Notes under the pieces: generated by a model | Database searches by the model: none | The model's input: only the letters and a program-made list of their open reading frames with translations | Told to the model about the DNA's origin: nothing | Shown: piece by piece, positions 1 through 46,314 of the stretch | Position numbering within the stretch: position 1 is the first letter of the stretch | Layout of the letters: every line of letters starts with the position of its first letter | Translations under genes and position numbers: made by a program | Source: Lachnospiraceae bacterium | Lineage (GTDB): Bacteria > Bacillota > Clostridia > Lachnospirales > Lachnospiraceae | Length of the DNA: 46,314 nucleotides | Assembly (NCBI GenBank): GCA_017439675.1 | Contig: JAFSIQ010000019.1 | Span: 1-46,314 of the forward strand | Reading direction: 5' to 3'

Positions 1-117
1 GATCCATCTTCAATCGAGTTCTGCCATAAGGTAGGATTGAACTATGTATCATGTTCTCCATTCCGTGTACCTATCGCTAGATTAGCTGCTGCTCAGGCTG
101 CAATCAATGATAAGTAA
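1..117 (+). CDS. ppdK: Pyruvate, phosphate dikinase, C-terminal end (partial)
   Basis: This is the last 38 codons of a gene that begins before the window. The readable residues include [20 protein letters not shown] and end in AINDK. That is the conserved C-terminal PEP-binding end of pyruvate, phosphate dikinase, which interconverts pyruvate/ATP/Pi and PEP/AMP/PPi in the cytoplasm and runs in the glycolytic direction in many anaerobic Firmicutes. The stop is TAA at 115-117. A structured 3' UTR with an intrinsic terminator follows at 324-359. The last eight codons and this 3' UTR reappear at about 2666 and 8579 (see the repeat entries). PEP synthase has a related C-terminus, but the [16 protein letters not shown] wording favours PPDK. 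Confidence 0.88.
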
Positions 118-359
118 GATGTGAAAACAATGAGATATGCGAATGCCGGAAGGCATTCGTAACATAAGAAATAAGGTGGGTTATGAAATGCTTGCATTTC
201 AGAGCCTGCCTTTTTCTTATGTGGCGAAAGTACGTCAGTACATTCATATATCGACTGTCCATCACTGAGCAAGCTTTGCTTGCGATGTGCGTGGTTGAAT
301 TGAATATCAATTAGTTTAATAAGCTCCTTGTGCTTCGTAATGAAGTGCAAGGAGTTTTT
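94..359 (+). repeat. Structured repeat, copy A (ppdK tail plus 3' UTR)
   Basis: This is the first of three related segments (others at 2627-4322 and 8540-8680). From 94 to about 162 it is essentially identical to copy B, and 219-320 is again nearly identical. Visible hairpins are: stem 140-147/152-159 with a GGAA (GNRA) loop; a stem of about 27 bp, 163-191/194-221; 259-294 with stem GCAAGC/GCTTGC and a TGA/GAT internal loop; palindrome 298-312; and the terminator 324-359. The last two stems differ in sequence from copy B but still pair. The segment starts inside the ppdK coding end, so here it is the 3' UTR of ppdK. Whether it also acts as a separate RNA cannot be seen. Confidence 0.8.
324..359 (+). 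terminator. Intrinsic terminator of ppdK / repeat copy A
   Basis: A 13-bp stem (324-336 with 342-354, two G-U pairs) closes a GTAAT loop and is followed by TTTTT. It ends the ppdK transcript. The equivalent stem in copy B differs by compensating changes. Confidence 0.85.
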
Positions 360-432
360 GGTTGATTTTTTGAAAAGGCTATCAGAAAGATGCAATTTTA
401 TAAAAAAAAGATATTATTAATGTGTGATTGTG

Positions 433-441
433 TGGTATAAT
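433..441 (+). promoter_or_regulatory. Extended -10 promoter for the chemotaxis receptor gene
   Basis: TGG-TATAAT at 433-441 is an extended -10 (TGnTATAAT) lying 31 bp before the start codon. No good -35 is visible, as is usual for extended -10 promoters. There is no sigma-28-type motif. Confidence 0.5.
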
Positions 442-472
442 TATTAAGATGTCAAAGTGAGGAGGGTTTACT

Positions 473-2560
473 ATGAAATCTATACGAATGAAAATTACAG
501 TTGCAATTGTGATATGCTCTTTAATTACAGCATGTATTATCAGTTTGCTTAGTATTTCTGATACGAGAGAATTATCGAATGCTGCAGCTGAAAATGAACT
601 AGTGCTAACCTGTGAAAATACAGGTGAAGAAATTAATGCTTTGATTTCTAGAATTGAGCAATCGGTAGACACGATCAGCGATATTGCAATGGAAAAGTTG
701 GAATTTTCTACATTTAAGAATAATAATGAATATGTGAGCGAGTATACCAATGGACTTTTGGAGGATTTTTATACTTTTGCAGAGCATACAGACGGAGCAA
801 TTACAGCATATATCCGTTATAATCCAGAATTTACAGAACCAACTTCTGGTATATTTTTGACTCGTAATGATACGGAGTCTGCATTTGACAGTGTGACACC
901 AACGGATTTTAGTATGTATGATCCGTCTGATTTAGCACATGTGGGTTGGTATTATCTACCAGTTGCAAACAAAGCTCCACTTTGGATGGACCCTTATTTG
1001 AATGCTAATATTAATGTTTATATGATTTCTTATGTGGTTCCACTTTATGAAAATGGTACATCAGTAGGAATTCTAGGAATGGATATTGATTTTGGCCAGT
1101 TGACGTCTTTAGCAGATGATGCGATTGCCTTTGATACTGGATATTCCTTTTTGGTTAGTTCGACAGGTAATGTATTGTATCATAAAGATATAGAGTCTGG
1201 TACTGATTTAGCAGAGTATAATGATGGAGACTTAACAGTTGTTAAGGATTTTATATTGGATGCTGCTAATCAAGGTAAAACACTGCAGTATAACTATAAT
1301 GGTGAGGAAAAATACTTAGCTTATGTGGAACTGAAGAATGGTATGAAGCTTGTATTGACAGCGCCATTAGAGGAAATTACGGCTGATGCAAATGCCCTTT
1401 CTGGTCAAATATTGATGTTTCTTGCCTTGGGATTGATGATTGCTATTGTGCTTGGAGTTTTGATAGGAAGTACGATTGCAAAACCGATTAAACGAATTAC
1501 AGAAATTATTAAACAGACTGCACAGCTAGATTTTCAACGAGCTGCAGGAATTGATGAATTGATGAATAAACGTGATGAGACCGGCGTTATGGCAAAGGCG
1601 GTAAATGAAATGCGTTCTGTTTTGCGTGAGTTGGTAGGTAACATGGAAGGTATTAAAGATGATTTGATTGGAAATATGGAGCGTTTAGATGACATAATGA
1701 GGGAAAACAATTCTATTTCTGAGGATAATTCTATAACTACCCAAGGACTAGCCTCTGGCATGGAAGAAACTACCGCTAGCGCGACTATGATTGTAAGCAA
1801 TATTGATGCAATCCAAACAAATGCAGAGGAAATTCGAGAGCTTTCTGAACGTGAACAGCAAGAGTCGAGAGAAATTATGACGAGAGCAAGAGAACTTCGA
1901 GATAATACAAGTGCTTCTAATGAGAAAGCAATGGCTATTTATGCAGATATGAGAACGCGTACGGAAGAAGCAATTGAAAAATCAAAAGTAGTTGCGAAGA
2001 TCAATGAGTTGACTGATGATATTCGTGATATTTCTGCTCAGACAAATCTACTGGCACTGAATGCTAACATTGAAGCTGCAAGAGCAGGGGAAGCAGGTCG
2101 TGGTTTTGCTGTAGTTGCTACTGAAATTGGCGCACTTGCTAATCAAACATTCCAAACTGTAGATGGCATTAGTGAAATTGTAAAAGAGGTCAATGAAGCT
2201 GTTGTTAATATGACAGATTGTATTCAGGTCATTATGAGTTTCTTGGAAGAAACAGTGGTTGAAGATTATAGTACGTTTGGTCAAGTAGGTGAACGTTATG
2301 AGAAGGATGCGGAAAGCTATGCAGAATCAATGCAGCATATATATTCTGAAATTTCTGAATTAAATCGTAAGATTGTAGAAATCGTGGATGCAATGGATGG
2401 TGTGAATCGTACAATTACAGAGTCTGCAGGTGGAGTGAATATGATAGCAGAGAAATCTGAAGATGCAGTTCAGAAAACGTTAGAAGGTTATGAGCATTTA
2501 CGTGAGAGCGAGACAAGTCTTAACCATTTGAAGGAATTAATTGAGCGATTTAATGTATAA
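473..2560 (+). CDS. Methyl-accepting chemotaxis protein with extracellular Cache domain
   Basis: This 695-residue transmembrane chemoreceptor senses an extracellular ligand and controls the CheA kinase. In order: TM1 at about residues 8-28; a periplasm-like dCache region, about 40-300, with a WYY...WMDPY stretch near 159-175; TM2 at about 312-335; a HAMP linker, about 335-390; then a long coiled-coil signalling domain. The highly conserved hairpin tip is plain near residues 515-560 ([29 protein letters not shown]). A GAGGAGG ribosome site lies 8 bases before the ATG. The ligand cannot be told: the arginine of the dCache amino-acid motif is not obvious. It stands alone between two repeat copies, with no che genes nearby. 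No clear terminator follows; repeat copy B begins about 65 bp downstream. Confidence 0.93.
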
Positions 2561-2626
2561 AAATGGTTTTGATGGTTGTAACTGAACGTAGAATTAATTT
2601 TTGTAATAGTTCTTTAGATATTAAAT

Positions 2627-2790
2627 AAGTTTACATAACTTTATATCCAACGACTTTAGATCCCACAGGCTGCAATCAATGATAAGTAAGATGTGAAAAC
2701 AATGAGATATGCGAATGCCGGAAGGCATTCGTAACACATAAAAGAAGCGTATTCGGGAATGCTTGCATTCCTGGATACGCTTTCTTTATG
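2627..2790 (+). repeat. Structured repeat, copy B, left part (split by ISL3)
   Basis: Positions 2666-2734 match 94-162 almost base for base, including codons that encode the ppdK tail but are not joined to any ppdK frame. Positions 2627-2665 are absent from copy A but shared with copy C (8540-8578). The hairpin 2737-2762/2765-2790 pairs about 25 of 26 positions, although its sequence differs widely from the corresponding stem in copy A. The copy continues after the insertion sequence at 4173. Confidence 0.82.
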
Positions 2791-4172
2791 GGCTCTTTGT
2801 CAAGAGTGGGGGTAAAACCCGTTAATAGCAGGTGTGGAGGAATCCACACCTGTTTTTAGATTAAGTTGTAGTCAATAGAATACGATTTCTAAAATTCTCA
2901 AAGTTACGGTATCCGTAAGCATTTCTTTTTATCACCTTGATTTTATTGTTAGTGCCCTCTGTGAAGCCATTGGAATAAGGGCATTCAAATGCATTTAATA
3001 TATATTTTGACCAGTTTGCAAGCATAGTAAGACACGAATTAAATTCAGATAATCCACTGACTTCTGCTGATAGGATGAATTTCTTGAGTTTTGGCAGAGC
3101 TTCTTGTTTTGATTCAGAGTTCATAAACTCATAGAATTGTTCTTTTAAGTAATAAGCTTGTGCTAACTCTGGGGATATGGATAGCATTACTTCCAATGCG
3201 TCTTTATTCTCATCACTTAGTTTGTCATAATGAGATAATAAAATGCGTCTGCTACGCTTGAAGTATTTACGTCTAGACGGATGCATATCTTTTTGAATAC
3301 GTTTTCGCACATTTTCTAAAGCCCAGGTCACATATCGCACGACATGAAATTTATCAATCACAATAGTAGCATTTGGAAAATACGTTTCTGCAATGTCACG
3401 ATACACGTAATTCATATTCATTATAAAACATTCTACTTCTTTGCGATTTGGAAACTCTCTTAAGTAGCTGCTAACCTGAGCTTGTGTTCTAGAAGGTAGT
3501 ATATCGAAAACTTTACGTTTCTTAGGGTCAGTTAGAATAGCTTGAAACTTCTGACCGCCAGCATTTCCTCTAAATTCGTCAATAGACAGAACCCTAGGAA
3601 GAGTAGTTGGTTTTGGATATTTTATATCTTCCATACGTCGAAAAATAGTGGAGGCTGAAATGCCGGTTTGTCTTGCGACAGAAGATACATTCTGATTCTC
3701 GCGTAGTAAATGAATTGCTAAAAAACCTAAGCGGTTGGTAATTCTACACTGTTTTGGTAGTAGGTTGAATGCTTCTTTAAAGTGGTGGTTACAAGCGGAA
3801 CAATGATAGCGTCGTTTTTTATAGTGAAGGAAGGTATGTTTGCCCTGTAATGGAGCATCTTTAATAATGGAGGTTCTATAGTCATGTACTTTGTTTGTCA
3901 TAGCACCACAAACCGGACAAACATGATCACGACGTTCAAGTTTAAAGAAGATGTGTACCTCTTCAGTAGTAGTTTCGGTTTTTTCTATAATTAGGTCTTT
4001 TATTTCTAGGATTTCTGATATAAAATTAGAATTAGGCATAGATGAAATCTCCTTTCTTTGTTTTTTGTTGTGGTGACTTAATTATAAAGAAATTTTGATT
4101 CTATGCCTATTCTTTTTTTTGCCTAAAAATAAAAGTGGTTCTAAACCTTACCCCCAAGTAAAGTTTAGAACC
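2791..4172 (-). mobile_element. ISL3-family insertion sequence, complete
   Basis: The element is about 1382 bp and carries one transposase gene on the reverse strand. Left end GGCTCTTTGTC and right end (reverse complement) GGTTCTAAAC form imperfect terminal inverted repeats, with a matching GGGGGTAA block about 17 bases in. Flanking octamers are TCTTTATG (2783-2790) and TCTTTATA (4173-4180), a 7-of-8 target duplication of the 8-bp size typical of ISL3. It interrupts the large hairpin of repeat copy B. The right end contains a 10-bp inverted repeat, 4137-4146/4163-4172, which could act as a terminator. Confidence 0.85.
2861..4039 (-). CDS. ISL3-family transposase
   Basis: This 392-residue transposase catalyses movement of the surrounding element. 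An N-terminal zinc ribbon (CPVCG ... CSACN, about residues 36-83) and a helix-turn-helix for end binding precede the DDE catalytic core. Candidate acidic residues are seen in SIDEFRG, VIDKFHVVRY and GFTEGTNNKIK, all characteristic of ISL3. An AAAGGAGA site stands before the ATG. Length and reading frame look intact, so the element may still be active. It fills most of the insertion sequence, leaving about 70 bp on the left and 130 bp on the right. Confidence 0.93.
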   Translation of the reverse strand: MPNSNFISEILEIKDLIIEKTETTTEEVHIFFKLERRDHVCPVCGAMTNKVHDYRTSIIKDAPLQGKHTFLHYKKRRYHCSACNHHFKEAFNLLPKQCRITNRLGFLAIHLLRENQNVSSVARQTGISASTIFRRMEDIKYPKPTTLPRVLSIDEFRGNAGGQKFQAILTDPKKRKVFDILPSRTQAQVSSYLREFPNRKEVECFIMNMNYVYRDIAETYFPNATIVIDKFHVVRYVTWALENVRKRIQKDMHPSRRKYFKRSRRILLSHYDKLSDENKDALEVMLSISPELAQAYYLKEQFYEFMNSESKQEALPKLKKFILSAEVSGLSEFNSCLTMLANWSKYILNAFECPYSNGFTEGTNNKIKVIKRNAYGYRNFENFRNRILLTTT

Positions 4173-4322
4173 TCTTTATATGTGTGGCGAAAGTACGTCA
4201 GTACATTCATATATCGACTGTCCATCACTGAGCAAGCTCTGCTTGCGATGTGCTTGGTTGAATTGAATATCAATTAGTGAAACGGACTCCTCGTATGTCG
4301 TAATGATGTGCGAGGCGTTTTT
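4173..4322 (+). repeat. Structured repeat, copy B, right part
   Basis: This continues copy B after the insertion sequence and matches 213-359 of copy A. It keeps the hairpin with the TGA/GAT internal loop (4222-4257), the AATTGA-ATA-TCAATT palindrome and the closing terminator. Loop bases and the terminator stem differ from copy A, with pairing kept. Confidence 0.8.
4288..4322 (+). terminator. Intrinsic terminator closing repeat copy B
   Basis: A stem of about 11 bp (CCTCGTATGTC with GATGTGCGAGG) around a GTAAT-type loop is followed by TTTTT. It is the counterpart of the terminator at 324-359, with a T-A to C-G compensating change in the stem. Confidence 0.75.
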
Positions 4323-4336
4323 GTTATAAATGACAA

Positions 4337-4395
4337 GGTAACAGGAATACTGCATTCAGTACTAGTACATATAAGAGTTCGGTTTCCTGCTAACC
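4337..4395 (+). other. Unassigned stem-loop before the MerR-type gene
   Basis: Outer arms GGTAACAGGAA (4337-4347) and TTCCTGCTAACC (4384-4395) pair with one bulge and one mismatch. An inner hairpin TACTG-CATT-CAGTA lies at 4348-4361. There is no T-run, so it is not an intrinsic terminator. The function is unknown. Confidence 0.4.
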
Positions 4396-4476
4396 AGAAT
4401 ATAACAGAATAAATGTAATTCGCGAAATTTACAAGTCCTGTTTTGAAAGCGGCAGTTGTTAGTGGAGCAGTATTGA

Positions 4477-4493
4477 CTGCACGTTACGTGCAG
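4477..4493. promoter_or_regulatory. Palindromic operator candidate before the MerR-type gene
   Basis: CTGCACG-TTA-CGTGCAG is a perfect 7-bp inverted repeat. It covers the -35 region of an extended -10 promoter (TGG-TATAAC at 4505-4513), 28 bases before the start codon. MerR-family proteins bind such dyads, so autoregulation is plausible. Confidence 0.5.
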
Positions 4494-4540
4494 TTTCAAA
4501 ATATTGGTATAACTAATCATTGTTTAAATGAGGTAAGCGA

Positions 4541-4870
4541 ATGAGAAACAGGACGTTAAGGGAAATATATGAAGAATATGGGATTTCCAGAAGAGCAATT
4601 CAAGGTTATGAAAAGGAGGGGTTAGTGCATGCTACAGCAAAAATGAAACGTGGATATCTGCTTTATAATGAAGATATGGTGAACCGAATGATACAGATAC
4701 GGTTTTATCAAGATATCGGATATCGTGTGAAACAAATTAAATATATTATTGATGCTACAAACGATATCAAAAAGGATGCTTTAGTGGTAAAACTTGATGA
4801 ATTAAAGTCAAAAAATGTAAAGACCAGTGATTTAATTCTTAAAGTGGAAAGAATGATAGCAGAACTTTGA
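4541..4870 (+). CDS. Small MerR-family transcriptional regulator
   Basis: This 109-residue DNA-binding protein has a MerR winged helix-turn-helix at residues 4-75: TLREIYEEYGISRRAIQGYEKEG, then GYLLYNEDMVNRMIQI and the wing/helix IGYRVKQIKYII. The rest is a short helix that could dimerise. It lacks the larger effector domain and the metal-binding cysteines of classical MerR proteins. The ATG follows a GAGG site. A dyad overlaps its promoter. The lipoprotein gene starts 90 bp downstream with no terminator between, so the two may be co-transcribed and the lipoprotein may be a target. That link is inference. Confidence 0.75.
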   Translation: MRNRTLREIYEEYGISRRAIQGYEKEGLVHATAKMKRGYLLYNEDMVNRMIQIRFYQDIGYRVKQIKYIIDATNDIKKDALVVKLDELKSKNVKTSDLILKVERMIAEL

Positions 4871-4960
4871 TGAAGAAACTAGCAACTGTGCGCTTATCGA
4901 TGGTTTTAGAACGGAAGATTAGATATGAGAACACATTTATTCAAGGAGGATGGATGATTT

Positions 4961-6109
4961 ATGATGAAAAAATTATCAATAATTATAATTACTTTTTGTA
5001 TGTCAATTTCAATGGTGGCATGTAATAGAATGGCAGATGTCGGCAAGAATGAATCGAATGTAACAGAGACTTTGGCGGAGAAAACGCAACAAGAAGAAAC
5101 AGCAGAAGAAAAAATGGCGGTGGGAGAGTTGGGGCAACTGCAAACACCAATTTATGATATGATTACAGGATTTCAAGAAGAATATACATCGATTGTGGAC
5201 TCAATGGATAATTCTTATGATGGCTATGTTGAACATAAGGAAGAAATGAATACATTTTGTGAAAAGATGGTTGTTGAATCACAGGATGTGTTTTCGAGCC
5301 TTGCGGAATCTTCTGTTAATTATTTTGAAGAAGCATTTGAACAACATAAAGACGATAAGGAGGCGTTGGAAGATGCCATTGATGATTATTATGACGAGAT
5401 ATACGATGGTGTTTTAGATGATTATTATGATGATGTATATGATGGTATATTGGATGATATGTATGATGACATATACGATGGTATCATTTCAGGTGCGTAT
5501 GAAGAATTAGAGTATAAAGAGTGGTCTGATGCTTCTGGTGGTGCATATGAAATGTGGTCGGATACAACTTCTAGTGTGTATAAAGAGTGGTCCGATGCCA
5601 GTGCTTTGTGTTATGTGATTTGGTCAGAGGCATCTAGTCAATTCTACGCAGATAACAAAGATGCAGAAGATGTAGCACAGAAATTAAGGGAAGTTATGGA
5701 ACGGAAAATAAAAGAAATTCAGGGCGAAAATAAGGAAGATGAAAAAGAAGTAACGGAAGAGATTCAGGATAACGAAACTGAGAGTTCGGAAGAAACTAAA
5801 GAAGAAAGTACGGAGTCCTCAGAAAGCACAAGTGATGAGTTAATAGATGGAATGAGACCAGAATTTAAGGCGGCGATGGATAGTTATGAAGAATTCTTTG
5901 ACGAGTATATCGCATTTATGGAGAAGTATGCAGAATCCTCAGACACACTGAGTATGATGGAGGACTACTTGGATTATATGGAAAAGTATGCGGAAACCAT
6001 GAAGAAATTAGAAGAAATGGAAGATGATGAAATGAACGATAAGGAGGCTGCTTATTATCTCGAAGTTATGACAAGAATAAATAAAAAACTTCTAGATGCA
6101 TCTTTATAA
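4961..6109 (+). CDS. Repeat-rich lipoprotein of unknown function
   Basis: This 382-residue protein has a lipoprotein signal peptide ending at about Cys21 (SMVAC), so it is probably anchored outside the membrane. Residues 141-176 are three tandem 12-residue units (DDYYDEIYDGVL and variants), followed by a related unit. Residues 189-229 are 11-residue units of the form S-[DE]-[AT]-[ST]-...-Y-x-x-W. A highly acidic E/S/T-rich stretch (about 245-295) and a helical C-terminal part follow. Eleven- and twelve-residue periods with regular Tyr/Trp suggest a long helical or coiled-coil rod. I recognise no family with a known function. A strong AAGGAGG site stands before the ATG. A terminator follows at 6213-6253. 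Confidence 0.75.
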   Translation: MMKKLSIIIITFCMSISMVACNRMADVGKNESNVTETLAEKTQQEETAEEKMAVGELGQLQTPIYDMITGFQEEYTSIVDSMDNSYDGYVEHKEEMNTFCEKMVVESQDVFSSLAESSVNYFEEAFEQHKDDKEALEDAIDDYYDEIYDGVLDDYYDDVYDGILDDMYDDIYDGIISGAYEELEYKEWSDASGGAYEMWSDTTSSVYKEWSDASALCYVIWSEASSQFYADNKDAEDVAQKLREVMERKIKEIQGENKEDEKEVTEEIQDNETESSEETKEESTESSESTSDELIDGMRPEFKAAMDSYEEFFDEYIAFMEKYAESSDTLSMMEDYLDYMEKYAETMKKLEEMEDDEMNDKEAAYYLEVMTRINKKLLDASL

Positions 6110-6212
6110 AGTGGATTTGTGCGATATAGGACAAGAGGTAGAATTACTACGATAATAAAGATGACTTGAATATAAGGACTTTTGACATGGTAGTGTTCGA
6201 CTTTTTTGAGTA

Positions 6213-6253
6213 GGGAAGCTAATTGTTTGCAGGGCAATTAGCTTTCCTTTTGT
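6213..6253 (+). terminator. Intrinsic terminator after the repeat-rich lipoprotein gene
   Basis: GGGAAGCTAATTG pairs with CAATTAGCTTTCC, with one mismatch, and a TTTTG run follows. The rest of the 6110-6458 gap holds this terminator and a promoter candidate near 6381; I see no gene in it. Confidence 0.75.
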
Positions 6254-6380
6254 GTGTGAAAAATCATACTAAAAAATGACAAAGAATGCTATTTATGATA
6301 GAATGATATGGTATATTTAATCAGGACATACATTGGTTTCAAATGTTGGACCTTATATGACAAATCCGTTGTTCTTATAT

Positions 6381-6409
6381 TTGTTTTTGTGAAAAACACA
6401 AATTATATT
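6381..6409 (+). promoter_or_regulatory. Promoter candidate for the DUF4230 pair
   Basis: TTGTTT (6381-6386), a 17-base spacer and TATATT (6404-6409), about 50 bases before the start codon at 6459. Confidence 0.4.
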
Positions 6410-6458
6410 ATGAGGAAAAATATTACTATTATGTGATACACAAAGGAGAAGAAAGTAT

Positions 6459-7073
6459 ATGGAAAATGAAGATAAGAGAAAATTTAATTTAACAAAAGCA
6501 AAAATAGCAATTATAACAGTTGCAGTATTTGTTGTAATAATACTCCTTATTGCAATTGGTGTTTATATGAAAATGGTGGTGTTCAATAACAAAGAAGGAC
6601 AGGTAAGTACAATTTCAAAATCTTCTCTGGAAAAGGTGCTTGAGATTAATGAATTGTCAACAATAGATTATACATATAATGCTACTACAAAAGTTTATGA
6701 TGAAGATGGTACGACTATAAAGTATTATGTCGCATATGAAGGAATTGTAACGGCAGGAATTGATTTTGAAAATATTGAGATTGTTCCGGATGAAGAACAA
6801 AAAAAGATTATCATAACACTTCCAGAAATACAGGTAAATGATGTGAATGTAAACATGGGAACGCTGGATTATATTTTCATGAAAGACAAATATGAAACGG
6901 AAACAGTTTCGCAAGAAGCATATAAGGCATGCAAACAAGATTTGAAAAGTCGAGTGAAGAATGAAACAGATTTGCATAAAATGGCTAGAACAAATGCGAT
7001 AGAATCGGTAAAAGCTTTGTTTACACCATGGATTCAACAAGTGGACGAAGAATACGAAGTTGAAGTAAAGTAA
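6459..7073 (+). CDS. DUF4230 membrane protein
   Basis: This 204-residue protein has one N-terminal transmembrane helix (about residues 15-36, KIAIITVAVFVVIILLIAI) and an extracytoplasmic domain of the DUF4230 type, recognised by the pattern ELSTIDYTYN ... YEGIVTAGIDF ... ITLPEIQVNDVNV ... and a helical C-terminal end (ARTNAIESVKALFTPWIQ). The molecular role of DUF4230 is not known. It is followed after a four-base gap by a second member of the same family, probably from one transcript. An AAAGGAGAAG site lies before the ATG. Confidence 0.8.
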   Translation: MENEDKRKFNLTKAKIAIITVAVFVVIILLIAIGVYMKMVVFNNKEGQVSTISKSSLEKVLEINELSTIDYTYNATTKVYDEDGTTIKYYVAYEGIVTAGIDFENIEIVPDEEQKKIIITLPEIQVNDVNVNMGTLDYIFMKDKYETETVSQEAYKACKQDLKSRVKNETDLHKMARTNAIESVKALFTPWIQQVDEEYEVEVK

Positions 7074-7086
7074 GGGGATGAGACAA

Positions 7087-7713
7087 ATGATTAAAAAAAT
7101 ATTTATAATAGGTATTATATTATTGACAGTATTAATTATGTGTTCTTGTTCGGCAGAAAAAAAGGTTATAAATGAACCAGAGATAACACAAATTAGGTCA
7201 ATATGCAATTTGGCGACATTGGAATGTTATTATCACAATGTGGCAAAATCAGTAAAAACAGCAGGTGAGGGGATTGCACATTGGGGAGAAAAAGAAAGAA
7301 AATTTTGGATAGAGTATACTGGTGTAGCCAAAGTTGGAGTTGATATGTCAAAAGTGACCATGGAGATGGATGGGACTAATGTTATTATTTCGATTCCTGA
7401 TGCTGAATTAATGAATATTAGTGTGGAAGAATCAACTTTGAATGAAGAATCTTATATATCATCGGCAGATGGGTTGAATAGCAATAAAATTACAGCAGAG
7501 GATCAAACGGCGGCAATTGAAAATGCACAAAAAGAAATGGAGGAGAGTGTAAAAAATAATTCTGCATTACTATTGAGTGCGCAGAGTCGGGCAAAGGATT
7601 TGATTAAAAATTATATTGACCGATTAGGAGAAGTTTCAGGTGTTGAGTATAAGATTACATGGGTATATGAAGATGGCGAAGAAACAACAAAAATAAACGA
7701 TGAAGCAAAATAA
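7087..7713 (+). CDS. DUF4230 lipoprotein
   Basis: This is a second DUF4230 protein of about 208 residues, 13 bases after the first. It keeps the same core pattern (NLATLECYYHN ... YTGVAKVGVDMSKVTM ... ISIPDAELMNISV ... helical end). Instead of a plain anchor it has a signal peptide ending in a Cys-rich lipobox-like MCSC, so it is probably a lipoprotein. I prefer the ATG at 7087 because GGGG ends 9 bases before it; an in-frame ATG at 7078 would have no spacer. The membrane-anchored and lipid-anchored paralogues probably act together at the cell surface, but the function is unknown. Confidence 0.78.
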   Translation: MIKKIFIIGIILLTVLIMCSCSAEKKVINEPEITQIRSICNLATLECYYHNVAKSVKTAGEGIAHWGEKERKFWIEYTGVAKVGVDMSKVTMEMDGTNVIISIPDAELMNISVEESTLNEESYISSADGLNSNKITAEDQTAAIENAQKEMEESVKNNSALLLSAQSRAKDLIKNYIDRLGEVSGVEYKITWVYEDGEETTKINDEAK

Positions 7714-7747
7714 ATGTTAAGATTAATTTTGTGAATGGAGGTACACC

Positions 7748-7927
7748 ATGACTCTTACAGAATCATTTAAAGAATTCTATAAAGTGTGCAAAGAAATGGA
7801 TATCGAAGATACAGTAGAAGTAGCGTTAAATGCTGAATCAAAGGAAGAACAAGAATTTGTCGAATTAATTAGTAACTTCTTCATGCAACAAAGACAAAAA
7901 GAAGTAATAGCCAAAGGTTTGTTTTAG
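7748..7927 (+). CDS. Small protein of 59 residues, unknown
   Basis: The protein begins MTLTESFKEFYKVCKEMDIE and ends EVIAKGLF. It is predicted all-helical and acidic, with no signal peptide or membrane segment. Support for a real gene: a GGAGGT site 6-7 bases before ATG, a start 34 bases after the preceding stop, normal codon usage, and a perfect terminator just after the stop (7935-7967). It is probably the last gene of the DUF4230 transcript. I do not recognise a family. Confidence 0.7.
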   Translation: MTLTESFKEFYKVCKEMDIEDTVEVALNAESKEEQEFVELISNFFMQQRQKEVIAKGLF

Positions 7928-7934
7928 GATATAG

Positions 7935-7967
7935 AATAACAGGAATAGTGATGTTCCTGTTATTTTT
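7935..7967 (+). terminator. Intrinsic terminator after the 59-residue protein gene
   Basis: An 11-bp perfect stem, AATAACAGGAA/TTCCTGTTATT, with an 8-base loop, followed by TTT. Confidence 0.85.
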
Positions 7968-7989
7968 ATGTAATGGAGACATATTATAC

Positions 7990-8018
7990 TTGTAATACAT
8001 CTTGTGATTGGATATAAT
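7990..8018 (+). promoter_or_regulatory. Promoter of the antitoxin gene
   Basis: TTGTAA (7990-7995), a 17-base spacer and TATAAT (8013-8018). A direct repeat TTTGATAAAATT-like lies between it and the start (about 8028-8048); it could be an autoregulatory site, but this is not shown. Confidence 0.65.
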
Positions 8019-8065
8019 AATTGTGATGATAAAATTTTGATAAAATTATGATAGGAGTGACTGCT

Positions 8066-8323
8066 ATGATACAGATAAAACCCGTTTCTGATTTGAGAAA
8101 TAAATTCGCGGATATTGAAAAGCTTGTGGATGAAGGACAACCGGTTTATCTTACTAAAAATGGTTATGGAAAAATGGTGGTGTTGAGTTTAGAGGCATAT
8201 TCAAAACTAACGGATGGTGTTGAATTGGCGTTGGATGAAGCTGATTGGTTAGCAGAAGAAGATTCTACAAGATATACACATGAAGAAGTGTTCTCTAATT
8301 TGAGGAGGCGAATTAATGGCTGA
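8066..8323 (+). CDS. Phd/YefM-family antitoxin
   Basis: This DNA-binding antitoxin has about 85 residues. The N-terminal Phd/YefM fold is clear (IKPVSDLRNKFADIEKLV, then QPVYLTKNGYGKMVVLSLEAY, about residues 3-50). The acidic C-terminal tail normally wraps the toxin. I choose ATG 8066 because AGGAG lies at 8053-8057; an earlier in-frame ATG at 8048 precedes that site. The next reading frame starts at 8316 and overlaps the stop, the usual antitoxin-toxin arrangement, but that toxin is a remnant. The antitoxin therefore looks orphaned. Confidence 0.85.
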   Translation: MIQIKPVSDLRNKFADIEKLVDEGQPVYLTKNGYGKMVVLSLEAYSKLTDGVELALDEADWLAEEDSTRYTHEEVFSNLRRRING

Positions 8324-8432
8324 TACAACATATGTGGTTTATTATGTTGTTATAAATGATGAGCAATTGGGAAAAATAATGGAGATTCGTAGGTTTTTAT
8401 ATAATCGACAGAACAGAGAGCAGCTTATATAA
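8316..8432 (+). pseudogene. Internally deleted RelE/ParE-type toxin remnant
   Basis: The 38-codon frame overlaps the antitoxin stop (ATGGCTGA) and has a GAGGAGG site. Its first part, MADTTYVVYYVVINDEQLGK, resembles the N-terminus of ParE/RelE toxins. Its last part, RRFLYNRQNREQLI, resembles the conserved C-terminal strand and tail (I-L-Y-x-R-x-D-x-x-x-L). About 60 central residues of a normal toxin of roughly 100 are missing, with the frame kept. It cannot form the toxin fold, so I call it a pseudogene. It could instead be a surviving mini-protein, which I think less likely. Confidence 0.65.
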
Positions 8433-8539
8433 TTATTATCTGCCTCGAAATGGGAAAAATGTTATTCGGGGCAGGGAATAAAAATTAGCCTACGATAACT
8501 CAATTTCTTTATTTTACAACAGTGTTTCAGACACCAAAC

Positions 8540-8680
8540 AAGTTTACATAAGTTTATATCCAACGAAGTTAGACCCCACAGGCTGCAATCAATGATAAGT
8601 AATACACCGTAATCGGTTGAATTGAATATCAATTAGTTAAATGAACGTCTCAGCTTTATAATGAAGTGCGAGGCGTTTTT
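8540..8680 (+). repeat. Structured repeat, copy C, internally deleted
   Basis: Positions 8540-8600 match copy B from 2627 (AAGTTTACATAA... through the ppdK-tail bases ending GATAAGTAA). The copy then jumps, after about 12 unrelated bases, to GGTTGAATTGAATATCAATT (8614-8633) and a closing terminator at 8645-8680. The GNRA hairpin, the long variable hairpin and the TGA/GAT hairpin, about 190 bases in copy A, are missing. The 8433-8763 gap holds this copy and the next gene's promoter; I see nothing else in it. Confidence 0.75.
8645..8680 (+). terminator. Terminator closing repeat copy C
   Basis: ACGTCTC pairs with GAGGCGT (one G-U pair), with an inner CTTT/GAAG stem and a bulge, followed by TTTTT. 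It is weaker than the terminators of copies A and B. Confidence 0.55.
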
Positions 8681-8682
8681 CA

Positions 8683-8711
8683 TTGTTGATTGTTTTTATG
8701 TATTGTATAAT
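8683..8711 (+). promoter_or_regulatory. Promoter candidate for the DUF4304 gene
   Basis: TTGTTG (8683-8688), a 17-base spacer and TATAAT (8706-8711), starting just after the copy C terminator. Confidence 0.5.
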
Positions 8712-8763
8712 GATATTTATACATAAATGTAGAAAGAAGCAATCAAGAAAAGGAGTTAGCTTG

Positions 8764-9396
8764 ATGTTCGATATATTTAAAAAGAAACACAATAAAAAAG
8801 ACTTCTACTTTGTTGGAAATAGGCCACATCTTCGGACTGAAGAGGAAAAATCACTTGTTAACAAACAAGAAGCAGATTTGGCATTTAAGCGATACAAGAG
8901 AGAAATTATAGATGATTTGCTGTTGGGTAATGGTTTCTACAAATATAAGACGAATGCATATGTGAGATTAAATAACATTGGTCTGTTGGAATATGTTGAT
9001 TTACAAAAAGAGAGATATGGTTCAAAAACGTTTTGTGTCAATTTTGCTGCCATGCCATTATATTGTGTAAATAAATACATTATTGTTAGCTTGGGAGGCA
9101 GATTAGGTACTTATATATCCGGCAAAGATGTTTGGTGGGATTATGCATCAGAAAATGTCGCAAAAGCAAGCTTTGAAAATGTATCGATGGCGATAGAAAA
9201 ATATATGTTTCCTTGGTTTGAGGAGGTTTCTACTGAGGAAGGGTATAGAGCTAAATTGCAACAGGTTCACAGTAAAAAGCTTGCAGCAGAGTGGCTTGAT
9301 GCGCTAGAGAACATCCAAGATAAAGAAACATTGATAGAGCAGAATATAGTAGAGCTTAGGTTGCCGAAAAAGATAAGAAAGTATAAAGAGTTATAA
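8764..9396 (+). CDS. DUF4304-domain protein
   Basis: This cytoplasmic-looking protein has about 210 residues. After a basic N-terminus (FDIFKKKHNKKDFYF) it shows the DUF4304 pattern: a helix, then LLLGNGFYKYKTNAYVRLNN, then LEYVDLQKERYGSKTFCVNF, a GG motif and a Trp-rich stretch (DVWWDYASE). Its function is unknown. I use the ATG at 8764, seven bases after AGGAG; the in-frame extension back to 8683 would run through the -10 box. It has its own promoter and appears monocistronic. Confidence 0.75.
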   Translation: MFDIFKKKHNKKDFYFVGNRPHLRTEEEKSLVNKQEADLAFKRYKREIIDDLLLGNGFYKYKTNAYVRLNNIGLLEYVDLQKERYGSKTFCVNFAAMPLYCVNKYIIVSLGGRLGTYISGKDVWWDYASENVAKASFENVSMAIEKYMFPWFEEVSTEEGYRAKLQQVHSKKLAAEWLDALENIQDKETLIEQNIVELRLPKKIRKYKEL

Positions 9397-9445
9397 AAAC
9401 TATAAAGCGGAATCATTATATGTAGAATTCTTCCTGTTTCTCTTC

Positions 9446-9481
9446 ATTGACAATACAGAGATAGAATGATAAATTGTCAAT
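9446..9481 (+). promoter_or_regulatory. Promoter with flanking inverted repeat, zinc-ribbon/LRR gene
   Basis: TTGACA (9447-9452), a 17-base spacer and TAAATT (9470-9475). A perfect 9-bp inverted repeat, ATTGACAAT (9446-9454) and ATTGTCAAT (9473-9481), overlaps both boxes, so a repressor or a hairpin could act here. Confidence 0.5.
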
Positions 9482-9528
9482 ATTACCGAACAAAAGAAAA
9501 TTATTATCTAAAGTAAAGGAAATAACAC

Positions 9529-11349
9529 ATGATTAAACTAATTGAAATGGAATGTGAAAATTGTGGAGGAGCATTAGAGCAGATTGATAGAGAAAGAGCA
9601 AGATGTCCGCATTGTGATGCCGTATATTTGATTGATAGGGGGCAACCGAAAGAAATTCATGTGCATCAAACAGCGCCAGCGCAGAGAAATTCTACACCCC
9701 TTATTGCTTTTGCAATCATTGTAGTAGCGTTATTGGTTTTTTTAGTGGTAGAGATTCGTAACACTTATACAACAGGAGATACTAACCGAACTTCTTCTGT
9801 GGGGACGGAAGCAAAAGAAGAAAAGTTTCGTTCTGAGTTCTTCAAAACGCTAGTCATGGAAATCTATGGTGCGTCAGTAGAAGAGGTTGCAGAAGAAGAA
9901 TTGCGTGAGTTAACCTCGTTATATGTTTATCGTGAGAATGGTTGTTATGTTGTAGAGTACAGCAGAAATGATGGTGAGACAAAGCAAATACAGATGGAAG
10001 ATTCCTTGTATAGTGATATGGCTGATTTGAAAAATTTTCCGAACCTAAAAAGGATCCATTTCATTACAGAAACCATTCCACAGGTGGCTTTAAATCAGCT
10101 GAATTCTCTAGAAGAGGTGTGGTGTCAGAATACACCAAAAGATTTGGCAGATGGCCTGACACATCCTGAAAAACTAAAGGTTTATGGATGTTATGATGCG
10201 GAAACCCTAGACGGTGTGGATGCATTTACGCAGTTAGAACACTTGCACATCAATGACTATGATTTGGCGGATTTGAATGCAATTAGTGCCCTTACGAATT
10301 TGAGGAAATTAGAAATTGTCAATGGAGATGCGATTACTGATTTTGGGGTGTTACATTCTTTGAAACAGCTCGAGGTTTTGTATATGGATACAGAACAGCT
10401 TAAGGACATTTCTTTTGTTGGAAAAATGCCTAATTTAAAAGAGTTTTCTATGAAGGATGCCATTGTAATAGATATTTCGGCATTAGATGGGAAAACAACA
10501 TTAAAGAAGGTTGTTTTGCAGGATAATAGAGAATTGACAGATTATAGTGCTTTGAGTTCCCTAAATGAATTAGAAGAGTTGACTTTGGAATTGGGAAGTA
10601 AAGCGCAAATGCCAGATGCAAGCAATTGGACCAAGCTGCATACATTGTCTATTCAAGGGGTATCGGATGTTTCCTTTATGCAATCCTTAACCGGATTGAA
10701 AACATTGTATCTAAAGGGAGCAGATTGTAACACATTTGATGTGTTTGCTTCGTTGCAAAACCTAGAGTATTTGCAGATTGGCAGTGTGTATGGTGATCTG
10801 GATAATTTGAATATGCTTACTCATTTGTCAAAGCTGAAAGTATTAGATATGAGTGGTATGACTGTATATGGCAATGTGGAAGCTATCTTTTCGATTGCGA
10901 GCTTGGAAGAGATTAATATCAATGATTGTAGTTTTGGATTGAATTTTGATGCGATTCCAGAACACGCAAACTTGAAAAAATTACATATGAATCGTCTGCG
11001 TCTTTGGGAAAATATTATGGTGCAGTATGATGGTGCATTTACTTATGTCGATTATGATGATGTGGAATTGGTTGATAACATCGATGTGGTAAAGAAATTT
11101 GGCAATCTTGAGGAGTTGTATCTGCAAGGAAACAAACTTACAAATATTTCCTTTGTTGAGAGTTTACCGAATTTGAAGAAATTAGATATTACCAACAATT
11201 ATGTGACAGATTTGCGTCCGCTACAGCAGTTGTCACAATTTGAAATTGTGTGGTGTGGACAAAATGCGATTTCGCAAGGGTCTGATCTGGGGGCTGATGT
11301 CACCGTGGTTTTAGATTCCGAAGAAGAGGAAAAGGAGTGGTGGGAATAA
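9529..11349 (+). CDS. Zinc-ribbon, single-pass membrane, leucine-rich-repeat protein
   Basis: The 606-residue protein starts with a zinc ribbon (Cys9, Cys12, Cys26, Cys29), followed by one transmembrane helix (about 57-75). A linker of about 60 residues leads into leucine-rich repeats of about 22-24 residues from about 155 to 585 (LTNLRKLEI, LKQLEVLYM, MPNLKEFSM, FGNLEELYLQGNKLTNISF, LPNLKKLDITNNYVTDL), like internalin-type LRRs. The tail is acidic (DSEEEEKEWWE). The topology suggests a cytoplasmic zinc ribbon and an outside LRR surface for protein binding. The partner is unknown. It seems monocistronic, with its own promoter and the bidirectional terminator at 11393-11438. Confidence 0.8.
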   Translation: MIKLIEMECENCGGALEQIDRERARCPHCDAVYLIDRGQPKEIHVHQTAPAQRNSTPLIAFAIIVVALLVFLVVEIRNTYTTGDTNRTSSVGTEAKEEKFRSEFFKTLVMEIYGASVEEVAEEELRELTSLYVYRENGCYVVEYSRNDGETKQIQMEDSLYSDMADLKNFPNLKRIHFITETIPQVALNQLNSLEEVWCQNTPKDLADGLTHPEKLKVYGCYDAETLDGVDAFTQLEHLHINDYDLADLNAISALTNLRKLEIVNGDAITDFGVLHSLKQLEVLYMDTEQLKDISFVGKMPNLKEFSMKDAIVIDISALDGKTTLKKVVLQDNRELTDYSALSSLNELEELTLELGSKAQMPDASNWTKLHTLSIQGVSDVSFMQSLTGLKTLYLKGADCNTFDVFASLQNLEYLQIGSVYGDLDNLNMLTHLSKLKVLDMSGMTVYGNVEAIFSIASLEEININDCSFGLNFDAIPEHANLKKLHMNRLRLWENIMVQYDGAFTYVDYDDVELVDNIDVVKKFGNLEELYLQGNKLTNISFVESLPNLKKLDITNNYVTDLRPLQQLSQFEIVWCGQNAISQGSDLGADVTVVLDSEEEEKEWWE

Positions 11350-11392
11350 ATAAGGCGTTCCGCAATGACAGAGGATAAAAATATGAATAAGA

Positions 11393-11438
11393 AAAAGAGG
11401 TTCTAAACTTTGGGTTAAGTAAAGTTTAGAACCTTTTT
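11393..11438. terminator. Bidirectional intrinsic terminator between convergent genes
   Basis: A 13-bp perfect inverted repeat, GGTTCTAAACTTT (11399-11411) with AAAGTTTAGAACC (11421-11433), has a T-run after it on the plus strand and an A-run before it, so it can serve both genes. Its arms and an AAGTAAAGTTTAGAACCT stretch match the right end of the ISL3 element at 4137-4173. Confidence 0.85.
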
Positions 11439-11441
11439 AAT

Positions 11442-12971
11442 TTAATACTCCAATAAAGAATCCACTTCTACCTTAAATGGTAGTAGCTTCAAAATATCAT
11501 TTTCAATATCTACACCTGGATATACTTCGATGAGTCGGAGGCCATGTTCTCCCAATTCAAATACACACCGCTCTGTCACATATAGGACTTTCTGTTTGTT
11601 CGCGCGGGCACGTTTTGCTGAAAAACTGATGCTAGTTACTTTATCTACAAACTTTGGAATGGAACCGTCATTCTTAATCGTAACCTTTCCGTCCTGTTCA
11701 TCCACATTAAGTCCTTTGGTATTAAATGTTAGGCAGAACACCACAGTTTTGGTCTTAGCAGTGATATTGGCAAATCCACCGACGCCAGCAAAGGCACCAG
11801 GGCCACGATGGGCATTCACGTTACCATGTTTATCAACTTCGATACCGCCCATAAAGCAGATGTCAAGACCACCATTGTTGTATAAGTCAAACTGGTTTGC
11901 CATGTCATACATGGAGTTGGCACCAATAACCGCACCGAATACCTTGCCGGATGCAGGAAAACCACCAACGCCACCGGATTCTACAGTTAATGTCACTTTA
12001 TCTAAGATTCCAGTTTCACGAGCATATTTTGTAACCGTTTCAGGAATACCCACACCAATATTTACAATGTCATCCGCTCGAAGTTCCATGGCAGCACGTT
12101 TGCCAATGATGTTTCCTGCAACGTTAACCATATTCTTTGTGGAAGTTCTTGCCTCTAACATATCACTCCAATCCTGCCACTGAGAGTATGGGATTTCAAA
12201 ACCACCGGTCAAGGACTCATATGCTGCATGGCGAGGTTCGGGTTCTACTTTAACAATCGCATCCACAAGACATCCCGGAATGATGGTGTTACGAGGTCTG
12301 GAAGGTGTACTTTCAATGCGGTCTACTTGAACAATAACCTTTCCGCCATTTGCTTTGGTCGCCTGACAGATAGATAGTGCATCACCAGACATATACATGT
12401 CGTCAAAGGAAATGTTACCTCTGCGGTCAGCAGTGGTTCCTTTAATCAGTGCAACATTGAATTTTGGAAGCTTGTAGTATAAGAATTCCTCGCCATCAAC
12501 CTCCACGTGTGTTACCAAAGAATCGTCTTTCGAAATGTTGTTGATTCCTGGTCCGTCTACCAATGGGTCTACAAAAATGTCAAGACCAACCTTGGATAGA
12601 GCTCCTGGAATACCACCAGCCTGTGCACGAATTGCATGGGAAATACAGCCCAGTGGAAGATTATAAGCTTCGAATTTGTCTTCTAACACAAGTCGCTTGG
12701 TACTAAACATTGCACCAAAGTGTCCGCAGATAATCTTGTCTACAGCCCCTTCCTTTATGTATTGTTCCGCGTTCTTGTTCTCGTCCCAGACACCGAATCC
12801 TGCGCTAGACACCATGGTCAAATGCTTTGGAGAACCGGTTGCCTTGTATTTGCGGTAAATCGCTTCGTGTAATTCTGTAGGATTTTCGATTCCTAGAAAG
12901 GAATTCAAACAAATCACATCACCGTCGTTTATAATATCGATTGCTTCATCAGAAGTCATAATTTTGTACAT
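11442..12971 (-). CDS. Acetate/propionate-type CoA-transferase (family I, single chain)
   Basis: This 509-residue cytoplasmic enzyme moves CoA between acyl-CoAs and a short carboxylate such as acetate, using a glutamyl-CoA thioester. Both halves of the family I fold are in one chain, as in propionate CoA-transferase and YdiF. The N-terminal half has the oxyanion-type GG-IPGALSKVG region. The C-terminal half has ESGGVGGFPASGKVFGA with the likely catalytic Glu at 331, then QFDLYNNGGLDICFMGG and HGNVN. The exact acyl substrate (propionyl, butyryl or acetoacetyl) cannot be fixed from sequence. An AGAGAGG site precedes ATG. It is a single-gene unit on the reverse strand that ends at the shared terminator. 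Confidence 0.88.
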   Translation of the reverse strand: MYKIMTSDEAIDIINDGDVICLNSFLGIENPTELHEAIYRKYKATGSPKHLTMVSSAGFGVWDENKNAEQYIKEGAVDKIICGHFGAMFSTKRLVLEDKFEAYNLPLGCISHAIRAQAGGIPGALSKVGLDIFVDPLVDGPGINNISKDDSLVTHVEVDGEEFLYYKLPKFNVALIKGTTADRRGNISFDDMYMSGDALSICQATKANGGKVIVQVDRIESTPSRPRNTIIPGCLVDAIVKVEPEPRHAAYESLTGGFEIPYSQWQDWSDMLEARTSTKNMVNVAGNIIGKRAAMELRADDIVNIGVGIPETVTKYARETGILDKVTLTVESGGVGGFPASGKVFGAVIGANSMYDMANQFDLYNNGGLDICFMGGIEVDKHGNVNAHRGPGAFAGVGGFANITAKTKTVVFCLTFNTKGLNVDEQDGKVTIKNDGSIPKFVDKVTSISFSAKRARANKQKVLYVTERCVFELGEHGLRLIEVYPGVDIENDILKLLPFKVEVDSLLEY

Positions 12972-13111
12972 TGTTTTGCCTCTCTTCTTTATGTATAATT
13001 ACAATAGATACACCATACCATTACAAATCGTTTTTGGCAACAAAATTCGGTGGAAATAGCGGTATTTTAAGGCGTTTTTGTAAGATGGCAGATGCAATTC
13101 TACGAGTTTTT

Positions 13112-13119
13112 GATATAAT
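13112..13119 (+). promoter_or_regulatory. Extended -10 promoter candidate for the lipoprotein gene at 13214
   Basis: TGA-TATAAT at 13111-13119, with TG one base before TATAAT, lies about 95 bases before the gene. No good -35 is visible. The 12972-13213 gap otherwise holds the divergent upstream region of the CoA-transferase gene. Confidence 0.4.
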
Positions 13120-13213
13120 TATGAGTATCAGAATCGTAACAGTTAAGAAATACTTAACTGTTCAAATGGATAAGGATTTAGAAAAGTATGGGTGGTAAAT
13201 CAGGAGGTATATG

Positions 13214-14257
13214 ATGAAAAGAATAATGTTAATTGCATTCTTATGCATCATTTTTTTGTGTGGCTGTAGAAAAGAATATGATGAGAAAGATATCAAGGAA
13301 TATGTGAAAACAGAATATGGCTTAAAGTCTGTTTCAGTAGAAGAGAAACCAGAGGCGATTCAGGATGAGGATGACAGGACGGATTATATATGGACAGTGA
13401 CTGATAAAAAGCATAACATGAAGTTTCGTGTGCTGGATGATTTTCGGGCGGATTCTTTGTTTCCTGGTAACAATTTGACTAGTGATTATGAAGATGTCCG
13501 ATTGGCACAGGCTTTTGAACAGTATGATTCAAAAAAGCTTTCTTTAGAAACCAAAACGCAATATGCTCTATGTCGTGCTACGATTAGGGGCAATTATAGT
13601 AGTAGACAAGAATTGCAGGAGCTGTTTGAAGAAACCAATGCATTTTTGAAAGAATACTTGGATAACGAAGTGAAAGTCAGTATTCATTTCACAATGGATA
13701 CTCCTTATCGTGATGCGGTAGAAGGATATGAAATGGATTCTGGTGATTACCGTGGTACGGCTACAAAGTTTACGGAAGAAATGTATGAGGAGGCGGAAGG
13801 AAATCTCATTTTGACCGCGTTGGATTATAGCTTAGATGCATGTTTGGAGCAATTTACAGAAGAAGAAATTGAGGAAGCGGTTGCAAATAGCAAATATCGT
13901 CTCGGTATAGCAGATTCAGAAGAAGGTCCTTATGAATATTATGACGATTTGGTGGCTAGTCGGTTCTCATATGGAGTGAGCTTTTCAACCTTGTATGAGA
14001 TTTTTATAAGAGAAGGTTATTCAGTGGAAGGAGATAAGAACCATTATTCCTTTGTGGGTGTGGATGGTTCCACTTATGAAATTTCTTATGACTTTGTAGG
14101 GTATGAGTACAAAGATGGAAAGGTTGGATATTACTACTTGAAGGATGGTGTGGAAACACCGATGGATGCTTATTTTTACAATCATTTTGAAACGCCATTT
14201 ATCCGGGATGCAACAGGAATTTATCTAAGAGAATATTGGCAGGAAGAAGAGAAATAA
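13214..14257 (+). CDS. Lipoprotein of unknown function
   Basis: This protein of about 347 residues has a clear lipoprotein signal peptide (MKRIMLIAFLCIIFLCGC, lipobox LCGC, Cys at about 18). The mature part begins with short acidic segments, then a mixed alpha/beta body with no motif I recognise. Two ATGs stand in tandem at 13211 and 13214; AGGAGG at 13202-13207 is better spaced for the second. It has many Asp/Glu and Tyr residues, as is usual for exported lipoproteins here. It probably stands alone. The function is unknown. Confidence 0.7.
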   Translation: MKRIMLIAFLCIIFLCGCRKEYDEKDIKEYVKTEYGLKSVSVEEKPEAIQDEDDRTDYIWTVTDKKHNMKFRVLDDFRADSLFPGNNLTSDYEDVRLAQAFEQYDSKKLSLETKTQYALCRATIRGNYSSRQELQELFEETNAFLKEYLDNEVKVSIHFTMDTPYRDAVEGYEMDSGDYRGTATKFTEEMYEEAEGNLILTALDYSLDACLEQFTEEEIEEAVANSKYRLGIADSEEGPYEYYDDLVASRFSYGVSFSTLYEIFIREGYSVEGDKNHYSFVGVDGSTYEISYDFVGYEYKDGKVGYYYLKDGVETPMDAYFYNHFETPFIRDATGIYLREYWQEEEK

Positions 14258-14334
14258 AATTTGTAAAAGTAAAATAGTCTCCATTCTTCATTCGTGTATA
14301 CGATGTGTGATAGGAGAATTCTATTTGATATCAC

Positions 14335-14364
14335 TTGCTAAATGTATGCAAAACTTGCTATAAT
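14335..14364 (+). promoter_or_regulatory. Promoter of the membrane diguanylate cyclase gene
   Basis: TTGCTA (14335-14340), an 18-base spacer and TATAAT (14359-14364), with an upstream TGC making an extended -10. It lies 31 bases before the start codon. Confidence 0.6.
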
Positions 14365-14395
14365 ATTTGACATATAAATCATTGGGGGATTTTAC

Positions 14396-15472
14396 ATGGA
14401 ACAGAAGGTTACTAAGGCAAAACATTTGTCAACGGAGCAAAGGGTAAAATTTTATCAATCGCAATATGATTACTACAAATCATTTAATAGAGGAGTTTTG
14501 ATAATAGCTACGGTTGCTTATTTGACGTTTTTCTTTACAGATTGTGGAATATTCGGTAGATTTGCGCATGAGACATTATTATCTCGTTTGATTGTCATTA
14601 TTCCATTATTAGCTTTTTTCTATCTATACAAGCAAGATAAAAGCTACAAGGTGATGGTGACGGCGTCGTATCTCATGGTACATATTATTATATGGTGCAC
14701 AGATTGGGCTACTTATTTGTTGCCAGACAGAGAATATGCTGGTGAGGGTATGATTATCATGAATTTGATATTTGTATGTGCAGGATTTTGTGCGCCGTTT
14801 AAATATTGTCTGATTGCACATTGTGGTTTGATTGTGGATATATTGATTGCGAACATTTTTATACAATATGACAATGTGGCAATGATGTTAATGTTTAATA
14901 TTCCGTGTGTGGTTGCAGTGTGTGTAATGCACTATACAATGGAAAAGGTCTATCTAGACCATTATTTGGTAACGGAACAGCTAGAGACGTTAGTGGTGCA
15001 TGACCAGTTGACGGGAGTATATAATCGTAACAAATTCAAAAGCCTTAGCGACCCGGTTACACAGGAGTTAATTATTCCCAATGACATTGCAGTTACATTT
15101 TTGATAGTAGACTTGGACTTCTTTAAGAAGGTAAATGATCAATATGGCCATGAGGCAGGAGATCGAGTGTTGAAAGCTGCTGCACAGGTGATGAGTCAGT
15201 CAGTACGTGCATCGGATTATGTGATTCGTTGGGGAGGTGAAGAGTTTATTGTTGCTCTGATGGGTTGTGATTTGGAAATTGGTGTGTCCATAGCAGAGAA
15301 AATGAGAGTGAATATTGAAAATAGCGATAACAAAGTGTGTCCGATTACAGCCTCCATCGGTGTCGCGGCGTATCAAGGGGGCAATTATCATGATACAATT
15401 AAATGTGCGGATGAGGCTTTGTATAGGGCTAAGACAGAAGGTAGAAACCGGGTTGTTGTAAATGAAGGTTAA
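14396..15472 (+). CDS. Membrane diguanylate cyclase (GGDEF)
   Basis: This 358-residue enzyme makes c-di-GMP from two GTP. About six membrane helices occupy residues 36-190; the GGDEF domain fills 195-358. Key motifs are present: HDQLTGVYNRNKF, DLDFFKKVNDQYGHEAGD, and an intact GGEEF active site at about residue 280. RASD five residues before it is a product-binding inhibitory I-site (RxxD), so feedback inhibition is expected. The membrane half probably senses a signal but matches no domain I can name. The ATG follows GGGGG. The next gene starts 34 bases downstream and may be co-transcribed. Confidence 0.92.
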   Translation: MEQKVTKAKHLSTEQRVKFYQSQYDYYKSFNRGVLIIATVAYLTFFFTDCGIFGRFAHETLLSRLIVIIPLLAFFYLYKQDKSYKVMVTASYLMVHIIIWCTDWATYLLPDREYAGEGMIIMNLIFVCAGFCAPFKYCLIAHCGLIVDILIANIFIQYDNVAMMLMFNIPCVVAVCVMHYTMEKVYLDHYLVTEQLETLVVHDQLTGVYNRNKFKSLSDPVTQELIIPNDIAVTFLIVDLDFFKKVNDQYGHEAGDRVLKAAAQVMSQSVRASDYVIRWGGEEFIVALMGCDLEIGVSIAEKMRVNIENSDNKVCPITASIGVAAYQGGNYHDTIKCADEALYRAKTEGRNRVVVNEG

Positions 15473-15506
15473 TCATAAGTGAATTCATGTTAGGAGATAC
15501 AACGGT

Positions 15507-16409
15507 ATGCAAAGACAATGTACAGCGGAAGAAAAGAACATATTGTTAAGGAATGAACAACAAATTATAAATGAAAAGCCAATCAAGGATTTTTTTGACG
15601 GAGATAATCTTGTGATTAACGGTGCAACCATTGTGGAGGTGGATGCTGGCAAGTTTTCTTATATAGAAGATGATAGGAGGACGGAATCTGGTAATTATAT
15701 TATTATCGATAATCCAGAAAATACATCCGATATGACACAGAGTAATGTGGGAGATAGAATTTTAGTTGTGTACAATGAGGATTTTCATTTTCAACTTATG
15801 AAGCTGAATGAGGAACTGAAAGGTTTGGTTTCGGAAGAGGGCGTGAATTGTACTTCTGAACAGGAGTTGAGCCAGTGCATGAGAGTTCCACATCCTAACG
15901 TATTACGGATTAAAAAGGATGTACATGAGCTGACAGACAAAGAGAGGGAAGAGTATGCTGAATTACACCTTGCAGTGAGAAGGAGTATTACTAGCAAGGG
16001 CATGAAATATTGTTTTATTGCCATGGTTGTAATTGCGGTTATCCTATGCGTAGCTCTGAATTTTGTGGAGGGGGGATATCCATTTTCACAGACTGTTCCA
16101 ATTGCGGTGGCTGTATGTGGTGGTATTGGATTGTTTTCATTACTGGCGTTTCCGATTGGCAATGTGAACATCAAACGCCAGGGACAGTTCAAGGATGTAA
16201 AGGAAGTGGTATATCGTTGTTCTTCGGAGAGAAACAATGATGTTACAGAGTATGTGTATGAATGGATTGATGGAGAATTACTGATATGTGAATATCCATA
16301 TTGTGAGATATGGTCAGGTACACAATTTGGTGATGTATTATATAAGTTTACCAATATGAAGGGGGAGCCTGTTTTGCAGAATATAAAGCCGGTGAACCAG
16401 AAGAAATAG
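15507..16409 (+). CDS. Membrane protein with two transmembrane helices, unknown
   Basis: This 300-residue protein has a long N-terminal cytoplasmic-looking part (about 1-165), two transmembrane helices at about 168-187 and 196-216, and a C-terminal part with beta-strand character. I recognise no conserved domain. A TAGGAGA site precedes ATG at a good distance. It follows the diguanylate cyclase by 34 bases with no terminator between, and a terminator follows at 16423-16456, so the two probably share a transcript. Any link to c-di-GMP is only inferred from position. Confidence 0.65.
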   Translation: MQRQCTAEEKNILLRNEQQIINEKPIKDFFDGDNLVINGATIVEVDAGKFSYIEDDRRTESGNYIIIDNPENTSDMTQSNVGDRILVVYNEDFHFQLMKLNEELKGLVSEEGVNCTSEQELSQCMRVPHPNVLRIKKDVHELTDKEREEYAELHLAVRRSITSKGMKYCFIAMVVIAVILCVALNFVEGGYPFSQTVPIAVAVCGGIGLFSLLAFPIGNVNIKRQGQFKDVKEVVYRCSSERNNDVTEYVYEWIDGELLICEYPYCEIWSGTQFGDVLYKFTNMKGEPVLQNIKPVNQKK

Positions 16410-16422
16410 TTGAAGTGTTATG

Positions 16423-16456
16423 AATCCCTACGTTCGAATGAGTGTAGGGATTTTTT
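16423..16456 (+). terminator. Intrinsic terminator after the two-TM protein gene
   Basis: A 9-bp stem, AATCCCTAC/GTAGGGATT, followed by TTTTTT. Confidence 0.85.
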
Positions 16457-16523
16457 GCGTTAACAATGAGGTAAGTGGATTCATATTTGCATGAAAATTC
16501 ATTTGACTAATGTTCATTTTGAG

Positions 16524-16552
16524 TTGACAGCAAATATGTATAACCTTATAAT
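16524..16552 (+). promoter_or_regulatory. Near-consensus promoter of the ABC exporter operon
   Basis: TTGACA (16524-16529), a 17-base spacer and TATAAT (16547-16552): full consensus. Transcription should start near 16559, giving a leader of about 170 bases before the ATG. Confidence 0.85.
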
Positions 16553-16683
16553 GTAACAAGTGTTATGAAACGAGTGTTTTTTAACGATTGCTAAAAATAT
16601 TATATATGAATGGTGAATAGGGAAATTATATTACCAGTATATTGAAACAAAAGAAGTGTTGGCGTATAGTTTGAAGATATAAT

Positions 16684-16697
16684 TAGGCAATTGCCTA
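16684..16697. promoter_or_regulatory. Perfect palindrome in the exporter leader
   Basis: TAGGCAA-TTGCCTA, a perfect 14-bp palindrome about 130 bases downstream of the promoter and 34 bases before the ATG. It could be an operator acting as a roadblock. No regulator gene is adjacent. Confidence 0.45.
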
Positions 16698-16730
16698 TGA
16701 AGATACAATGAGTGAAAGGGGATAAGAGAG

Positions 16731-17810
16731 ATGGAAGCAATCATACAATTGCAGGATGTGTCAAAGGAATTTAAGGTTCTGAACAGACGAGAGGGATTAA
16801 AGGGTAGCTTACAGGATTTATTTTCGAGAGACTACAAGATAATCAAGGCAGTTAACAATATTTCTATGGACATTATGCCAGGCGAGATTGTTGGCTATTT
16901 GGGTCCAAATGGTGCGGGAAAGTCTACTACAATTAAGATGATGACTGGTGTGTTAAAGCCAAGTAGTGGAACGATTCTTTGTAATAATGTTGTTCCGTAT
17001 GAAAAGAGAAGTGAGAATGCCCAGAATATTGGTGTTGTATTTGGACAGCGTTCTCAGCTTTGGTGGGCGCTTCCGGCAATCGAATCCTTTAAGATATTAA
17101 AGGACATATATCAGGTGGAGGATAAAGCTTATCAGGATATGATGGATTTATATGCATCCATGGTGGATATGGAAAGCTTGATGCATAAGCCGGTAAGACA
17201 GATGTCCCTTGGTCAGAGAACTCTGTGTGACATTCTAGCAGCATTTTTACATAATCCAGGTGTGGTGTTTTTAGATGAGCCAACCATCGGATTGGATGTG
17301 GCAATGAAAGCCAAGATTCGTGAATTGGTGCAGACGCTGAATAAGGAAAAGAACACAACAGTAATTCTTACGACCCATGATATGGGAGATGTGGATGCAT
17401 TGTGCGAGAGAATTGTAATTATCGATAAGGGAACCATGCTATACGACAACGACATTCAGCATTTGACAGAGCTGTTTGGTGCGTATCGAACATTAAGTCT
17501 TTCCTTGGTGAAGAGTGGAAAGGATGTAACAGAAGAGAAAATGAACGCGCTAGTTAACAGTGTGGAACAAACCTTGTGTCATCGATTTGACATACAGTCA
17601 GGACAGGCAGAATCTGGTAAACAGGAAGAGATGACTATTTCGGTAACAAAAAATGAAGACCAGATTGAAGTGTTAGTAGATGAGTCAAAAACCAACATTA
17701 TTGATGTGTTAAATGCGATTCAAAAGGAACACAGAATCTATGACATGCACCTACAGGAAATTTCTACAGAAAGTGTCATTAAGAAGATATACGAGGGAGG
17801 GTTGGTATGA
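16731..17810 (+). CDS. ABC exporter ATP-binding protein
   Basis: This 359-residue ATPase powers the two membrane proteins encoded after it. Walker A GPNGAGKST is near residue 59, a Q-loop lies in GVVFGQRSQLWW, the signature is the variant MSLGQR, Walker B with catalytic Glu is VVFLDEPTIGLD, and the switch His is in TTHDMGD. A C-terminal extension of about 120 residues follows the ATPase core, as in the subgroup whose membrane partners belong to PF06182. It starts after AAGGGG and overlaps the next gene by ATGA (17807-17810). The substrate is unknown. Confidence 0.9.
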   Translation: MEAIIQLQDVSKEFKVLNRREGLKGSLQDLFSRDYKIIKAVNNISMDIMPGEIVGYLGPNGAGKSTTIKMMTGVLKPSSGTILCNNVVPYEKRSENAQNIGVVFGQRSQLWWALPAIESFKILKDIYQVEDKAYQDMMDLYASMVDMESLMHKPVRQMSLGQRTLCDILAAFLHNPGVVFLDEPTIGLDVAMKAKIRELVQTLNKEKNTTVILTTHDMGDVDALCERIVIIDKGTMLYDNDIQHLTELFGAYRTLSLSLVKSGKDVTEEKMNALVNSVEQTLCHRFDIQSGQAESGKQEEMTISVTKNEDQIEVLVDESKTNIIDVLNAIQKEHRIYDMHLQEISTESVIKKIYEGGLV

Positions 17811-18610
17811 AGCTCTCAAAATATGGAAGTTTAATTAAAGGTGGAATTATAGAACAATTGCAGTTTCGAACCTCTGCCATTTTAGTTGTGGTGTGCAATC
17901 TGTTATATTTGTTGCTCATTTACTTTTTGTGGAAGGCGATATATGCGTCAGCAGGGACAGATGTGGTGAATGGAATGACCTTTTCCGACACCATGATTTA
18001 TCTGGTGTTTGCCTCAGCATTGTTTAACTTCATGGAAATGTGGATTGCATGGAATATGGGTTCCGATATTAGGGATGGAAGAATTATCATTGATTTATTG
18101 AGACCGATACCATATCCATTGTATCTATTTTGTGCGTTGAGCGGGAATTGCATTGTAAAATTTGTGACCACATTTATGCCTACTGCTGTGGTGGTTTATT
18201 TTGTGGTTGGTGGAGAAATTCATTTAGGATGGAACATTTTATGGTTTGTGTTAAGCGCATCCATAAGTTTGGTGATTAATTACTTTATCAATCTTTTTGT
18301 TGGTACTATTTGTATGTATACAGAGTCTATATGGGGCATCAACATTATGAAGGAGGTTGTGGTGGGTATCCTTAGTGGTGCTACAATACCTTTGGTGTTT
18401 TTTCCGGATACCATAAGAACCATAGTGATGTATTTGCCATTTCAGGCGATTATCAACTCTCCATTGGAGCTGTTGCTTCACACAGAATATTCATTAGGTC
18501 AGATTGGTGAAATAATCGGATTGCAAGTGGTTTGGCTGATTGTGATTGGATTGCTTTGTAATGCGTTTTTCAACCTGTCAGTGAGAAGAATAACGGTGAA
18601 TGGAGGTTGA
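17807..18610 (+). CDS. ABC-2 family exporter membrane protein 1 (PF06182-like)
   Basis: This 267-residue integral membrane protein has about six helices. It resembles the ABC-2 'membrane_6' family by size, pairing and the pattern W-x-x-W-N-M-G-S-D-I-R-D-G-R then LLRPIPYPLY after the second helix. It forms the transport path with the next protein. The GGAGGG site and ATGA overlap with the ATPase gene suggest coupled translation. The substrate cannot be told from sequence. Confidence 0.82.
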   Translation: MKLSKYGSLIKGGIIEQLQFRTSAILVVVCNLLYLLLIYFLWKAIYASAGTDVVNGMTFSDTMIYLVFASALFNFMEMWIAWNMGSDIRDGRIIIDLLRPIPYPLYLFCALSGNCIVKFVTTFMPTAVVVYFVVGGEIHLGWNILWFVLSASISLVINYFINLFVGTICMYTESIWGINIMKEVVVGILSGATIPLVFFPDTIRTIVMYLPFQAIINSPLELLLHTEYSLGQIGEIIGLQVVWLIVIGLLCNAFFNLSVRRITVNGG

Positions 18611-18616
18611 TGCGGG

Positions 18617-19420
18617 ATGAAAAAGCGAACGTTAGCATATTATCTAAGAATTTATCTTAAAATCCTTGCTCAGGATATTAAGAGTAAGATGAGTTATCGG
18701 GCAGATTTCTTCATATCTACCATCGGAATGATTGCAACCAATATAGCAGGTGTGTTGAGTTTTTGGTTGGTGTTTCAGACATTTCCTTCTATCAATGGTT
18801 GGAATTACTATGAAATGCTATTCTTGTATGGTTTTTCCTTAGTGTCAGCTACACCGGCACAGTGTCTGTTTGACAATAACTGGAATTTGCGTTTCCAAGT
18901 GTATTCAGGTGATTTTATTAAGTATTGCTTTCGCCCAATCAACGTGTTCTTTTACTTTATGTCAGAGGTATTTGACATAAAGGGATTAGGACAGTGTATA
19001 TTCGGTATTGTGGCAGTGGCGTATGCATGGATAAAGCTCGGAATACCATTTGAATTTTATAGCATCTTGTTGCTGATTGTGGCAGTGCTATCAGCATCCT
19101 TATTTGTGATAGCAATATTGAATCTGGCGGCGTCAGCGTGTTTCTGGTTGGTAAATGCATTTTTTGTATTGACCCTATCCAATCAGTTAAGGGATTTTGC
19201 AAAGTATCCTTTGACTGTGTTTACACCGGCTTTGCGTATTGCGTTCACATTTATCATACCAATTGGTTACATGGCGTATTACCCGAGTCTTTTGTTCTTA
19301 AGACCAGAGGAGGTGTCTTGGATTGTTTGGTTGACACCAATATTCGGTATTGCCTTTTTCTATCTAAGCTACAAGGTATGGATGAAAGGGGCGCTAGCAT
19401 ATTCAGGCACTGGAAGTTGA
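18617..19420 (+). CDS. ABC-2 family exporter membrane protein 2 (PF06182-like)
   Basis: This is the second 267-residue membrane subunit, a paralogue of the first, again with about six helices and the loop VYSGDFIKYCFRPINVFFYF corresponding to the first subunit's LLRPIPYPLY region. It starts six bases after the previous stop and ends the operon; a terminator follows at 19447-19488. The ATPase and two unequal membrane subunits probably assemble as a heterodimer on an ATPase dimer. Confidence 0.82.
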   Translation: MKKRTLAYYLRIYLKILAQDIKSKMSYRADFFISTIGMIATNIAGVLSFWLVFQTFPSINGWNYYEMLFLYGFSLVSATPAQCLFDNNWNLRFQVYSGDFIKYCFRPINVFFYFMSEVFDIKGLGQCIFGIVAVAYAWIKLGIPFEFYSILLLIVAVLSASLFVIAILNLAASACFWLVNAFFVLTLSNQLRDFAKYPLTVFTPALRIAFTFIIPIGYMAYYPSLLFLRPEEVSWIVWLTPIFGIAFFYLSYKVWMKGALAYSGTGS

Positions 19421-19446
19421 TGGGAATTATAAAATACAGTTGAATG

Positions 19447-19488
19447 AAAAACTATTTTCTGAAGGATAATTTGGAAAATAGTTTTTTT
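19447..19488 (+). terminator. Terminator of the ABC exporter operon
   Basis: AAAAACTATTTTC pairs with GAAAATAGTTTTT; a T-run follows. Confidence 0.8.
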
Positions 19489-19505
19489 CTTTATAGAAAA
19501 TTTGT

Positions 19506-19533
19506 TTTACTATAATCTGTTTTTTGGTATAAT
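19506..19533 (+). promoter_or_regulatory. Promoter of the membrane GGDEF-EAL gene
   Basis: TTTACT (19506-19511), a 16-base spacer and an extended -10 TGG-TATAAT ending at 19533. Confidence 0.6.
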
Positions 19534-19577
19534 AAGCTATCGTTTAGAAAAACGCGGTTGAAATATCGGAGGGGTAT

Positions 19578-21584
19578 ATGAGCAAATCAAAAGATAAGAG
19601 AATTCGAAGGTTGAAGAGATTAAGAATCTGGCCATCTGTTTTGGGGTTGTTTGTTATTACAACAATATTTACGGTAGTGTTTGCCTTGACCATCGTGACA
19701 AGCTTGACAGATGTGATGCGTGAAAAATTTGTTAGTAATTATGAAATATCCAGTCAGTTAGTTAATAGACATATTGATACAAACTTTTCTGCACAGGAGC
19801 AGGCCTGTCAGGGGATATTAAAGGATATAGATTTGTCTAATGAAATACAAGCAGTTTGCGTTTTGAAAAATGGAACTGAGGTGTGGTCTAGTAATGGACA
19901 GTATCCGGACTTAAGTGTTCGGGTTGCATTTACAGAGTTGTTTGGACCAGAATCCACGGTATCGAATTATGACATGGTTATTGAAGAAGATGAGCAAACT
20001 ATAATTGTTAAAGAGGATGGGCAATATACCTTTAATGACCAATGGATTGAGCAAATCGATTTGGAAAAAGAAATTTCTCGATTGGAAAAAGAAGGTAACA
20101 AAGAATATGAACCAATTGTTTCTTTAAAGTTATGGTATGTTATGCCGGTTGGAGATTTGGAAGCTTTTGTACTGAATGATATTCATGTGTACATATATGA
20201 TGTGGTTTTTTTGGCGGCTGTTGCGTGCATGGTTGTAATATTAGTAATCGTGTTTATCATTTACTACATTATCACCATCTTTGGTGTGATTTCAAGCCAG
20301 AAGAGAGTTACCAAGGTTCTCTATACGGATATTGTTACCGGTGGAGAGAACAGGTTGGCGTTTGCACGTAAGGGTACTAAGTTACTTAAGCGTAACCGCA
20401 GGAATAAGCGTAACTATGCAATGATACATCTGCGTATGGAAAAGTATCGGAGCTTTTGCACCTGTTTTGGTGTGAGAGAAGGAGAGGAGCTTCTTGAACG
20501 TTTTTATCGAACTCTAAAAAAGTGGATAAGAAGAAAAGAAGCAATGGCACATTATGAGCAGGCTGATTTTGCATTGTTGTTGTGCTATACTACACAGGAA
20601 GAGTTGGTGGCACGTATTGAGTCCATTGAGCAGGCATTGAATGCGATTACGCCGAATATAAAGCTGTATTTCGGTGTGGGTGTGTGCTTGGTAGAACAAC
20701 GTCAAAAAGATGTGGAAGAGTTATATAACAATGCGCTATCTGCAAGAAGTTTGCTAGGAGAGGATGCAGAGAATCGGATTGCGTTCTTTGATGTGGAGAT
20801 GAAAAAACAACAACTTTGGGAACGCAAGGTGGAAGATGAGATGGAACGCGCCTTGAAGAATAAAGAGTTTAAGGTATATTTGCAACCAAAGTATAGTGCA
20901 AAAGAGGAAAAGATTGCGGGAGCGGAGGCTTTGGTGCGATGGATTCATCCGACGGAAGGTTTTGTTCCACCTAATAAGTTTATTCCAATTTTTGAGAAAA
21001 ATGGTTTTATTTTGCAACTGGATGATTATATGTTAGAAGAGGTTGCGAGACAACAAGCTAAGTGGATACAAGAAGGGAAGAATGTGGTTCCGGTATCTGT
21101 CAATGTGTCTAGAGCACATTTTACCAGAGAAGATTTGGCGGAACATATCTGTGGAGTTGTAGACAAATTCAATGTACCACACAGTGTAATTGAATTAGAA
21201 CTTACGGAAAGTGCATTTTTTGATGACAAGGAGGTACTTCTCAATACAGTTAAGAAATTAAGAGAATACGGTTTTATTGTATCCATGGATGATTTTGGAG
21301 CAGGTTATTCGTCTTTGAATTCATTAAAGGAATTGCAGATTGATGTGTTAAAGATTGATGCAGACTTCTTTAGAGGTGAGGATTCTGTAGATAGAGGAAT
21401 GCTGATTGTGTCTGAGGTGATTGACCTTGCCAAGAAGCTTGATATGAAGATTGTGGCAGAAGGCATTGAAAGTAGAGAGCAGGTGGATTTCTTGGCGCAA
21501 CAGAATTGTGACTTGATTCAGGGTTATTACTTTGCAAAGCCGATGCCGCTCAATGAGTTTGAAGAAAAGTATAATCACCAATAA
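19578..21584 (+). CDS. Membrane GGDEF-EAL protein, probable c-di-GMP phosphodiesterase
   Basis: The 668-residue protein has TM1 at about 16-38, an extracytoplasmic sensor region of about 170 residues, TM2 at about 207-235, a degenerate GGDEF domain (about 250-410) and an EAL domain (about 425-660). The GGDEF signature position reads EQADF, so this half should not make c-di-GMP. The EAL half keeps the key elements: AEALVRW, VNVSRAH, ELTES, DDFGAGYSS, LKIDADF, AEGIES and QGYYFAKP. It should therefore cleave c-di-GMP to pGpG, with the degenerate half perhaps regulatory. CGGAGGGG precedes ATG. It is monocistronic as far as I can see. Confidence 0.9.
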   Translation: MSKSKDKRIRRLKRLRIWPSVLGLFVITTIFTVVFALTIVTSLTDVMREKFVSNYEISSQLVNRHIDTNFSAQEQACQGILKDIDLSNEIQAVCVLKNGTEVWSSNGQYPDLSVRVAFTELFGPESTVSNYDMVIEEDEQTIIVKEDGQYTFNDQWIEQIDLEKEISRLEKEGNKEYEPIVSLKLWYVMPVGDLEAFVLNDIHVYIYDVVFLAAVACMVVILVIVFIIYYIITIFGVISSQKRVTKVLYTDIVTGGENRLAFARKGTKLLKRNRRNKRNYAMIHLRMEKYRSFCTCFGVREGEELLERFYRTLKKWIRRKEAMAHYEQADFALLLCYTTQEELVARIESIEQALNAITPNIKLYFGVGVCLVEQRQKDVEELYNNALSARSLLGEDAENRIAFFDVEMKKQQLWERKVEDEMERALKNKEFKVYLQPKYSAKEEKIAGAEALVRWIHPTEGFVPPNKFIPIFEKNGFILQLDDYMLEEVARQQAKWIQEGKNVVPVSVNVSRAHFTREDLAEHICGVVDKFNVPHSVIELELTESAFFDDKEVLLNTVKKLREYGFIVSMDDFGAGYSSLNSLKELQIDVLKIDADFFRGEDSVDRGMLIVSEVIDLAKKLDMKIVAEGIESREQVDFLAQQNCDLIQGYYFAKPMPLNEFEEKYNHQ

Positions 21585-21722
21585 TACAGATAAGATTAAT
21601 ATATTATTGTGAACAAGCAATATATGACATCATATGCACCCTTTTTGCTATACTGAATACAATGATAGCAAGGGAAAGAATAGCCAAATTCATTTGATGA
21701 ATGAAGGTGGCGAGGAGCGTAT

Positions 21723-22514
21723 GTGATTAATTGGTTTTTAAATTTAAGTCCGGTTTCGCAGACTTTGTGGGCGACGATGTTTACGTATATGGTAACGATG
21801 ATGGGAGCGTCTTTGGTGTTTTTCTTTAAGTCAGTGAATCAGAAGATAATGGATATAATGATGGGATTTGCTGCTGGAGTTATGATAGCGGCATCCTATT
21901 GGTCACTGTTAAGTCCAGCTATTGAATTGTCTGAGGAGCTAGGACATAATCCAGTGTTGTTCGTAGCAATTGGATTTTTGTGTGGTGGAGCTTTCATCAT
22001 GTTATCGGATATCATTTTGGCGGGAAGAAATTGTTGTAAGCAAAAGGGGGATGGATGGCGGAGATGCGCCTTAGTGGCAACTGCCGTTACCATGCATAAT
22101 ATTCCAGAGGGGATGGCGATTGGTGTAGCCTTTGGCAGTGCATCCATTGATGGTAGCAGTGCATCTGTTGTAGGTGCTATTATGCTTGCAATTGGAATCG
22201 GACTTCAGAATTTTCCAGAAGGAACCTGCGTGGCAATGCCTTTGAGACGCGAAGGGGTTTCTAGAGGGAAAAGCTTTTTAGCAGGACAATTTTCTGGGTT
22301 TGTAGAGCCGATAGCAGGTTTGGTTGGTGTGCTATTTGCCCTGAAAGTGCAGATAATACTTCCGTTTGTTCTTGCATTTTCTGCTGGCGCTATGATATGT
22401 GTTGTATGTTCGGAGCTAATACCAGAATCCTTTCGGGACAATAAAAATCTAGCCACAACGGGAGTTATGTCAGGCTTTGTGGTGATGATGATACTAGATG
22501 TGTTATTAGGATAA
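21723..22514 (+). CDS. ZIP-family metal transporter, GufA type
   Basis: This 263-residue transporter probably imports zinc or a related divalent metal. About eight membrane helices are visible. The metal-site motifs are HNIPEG at about residue 124 in TM4 and QNFPEG at about 163 in TM5; Gln in place of His in the second is usual for the GufA branch. The start is GTG at 21723. The ATG at 21721 is out of frame and is followed at once by TGA. GAGGAGCG lies just upstream. AIM24 and purE follow; a shared transcript is possible but not certain. Confidence 0.87.
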   Translation: MINWFLNLSPVSQTLWATMFTYMVTMMGASLVFFFKSVNQKIMDIMMGFAAGVMIAASYWSLLSPAIELSEELGHNPVLFVAIGFLCGGAFIMLSDIILAGRNCCKQKGDGWRRCALVATAVTMHNIPEGMAIGVAFGSASIDGSSASVVGAIMLAIGIGLQNFPEGTCVAMPLRREGVSRGKSFLAGQFSGFVEPIAGLVGVLFALKVQIILPFVLAFSAGAMICVVCSELIPESFRDNKNLATTGVMSGFVVMMILDVLLG

Positions 22515-22583
22515 AATGTTTGCGGTTATATTGTTTTTTAACGCATTCAAATAATAAATATACATGACAAGGAGGAGTATGAA

Positions 22584-23372
22584 ATGATAAGAACCAATTT
22601 ATTTAACCAGACTGAGATTCATAAGGTTGTGGCACAGAAAGGGTGTTATTCTGTGTTGGAGTATGACCATGATGTATCGGTATCGGAAGGGACTGCTATT
22701 ACAGCATATTATGCATCTAAAATGAATGTCCGTAAACGTCAGGTAATAGCAGAGTTAAAGGGAACTGGAGTGATTGTCCAGGCTGGAGCAATGCAGATGA
22801 TGCTTGGTGGTGTGGAAGCCACAACTAATGTGACGGGTGCAGGTGATTTGTTGAAGAAAATGGTTGGAAGCAAGGTGACAGGAGAGACAACCATTAAGCC
22901 ACAATATACCGGTAGCGGTCTTTTAGTGTTAGAACCTACATACAAGTATATTTTGTTAGAAGACCTTGACAATTGGAATGGCAATATGGTAATTGAAGAT
23001 GGAATGTTCTTGGCTTGTGACAATACAGTGGGAATGTCGGTGACAGCTAGAAGTACATTGTCTTCGGCGGTGTTAGGACAAGAGGGATTGTTTAACACTG
23101 CTTTGACGGGAAAAGGAACAGTTGTGTTAGAGAGTCCAGTACCTGCATCTGAATTGATTGTGGTAGATTTAGAAAATGATGTGGTTAAGATTGATGGCAA
23201 TATGGCAATAGCATGGTCTAGTACACTGAAATTTACTGTGGAGAGAACAACAAAGACATTGGTGGGTTCTGCAGCTTCTGGTGAAGGCTTTGTAAATGTA
23301 TATCGCGGAACGGGACGAGTATTGATTGCACCTGTAGCAGAAAAAAGATTTGTCCCAACCATGAAATTATGA
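22584..23372 (+). CDS. AIM24-family protein
   Basis: This 262-residue protein has the beta-rich AIM24 (formerly DUF124) fold. The family pattern is seen in the N-terminal half (Gly-rich strands, VIVQAGAMQMMLGGVEATTN), then KPQYTGSGLLVLEPTYKYILLE, MFLACDNTVGMSVTAR, GLFNTALTGKGTVVLESP and a late GRVLIAPV. There is no signal peptide or membrane segment. Bacterial AIM24 proteins have no agreed function; the yeast relative affects mitochondrial inner-membrane organisation. A GGAGGAG site precedes ATG. It lies 69 bases after the ZIP gene and 43 before purE. Confidence 0.82.
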   Translation: MIRTNLFNQTEIHKVVAQKGCYSVLEYDHDVSVSEGTAITAYYASKMNVRKRQVIAELKGTGVIVQAGAMQMMLGGVEATTNVTGAGDLLKKMVGSKVTGETTIKPQYTGSGLLVLEPTYKYILLEDLDNWNGNMVIEDGMFLACDNTVGMSVTARSTLSSAVLGQEGLFNTALTGKGTVVLESPVPASELIVVDLENDVVKIDGNMAIAWSSTLKFTVERTTKTLVGSAASGEGFVNVYRGTGRVLIAPVAEKRFVPTMKL

Positions 23373-23415
23373 TATATAGTAGTATTGAGATTACATAACA
23401 GAAAGGAATCAGACT

Positions 23416-23904
23416 ATGAAGGTTGCAATTATTATGGGTTCTACTAGCGATTTGCCTAAGGTGGAACCAGCAGTAGATGTATTAAAGAAATATGGTGTGG
23501 AAGTAAATGTAAGATGTCTATCGGCTCATAGAGCCCATGTGGGATTATCTGCATTTATTGATGAGTGTAATGGTGATGGAACAGAAGCTATTATCGCAGC
23601 AGCGGGAATGGCGGCAGCATTACCGGGTGTAATTGCTTCTCAGACAGTACTTCCGGTTATTGGTGTACCGATTGCGGGTTCCAACTTAGATGGTATGGAT
23701 GCGTTGATGTCAATTGTGCAGATGCCACCAGGTATTCCGGTTGCCACTGTTGCAATTAATGGAAGTAAGAATGCAGCTTATCTTGCACTTCAGATTATGG
23801 CAGGAAAGCATGATTCTATCAAAGAACAACTGTGGGCTGAGCGAAAAGAGATGGAAGAAGCAGCTATGAAGGCGAATGAAGAAGTGATTGCAAAGTTTGC
23901 ATAA
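23416..23904 (+). CDS. purE: 5-(carboxyamino)imidazole ribonucleotide mutase, class I
   Basis: This 162-residue cytoplasmic enzyme rearranges N5-CAIR to CAIR in purine synthesis. Conserved elements: MGSTSDLPKVEPA at the phosphate-binding N-terminus, the catalytic-histidine motif LSAHRAH (about residue 41), AAGMAAALPGVIAS, and MPPGIPVATVAING. This wording is that of class I PurE from Clostridia, not the AIR-carboxylase class II. The gene is separated from purMND by about 7.4 kb of chaperone and signalling genes. AAAGGAAT precedes ATG. A strong terminator follows. Confidence 0.93.
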   Translation: MKVAIIMGSTSDLPKVEPAVDVLKKYGVEVNVRCLSAHRAHVGLSAFIDECNGDGTEAIIAAAGMAAALPGVIASQTVLPVIGVPIAGSNLDGMDALMSIVQMPPGIPVATVAINGSKNAAYLALQIMAGKHDSIKEQLWAERKEMEEAAMKANEEVIAKFA

Positions 23905-23957
23905 TAGTTGTATTTATAAAACGATATATATGTTTGACAAGAATGTATATGATAGGT

Positions 23958-23996
23958 AAAGACCATGTGTTTCACAATGAGATACATGGTCTTTTT
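23958..23996 (+). terminator. Terminator after purE
   Basis: An 11-bp perfect stem, AAAGACCATGT/ACATGGTCTTT, followed by a T-run. Confidence 0.88.
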
Positions 23997-24027
23997 AGAG
24001 TTTTTGGTTCATTGTCTGTACATTTTG

Positions 24028-24036
24028 TGTTATGAT
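24028..24036 (+). promoter_or_regulatory. Extended -10 candidate for the J-like/TPR gene
   Basis: TGT-TATGAT at 24028-24036, with TTCATT 17 bases upstream. The start codon is 143 bases further on. Confidence 0.4.
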
Positions 24037-24178
24037 ACAAGAAAAAATACAAAGGCTTTGTTTGATGAAACAATAATTTGCAAACAGAGCAAGAGATATA
24101 TTGATGGAGAGGAACTAGAATATCATGGAAATAAAAAGAGTCATTATAGATTTTATACAATATAGCTGGAGGTAATGT

Positions 24179-27100
24179 ATGATTTGGAAAATACTAGAGA
24201 TTGAAAAAACGAAGGATGAAGAAGTGATTAAAAAGGCTTACAGGGATAAGCTTCCATTGGTGAACCCGGAGGATGATGCGGAAGGGTTTAAGGAGCTTCG
24301 GAGAGCTTATGAGGAAGCACTGGATTATGCCAGCCGTGATGAATCGGAGGAGGAATTGGATGAGGAATCCAACCAGCCATTTCAGGGTAAGAAAAATGAC
24401 GTGGATTTGTGGATTGATAAGGTGGATAGAGTCTATAGAGATGTGAAGACAAGGATTGATGAGCTGTGTTGGAAGGAATTGTTTAAGGATTCTGTGTGTG
24501 AAAATTTGGATACCGAGATGGAAGCTGCAGAAAAGCTGTTAGTCTATTTTATGTCTCATTCCAATATGCCACAGGCAATATGGAAGTTGATAGACAATCG
24601 TTTTCAGTATATGGAGAACGTAAATAGCTTAAAGGAAAAGTTTCCGGAAAATTATCTTGATTTTGTGAAATGGCAGATTCAGTATCCAGGATTTATTGAT
24701 TACAGTTTGTTTGGCGGTAAAACTGACGATAATGTAGACGAGTTTATCAATAAGATATATGAAGTTCGTAGTGTTGCAAGTGAGGGAGATTTGTCTCGTG
24801 TAAAGCAGCTCTTAAAGGAGTTAAATAGGTTTGATGTGGAGCATCCCTTTGTGCAGGTGGAGGAAGCAAGATGCCATTTGCTAGAGGCAGAACTGTTGGA
24901 AAAGGAATCACCGGAATCCACAAAGGAGCAGCGGGATACGTTAGTTAGAGACGCACTTTCTATTATGGAGGATTTGGATTTTGAATACTCGGAGAATCTG
25001 TATGTGGAGAGGATATATGGAGAGTGTCTGATTAAGGCGGGCGAGATTGCAAAGGCGAAAGTTGTGTACGACACTTTGTTGGAGCGAGATGAAGAGAATC
25101 AGGTGGCTGTGCTCGGAAAAGCGGAATGTATGATGCTTGAGGGGGCGGTAGAGGATGCAAAGGAATTGATAGAGGATGTGTTAGAAGACCATGTACAAGA
25201 TTCGGATAGTCTGGCACTTCTTGACCGCGTGAATCTGATTCTAGTGGAGCAGTACGAAGAAGCACTGAAGAAAGAAATGGTTCCGGACATCTGCTATAAA
25301 CTTGGTTGGTGCTATTATCAGCAAAAGAAGTTTGAAGAAGGCATCAAGATGTTGGATGATTTGGGAGAACAGGATTCCTATGAATATGTGAATCTACGAT
25401 GCAGGTTATATCTTGCCAATGATGACTATGAACAGGCTAAACCATGGGCAGAGAAATGGCTGGAATTGATTGAGGCCACTGTGGACGACGGCAGTCGGGA
25501 GATGACAAGGAGAATGAACCGACGTTCGTTGGCACATTTTTCCCTTGGTATTTGTGAGTGGGAGATTCATTTTAAACATTGCAATGAAGACGAGAAGGAA
25601 AGTGCGGCAAAACGAGTAGAGGATTACTTAAATCTCGCAATTGAGGAGGAGACGAACCGATTGGTTAGCTTCTCCTATATGGAGCAGCTTGCGCGCTTTT
25701 TGGTGGATGCAGGTAAGTATGAAGAGTGTATCGAAACATGTAATCGCATATTAGAGGAGGATAGAGGCTTCTTCCCTGCGTATGTGCATAGACAAAAGGC
25801 GCATTACAAATTGAAAAATGCCAAAGAAGTGATTGATGATTATTTTGCCTGTGTGGAATTGTATCCGGTGTATGCCCCACCGTATTGTCTTGCAGCGGAG
25901 GTGTTCTATGCTTTTGAACAGTATGATGACGTGGAGCAGGTGATCAGTGCAGCAAAAGAAGCGGGAATTGACAGTGATACCTTGGAACTTTATAAGATTC
26001 GATGCATGCATTACAAGGAGTTTTCCAAAGAGAATACTGAGCAAGCATTGAAACTCATGAAGGAATTGCAAAAACGTATACAGGAACATGGCGAGGAGTC
26101 TGATATTGAGGACATGTCAGATGTGGTTCGGGAGTGTGCGATTTTGCATTGGGATGTGGATGATGTCATGGATGCATTAGATACCTTAGAAGAGGGTTTG
26201 AAGGTGAATCCAGATAATGTGAATCTGCTCTATCTTAAGGTGGATATTCTGAATCGGGAGAATCGCTCCGAAATGGCGTTAGAGACTTGTAAGCATTTGG
26301 AAAGACTAGAACCTGACAATTTACAGGTAAAACACAAGATTGCCAATTGTTATGAGTACATGAAGAAGTTGGACGAAGCGATTAAGGTATATGAAAAGAT
26401 ACTTTCCGTTGATGAAGAATACGTACCATCACTTCGTAGAATGATGTATGTATACAGTTATCTAAGTGAACAAAATGGCGATTTGGATGCGTGCAAAATG
26501 GCGGTGTCCTACGCTACCCGTTTTATTGAATTGACTGATGCTGCAGAAGGCTATGTGGAACGTGGTAATCTGTATATCGATATGTATGAGTTAGAAAATG
26601 CGGTGGCAGATTGTAAAAAAGCAATTGAACTAGATGAAGATGCTTATTATGCGTACAACAATTTGGGGTGTGCACTGTTAAAGCTCCGTCGCGTGAAGGA
26701 AGCAATTGAGCCCTTAAAACAAGCAGTTGCCATGGACCCAGATAAGGAGCATTTGCCATATCTCAACCTGGCAGAATGTTATGTCTTATTAGAGGAGTAT
26801 GATACAGCAATCAAGATGTATCGTGAAGTATTACGATTGAGACCGAATGCCAAGAAAATGTGGCGAGAAATTGCTATCATTTATACTAGAGCAAAGCAGT
26901 ATGACAAGGCTATTGAGGTGTATGAAAAAATGGTGGCAGATGCTAAGGAGTCTAAGGGAAAGACATCATTTTTGGAAAAGTTAAAAAAGAGGAAACAAAA
27001 AACTCTTACGGATGAAGATATTCGGTTGCAGATGATATACTGTGATATTGCAGACGTATACCGCCAAAAAGGGGACTATAAAGCAGCAGAGGATTGCTAT

Positions 27101-27676
27101 AACAAAATGATATTAAAGAATCCAGATTTAGTACTCTGCGTGGCAGCGGCTGGTAAGATTGCAGAGTTTTATCGAGATATTGGTCAGATGAAGAAAGCGC
27201 ATGATTATTTACATTACATGGAAAGTCACACGGCAAAGGAGGACTTGGGAACTGGTGATTATGAACATTTGGATTTCATTCGCACCACGGTTTATTATGA
27301 ATTGGGAGACCGGAAGAATGCTACTATCTGTGCAGACCGATTTTTGACCGCATTTTTGAAACGACGGGGTGGCGAGGAGAAGATGTTGCGTGATGAGCGA
27401 TATCGCCGAATGTTACAATATGTTCTCGTGGTGATGCATGCTTGTGCCGGAAGGATGGAACAGGCAAAGAAGTATCTAACCGAGATGCGTCCGTGTAAGC
27501 TATGTGTGACCTGTGAAGCTCATGATTGCTATGAGTTCTACTTTGCAACGGGTTTGATTGCAGAGATGGAAGGGCGCAATGCGGAGGCGATTGAAAATTA
27601 CAAAAAAGCAATTATTCTAAGAGGCGAATATGGTTGTGCACAGCTACATTTGGAGCAATTATTGAAGAAAGTATGA
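24179..27676 (+). CDS. Large TPR protein with N-terminal J-like domain
   Basis: The 1165-residue cytoplasmic protein opens with a J-like domain (residues 1-50: WKILEIEKTKDEEVIKKAYR, then LVNPEDDAEGFKELRRAYEEAL). The canonical HPD is NPE here (29-31), the variant seen in J-like partners of HscC-type Hsp70s. The rest is a long array of tetratricopeptide-type helix pairs (clear units at about 680-930, e.g. VKHKIANCYEYMKKLDEAIK, AYYAYNNLGCALLKLRRVKE) and a Cys cluster, CKLCVTCEAHDCYE, near 1107. The TPR part should bind client or partner proteins and deliver them to the Hsp70 encoded next. A terminator separates the two genes, so they may be separate transcripts. TGGAGG precedes ATG. Confidence 0.82.
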   Translation: MIWKILEIEKTKDEEVIKKAYRDKLPLVNPEDDAEGFKELRRAYEEALDYASRDESEEELDEESNQPFQGKKNDVDLWIDKVDRVYRDVKTRIDELCWKELFKDSVCENLDTEMEAAEKLLVYFMSHSNMPQAIWKLIDNRFQYMENVNSLKEKFPENYLDFVKWQIQYPGFIDYSLFGGKTDDNVDEFINKIYEVRSVASEGDLSRVKQLLKELNRFDVEHPFVQVEEARCHLLEAELLEKESPESTKEQRDTLVRDALSIMEDLDFEYSENLYVERIYGECLIKAGEIAKAKVVYDTLLERDEENQVAVLGKAECMMLEGAVEDAKELIEDVLEDHVQDSDSLALLDRVNLILVEQYEEALKKEMVPDICYKLGWCYYQQKKFEEGIKMLDDLGEQDSYEYVNLRCRLYLANDDYEQAKPWAEKWLELIEATVDDGSREMTRRMNRRSLAHFSLGICEWEIHFKHCNEDEKESAAKRVEDYLNLAIEEETNRLVSFSYMEQLARFLVDAGKYEECIETCNRILEEDRGFFPAYVHRQKAHYKLKNAKEVIDDYFACVELYPVYAPPYCLAAEVFYAFEQYDDVEQVISAAKEAGIDSDTLELYKIRCMHYKEFSKENTEQALKLMKELQKRIQEHGEESDIEDMSDVVRECAILHWDVDDVMDALDTLEEGLKVNPDNVNLLYLKVDILNRENRSEMALETCKHLERLEPDNLQVKHKIANCYEYMKKLDEAIKVYEKILSVDEEYVPSLRRMMYVYSYLSEQNGDLDACKMAVSYATRFIELTDAAEGYVERGNLYIDMYELENAVADCKKAIELDEDAYYAYNNLGCALLKLRRVKEAIEPLKQAVAMDPDKEHLPYLNLAECYVLLEEYDTAIKMYREVLRLRPNAKKMWREIAIIYTRAKQYDKAIEVYEKMVADAKESKGKTSFLEKLKKRKQKTLTDEDIRLQMIYCDIADVYRQKGDYKAAEDCYNKMILKNPDLVLCVAAAGKIAEFYRDIGQMKKAHDYLHYMESHTAKEDLGTGDYEHLDFIRTTVYYELGDRKNATICADRFLTAFLKRRGGEEKMLRDERYRRMLQYVLVVMHACAGRMEQAKKYLTEMRPCKLCVTCEAHDCYEFYFATGLIAEMEGRNAEAIENYKKAIILRGEYGCAQLHLEQLLKKV

Positions 27677-27713
27677 AAGTAAAAATTGATGCAAGCAGCG
27701 TGAGAAACAATGG

Positions 27714-27743
27714 ACCACGGAAATTTGATATTTCCGTGGTTTT
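27714..27743 (+). terminator. Terminator after the J-like/TPR gene
   Basis: A 10-bp perfect stem, ACCACGGAAA/TTTCCGTGGT, followed by a short T-run. It could be partial read-through into the Hsp70 gene. Confidence 0.75.
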
Positions 27744-27825
27744 ATGTTATAGTTAAGAGTGGTGTTTATGATAAGTGTATGTGCTCCGACAGGAGTATTG
27801 AAAATAGATAGATGAGGACAGAAAT

Positions 27826-29514
27826 ATGATTATAGGAATTGACTTAGGAACAACAAATAGCCTTGTGGCATATTACACAGAGGAAGGACCGAAAATGATT
27901 CCCAACCGCTTGGGGAAGAATCTTACGCCTTCTGTAGTAAGTGTGGATGAGGATGGACAAGTATATATTGGTGAGACTGCTAAGGAGAGAATGTTATTAT
28001 ATCCAGACACTGCTGCTGCCATATTTAAGCGCAGTATGGGTAGTGAGAAGGTATATGAGTTGTCGGGAAAGAAGTTTTTGCCCGAAGAATTATCTGCATT
28101 GATTTTGCGAGCGTTGAAGGAAGATGCGGAGTGCTATTTGCAGGAAGAAGTGACAGAAGCAGTTATCAGTGTGCCAGCTTATTTCAATGATGAGAGAAGA
28201 AAGGCGACGAAGCGTGCTGGTGAGTTGGCAGGACTTAAGGTTGATAGAATCATCAGTGAGCCTACTGCGGCGGCTATAGCCTATGGCTTATATGAGAACC
28301 GTCAAAATGGAAAGTTTTTGGTGTTTGATTTAGGCGGGGGAACATTTGATGTCTCCATACTAGAGTTATACAATTCTATCATTGAGGTCAGAGCGGTGGC
28401 TGGTGATAACTTCCTGGGTGGCGAAGATTTTACCAAGGTGATTGAAGATATTTTCTTTGACAAGAATGCAGAGATTAATAAAGATGCACTTACGGAGAAG
28501 GAATTACGCCATGTGAGGAAACAAGCGGAGAATTGTAAGATTGGCTTTGCAGGTGAGAGATATTCTACAATGATTTGCAAGCTTTCCGATAAAACCTATG
28601 AGATGAAGCTTTCCATAGATGAGTATGAGGCAAAGTGTGACGAGTTGTTAGATAAGATTCGTCAGCCAATTAAGCGAAGCTTGTCCGATGCTAATGTGCG
28701 TTTGAAGGATATTGACCGCGTTGTGTTGGTAGGTGGTGCCACAAAACTATCCTTTATCCGTAAGTTTGTGGGAAAATTATTTCATAATCTACCGGATACC
28801 TCTATTAACCCAGATGAAGCAGTTGCCCTAGGTGCAGCGGTGCAGGGCGCAATGAAAGAGCGCAAGGACAGTATCAAGGAAGTGGTTCTCACGGATGTGT
28901 GCCCATTTACATTGGGGACAGAAGTAGTTGTGGAAAAGGAGAATGGTCGATTTGAGGATGGACATTTTTGTCCGATTATAGAGAGAAATACAACTATCCC
29001 AGCTAGTAGAACAGAACGACTGTATACCGTCAATGATAATCAGACTCAGATACGATGTAAGGTGTTGCAGGGAGAAAGTCGATTTGCTTCTAACAATGTG
29101 GCCCTGGGTGAGCTTCGGGTTAAGGTACCAAAGGGAGAAGCAGGTAAGGAATCCGTGGATGTAACTTATACTTACGATGTGAATTCTATTTTGGAGGTGG
29201 AGATAAAAGTAGTATCCACCGGTGAGATTACACAACAAATTATCAAGACCAATGCAACAGATATGAGTGATGAGGAGATTAAGGAGCGTATGGAAGCGTT
29301 AGCATACCTTAAGATTCATCCGAGAGAGAAGGAGGAGAATAAGTTGCTTTTGCTTCGCGGTGAACGCTTGTATGAGGAGAGCATTGGAAGAGACAGAGAA
29401 TATATTGAGTACGCGTTAAGAACCTTTGAAAGAGCATTAGATACTAGGGATGACAGTGAGATAGAGGGAGCTAGAAGAGAATTTAAGGAGTTTTTGGAAG
29501 ACTTTACGGAGTAG
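27826..29514 (+). CDS. Hsp70 chaperone, HscC-like
   Basis: The 562-residue protein has a full Hsp70 ATPase domain: [12 protein letters not shown] at residues 4-15, [11 protein letters not shown] near 166 and VGGATKL near 305. The interdomain linker region is [14 protein letters not shown] at about 352-366. The substrate-binding beta sheet follows ([15 protein letters not shown]), with a short lid, about 75 residues less than DnaK. The length and the DVCPFTLG wording fit the HscC branch rather than the housekeeping DnaK. The adjacent J-like/TPR protein is its natural co-chaperone. No grpE, dnaJ or CIRCE element is nearby. The next gene starts 11 bases after the stop, so an EAL phosphodiesterase shares the transcript. 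Confidence 0.9.
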
Positions 29515-29525
29515 GAGGAGAGAAC

Positions 29526-31217
29526 ATGGTTTGTAATGATGTGTTTGCAAGTTATGTGAAGCTTTTGTCAGAAAATGAGAATAGTTTTTCCCTGATGAAT
29601 CGGATATTGGAATTATTTTGGGATATCTATCATATTGCCAGAGTGGAAATCGATTTTTCTCTTTCAGATGCCACAATAACACCTAATGGAAAGGATACAA
29701 AACAAGTTTTTTCTGTGAAGGAACAGATTGCAAAAGAACAGCCAGATGTTGTGAGACGCTTTACTACAATAGAGCAAGGGGTTGTAACATTTTCCCTCTA
29801 CGGGGCTTACGGCAATGCAGAGTGGAATGAACAGCAACATAAAGAGCTAGATGTTATACTAGAAGTATTGTTTATGCATTCTGGAAGATTTCGACTCATG
29901 AATATTGTGAAGCAAAGTGTAATGACGGATGCGATGACAAGTCTACCGAATTCTCATGGTTATCTCAGTTTCTTAAAGGAAGTACATCACAATCAACAGC
30001 TTGCAGATTATGATAGTTATTACTTTAATCTAAAGAGATTTGGTTTGATGAATAAGAAGTTTGGTAAAAGGGAAGCAGATAGTATTATTAGTAGGTATGC
30101 GAGCGCTTTGCGAGAGTTTATAGAGGATGGAGAATGTGTTGCGAGATTAGGTGGAGATAATTTTGCGGCATTGATTAAAAAGGAACGTTCTAAGGAATTT
30201 ATTGCTCTTTTGTCAGGCGTGAATACTTATGGCATGCTAGGAGATGAAAAAATACCAGTGGTGATATCTGCAACGGCGGGAGTTTGTGCTATTGATGACT
30301 CTGTGACACATTATGAACAGGTACTAAGCGAAGCGTCAGTTGCCATGAATGTGGCGAAGAATGTGACGAAGGAACCATTGGTGTATGTGACGAAAGAGTT
30401 AAATGAACGCATATTGAATGAGAAAAAGGTGATTGCAGGATTTTCAGAGGCACTAGAGCGTAAGGAATTCAAGGTATATTATCAGCCTAAGGTGGAGACA
30501 GATGGATATTCCTTGGTGGGTGCAGAGGCTTTAGTTCGCTGGCAACAAGATGGTCGTATTGTTTCGCCAGCGGAGTTTGTTCCGGTGATTGAGCGAGACG
30601 GATTGATTTGCCGTTTGGATTTTTATGTGTTAGAACAGGTTTGTCAGGATATTAAAGGTTGGATGGAAGAAGGGGTAGAACCAGTGCGCGTGTCTGTTAA
30701 TTTCTCCAGAAGACATTTGTCAAATCCTAATTTTGCCGAGAATATTATGGATACTATGAAACGGTATGGTGTGGATAGTCGTCATATTGAGGTGGAGTTA
30801 ACGGAAACTACAGACGAAGAAGAGCAGGGCTTATTGGCAGCATTTGTGCATAAGATGCAACAATATCAGGTGCCAGTTGCTATCGACGATTTTGGTACTG
30901 GCTATTCATCACTTAATTTGCTTCGGAGTGTTCCGGTGGAAGTACTTAAGATTGATAAATCCTTTGTTGATGGTCGTTCTACAACGGAAAATGATAGTGT
31001 AGTATTAAGCAATATCATCCGCATGGCTAAGCAACTGAATATGGATGTGATAACAGAAGGGGTTGAACGTTGGGAACAGGTGGAATTTCTACATGATATG
31101 GAGTGTAATGTGGTGCAAGGATTCTTGTTTGACAAGCCGTTACCAAAGGATATATTTGATAAGAGAGTGCGTGCTAAGAAGTATGACATAACCGAGGTCG
31201 TAGATTATGAAGGCTAA
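29526..31217 (+). CDS. Soluble GGDEF-EAL protein, probable c-di-GMP phosphodiesterase
   Basis: The 563-residue protein has no membrane segments. An N-terminal region of about 130 residues, possibly GAF-like, leads to a degenerate GGDEF domain in which the site reads GGDNF and the upstream metal Asp position is FNLKRFG, so cyclase activity is unlikely. The EAL domain (about 305-555) keeps GAEALVRW, VNFSRRH, ELTET, DDFGTGYSS, LKIDKSF, TEGVER and QGFLFDKP, so hydrolysis of c-di-GMP is likely. It is translated from GGAGGAGAG just after the Hsp70 gene (11-base gap), which is an unusual pairing. Confidence 0.9.
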   Translation: MVCNDVFASYVKLLSENENSFSLMNRILELFWDIYHIARVEIDFSLSDATITPNGKDTKQVFSVKEQIAKEQPDVVRRFTTIEQGVVTFSLYGAYGNAEWNEQQHKELDVILEVLFMHSGRFRLMNIVKQSVMTDAMTSLPNSHGYLSFLKEVHHNQQLADYDSYYFNLKRFGLMNKKFGKREADSIISRYASALREFIEDGECVARLGGDNFAALIKKERSKEFIALLSGVNTYGMLGDEKIPVVISATAGVCAIDDSVTHYEQVLSEASVAMNVAKNVTKEPLVYVTKELNERILNEKKVIAGFSEALERKEFKVYYQPKVETDGYSLVGAEALVRWQQDGRIVSPAEFVPVIERDGLICRLDFYVLEQVCQDIKGWMEEGVEPVRVSVNFSRRHLSNPNFAENIMDTMKRYGVDSRHIEVELTETTDEEEQGLLAAFVHKMQQYQVPVAIDDFGTGYSSLNLLRSVPVEVLKIDKSFVDGRSTTENDSVVLSNIIRMAKQLNMDVITEGVERWEQVEFLHDMECNVVQGFLFDKPLPKDIFDKRVRAKKYDITEVVDYEG

Positions 31218-31226
31218 TGTCTGCCC

Positions 31227-31255
31227 TTTACAAAAACTGGGTTTTTTATTATAAT
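31227..31255 (+). promoter_or_regulatory. Promoter of purMND
   Basis: TTTACA (31227-31232), a 17-base spacer and TATAAT (31250-31255). The leader is about 90 bases; a weak TGTGC...GCACA hairpin lies in it. I saw no purine riboswitch or PurR-type box. Confidence 0.75.
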
Positions 31256-31352
31256 GACCTTGTTCTTGTGCGCAATGGATTTTATGATTGTTTTAATGCA
31301 CATGATTTGAATATTTTTAGTTGAATTACTATATTTCAGGAGGATAAGAATA

Positions 31353-32378
31353 ATGGATTACAAGAAAGCTGGAGTGGATATTGAAGCAGGATATAAGTCA
31401 GTCGAACTTATGAAGGAGCATATCAAGAAAACAATGAGAGAGGAAGTACTAACCAATATCGGTGGATTTTCTGGAGCATTTTCTCTTGATAAGTTTAAGG
31501 GAATGGAGCATCCAACTTTGGTGTCAGGTACAGATGGAGTAGGTACAAAGCTTAAGCTTGCATTTATTATGGATAAGCATGACACAATTGGTATTGATTG
31601 TGTAGCTATGTGTGTGAATGATATTGCTTGTGCAGGTGGAGAACCATTATTCTTTTTAGATTATATTGCCTGTGGTAAGAACTTCCCTGAGAAGATTGCA
31701 ACAATCGTAAGTGGTGTTGCTGATGGCTGTGCGCAGTCAGATGCAGCATTGATTGGTGGCGAGACAGCGGAGATGCCAGGATTTTATCCGGAGGATGAAT
31801 ACGATTTGGCGGGATTTGCAGTAGGAATTGTTGACCAGAAGGATTTGATTACAGGGCAGAACATTAAGCCGGGAGATGTGTTGGTAGGTATTGCATCTAG
31901 CGGTGTTCATAGTAACGGATTTTCATTGGTTCGCAAGGTGTTTGATATGACAAAGGAGTCTTTGGATACCTATTATGATGAGTTAGGAAAGACACTTGGT
32001 GAAGCGTTGCTTGCACCAACTAAGATTTATGTAAAGGCACTTAGAAGTGTAAAAGAAGCAGGCATTACCATTAAGGGGTGCTCTCACATTACTGGTGGTG
32101 GTTTCTATGAGAATATTCCTCGAATGCTACCAGATGGAGTGCGTGCAGTGGTCCAGAAGGATTCTTATGAGGTTCCTGCAATTTTTAAGTTGATGGCTTC
32201 TAAGGGAGAGATTGCAGAAGAAATGATGTACAATACATACAACATGGGCATTGGCATGATGTTGGCAGTAGATGCTACGGATGTGGATAAGACACTTGTG
32301 GCATTGAAGGCAGCAGGCGAAGAGGCTTATGTTGTGGGTTCTGTGGAAGCTGGTGAGAAGGGCGTAACTCTTTGCTAG
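31353..32378 (+). CDS. purM: Phosphoribosylformylglycinamidine cyclo-ligase (AIR synthetase)
   Basis: The 341-residue cytoplasmic enzyme closes the imidazole ring of AIR from FGAM with ATP. Typical elements: start [12 protein letters not shown], substrate/ATP loop [63 protein letters not shown], and [13 protein letters not shown], ending with [16 protein letters not shown]. Length matches the family. An AGGAGGATAAG site precedes the ATG. It is first in the purM-purN-purD unit. Confidence 0.96.
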
Positions 32379-32423
32379 TCTAATGTAGAATAGGATAATA
32401 GGATAATGGACAAGGAGAATAAT

Positions 32424-33053
32424 ATGCTTAGAGTTGCAATTATGGTGTCCGGTGGTGGCACGAATTTACAGGCGATTATTGATGCGGTTCGCGATAGAAA
32501 GATAACCAATACGGAATTGGTTGCAGTAATCAGTAATAATAAGAATGCGTATGCGTTAGAACGTGCAACAAATGCAGGGATTGAAGCTGTTGTGGTTTCT
32601 CCAAAGGACTATACGGATAGGGAACAGTTTAACAACGCATTGGTTGAAAAAGTAGATTCTTTGAACGTGGATTTGATTGTGTTGGCGGGATATCTGGTAG
32701 TAATTCCACCGGCAATGATTGATAAGTACGAAAATCGAATTATCAATATCCATCCATCCTTGATACCATCATTTTGTGGAACGGGATATTATGGCTTGAA
32801 GGTGCACGAGGCGGCTTTAGAACGAGGCGTAAAAGTGGTTGGTGCAACAGTTCACTTTGTGGATAAAGGAACGGATACCGGTCCGATTATTTTACAAAAG
32901 GCGGTATCGGTAGAGTACGGTGATACACCGGAGATGTTGCAACGACGTGTTATGGAACAGGCAGAATGGCAATTGTTACCACAGGCAATTGATATGATTG
33001 CCAATGGAAAAGTTTCCGTGGTGGATGGTAAGACTGTAATTGCACAATCATAA
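32424..33053 (+). CDS. purN: Phosphoribosylglycinamide formyltransferase
   Basis: The enzyme has about 209 residues and transfers a formyl group from 10-formyl-THF to GAR. Landmarks: VAIMVSGGGTNLQAII at the N-terminus, NIHPSLIPSF with the catalytic Asn-His, and GATVHFVDKGTDTGPIILQK with the catalytic Asp. I prefer ATG 32424 because AAGGAG lies six bases before it; the in-frame ATG at 32406 would overlap that site and add six odd residues. It lies 45 bases after purM. Confidence 0.95.
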   Translation: MLRVAIMVSGGGTNLQAIIDAVRDRKITNTELVAVISNNKNAYALERATNAGIEAVVVSPKDYTDREQFNNALVEKVDSLNVDLIVLAGYLVVIPPAMIDKYENRIINIHPSLIPSFCGTGYYGLKVHEAALERGVKVVGATVHFVDKGTDTGPIILQKAVSVEYGDTPEMLQRRVMEQAEWQLLPQAIDMIANGKVSVVDGKTVIAQS

Positions 33054-33160
33054 TAATATGAACAGCTTGTTTGGATGTGCGACATATTGATAATGATATA
33101 TCGGAATCATTTTTCATAGGATAGATAAAATGGGACATAGTAAAATGTAGGAGGATGAAT

Positions 33161-34432
33161 ATGAAGATTTTAATCATCGGAAGTGGCGGTAGAGAGCATG
33201 CAATTGCAACTTGTGTTGCAAAGAGTAAGAGAGTTTCTAAGATTTATGCAGCACCAGGCAATGCAGGAATTGCGGCTTTGGCAGAGTGTGTAGATATTTC
33301 AGTGATGGATTTTGAAAAACAGGTTGCATTTGCAAAGGAAAAGGAGATTGACTTTGTGATTGTAGGACCAGATGATCCGTTGGTTGCTGGTTGTGTGGAT
33401 GCATTTGAAGCAGAGGGAATGAAAGTGTTTGGACCTCGTAAAAATGCAGCAATCATTGAAGGCTCGAAAGCGTTTTCTAAGGATTTAATGAAGAAATATG
33501 ACATTCCGACTGCAGCTTACGAGAATTTTGACAATGCAGAGGCTGCACTTAAGTATTTAGAAACCGCAGAGTTTCCAATTGTGTTAAAGGCAGACGGCTT
33601 GGCGCTTGGTAAAGGTGTTTTGATCTGTAATGATTTAGAGGAAGCGAAGGCCGGTGTTAAGGAAATTATGTTGGATAAGCATTTTGGTGATGCTGGTAAT
33701 AAGATGGTAATCGAAGAGTTTATGATAGGTCGTGAGGTTTCTGTGTTGGCGTTTTGTGATGGTACAACTATCAAAACAATGACATCAGCACAGGATCATA
33801 AGAGAGCAAAAGATGGAGACCAGGGATTGAATACCGGTGGTATGGGAACATTTTCTCCTAGTCCATTCTATACTAAGGAGATAGATGCATTTTGCCAGGA
33901 GGAGATTTATAAGAAGACAATGGCAGCTATGAAAGCGGAGGGAAGAGATTTCGTAGGTGTTTTGTTTACTGGTTTGATGATTACAGAGAAGGGAACTAAG
34001 GTGTTGGAATTCAATGCAAGATTTGGTGATCCAGAAGCACAGGTTGTGTTACCTCGTTTGAAGAATGATATCATTGACGTGATGGAAGCTTGTGTGGATG
34101 GAAGATTAGATCAAATCGACTTGGAATTTGAAGACAATGCAGCAGTTTGTGTTGTGTTGGCATCTGATGGTTATCCGGTTGCTTACGAGAAAGGGTTCCC
34201 AATTAAGGGATTGGAAGCATTTGATAACAAGGATGGTTATTATGTGTTCCATGCGGGAACAAAGTTTGCTGATGGTCAAGTTGTAACCAATGGTGGCCGT
34301 GTTCTTGGTGTGACTGCCAAGGGAGATGACTTGGTAAAGGCGAGAGCCAATGCTTACGAGGCAACCAAATGGATTGATTTCGATAACAAATATATGCGTA
34401 ACGATATCGGTAAAGCGATTGACGAGCAGTAA
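33161..34432 (+). CDS. purD: Phosphoribosylamine--glycine ligase
   Basis: The enzyme has about 423 residues and is an ATP-grasp ligase joining phosphoribosylamine and glycine to GAR. Landmarks: LIIGSGGREHAIA at the start, VGPDDPLVAG, the ATP-grasp loop ADGLALGKGVLIC, FGDAGNKMVIEEFM, the diagnostic AQDHKRAKDGDQGLNTGGMG, LEFNARFGDPEAQVVLPRL, and the C-terminal GGRVLGVTAKGDDL. ATG 33161 sits six bases after TAGGAGG; the in-frame ATG at 33155 abuts it and is less likely. It ends the purMND unit; a terminator follows. Confidence 0.96.
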   Translation: MKILIIGSGGREHAIATCVAKSKRVSKIYAAPGNAGIAALAECVDISVMDFEKQVAFAKEKEIDFVIVGPDDPLVAGCVDAFEAEGMKVFGPRKNAAIIEGSKAFSKDLMKKYDIPTAAYENFDNAEAALKYLETAEFPIVLKADGLALGKGVLICNDLEEAKAGVKEIMLDKHFGDAGNKMVIEEFMIGREVSVLAFCDGTTIKTMTSAQDHKRAKDGDQGLNTGGMGTFSPSPFYTKEIDAFCQEEIYKKTMAAMKAEGRDFVGVLFTGLMITEKGTKVLEFNARFGDPEAQVVLPRLKNDIIDVMEACVDGRLDQIDLEFEDNAAVCVVLASDGYPVAYEKGFPIKGLEAFDNKDGYYVFHAGTKFADGQVVTNGGRVLGVTAKGDDLVKARANAYEATKWIDFDNKYMRNDIGKAIDEQ

Positions 34433-34446
34433 AGTATACAAATGAG

Positions 34447-34493
34447 GGGCTGCCACACAATAAGATTACTTTGTTGTGGCGGCTTCTTTTTGC
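34447..34493 (+). terminator. Terminator after purD
   Basis: GCTGCCACACAA pairs with TTGTTGTGGCGGC with minor mismatches and a 13-base loop, followed by TTCTTTTT. Confidence 0.72.
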
Positions 34494-34544
34494 AAGGAAT
34501 AGGACGGTAATTTTATCGGAATATAAAAGTGATTGGAGAATGTA

Positions 34545-36995
34545 ATGAGACAGAATTATACAAAGAGCGCTAACAATGCGTTGCGGTATGCACAAAAAAT
34601 TGCATTACAGTTGACACAGGAATATGTGGGAAGTGAACACCTGTTATTAGGTCTCACAAAAGAGAAGAACGGTATTGCTTATGCAGTACTTACAAAAAAT
34701 GGTGTGGAGGAGGAGCGTTTAGAGAAGCTCACCAATCAGTTAATGATGGATCATACCAATGTTGCTTTGGCAAATAAAGCTGACTTTTCTAAAAGATGTC
34801 AAGAAATCTTGGAGGTGGCAGATAAAGAAGCAAACCGATTCAAGGCAGACAAAGTAGGAACAGAACATTTGCTTATGGCAATTATTAAGAATCCGGACAG
34901 TGTAGCATTTCGTCTTTTGACGGCGATGAATATTCCAGTTGCCAAGCTGTACTCTGATATTTTGGTTGCAATGGGATTAGAACCCGGTGTAGCTAAGGCA
35001 GAACTCAACAGTTTGAAATCAAAGGAGAAGAAAGGAAAGTCTGCTACTCCAACTTTGGATCAATATTGTCGTGATTTTACTAAGCTTGCGAAAGAGGGGA
35101 AGTTAGATCCTGTGGTGGGGCGTGTGGACGAAATGCAGCGCGTGGTGCAGATTCTTAGTCGTCGCATGAAAAACAATCCATGTTTGGTAGGTGAACCGGG
35201 TGTTGGTAAAACTGCTATTGTAGAAGGGTTGGCACAGTTGATTGTGGCAGAAGATGTACCGGATACTGTCATCGGAAAGAGAGTTCTTTCATTGAATATT
35301 TCAGGTATGGTAGCAGGTTCGAAATATCGTGGTGAGTTTGAAGAACGAATTAAAAAATTGATTGCAGAAGTAATTAGTGCTGGCAACGTTATTTTATTTT
35401 TAGATGAGCTACACACTATCATTGGTGCAGGTGGTGCAGAAGGTGCTATTGATGCATCGAATATTCTTAAACCTGCTTTATCTCGTGGTGAGATTCAGAT
35501 GATTGGTGCTACAACTACAGTAGAGTATCGAAAATACATTGAAAAGGATGCGGCCTTAGAACGGCGATTCCAGCCTGTTACAGTACAGGAACCGACTAAG
35601 GAAGAAACCATTGCTATTTTGCAGGGGCTACGTTCTTGTTATGAATATCACCATGGGTTAAGTATTAGCGATGAGGCGGTTGTGGCATGTGTTGAACTTT
35701 CTAGTCGCTATTTGAATGACAGATTTCTTCCAGATAAGGCCATTGATTTGATGGATGAGGCATCAGCAAAAAAGAAGCTTGCTGCATTTAAGTTGACGCC
35801 GCAGATGAAGGAAATCGAAAGGGAATTGCAACAGTTGAATGCAGAGTTAGATGAAGCATTTATGGATAACGATTTGGAAACTGCCCATGAGACAAAATTG
35901 GCAATCCGATTGTTAGAAGAAAAGCAGGAAAAGTTAAAAAAGAAGCAGGAATCTAACAAACGTAATCAAGCAATCCTTTTACAGGAAGAAGATATTGCTG
36001 CGGTAGTATCGGAATGGACCAAGATTCCAGTGAGTCGTTTGAGAGAGGAAGAGTCTAAGCGGTTGCTACATTTAGAAAGTGAGCTACACAAGCGTGTCAT
36101 TGGACAAAATGAAGCTGTAGATGCGGTGGCGAAGGCTATTAAGCGGGGCCGTGTGGGATTGAAGGACCCTAAGCGTCCAACAGGCTCATTTTTGTTCCTA
36201 GGACCAACTGGTGTGGGAAAGACAGAATTGTCAAAAGCATTGGCGGAAACTGTATTTGGTGACGAGAAGAATTTGATTCGTGTGGATATGTCAGAATACA
36301 TGGAAAAACACAGTGTTTCAAAGATAATTGGTTCTCCTCCAGGATATGTAGGTTTTGAAGAGGGCGGACAGTTGAGCGAACAGGTGAGAAGGAATCCATA
36401 TTCGGTTATCCTGTTTGATGAGATTGAAAAGGCGCATGTGGACATTTTTAATGTGTTATTACAAATATTAGATGACGGTCATGTGACAGATTCTCAAGGA
36501 CGCAAGGTGGATTTTAAAAATACGATTATCATCATGACAAGTAATGCTGGTGCAGCTAGAATTATGGAGCCGAAGAAATTGGGTTTTGCAGGTGACCACT
36601 CGGAACAGAAGGATTACGAAAACATGAAAAACGGTGTGATGGAGGAAGTAAAGAAACTCTTTAAGCCGGAATTTTTGAATCGTATTGACGATACCATTGT
36701 ATTCCATGCCTTGAATGAAGAGGAAGTAAAGCAGATAGCAGACCTGTTACTTCGCAATTTTGTAAAACGCGTGAAGAAACAAATGGATATTGATCTGCGC
36801 TATGGCGAAGCTGTGAAAAATTATATCTTTGAAAAGGGCTACGATAAAAAGTATGGAGCAAGACCTTTGCGTCGTGCAATTCAAAATGAAATCGAGGATA
36901 AAATGGCAGAAGAAATTTTGACAGGTAACATCCAGTCAGGACAGACGGTGCGCATTTCTGTAGTGAAAACAGGAGTGAAATTCAAGGTTTTGTAA
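34545..36995 (+). CDS. clpC: ATP-dependent Clp protease ATPase subunit ClpC
   Basis: The protein has about 816 residues and is a hexameric AAA+ unfoldase that feeds ClpP. Domain order: Clp N repeats (about 1-145, ALQLTQEYVGSEHLLLGL, then VGTEHLLMAIIK), AAA1 with Walker A GEPGVGKT near 217 and Walker B ILFLDELHT, a coiled middle domain (about 415-470, KEIERELQQLNAELDEAFM), AAA2 with Walker A GPTGVGKT near 553 and sensor GARPLRRAIQNEIED. The middle-domain form is ClpC rather than ClpB. ATG at 34545 is better than an in-frame TTG at 34533, since TGGAGA lies seven bases before it. No ctsR, mcsA or mcsB neighbours and no CtsR-type direct repeat were seen. Confidence 0.93.
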   Translation: MRQNYTKSANNALRYAQKIALQLTQEYVGSEHLLLGLTKEKNGIAYAVLTKNGVEEERLEKLTNQLMMDHTNVALANKADFSKRCQEILEVADKEANRFKADKVGTEHLLMAIIKNPDSVAFRLLTAMNIPVAKLYSDILVAMGLEPGVAKAELNSLKSKEKKGKSATPTLDQYCRDFTKLAKEGKLDPVVGRVDEMQRVVQILSRRMKNNPCLVGEPGVGKTAIVEGLAQLIVAEDVPDTVIGKRVLSLNISGMVAGSKYRGEFEERIKKLIAEVISAGNVILFLDELHTIIGAGGAEGAIDASNILKPALSRGEIQMIGATTTVEYRKYIEKDAALERRFQPVTVQEPTKEETIAILQGLRSCYEYHHGLSISDEAVVACVELSSRYLNDRFLPDKAIDLMDEASAKKKLAAFKLTPQMKEIERELQQLNAELDEAFMDNDLETAHETKLAIRLLEEKQEKLKKKQESNKRNQAILLQEEDIAAVVSEWTKIPVSRLREEESKRLLHLESELHKRVIGQNEAVDAVAKAIKRGRVGLKDPKRPTGSFLFLGPTGVGKTELSKALAETVFGDEKNLIRVDMSEYMEKHSVSKIIGSPPGYVGFEEGGQLSEQVRRNPYSVILFDEIEKAHVDIFNVLLQILDDGHVTDSQGRKVDFKNTIIIMTSNAGAARIMEPKKLGFAGDHSEQKDYENMKNGVMEEVKKLFKPEFLNRIDDTIVFHALNEEEVKQIADLLLRNFVKRVKKQMDIDLRYGEAVKNYIFEKGYDKKYGARPLRRAIQNEIEDKMAEEILTGNIQSGQTVRISVVKTGVKFKVL

Positions 36996-37206
36996 GCGGA
37001 TGTATGCACAGGGTAAATGATTCATTTTAATATGCCGATTACTTGCCGCAAATTTTGTGTTTTTTGTAAAATATACTAGAAAAAACACCCCATATATTGT
37101 ATACTATGGATATGTTATGGAAGTTCTTTTTTTGGTATAGATTTGTACCGAAGAAAGGGACGGGGAAGTAATTTGGTATTAGATGGAATTGCAGGAGGAT
37201 AAGGTA

Positions 37207-37617
37207 ATGGCAGTAGTAAGTGAACTAATTAAAGAAGAGAACGGAACGTTGTGTTTTGGTAATTATGAATTGGATACTAAGACCAAGCTTGATGGTTTTG
37301 ATTTCAAAGGAGACCAATATAAAGTTAAGACATTTAATGAGATTACAAAGTTAGAAAGAAATGGTTCCTTTGTATATGAATCAGTTCCAGGAACAGCAGT
37401 TCATGGATTTAAGACTACAGCAGATGAGATTGAGTTTGTTGTAGAGGGAACAGAGGATTCTCAGATTACATTAGAGATGGAAGCAGGCCAAGAGTATGTT
37501 GCAATTGTGAATGGAAAGGAAACTGGTACTGTTAAGACGAATTTAGGCGGCAAGCTCAGCTTGAGCGTTGAGTTGAATCCAGGGGAGAGTTCTTCCATTA
37601 AGATTGCAAAGGCATAA
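37207..37617 (+). CDS. Small conserved Clostridia protein, annotated elsewhere as endosialidase-like
   Basis: The protein has about 136 residues, with no signal peptide, and is probably all-beta. It opens MAVVSELIKEENGTLCFGNY and continues with YKVKTFNEITKLERNGSF, VPGTAVHGF and LGGKLSLSVELNPGES. I recall close relatives in Lachnospiraceae that databases name endosialidase, but I see no catalytic residues to support such an activity, so treat the name with doubt. ATG at 37207 has AGGAGG nine to ten bases upstream. It lies between clpC and radA; the gap to radA is 88 bases, with no clear terminator. Confidence 0.7.
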   Translation: MAVVSELIKEENGTLCFGNYELDTKTKLDGFDFKGDQYKVKTFNEITKLERNGSFVYESVPGTAVHGFKTTADEIEFVVEGTEDSQITLEMEAGQEYVAIVNGKETGTVKTNLGGKLSLSVELNPGESSSIKIAKA

Positions 37618-37705
37618 CCTACATTGTTAGTGATGTGTTTTGCATTGGAAAACATGGATGGTATAGGAATAGGATATTATTACAGATTTAGAAAGAGGAA
37701 CATGA

Positions 37706-39061
37706 ATGGCAAGGACGAAACAGATTTTCTTTTGCCAAGAGTGTGGGAATGAATCGACAAAGTGGTTAGGACAGTGTCCATCATGTAAGAATTGGAACAC
37801 TTTTGTTGAAGAGAAAGTAGTGGTAGGCGCCAACAAGCATTTTGGAAAGACAGAAGCTGTGGCGCCTACATCTATTTTAGATGTAACTACTTCGGAAGAC
37901 ACACGAATTGGCACAGGCATGAAAGAATTGGATAGAGTATTGGGTGGAGGTATTGTGAAAGGTTCGTTGACCTTGGTTGGCGGAGACCCGGGAATTGGAA
38001 AGTCCACATTGTTGTTGCAGGTTTGCAGAAATTTAACAGCGGAAGAACATAAGGTTTTATATGCATCTGGTGAGGAATCGCTACAACAGATTAAGTTGCG
38101 CGCAGAACGATTAGGTGGTTTTACGAAGGATATGTTATTGTTATGTGAGACAAACCTAGATTATGTTGAGAACGCAATTACAAAAGTGCAGCCGGAGGTT
38201 GTGGTGATTGACTCCATTCAGACCATGTTTATTGAAGAGGTCGGCAGCGGTGCTGGTAGTGTGTCTCAGGTTCGAGAAGTCACTGGAAGATTGATGCGAA
38301 TTGCAAAGCAGTTAAATGTCGCAATTTTTATTGTGGGTCATGTGACAAAGGAAGGAACTGTTGCGGGACCGCGAACATTAGAACATATGGTAGATACAGT
38401 GTTGTATTTTGAAGGTGAGAAGAGTGTCATGTATCGTATTTTGCGAGGCGTTAAGAATCGTTTTGGCTCCACCAATGAAATTGGTGTATTTGAAATGCGG
38501 GATAGTGGATTGCATGAGGTAGAGAATCCATCACAGGTTATGCTGAGTGACAGACCTTTAGATGCAGCCGGTTCTGTGGTGGTGTGTTCGATAGAGGGAA
38601 CAAGACCAATTCTCACGGAGATTCAGGCGTTGGTATGCCAATCCAATTTTAATCTGCCTAGAAGAACATCAGTAGGTATTGATTATAACCGAGTGAACTT
38701 ACTGATGGCAGTTTTGGAAAAACGTGCTGGAATTTTAATTGCAGGTAATGATGCTTATGTGAATTTAGCGGGTGGAATGCGACTCAATGACACGGCTATT
38801 GATTTGGGTATCATTGTGGCATTGGTATCTAGTTTTAAGAATGTGCCTGTTGAACCTCACACCATTATTCTAGGTGAGGTGGGATTAGCCGGCGAGGTTC
38901 GAGCAGTAGCTAATGTAGGACAACGGGTAAATGAAGCGGTTAAGATGGGATTTGCCAAATGCTATATCCCAAAATCGAATTACGATAAGAGTATGGAAAA
39001 ACTTCCAATTGAGGTTATATGTGTATCTACATTGACAGAGACGATAGAGAAGATATTTTAA
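37706..39061 (+). CDS. radA: DNA repair protein RadA
   Basis: The 451-residue protein is a RecA-like helicase that drives branch migration in recombinational repair. An N-terminal zinc finger (Cys10, Cys13, Cys24, Cys27), Walker A GGDPGIGKST near residue 92, the RadA-specific KNRFGSTNEIGVFEM motif near 250, and a C-terminal Lon-protease-like domain (DYNRVNLLMAVLEKRAG, ILGEVGLAGEVRAV) are all present. It is full length. GAAAGAGGAAC precedes ATG. The next gene follows after 60 bases. Confidence 0.96.
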   Translation: MARTKQIFFCQECGNESTKWLGQCPSCKNWNTFVEEKVVVGANKHFGKTEAVAPTSILDVTTSEDTRIGTGMKELDRVLGGGIVKGSLTLVGGDPGIGKSTLLLQVCRNLTAEEHKVLYASGEESLQQIKLRAERLGGFTKDMLLLCETNLDYVENAITKVQPEVVVIDSIQTMFIEEVGSGAGSVSQVREVTGRLMRIAKQLNVAIFIVGHVTKEGTVAGPRTLEHMVDTVLYFEGEKSVMYRILRGVKNRFGSTNEIGVFEMRDSGLHEVENPSQVMLSDRPLDAAGSVVVCSIEGTRPILTEIQALVCQSNFNLPRRTSVGIDYNRVNLLMAVLEKRAGILIAGNDAYVNLAGGMRLNDTAIDLGIIVALVSSFKNVPVEPHTIILGEVGLAGEVRAVANVGQRVNEAVKMGFAKCYIPKSNYDKSMEKLPIEVICVSTLTETIEKIF

Positions 39062-39121
39062 GGTGATGGTTAGTTGAGTAATAAGGTTGAGGAGATAAGA
39101 GGATAGTGTGAGGAGGGTATG

Positions 39122-41059
39122 ATGAAGAAGCGAAGGAGGAAATTACTGGCATATATATTGGTTACAATATTGGTATGTCAATTGGCTGGTGATGATGTTT
39201 TGAAGTTGATGGCTGCAGAACACACGTTATATGCTAGTTATATGGTAGAAGAGGATAGTGAGCAAGATTTTATTTTCGCTAGTGGTGGCATAACACTGAC
39301 GGTGGAAGAGGGAGTAACGGTGTCAGGTGTGGTAGATTTTTCGAGTGCTTCTACTGGTGCAAATAATACTTTGAAAAATAGCGGAACCATTAAGGGAAAT
39401 ATCATGACGGGAAGTGCCACGGGTGAGATTTATAACTATGGGACCATTTTAAGTCCTTCCTTTAACTTGAGTTCGGGAAGTGTTCTATATAACACAGGTA
39501 GCGTTTCTAATGTTACCGTAGAAGGTGGAGATTTGGAAGTTACAGGAGGAAGTATTGATACTATTACTGACACAACTGGTTCTTATATATTGCTATCAGG
39601 ATGTTCGGTGGGAACTGTTACGAGTCATGGTGGTATAACAGTAGAAGGAACGGTTTCTGCCACCAGTATCACTGCAAAGGGAATTAATTCTGACAGTGGT
39701 GGTGCCACAGTTAATATTACAGACTATGTGAAGATACCAGAAGGCATTAATAACGCGAAATTATCAGTACAAAAAACCACGGTGATAGATGTGTCAGAAG
39801 GTAGTGGATATTATGTATATTATAATAACAAACAATATCCTTTTGCAGCTGGAGATAAGGGAAGTATTTTAGATTATTATGGAAAAACGGTTAGTGTCTT
39901 TTCTCCAGAAGATAGTCACATAATAGTAAGTGGTGTGTCAGAGGGAACAGCATACCTTCCGGGAGAAACAGCGGATACAATTACGTTAAGGGCAGAGGAA
40001 GGTTACTATTTCCCAGATAATTATTGTGATAGTATTGTAGGGGATGGAGCAGGTACGCTTACGGCCAAGAAGGTTAACGATGGGGAGATAACAATTTCTT
40101 ATGTGTTGTCAGATAAAGAGAGCAAAGATGTAATTATTTCAGTAGAGGCTGCTAACAAAAAGCCAAAGGAAAATGGAAAAGGCACCATTCAGATTTCGGA
40201 TATTTATTATGGTGGAGAATTTGAAGTGACACTTACATCAGACACTAATGATGTGGACAGTGCCAAGATAGAGTATAAGAAGAAGTCTGCTTCCGATAGT
40301 AGCTATAGCACGGAGAAACCAACTAAGGTTGGTACATATATAGCTAAAGCTACATTCAAGGAAAATGATACATATACAATGTGTGAAGCAACGACACAAT
40401 TTAAAATTAAATATCTGCCAATTCCAGAAAGTGCTTATGTAATTAAGGGTGACAGAGGCGAGAATGGATTTTATACATCTGCTGTTGAGATTGTTCCGTT
40501 ACATGGATATTCTGTAGCAGGTAGATTAGATGGTTCTTACAAGAAGAAGTTGGAGTTTACATCATCAAAGAAGAACCCAAAGGCGTATTTTAAGAAAAAC
40601 GAAACCGGAGAAAAGACAAAAGGAACCAATTTGCCAGAGTTAAAGATAGACTTTACTTTGCCGTATATGAGTGCAACTCATGGAACTACTTATTATGGTA
40701 AGTCTGTTACGTTGGATGTTAGTGATGCGAATTTGTGTACGGTTACATGCAATAATGTGGAAATGACCTTGACAGACGGAAAAGTACAGTTGATTTTAGA
40801 TTCTAATCATGGTTCTAGCAATTATCGCATTTATGCAAAAGATTTGGCTGGTAATAGTAGGCAAATCGATATTACTATTGCAGAGGAATGGTTAAAGACA
40901 GGAATTATACCTACAAATCAATTGGTGCGTCTTATACCAAATACTTCGTATAAGTTAGCGGAAGGAACTTGGAGGGTTGCTGGAGATACGACCCAGTATA
41001 GTGGAGGACGCGAGGTTTATGTTCGTTCTGAGGGAGAGTATACCTTTGGAAATGAATGA
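39122..41059 (+). CDS. Secreted protein with beta-helix-like and MBG-like regions
   Basis: This protein has about 645 residues and a signal peptide (basic start KKRRRK, hydrophobic core LLAYILVTILVCQLA, cleavage probably near Ala-Glu at about 31). Residues about 45-200 are short Ser/Thr/Gly-rich strands (VEGVTVSGVVDF, GSVSNVTVEGGDLEV) suggesting a beta-helix or autotransporter-like solenoid. Then come Ig-like strands, including a YYGGEFEVTLTSD ... VGTYIAKATFKENDTY unit like MBG/adhesin repeats. No sortase LPXTG motif or anchor is seen. ATG 39122 is better spaced from AGGAGG than the tandem ATG 39119. It precedes the FecR-like gene by 26 bases, so is probably in an operon with it. The function is unknown, perhaps surface binding. 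Confidence 0.72.
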   Translation: MKKRRRKLLAYILVTILVCQLAGDDVLKLMAAEHTLYASYMVEEDSEQDFIFASGGITLTVEEGVTVSGVVDFSSASTGANNTLKNSGTIKGNIMTGSATGEIYNYGTILSPSFNLSSGSVLYNTGSVSNVTVEGGDLEVTGGSIDTITDTTGSYILLSGCSVGTVTSHGGITVEGTVSATSITAKGINSDSGGATVNITDYVKIPEGINNAKLSVQKTTVIDVSEGSGYYVYYNNKQYPFAAGDKGSILDYYGKTVSVFSPEDSHIIVSGVSEGTAYLPGETADTITLRAEEGYYFPDNYCDSIVGDGAGTLTAKKVNDGEITISYVLSDKESKDVIISVEAANKKPKENGKGTIQISDIYYGGEFEVTLTSDTNDVDSAKIEYKKKSASDSSYSTEKPTKVGTYIAKATFKENDTYTMCEATTQFKIKYLPIPESAYVIKGDRGENGFYTSAVEIVPLHGYSVAGRLDGSYKKKLEFTSSKKNPKAYFKKNETGEKTKGTNLPELKIDFTLPYMSATHGTTYYGKSVTLDVSDANLCTVTCNNVEMTLTDGKVQLILDSNHGSSNYRIYAKDLAGNSRQIDITIAEEWLKTGIIPTNQLVRLIPNTSYKLAEGTWRVAGDTTQYSGGREVYVRSEGEYTFGNE

Positions 41060-41085
41060 TGGATGAATGATATGAGGAAAAGTTT

Positions 41086-42024
41086 ATGGAAAAAAGTAAA
41101 AAGAATGCTGTGATTGCAATTGCAGTAGTTGTGGTTGTGATATTAGCGCTATTGATATTGGTTTTCTTTGGCGGGAAGAATGGTTATCGTATGATTAAGA
41201 TTTATGAGTTCGATGGTATGGCGACGATAACTCGCGAGGAACAGGGAGAGATTACACCGTATAGTAATATGTTGTTAGAATCTGGTGATAACGTCTGTTT
41301 TGATGAAGGCATTATGACGTTGAAGTTTGATGACGATAAGTATGCCTATGTGGAGGAAAAGACGGAATTTGCACTCCGCGCAGAGGGTGACAGTGAGCGG
41401 AGCAAGACTACTATCACCATCGAGAAAGGTTCTATTACAAATGAGATACAGAATCCACTAAATAGCGATGCGTCCTATGAGGTAAACACCCCAAACTCTA
41501 CAATGGCAGTGCGGGGAACCACATTTCGAGTTTCTACTTATTATGACGAAAAAGGTGTTTGCTATACCAGAGTGTCTGTATTTGAAGGAGAAGTAACATC
41601 AGCACTTGTGTATCCAGATGGAAAAGTGTCCACGGAGAAAGTCTCTGTTTCGGCTGGCAAAGAGGTTATCATTTATGAAGATGATAATACTACGGACTAT
41701 TTGACAGAGGTTACAGATATTGACTACTCTACTTTACCTGAGGACGTGGTTGACCTGATAGAAAATATTACAGGAAAAGAGATTATGGTAGATGCTGAAA
41801 ATCAAAATGAAGCAGATGGAGAAGAAACCTCAGAGGATATTTCACAGGATATAACACAGTACTCGGTAACTTTTCTTTACAGTGGAGAGGTCTTTGCAAC
41901 ACAACAGATAGTAGGTGGCGAATGTGCTACAATTCCTTCCTTGATGCCATCGGCATCCGGCGAATGGGATTTCGATTTTTCAACACCTATCACACAAGAT
42001 ACAGAAATTACATGGAAAGAATAG
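41086..42024 (+). CDS. FecR-domain membrane protein
   Basis: The 312-residue protein has one N-terminal transmembrane helix (about 9-29, IAIAVVVVVILALLILVFF) and an outside FecR-type domain: DGMATITREEQGE, LLESGDNVCFDEGIMTLKFDD, then VNTPNSTMAVRGTTFRVS and VSVFEGEVTS. The FecR fold is a beta structure used in signal sensing; here there is no sigma factor or TonB receptor, so it is not classical FecR. The C-terminal part has a repeat-like YSVTFLYSGEV segment that resembles a listeria-type beta unit. It lies in a row with the CHASE2-cyclase gene 52 bases downstream. In other bacteria FecR and CHASE2 genes are often adjacent; the joint role is not established. Confidence 0.82.
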   Translation: MEKSKKNAVIAIAVVVVVILALLILVFFGGKNGYRMIKIYEFDGMATITREEQGEITPYSNMLLESGDNVCFDEGIMTLKFDDDKYAYVEEKTEFALRAEGDSERSKTTITIEKGSITNEIQNPLNSDASYEVNTPNSTMAVRGTTFRVSTYYDEKGVCYTRVSVFEGEVTSALVYPDGKVSTEKVSVSAGKEVIIYEDDNTTDYLTEVTDIDYSTLPEDVVDLIENITGKEIMVDAENQNEADGEETSEDISQDITQYSVTFLYSGEVFATQQIVGGECATIPSLMPSASGEWDFDFSTPITQDTEITWKE

Positions 42025-42076
42025 AGAATTGCTAGATGGGAAAAATGAGAACTAGCAATCAGTTGGAGAGGATCAT

Positions 42077-43882
42077 ATGAAGGATATAGCAAAGGACGTA
42101 ATAGAAGCTCTTTTGGTGTTGGTTATGGTGTTTGTTTTGACAGTCACCAATTTGTTTGGTTCAGTAGACTATATGTTGAAGGATATTACATACCAGATAC
42201 CAAGGGGAGTGAGTAATCAGATTAAAGTTATTGCCATTGACGAGAAAACGTTAGAAGAGTTAGGTCCTATCGGGACATGGTCAAGGCAATATTATGCGGA
42301 TTTGATTAATGTATTGAATGCAAACGAAGTGGCTAGGCCTACTGTGATTGGTTTTGATATTATCTTTTCTGGTTATTTTAATGGTGATGATGAAGAGACT
42401 GGTGGAGATGTTGCGTTTGCAACTGCATGTAAAGAAAGTGGTAATGTAGTGGTGGCGTCTCAGATTGAATACAGTGAAAAGCCAGAGAAAAATGAGAAGG
42501 GATTACTTGTTTATCCGGTGGAGAAAATTTACAATCCTTATGAAGAGTTAGCACAGCAAGTAGAAGTAGGATTTGCGAATGTATCTCAGGATTCAGATGG
42601 AGTAGTGCGTCGTGTGCAATTAGCGGAAGAGTATCAAGGACAGAATGTTTCCTTGTTTTCTAAGAAAGTATATGATATATATTGTGACCAGTTAGATATA
42701 ACCTCTGGAGGTGTTGAAGTAGACAAGTATGGGCGAGCAATAATCAATTATTCAGGCAAGCCGGGAGATTATGAGGCCATTTCCATGGTGGATGTGTTAA
42801 ATGGAAAGATAGATAGTAAGGCGTTTCAGGATAGCATAGTTCTTGTGGGTGCATATGCAAATGGTATGCAGGATAACTTCCAAGTGCCAAATGATTACAG
42901 TAAGCAAATGTATGGAGTCGAGATTCATGCAAATGTTGTACAGGCGCTTATGGAAAATCATTTTTCTATAAATGGTAATCCTATATTGGCGGGAATCGTG
43001 TTAGGTGTAATCGCGGCATGGTTACATTTTATGTTTAAGCGGTCTAAAGTATGGTTATCTGCAGTGTTGCTGATTGGTGCAATTGGAATAGAAATAATAG
43101 TTGGAATGGCTCTGAATAATCGTGGAATTAGTATCAGTCTAATTTATTTGCCAGTTGTGTTAACGCTTTCGTTTGTTTATTGCTTAGCATTGCGTTATAT
43201 CCTAGAGAGTAGAAGGCGTAAAAAGATGTTGAACGCATTTAAAAAGTATGTTGCACCAGAGATTGTAGAAGAGTTATCTAAAAAAGGTGACTTTACTGTT
43301 AAGCTTGGAGGAGAGAATAGAGATATCGCAGTATTATTTGTGGATATCAGAGGGTTCACTACGATGTCGGAGGTTTTGACTCCAGAAGAAGTAGTCGAAA
43401 TTCTCAATCACTATTTAAATTTAACTACGAATGCTATTTTTAAAAACAAAGGTACGCTAGACAAATTTGTTGGAGACGCTACAATGGCAGTTTTCAATTC
43501 GCCTTTTGATTTGGAGGATTATGAGTTTCATGCAGTGTGTGCAGCTATGGATATTGTAGAGGGTGGAAAGGCGTTGGAAAAAGAATTGCTTGAAAAGTAT
43601 GGAAGAAGTGTCGGATTTGGTGTTGGTGTGAATTGCGGACCAGCAGTTGTTGGAAATATTGGATGTGAGTTTCGCATGGATTTTACAGCGATAGGAGATA
43701 CGGTGAATACGGCAGCACGGTTGGAGTCAAATGCAGCTAAAGGACAAGTTTTGATCAGTCAGGATGTATATGATAGATTGACTGGACGAATTGAAGTAGA
43801 ATGCATTGGAGAAATACCTTTAAAGGGTAAGTCTAAAGGCGTATGTGTGTATTCAGTATTGGATGTCCACCGGGATGAATAG
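42077..43882 (+). CDS. CHASE2-domain adenylate cyclase (class III)
   Basis: The 601-residue protein has TM1 at about 10-28, an extracytoplasmic CHASE2 sensor (about 30-300; IAIDEKTLEELGPIGTWSR ... PTVIGFDIIFSG), two or three more helices (about 305-375), and a class III cyclase domain (about 415-590). Metal Asp is in LFVDIRGFTT, near residue 422, and GDATMAV; the adenine-selecting Lys is in LDKFVGD; and DFTAIGDTVNTAARLES fits a IIIb-type adenylate cyclase (Thr where IIIa has Asp). It should make cAMP when the sensor is triggered. It closes the radA-secreted-FecR-cyclase row. Two bases separate it from the convergent glycosyltransferase gene. Confidence 0.9.
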   Translation: MKDIAKDVIEALLVLVMVFVLTVTNLFGSVDYMLKDITYQIPRGVSNQIKVIAIDEKTLEELGPIGTWSRQYYADLINVLNANEVARPTVIGFDIIFSGYFNGDDEETGGDVAFATACKESGNVVVASQIEYSEKPEKNEKGLLVYPVEKIYNPYEELAQQVEVGFANVSQDSDGVVRRVQLAEEYQGQNVSLFSKKVYDIYCDQLDITSGGVEVDKYGRAIINYSGKPGDYEAISMVDVLNGKIDSKAFQDSIVLVGAYANGMQDNFQVPNDYSKQMYGVEIHANVVQALMENHFSINGNPILAGIVLGVIAAWLHFMFKRSKVWLSAVLLIGAIGIEIIVGMALNNRGISISLIYLPVVLTLSFVYCLALRYILESRRRKKMLNAFKKYVAPEIVEELSKKGDFTVKLGGENRDIAVLFVDIRGFTTMSEVLTPEEVVEILNHYLNLTTNAIFKNKGTLDKFVGDATMAVFNSPFDLEDYEFHAVCAAMDIVEGGKALEKELLEKYGRSVGFGVGVNCGPAVVGNIGCEFRMDFTAIGDTVNTAARLESNAAKGQVLISQDVYDRLTGRIEVECIGEIPLKGKSKGVCVYSVLDVHRDE

Positions 43883-43884
43883 TA

Positions 43885-44580
43885 TTATTTTTTAAGTATG
43901 TAAGCGAGATGTCTAAAACCATCCCGTATAGTATGTAAATGTGAGTGGCGAGGAAATTTGCTGATGGAAAGAGTAGTTGGGACTTCTACTATTGGTAGAT
44001 TATAACTAGCAAATTGCGCAATAATTTCTGTGGCAAATTCCATACCCTCGCTTTTTAAATTTAGCTTTTTTGCTTGAGCTGTGTGAAAACCTCGCAATCC
44101 GCAATGAAAATCCTTTAGCATTACATGGTAACGTTGTCTTCCCAACCAAGATAAAAAAGGGATTCCTATATATCTGTGTGAAAATGGCATAGCTCCCTGC
44201 TCGATTCCGCCAGCAAAGCGGTTGCCTACTACAAGACAGTTAGTCTTACGCAATGTATCTAGGAAGGGCGAAAGGTGCTTGAAGTTGTACGTGCTATCAC
44301 AATCGCCCATAATGATATAAGTTCCATATGCATGTTGAATCCCACATCGAATTGCATTACCGTATCCTCTTTTTTCTTCTGTAATAATTCGAGCATTAAG
44401 AGAGTTCGCAATATTAACGGATTGATCGACACTTCCATTATTCACGATAAGAATTTCGCCGACTACTTTTTCTTCTTCTAAAAAAGTTTTTGCGGCGCGG
44501 ATACTATCGGCTATATTACTTTCTTCATTTAAACATGGCATTAAAATTGTCAATTCTATCATTTCTTTTTGAGTTTCCAT
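43885..44580 (-). CDS. Family 2 glycosyltransferase
   Basis: The protein has about 231 residues and is a GT-A fold glycosyltransferase of the dolichol-phosphate-sugar synthase / polyprenyl-glycosyl type. Motifs: TILMPCLNEESNI at the start, ILIVNNGSVDQS, GYGNAIRCGIQHA, GDCDSTYNF (DxD) and CLVVGNRFAGGIEQGAMPF, then FHCGLRGFHTAQA. It probably loads a sugar on a polyprenyl phosphate for a membrane partner such as the protein encoded just upstream. I take ATG at 44580, which has GGAG six bases upstream. ATG at 44562 would overlap the upstream stop as ATGA and is also possible. It overlaps the upstream gene by about 22 bases in the first case. Confidence 0.88.
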   Translation of the reverse strand: METQKEMIELTILMPCLNEESNIADSIRAAKTFLEEEKVVGEILIVNNGSVDQSVNIANSLNARIITEEKRGYGNAIRCGIQHAYGTYIIMGDCDSTYNFKHLSPFLDTLRKTNCLVVGNRFAGGIEQGAMPFSHRYIGIPFLSWLGRQRYHVMLKDFHCGLRGFHTAQAKKLNLKSEGMEFATEIIAQFASYNLPIVEVPTTLSISKFPRHSHLHTIRDGFRHLAYILKK

Positions 44581-45884
44581 AGTTTTCTCCATTCTTTTTG
44601 TAGCAATGAATAATCGATTCCATAAATTATAGCCAATCCAAATCCGAATATGCTGGCAAGTTGTGCGCGATAGGTGAAAAAATAGTGTAGGTAGGAGTGG
44701 TTGGATACAAAAAAGAAACGAATATATGGTAACAGTGCAATTAAGGCTAGTATGATGGATAATGTATTGTGTTTGTCGCGTTTGAACAGGTAATATATAA
44801 TCATAATTGCAATTGTTGTCAGAAAGCAAGCTAGAAGTGCATTGTTTTTCATAAAACTAAATGGAAATAGGCAGACTAAGTTTCGAATTATTGCACCAAT
44901 GGATTGACTAAAAAATGAAAGATTATCAGTACCTTGTACCATTCTAGTATTGGCTTGCGCTAAACCAGATTCAACCGCATTAGTTTGTAGCACGATGGAG
45001 GCAAGAGTCCATTTCATAATCCATGCGGATGCATATCCTCCAAGCCAAGATATACCAGTTTGGAAAGAAAACTTCATGTAATGAGCTGTAGTGCAGGAAC
45101 CAAACTCTTTTTGTTTCAATAAAAATACAAAAATAATTGGAATGGTATAGGTAATGGTTTCGGTGGAAAGGAAATCAAAGTAAGCCGTAAGATTTCCTAA
45201 TATCACAAAAAAACAAAATAGTGTGGTATCACTTTTTCTATATAAGAAGAAGGAGAGGATTGTTGCAATAAACATTAGAATCATACACCATGCATATTCC
45301 AATGAAAATGGTACATACCAAATTGAAACTGTAATACAAGCAATCAGTAAGCATATGGCAGAAGCTTTGCCGACATTTTTCCATAACAATATGAAGGAAG
45401 TGATTCCGAGAAAGAATAATATTATTGCATTGAGTATATATATTCCGTTTATATTTGTGATAAGCAATAGTGGTCTAACGATGATATTGGAACCGTGCCA
45501 ATAACGTATGTAATCCTTGTTTGGTTGTTCGTTGGTAGTCACGGCAACTTTGAGGTTGTCATTTTCATTGTGCGTTTCACGATAGTAATAGGAAGAACGC
45601 ATGATAGACTCCAACGGTTGGTTTTCGTTGTATGACCATGCAATGTTTAGTAAGATAGAATCTGCATAGCGGTCGATTTGGGATGCGTAGTCCTGTTGGT
45701 TTATATGGAAGAACACCTCATTTTCTAAGAGGATGTCCGCAGATTCGATAGTGTGTTGTTGGATGTCTTTTTGAGGAATTGTGGCAACCATGGTTAAAGC
45801 GAAGCATTCTATAATTGTTAATAAGAAAATGCATATTATCAGTTTTGCTATTGTAAAAAGTATGTTTTTCTCTTGTATTCTCAT
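44559..45884 (-). CDS. Multi-spanning membrane protein linked to the glycosyltransferase
   Basis: The 441-residue protein has about ten transmembrane helices. After the first helix (about 12-33) comes an outside loop of about 90 residues (IPQKDIQQHTIESADILLEN ... IRYWHGSNIIVRPLL), the arrangement found in polyprenyl-sugar-dependent transferases of the GT-C type. I see no confirmed catalytic motif and do not name a family. It is translationally linked with the GT2 gene, so the pair may add a sugar to a cell-envelope product. GAGGCG precedes ATG. A -10 TATAAT at 45959-45954 (reverse strand) could be the promoter. Confidence 0.68.
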   Translation of the reverse strand: MRIQEKNILFTIAKLIICIFLLTIIECFALTMVATIPQKDIQQHTIESADILLENEVFFHINQQDYASQIDRYADSILLNIAWSYNENQPLESIMRSSYYYRETHNENDNLKVAVTTNEQPNKDYIRYWHGSNIIVRPLLLITNINGIYILNAIILFFLGITSFILLWKNVGKASAICLLIACITVSIWYVPFSLEYAWCMILMFIATILSFFLYRKSDTTLFCFFVILGNLTAYFDFLSTETITYTIPIIFVFLLKQKEFGSCTTAHYMKFSFQTGISWLGGYASAWIMKWTLASIVLQTNAVESGLAQANTRMVQGTDNLSFFSQSIGAIIRNLVCLFPFSFMKNNALLACFLTTIAIMIIYYLFKRDKHNTLSIILALIALLPYIRFFFVSNHSYLHYFFTYRAQLASIFGFGLAIIYGIDYSLLQKEWRKLWKLKKK

Positions 45885-46033
45885 AATTCGCCTCTTACAT
45901 TATCAATCTTGAATCGTTCTAAAATATAGTGTTGCTATGTTACTCTATCCCATATTATACACAATTTATCAGTTGTTTGCAGTATAAATGATACATGGAG
46001 TTTGTTGTATTGAAATAAATACAATTAAAAGTG

Positions 46034-46062
46034 TTGACTTTGTTTTTGTGGAGTGGTATATT
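46034..46062 (+). promoter_or_regulatory. rRNA-type promoter P1
   Basis: TTGACT (46034-46039), a 17-base spacer and TATATT (46057-46062). It is the first of two tandem strong promoters in the 430-bp region with no gene at the window end. Confidence 0.72.
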
Positions 46063-46116
46063 AAGCAAGCTGTTGCAAGGCAGAAATAAAAAATTAAAAA
46101 TAGAACAAAAAAGTTG

Positions 46117-46145
46117 TTGACAAGACAATCGTAAAGTGTTACTAT
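46117..46145 (+). promoter_or_regulatory. rRNA-type promoter P2
   Basis: TTGACA (46117-46122), a 17-base spacer and TACTAT (46140-46145), 83 bases after P1. Tandem promoters of this kind are typical of ribosomal RNA operons in Firmicutes. Confidence 0.75.
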
Positions 46146-46314
46146 TTAGAAGTTGTCGCCGAAAAAGGTCAGACAACGAAGAACAATGAAAACTGAATGA
46201 TGATTAAACAACAAAACAACCCTGAAAATTCTAAAAGATTTTCAAGAGAACGTTTAGTAAAACGATCCAAACAGTAAAAGGGATTGATTAGCCAGAAAGG
46301 TAATCATGAACAGA
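46146..46314 (+). other. Probable rRNA operon leader (16S begins beyond the window)
   Basis: This is about 169 bases with no open frame. It holds GAACAATGAAAACTGAAT (46181-46198), the kind of sequence found in Firmicute rRNA leaders and spacers, and a GAAAAT/ATTTTC hairpin near 46223-46243. No 16S start (AGAGTTTGATC) is reached before the end. Confidence 0.7.

Follow-up and report, generated by a model that had tools for sequence, protein, structure and literature searches.

Two of the three copies of a repeat found in a contig of a Lachnospiraceae bacterium (GenBank JAFSIQ010000019.1; the whole 46,314-nt stretch is referred to here as the window) probably hold one and the same non-autonomous, structured intergenic element, which in most of its copies lies on the 3' side of a terminator, is widespread in the family, and would be mobilised in trans. 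We designate the copies A, B and C, and describe below how each is built.

The original prediction of a three-copy repeat proved to be correct. In a self-comparison of the window, A and B matched each other at 95% identity over nucleotides 94-175 and 2666-2747, and at 89% over nucleotides 220-360 and 4183-4323. Searched against the organism's own genome these 2 matches had E values of 3.0e-33 and 2.7e-48, so the similarity is far beyond chance. B and C were 85% identical over 2599-2689 and 8512-8602, and C shared the 24-base ppdK tail with A at 100%, followed by a gap and then by 8615-8680 at 82%. A block upstream of the tail is indeed confined to B and C, but it spans about 67 bases (2599-2665 and 8512-8578) and not the predicted 38 or so, although about 38 appear by eye to be well kept. 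As had also been predicted, each copy ends in a terminator-like hairpin and T-run, which was detected by a simple scan in B and by eye in A and C. The 2 pieces in which B had been described both match A, but are a single unit split by an insertion sequence of the ISL3 family (DDE_Tnp_ISL3, E = 1.5e-75; flanks TCTTTATG and TCTTTATA). C qualifies as a copy with regard to tail and terminator, but its structured part is missing. The features are as follows.

94-117, + strand: last codons of ppdK with stop codon (115-117), copy A; repeated in B (2666-2689) and C (8579-8602) by sequence comparison; a query with the ppdK tail matched 21 of 26 genomes of the genus
118-123, + strand: GATGTG, flanking element A on the left, the same six bases as those that end the element
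124-289, + strand: element A, long form, consisting of TGA-P1 with three inner hairpins, a linker and hairpin 2 (folding z = -7.23 as RNA, -7.45 as DNA)
134-252, + strand: P1 of A, in which GATATG (134-139) pairs with CATATATC (245-252) and which encloses hairpins a (140-159), b (162-222) and c (226-245)
263-289, + strand: hairpin 2 core of A, CACTGAGCAAGCTTTGCTTGCGATGTG, with a TGA/GAT tandem G.A loop
324-359, + strand: ppdK's own terminator, 3' of element A (by eye)
2599-2665, + strand: upstream block common to B and C only (sequence comparison)
2696-2790, + strand: 5' part of element B, hairpin a and most of hairpin b
2791-4172, - strand: ISL3-family insertion sequence within element B, transposase at 2861-4039 (domain match; ends by eye)
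4173-4252, + strand: 3' part of element B, hairpin 2 at 4226-4252
4289-4322, + strand: terminator of copy B (listed at 4289-4315 by the simple terminator scan, which listed it for no other copy)
8512-8681, + strand: copy C, with shared upstream block, ppdK tail, TACACC (8603-8608) at the element's place in A and B, and terminator
16456-16536, + strand: decayed compact copy of the element, directly after a terminator T-run, hairpin 2 broken (covariance model R1, 48.5 bits, E = 5.3e-11); beyond the range of the original prediction

The element consists of a branched first stem and a following hairpin, CAC-TGA-GCAAGCnnnGCTTGC-GAT-GTG, each of which is closed by tandem G.A motifs; this fold is shown by covariation. 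Covarying pairs numbered 5 of 27 in alignment A1, 11 of 22 in A2 and 25 of 27 in A3 (273 double-change cells), each against 0 of 500 shuffles; A3 was fitted to the model and is not independent evidence, as is also the case for copies within one genome. The branched form is the minimum-energy structure in only 6 of 12 long copies, 5 others folding as one long stem, and hairpin b is 64% identical between A and B, with the 5' part at 100%. The basic unit ends in GATGTG or an equivalent. In many copies the unit is extended by P0, an outer stem, and by a short hairpin on the 3' side (CGAGTAGG..CCTACTCG), after which further copies can follow in tandem. A P0 run of at least 5 bases occurred in 28 of 57 copies (10.8 expected), and 20 of the 57 had the 3' hairpin by a strict criterion. 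GTAG occurs inside the CGAGTAGG part of this hairpin and near the start of the copies in genome G036.

The element between tail and terminator is dispersed over many unrelated loci. We found 16 hairpin 2 cores in the own genome at 3 mismatches or fewer (0 with a backward-pattern control), and the 45 stretches found in an 84,980-species collection were all titled Lachnospiraceae. Covariance model R1, which covers element A only in part (220-291) and whose E values are rough, matched 61 of 397 family genomes, or 58 of 334 genera, and 3 of 398 genomes of a phylum sample, all three from the same family. Such a search of relatives had been proposed with the original prediction, and it located the structured part at many loci away from ppdK. 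The family is spread through the Lachnospiraceae, and every named record found belongs there. Matches were absent from the plasmids searched and, in two scans, from viral contigs. Four contigs of the own genome (C8, C18, C26 and C35) have tandem copies of the core at their start or end, which helps to explain the assembly breaks at these points. Neighbouring genes were diverse: among 285 ORFs within 3.5 kb of cores at 58 loci, the largest similarity group (10 members) looks like ABC ATPases, and none of the 25 largest groups appeared transposase-like by eye. Compared with BOX-like small interspersed repeats, the family was likewise dispersed, intergenic, folded and modular.

The 5' junction of the element usually lies at the T-run of a host terminator. 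Of 78 copies located elsewhere than at the A/B/C locus, 67 had TTTT at this junction, against 5-6% in controls; by set, the counts were 47 of 58 (control 125 of 2154) and 20 of 20 (control 31 of 636). A strict hairpin plus T-run was found there in 41 of 58 copies, compared with 56 of 2154 in the control. The T-run lies outside model R1. Exceptions are A and B, which do not follow a T-run, and the 11 of the 78 other copies that lack TTTT. We also observed presence and absence of the element at orthologous sites. When six sites in genome G004 were compared with orthologous loci, 17 of 18 comparators had no R1 match and 16 of 18 no trace of the element by eye, and target duplications were not visible at these sites. 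At the metK site, G000 carries a broken copy of its own (R1, 64 bits), and G008 has a hairpin resembling hairpin b with no R1 match. A ferredoxin site in G003 was dropped as a precise empty site, and left out of the count, because pieces of the distal part remain; it may have arisen through deletion between TGTG repeats. Because flank and element have TGTG/TTG in common, the exact point of insertion is ambiguous.

We suggest that the element would move as a folded single strand, either ssDNA or RNA, and would be inserted immediately behind the hairpin and T-run of a terminator, in many cases directly after ..TTTTTGTG. Such insertion would leave no visible target duplication and would need an enzyme acting in trans.

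An unlikely alternative, though the best of those we considered, is that the host retains the element as an RNA, whose fold acts in 3' UTRs or read-through RNA (in stability or back-up termination) and is selected, with occasional copying by recombination. The diversity of neighbouring genes and the absence of the element from 16 of the 18 orthologous sites argue against this, as does the fact that most copies start behind a terminator, in a position that should yield little RNA, although the strong covariation, the many copies with a 3' hairpin (the above 20 of 57) and the position of element A within the ppdK 3' UTR would all suit it. Some sites are also common to species, such as a flagellar-gene site that is filled in both the G000 and G008 records (L014 and L085). 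Promoter-like sites in nucleotides 1-9000 of the window, however, are at the chance level (45, against a mean of 41.0 in shuffles).

Our initial model, which we now consider improbable, was that a Y1 HUH transposase moves the element in the manner of REP/RAYT or IS200/IS605. It was demoted because Y1 is missing from most element-rich genomes and because the hairpin ends are unlike. Y1_Tnp was absent from 10 of 15 element-rich genomes, and from G000, G003 and the complete genome G256, which has ten copies; matches in 13 of 26 genus genomes, among them G008 (two) and G004 (a fragment), are in its favor, as are the 2 imperfect hairpins on one strand, the short TGTG found both on the 5' side of the insertion and at the element's own end, and the lack of a visible target duplication. 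Yet 24 of 25 scanned Y1 loci were without a TGA/GA-type hairpin, the other (L097) had a single unlike hairpin, and the printed ends of eight Y1 loci differ by eye.

The targets of group IIC introns are often terminators. It is nevertheless very improbable that group IIC machinery mobilises the element: the target is similar, with a DNA stem, a spacer, CTTT as IBS1 and T as IBS3 according to passages of PMC10190682, but GIIM was found in 4 of 19 genomes and was absent from G256 and from the copy-bearing genus members G000, G003, G004 and G008, and we recognised no domain V in the element by eye. A 3' UTR that was duplicated locally long ago is scarcely credible as the whole explanation, since the inner structured part is present at many unrelated loci and the proposal is refuted for that part, although it holds for the ppdK tail and terminator, the A/B/C arrangement being found in parts in the related genomes G003, G004 and G008 too.

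The original prediction had offered a duplicated 3' UTR and a mobile or RNA-coding unit as alternatives for the entire repeat; each is right for a different part of it. That a mobile unit had captured the ppdK end was contradicted, as the tail was missing from all 60 loci retrieved through model matches elsewhere than in the A/B/C region; the tail is part of the local duplication and not of the mobile unit. Cores with a ppdK tail within 400 bases upstream were found only at the A and B positions of G000, G004 and G008. Element A sits between the ppdK stop codon and the ppdK terminator, within the 3' UTR of the gene. Copy C looks like the pre-insertion state, to judge from comparisons of sequence: nucleotides 8577-8629 resemble, across the junction and at 83%, an element-free region downstream of ppdK in G023. 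In G022 a hairpin related to the ppdK terminator follows ppdK, the element being absent there (by eye). Likely, duplication of the ppdK tail and terminator gave the frame of B and C, the element next entered A, and B then obtained it from A, either by conversion or in a further duplication, with C keeping the element-free state.

The original prediction recognised no known family, and this stands for the copies in the window: Rfam at gathering scores gave no match in the whole window, RF01699 gave none there at E ≤ 10, and a permissive Rfam search of nine loci from the own genus returned no RF01699 at E ≤ 1. However, relatives in other genera match RF01699, the Clostridiales-1 RNA, below its threshold. 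At E ≤ 0.01 this model matched the element at 19 of 49 loci, mostly from other genera, and not at the other 30; the best score was 44.6 bits (L235 and L279), against a gathering score of 48 that was never reached. The alignments run from the first to the last position of the model, with E values down to 1.1e-7. The link emerged only with the loci of model hits, which are mostly from other genera.

The wider family most likely shares ancestry with Clostridiales-1 RNA, which was reported in 2010 with no function known (Weinberg 2010, PMC2864571) and which a table in that paper classes as a probable RNA that is probably not cis-regulatory and probably not a switch. The 2 have in common an outer stem, a first hairpin with a GCUUGC loop, a second, UGAG..GCGAA hairpin and an origin in Clostridiales and the gut (in part from PMC2864571), an architecture that is present in the aligned relatives. 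They differ in that the relatives score below the gathering threshold and the window copies are unmatched. The third hairpin may differ as well, appearing collapsed in L235 and L211 and partial in L223, with one of the CGAGTAGG type in its place in L220. Passages on Clostridiales-1 in PMC2864571 do not mention mobility or terminators. It is possible, and we propose it tentatively, that Clostridiales-1 and its relatives form a distinct mobile class, which homes to intrinsic terminators through recognition of hairpin and T-run by a folded strand, offers its own small terminator-like hairpin for further copies to land behind, and depends on a trans-acting enzyme other than a Y1 transposase or a group II maturase. 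An RNA family without a function, known since 2010, appears to be part of a larger set of genomic repeats that abut terminators; if this is true, what was an orphan RNA would become a question of mobile elements that follow a clear rule in their targets, and terminators would seem to be natural safe harbours for insertions.

We found no literature on such repeats in Lachnospiraceae, and the element is not mentioned by name in excerpts from a review of prokaryotic MITEs (PMC10969869) or in portions of the main text of a human-microbiome survey for structured RNA candidates (PMC8040213). As to MITE features, only the short P0 arms resemble inverted ends (the IS ends compared being those of eight Y1 loci), and no duplication is visible at compared sites. 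Group IIC introns, as described in part of PMC10190682, likewise target a DNA stem-loop followed by a T-rich site, but the element is about 90-175 nt in length and has neither a maturase gene nor a recognised ribozyme core. With REP/REPIN sequences and their RAYTs (sections of PMC3733652) it shares short palindromic repeats, imperfect stems, many copies and tandem arrays; in contrast, it has 2 unlike hairpins in one orientation, no linked Y1 transposase that we could find, and no constant GTAG or CGTC tag at the hairpin end. It also resembles BOX, RUP and SPRITE of Streptococcus pneumoniae, which passages of PMC3049150 describe as small dispersed repeats with extensive predicted secondary structure, thought to be parasitic and of low mobility, BOX having variable inner modules. 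The host and the structure are different, and the element abuts terminator T-runs, whereas SPRITE itself resembles a terminator (PMC3049150, in part).

The three repeat copies of the original prediction were borne out by sequence comparison: identity between A and B is 95% over 82 bases starting at the ppdK tail and 89% over 141 bases reaching to the terminator, and between B and C it is 85% over 91 bases. A duplicated 3' UTR and a mobile unit had been offered as alternatives, and both parts were found, as separate things: an old and unremarkable duplication of the 3' end, and one member of a widespread, dispersed family of folded, terminator-abutting repeats, which is most likely related to Clostridiales-1 RNA (Rfam RF01699). 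The relevant features, numbered on the forward strand of the window, are as follows.

94-359: copy A; folded element at 124-289
2627-2790 and 4173-4322: copy B; folded element at 2696-2790 and 4173-4252
2791-4172: ISL3-family insertion sequence (ends placed by eye), transposase at 2861-4039, splitting copy B in hairpin b of its element and flanked by TCTTTATG and TCTTTATA
8540-8680: copy C, made up of the upstream block, ppdK tail and terminator, with TACACC replacing the structured part

The junction of copy C is identical in the genus members G000, G004 and G008, and in a fourth, G003, hairpin 2 alone remains there. Positions 8577-8629 of copy C match the region downstream of ppdK in the element-free genome G023 (83%) across this junction, and copy C is thus probably the state that preceded insertion of the element. 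Only in G000, G004 and G008, and there only at positions A and B, does the ppdK tail stand within 400 bases upstream of the element's core; it was found in 0 of 60 later-fetched loci. The window also encodes a DUF6591 protein whose start resembles that of a lipoprotein, two adjacent DUF4230 proteins downstream of it (6459-7073 and 7078-7713), and a Phd/YefM antitoxin (8048-8323), for which the check for a toxin partner covered the ORF list.

The element itself is dispersed. Copy A has 17 matches, mostly to its inner part alone, in its own genome (2.0 Mb, 70% complete), where the 27-base core CACTGAGCAAGCnnnGCTTGCGATGTG occurs 16 times with up to 3 mismatches (0 for a backward-pattern control). 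The core is present in 5 of 26 genus genomes, the own genome counted, one of which (G001) has a single match with 3 mismatches. A slightly wider core pattern found 45 stretches in an 84,980-species collection, every one titled Lachnospiraceae; neither this pattern nor a second one matched any viral contig. A covariance model (R1), built from 14 compact copies and briefly calibrated, so that its E-values are rough, found the unit in 61 of 397 genomes and 58 of 334 genera of the bacterial family at E <= 1e-4; a phylum-wide sample gave matches in 3 of 398 genomes, all of the same family and including the own genome. Individual reading showed the same layout with varying stem sequences in 40 places and in 20 further ones. 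Four contigs of the own genome (C8, C18, C26 and C35) start or finish in core copies spaced 76-78 bases apart, and such tandem copies probably broke the assembly. Hairpin-2 core copies with this spacing were seen at contig ends in the fetched loci L012 (1-212), L013 (end), L014 (end) and L016 (499-729). At another locus (L057, 1415-1513), hairpin 2 without the first stem, P1, stands in three repeats with a 37-base period; the hairpin-2 half can therefore multiply without P1.

The element folds. From 66 distinct cores printed with their flanks, and a parse of the upstream stem, we derived a recurring layout of TGA, P1, GA, a linker, CAC TGA, a second stem and GAT GTG; for the units in tandem arrays and for certain truncated copies, the parse gave no good P1. 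A tandem G.A motif (TGA/GA) closes both stems, except at P1 in copies from G036 and G121 and at hairpin 2 in copies from G083. In the compact form (~90 bases) P1 carries a small apical hairpin; in the long form (~170 bases), to which A and B belong, P1 can enclose three hairpins (a, b and c) in a four-way junction. By eye, this junction is the minimum-energy structure in 6 of 12 folded long copies, while 5 fold into a single long extended stem, because P1 has bases in common with hairpins a and c, and 1 has the hairpins without P1. The fold of copy A is much better than that of shuffles, with z-scores of -7.23 as RNA and -7.45 as DNA. Of 57 copies, 28 have an outer stem, P0, at least 5 bases long (10.8 expected); a strict pattern finds a 3' hairpin, CGAGTAGG..CCTACTCG, in 20 of the 57, and 13 more have it in part.

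Both-sided changes were found in 5 of 27 pairs of the compact alignment (14 sequences) and, counting P1 and hairpin 2, in 11 of 22 pairs (48 cells) of the long alignment (13 sequences), numbers reached in 0 of 500 shuffles in either case; further pair types of the long alignment gave no excess over shuffles (240/500). The largest alignment (61 matches, 59 distinct, a few of them weak opposite-strand matches) showed such changes in 25 of 27 pairs (273 cells) and 95.4% pairing, compared with 25-47% for slid structures, although it was fitted to R1, which favours such a result. Inside P1, a G.T wobble beside a C.A mismatch (long-alignment columns 18-19 with 132-133) is invariant in 13 of 13 long copies, with covarying neighbouring pairs, and looks like a fixed recognition feature.

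Hairpin b behaves differently from its surroundings. Between A and B of the own genome, identity is 100% in the 5' part and 92% in the 3' part (the cut of the latter being five bases longer in B), but only 64% in hairpin b. Hairpin b of B shares 92% identity with the one in copy A of G008, and hairpin b of A shares 87% with the one in an unlinked element (L088) whose 5' part is just 62% identical. These discordant identities suggest that hairpin b has been exchanged as a module. Two genus genomes without a core each have a match to the hairpin b of copy A, at G023:C102:62-156 (77%) and G013:C61:2329-2420 (75%), and these are perhaps free modules.

The element is usually placed beside a terminator. 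R1 begins at TGTG, and the preceding bases are therefore unconstrained by the model. Of 58 copies, tandem or weak extra R1 matches being excluded, 47 have TTTT at the 5' junction, as against 125 of 2154 control positions; a strict pattern of hairpin and T-run fits 41 of the 58, as against 56 of the 2154. By eye, several of the 17 that missed the strict pattern are plain terminators with longer loops; at L215, L216, L227 and L239 no terminator was visible ahead of the element. Twenty later places all had TTTT at the junction (control, 31 of 636). Some tandem copies are placed behind the element's own 3' hairpin. Copies A and B of the window are exceptions, in which the ppdK stop codon precedes without a T-run.

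Orthologous sites differ in whether they hold the element. We compared six element sites of G004 with matching sites in G000, G003, G008 and G022, 18 of which were readable (a nineteenth, guaB of G008, was left out as its contig stops short). One, metK of G000, had an R1 match, a broken copy behind a terminator; the ferredoxin site of G003 kept distal pieces by eye; and the other 16 showed no element. An empty site is seen most clearly at tyrS of G008, where ..TTTTTTTATG is joined directly to TTATAAAATC. At ppdK, 3 of 20 genus loci (G000, G004 and G008) carry the element, 16 are readable downstream without it and 1 ends too early, the last 17 giving no R1 match. No target duplication was visible at the compared sites; since TGTG/TTG is common to flank and element, the position of the ends is uncertain by a few bases.

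While the fold, the dispersal, the placement and the varying occupancy of sites are shown by these data, we suggest beyond them that the element would pass through a single-strand intermediate, be moved by a trans-acting enzyme and home to its target. Of the 26 genus genomes, 13 have Y1_Tnp, among them G008 and, as a fragment, G004, but G000 and G003 lack it; it was found in 5 of 15 element-rich genomes, and was absent from G256, a complete single-contig genome with ten element copies. No hairpin of the element's type was present at 24 of 25 Y1 loci, the remaining one having a single unlike hairpin, and the printed ends of eight look unlike the element. The group II maturase domain GIIM occurred in 4 of 19 genomes searched and was absent from G256, G000, G003, G004 and G008. 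No transposase-like family recurred beside elements among the 25 largest ORF groups. The mover may have been lost, or may be of a class other than these two.

The original prediction recognised no known family, and for the window this held, with no RF01699 match in 1-17000 at E <= 10; nine genus loci likewise gave none at E <= 1. Relatives, however, match that family below its threshold. In permissive Rfam scans, 19 of 49 distinct loci matched RF01699 on the element and on the same strand at E <= 0.01 (5/10, 4/20 and 10/20 by scan set, one locus scanned twice), among them an unlinked own-genome copy, L211 (39.1 bits); the best score, 44.6, falls short of the gathering score, 48. Six alignments were examined, and the four that R1 placed on the element (44.6, 43.6, 39.1 and 37.7 bits) all have a GCUUGC loop and a UGAG- or CGAG-type second hairpin. 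Another of the six, an RF01699-like match of 40.0 bits, lies beside a G256 element, on the opposite strand (L204, 252-394). A table in a 2010 paper rates Clostridiales-1 RNA as a probable RNA that is probably not cis-regulatory and probably not a switch (PMC2864571). We take the relation to be one of homology below the family threshold rather than membership, and a folded, terminator-abutting repeat family of this kind merits follow-up.
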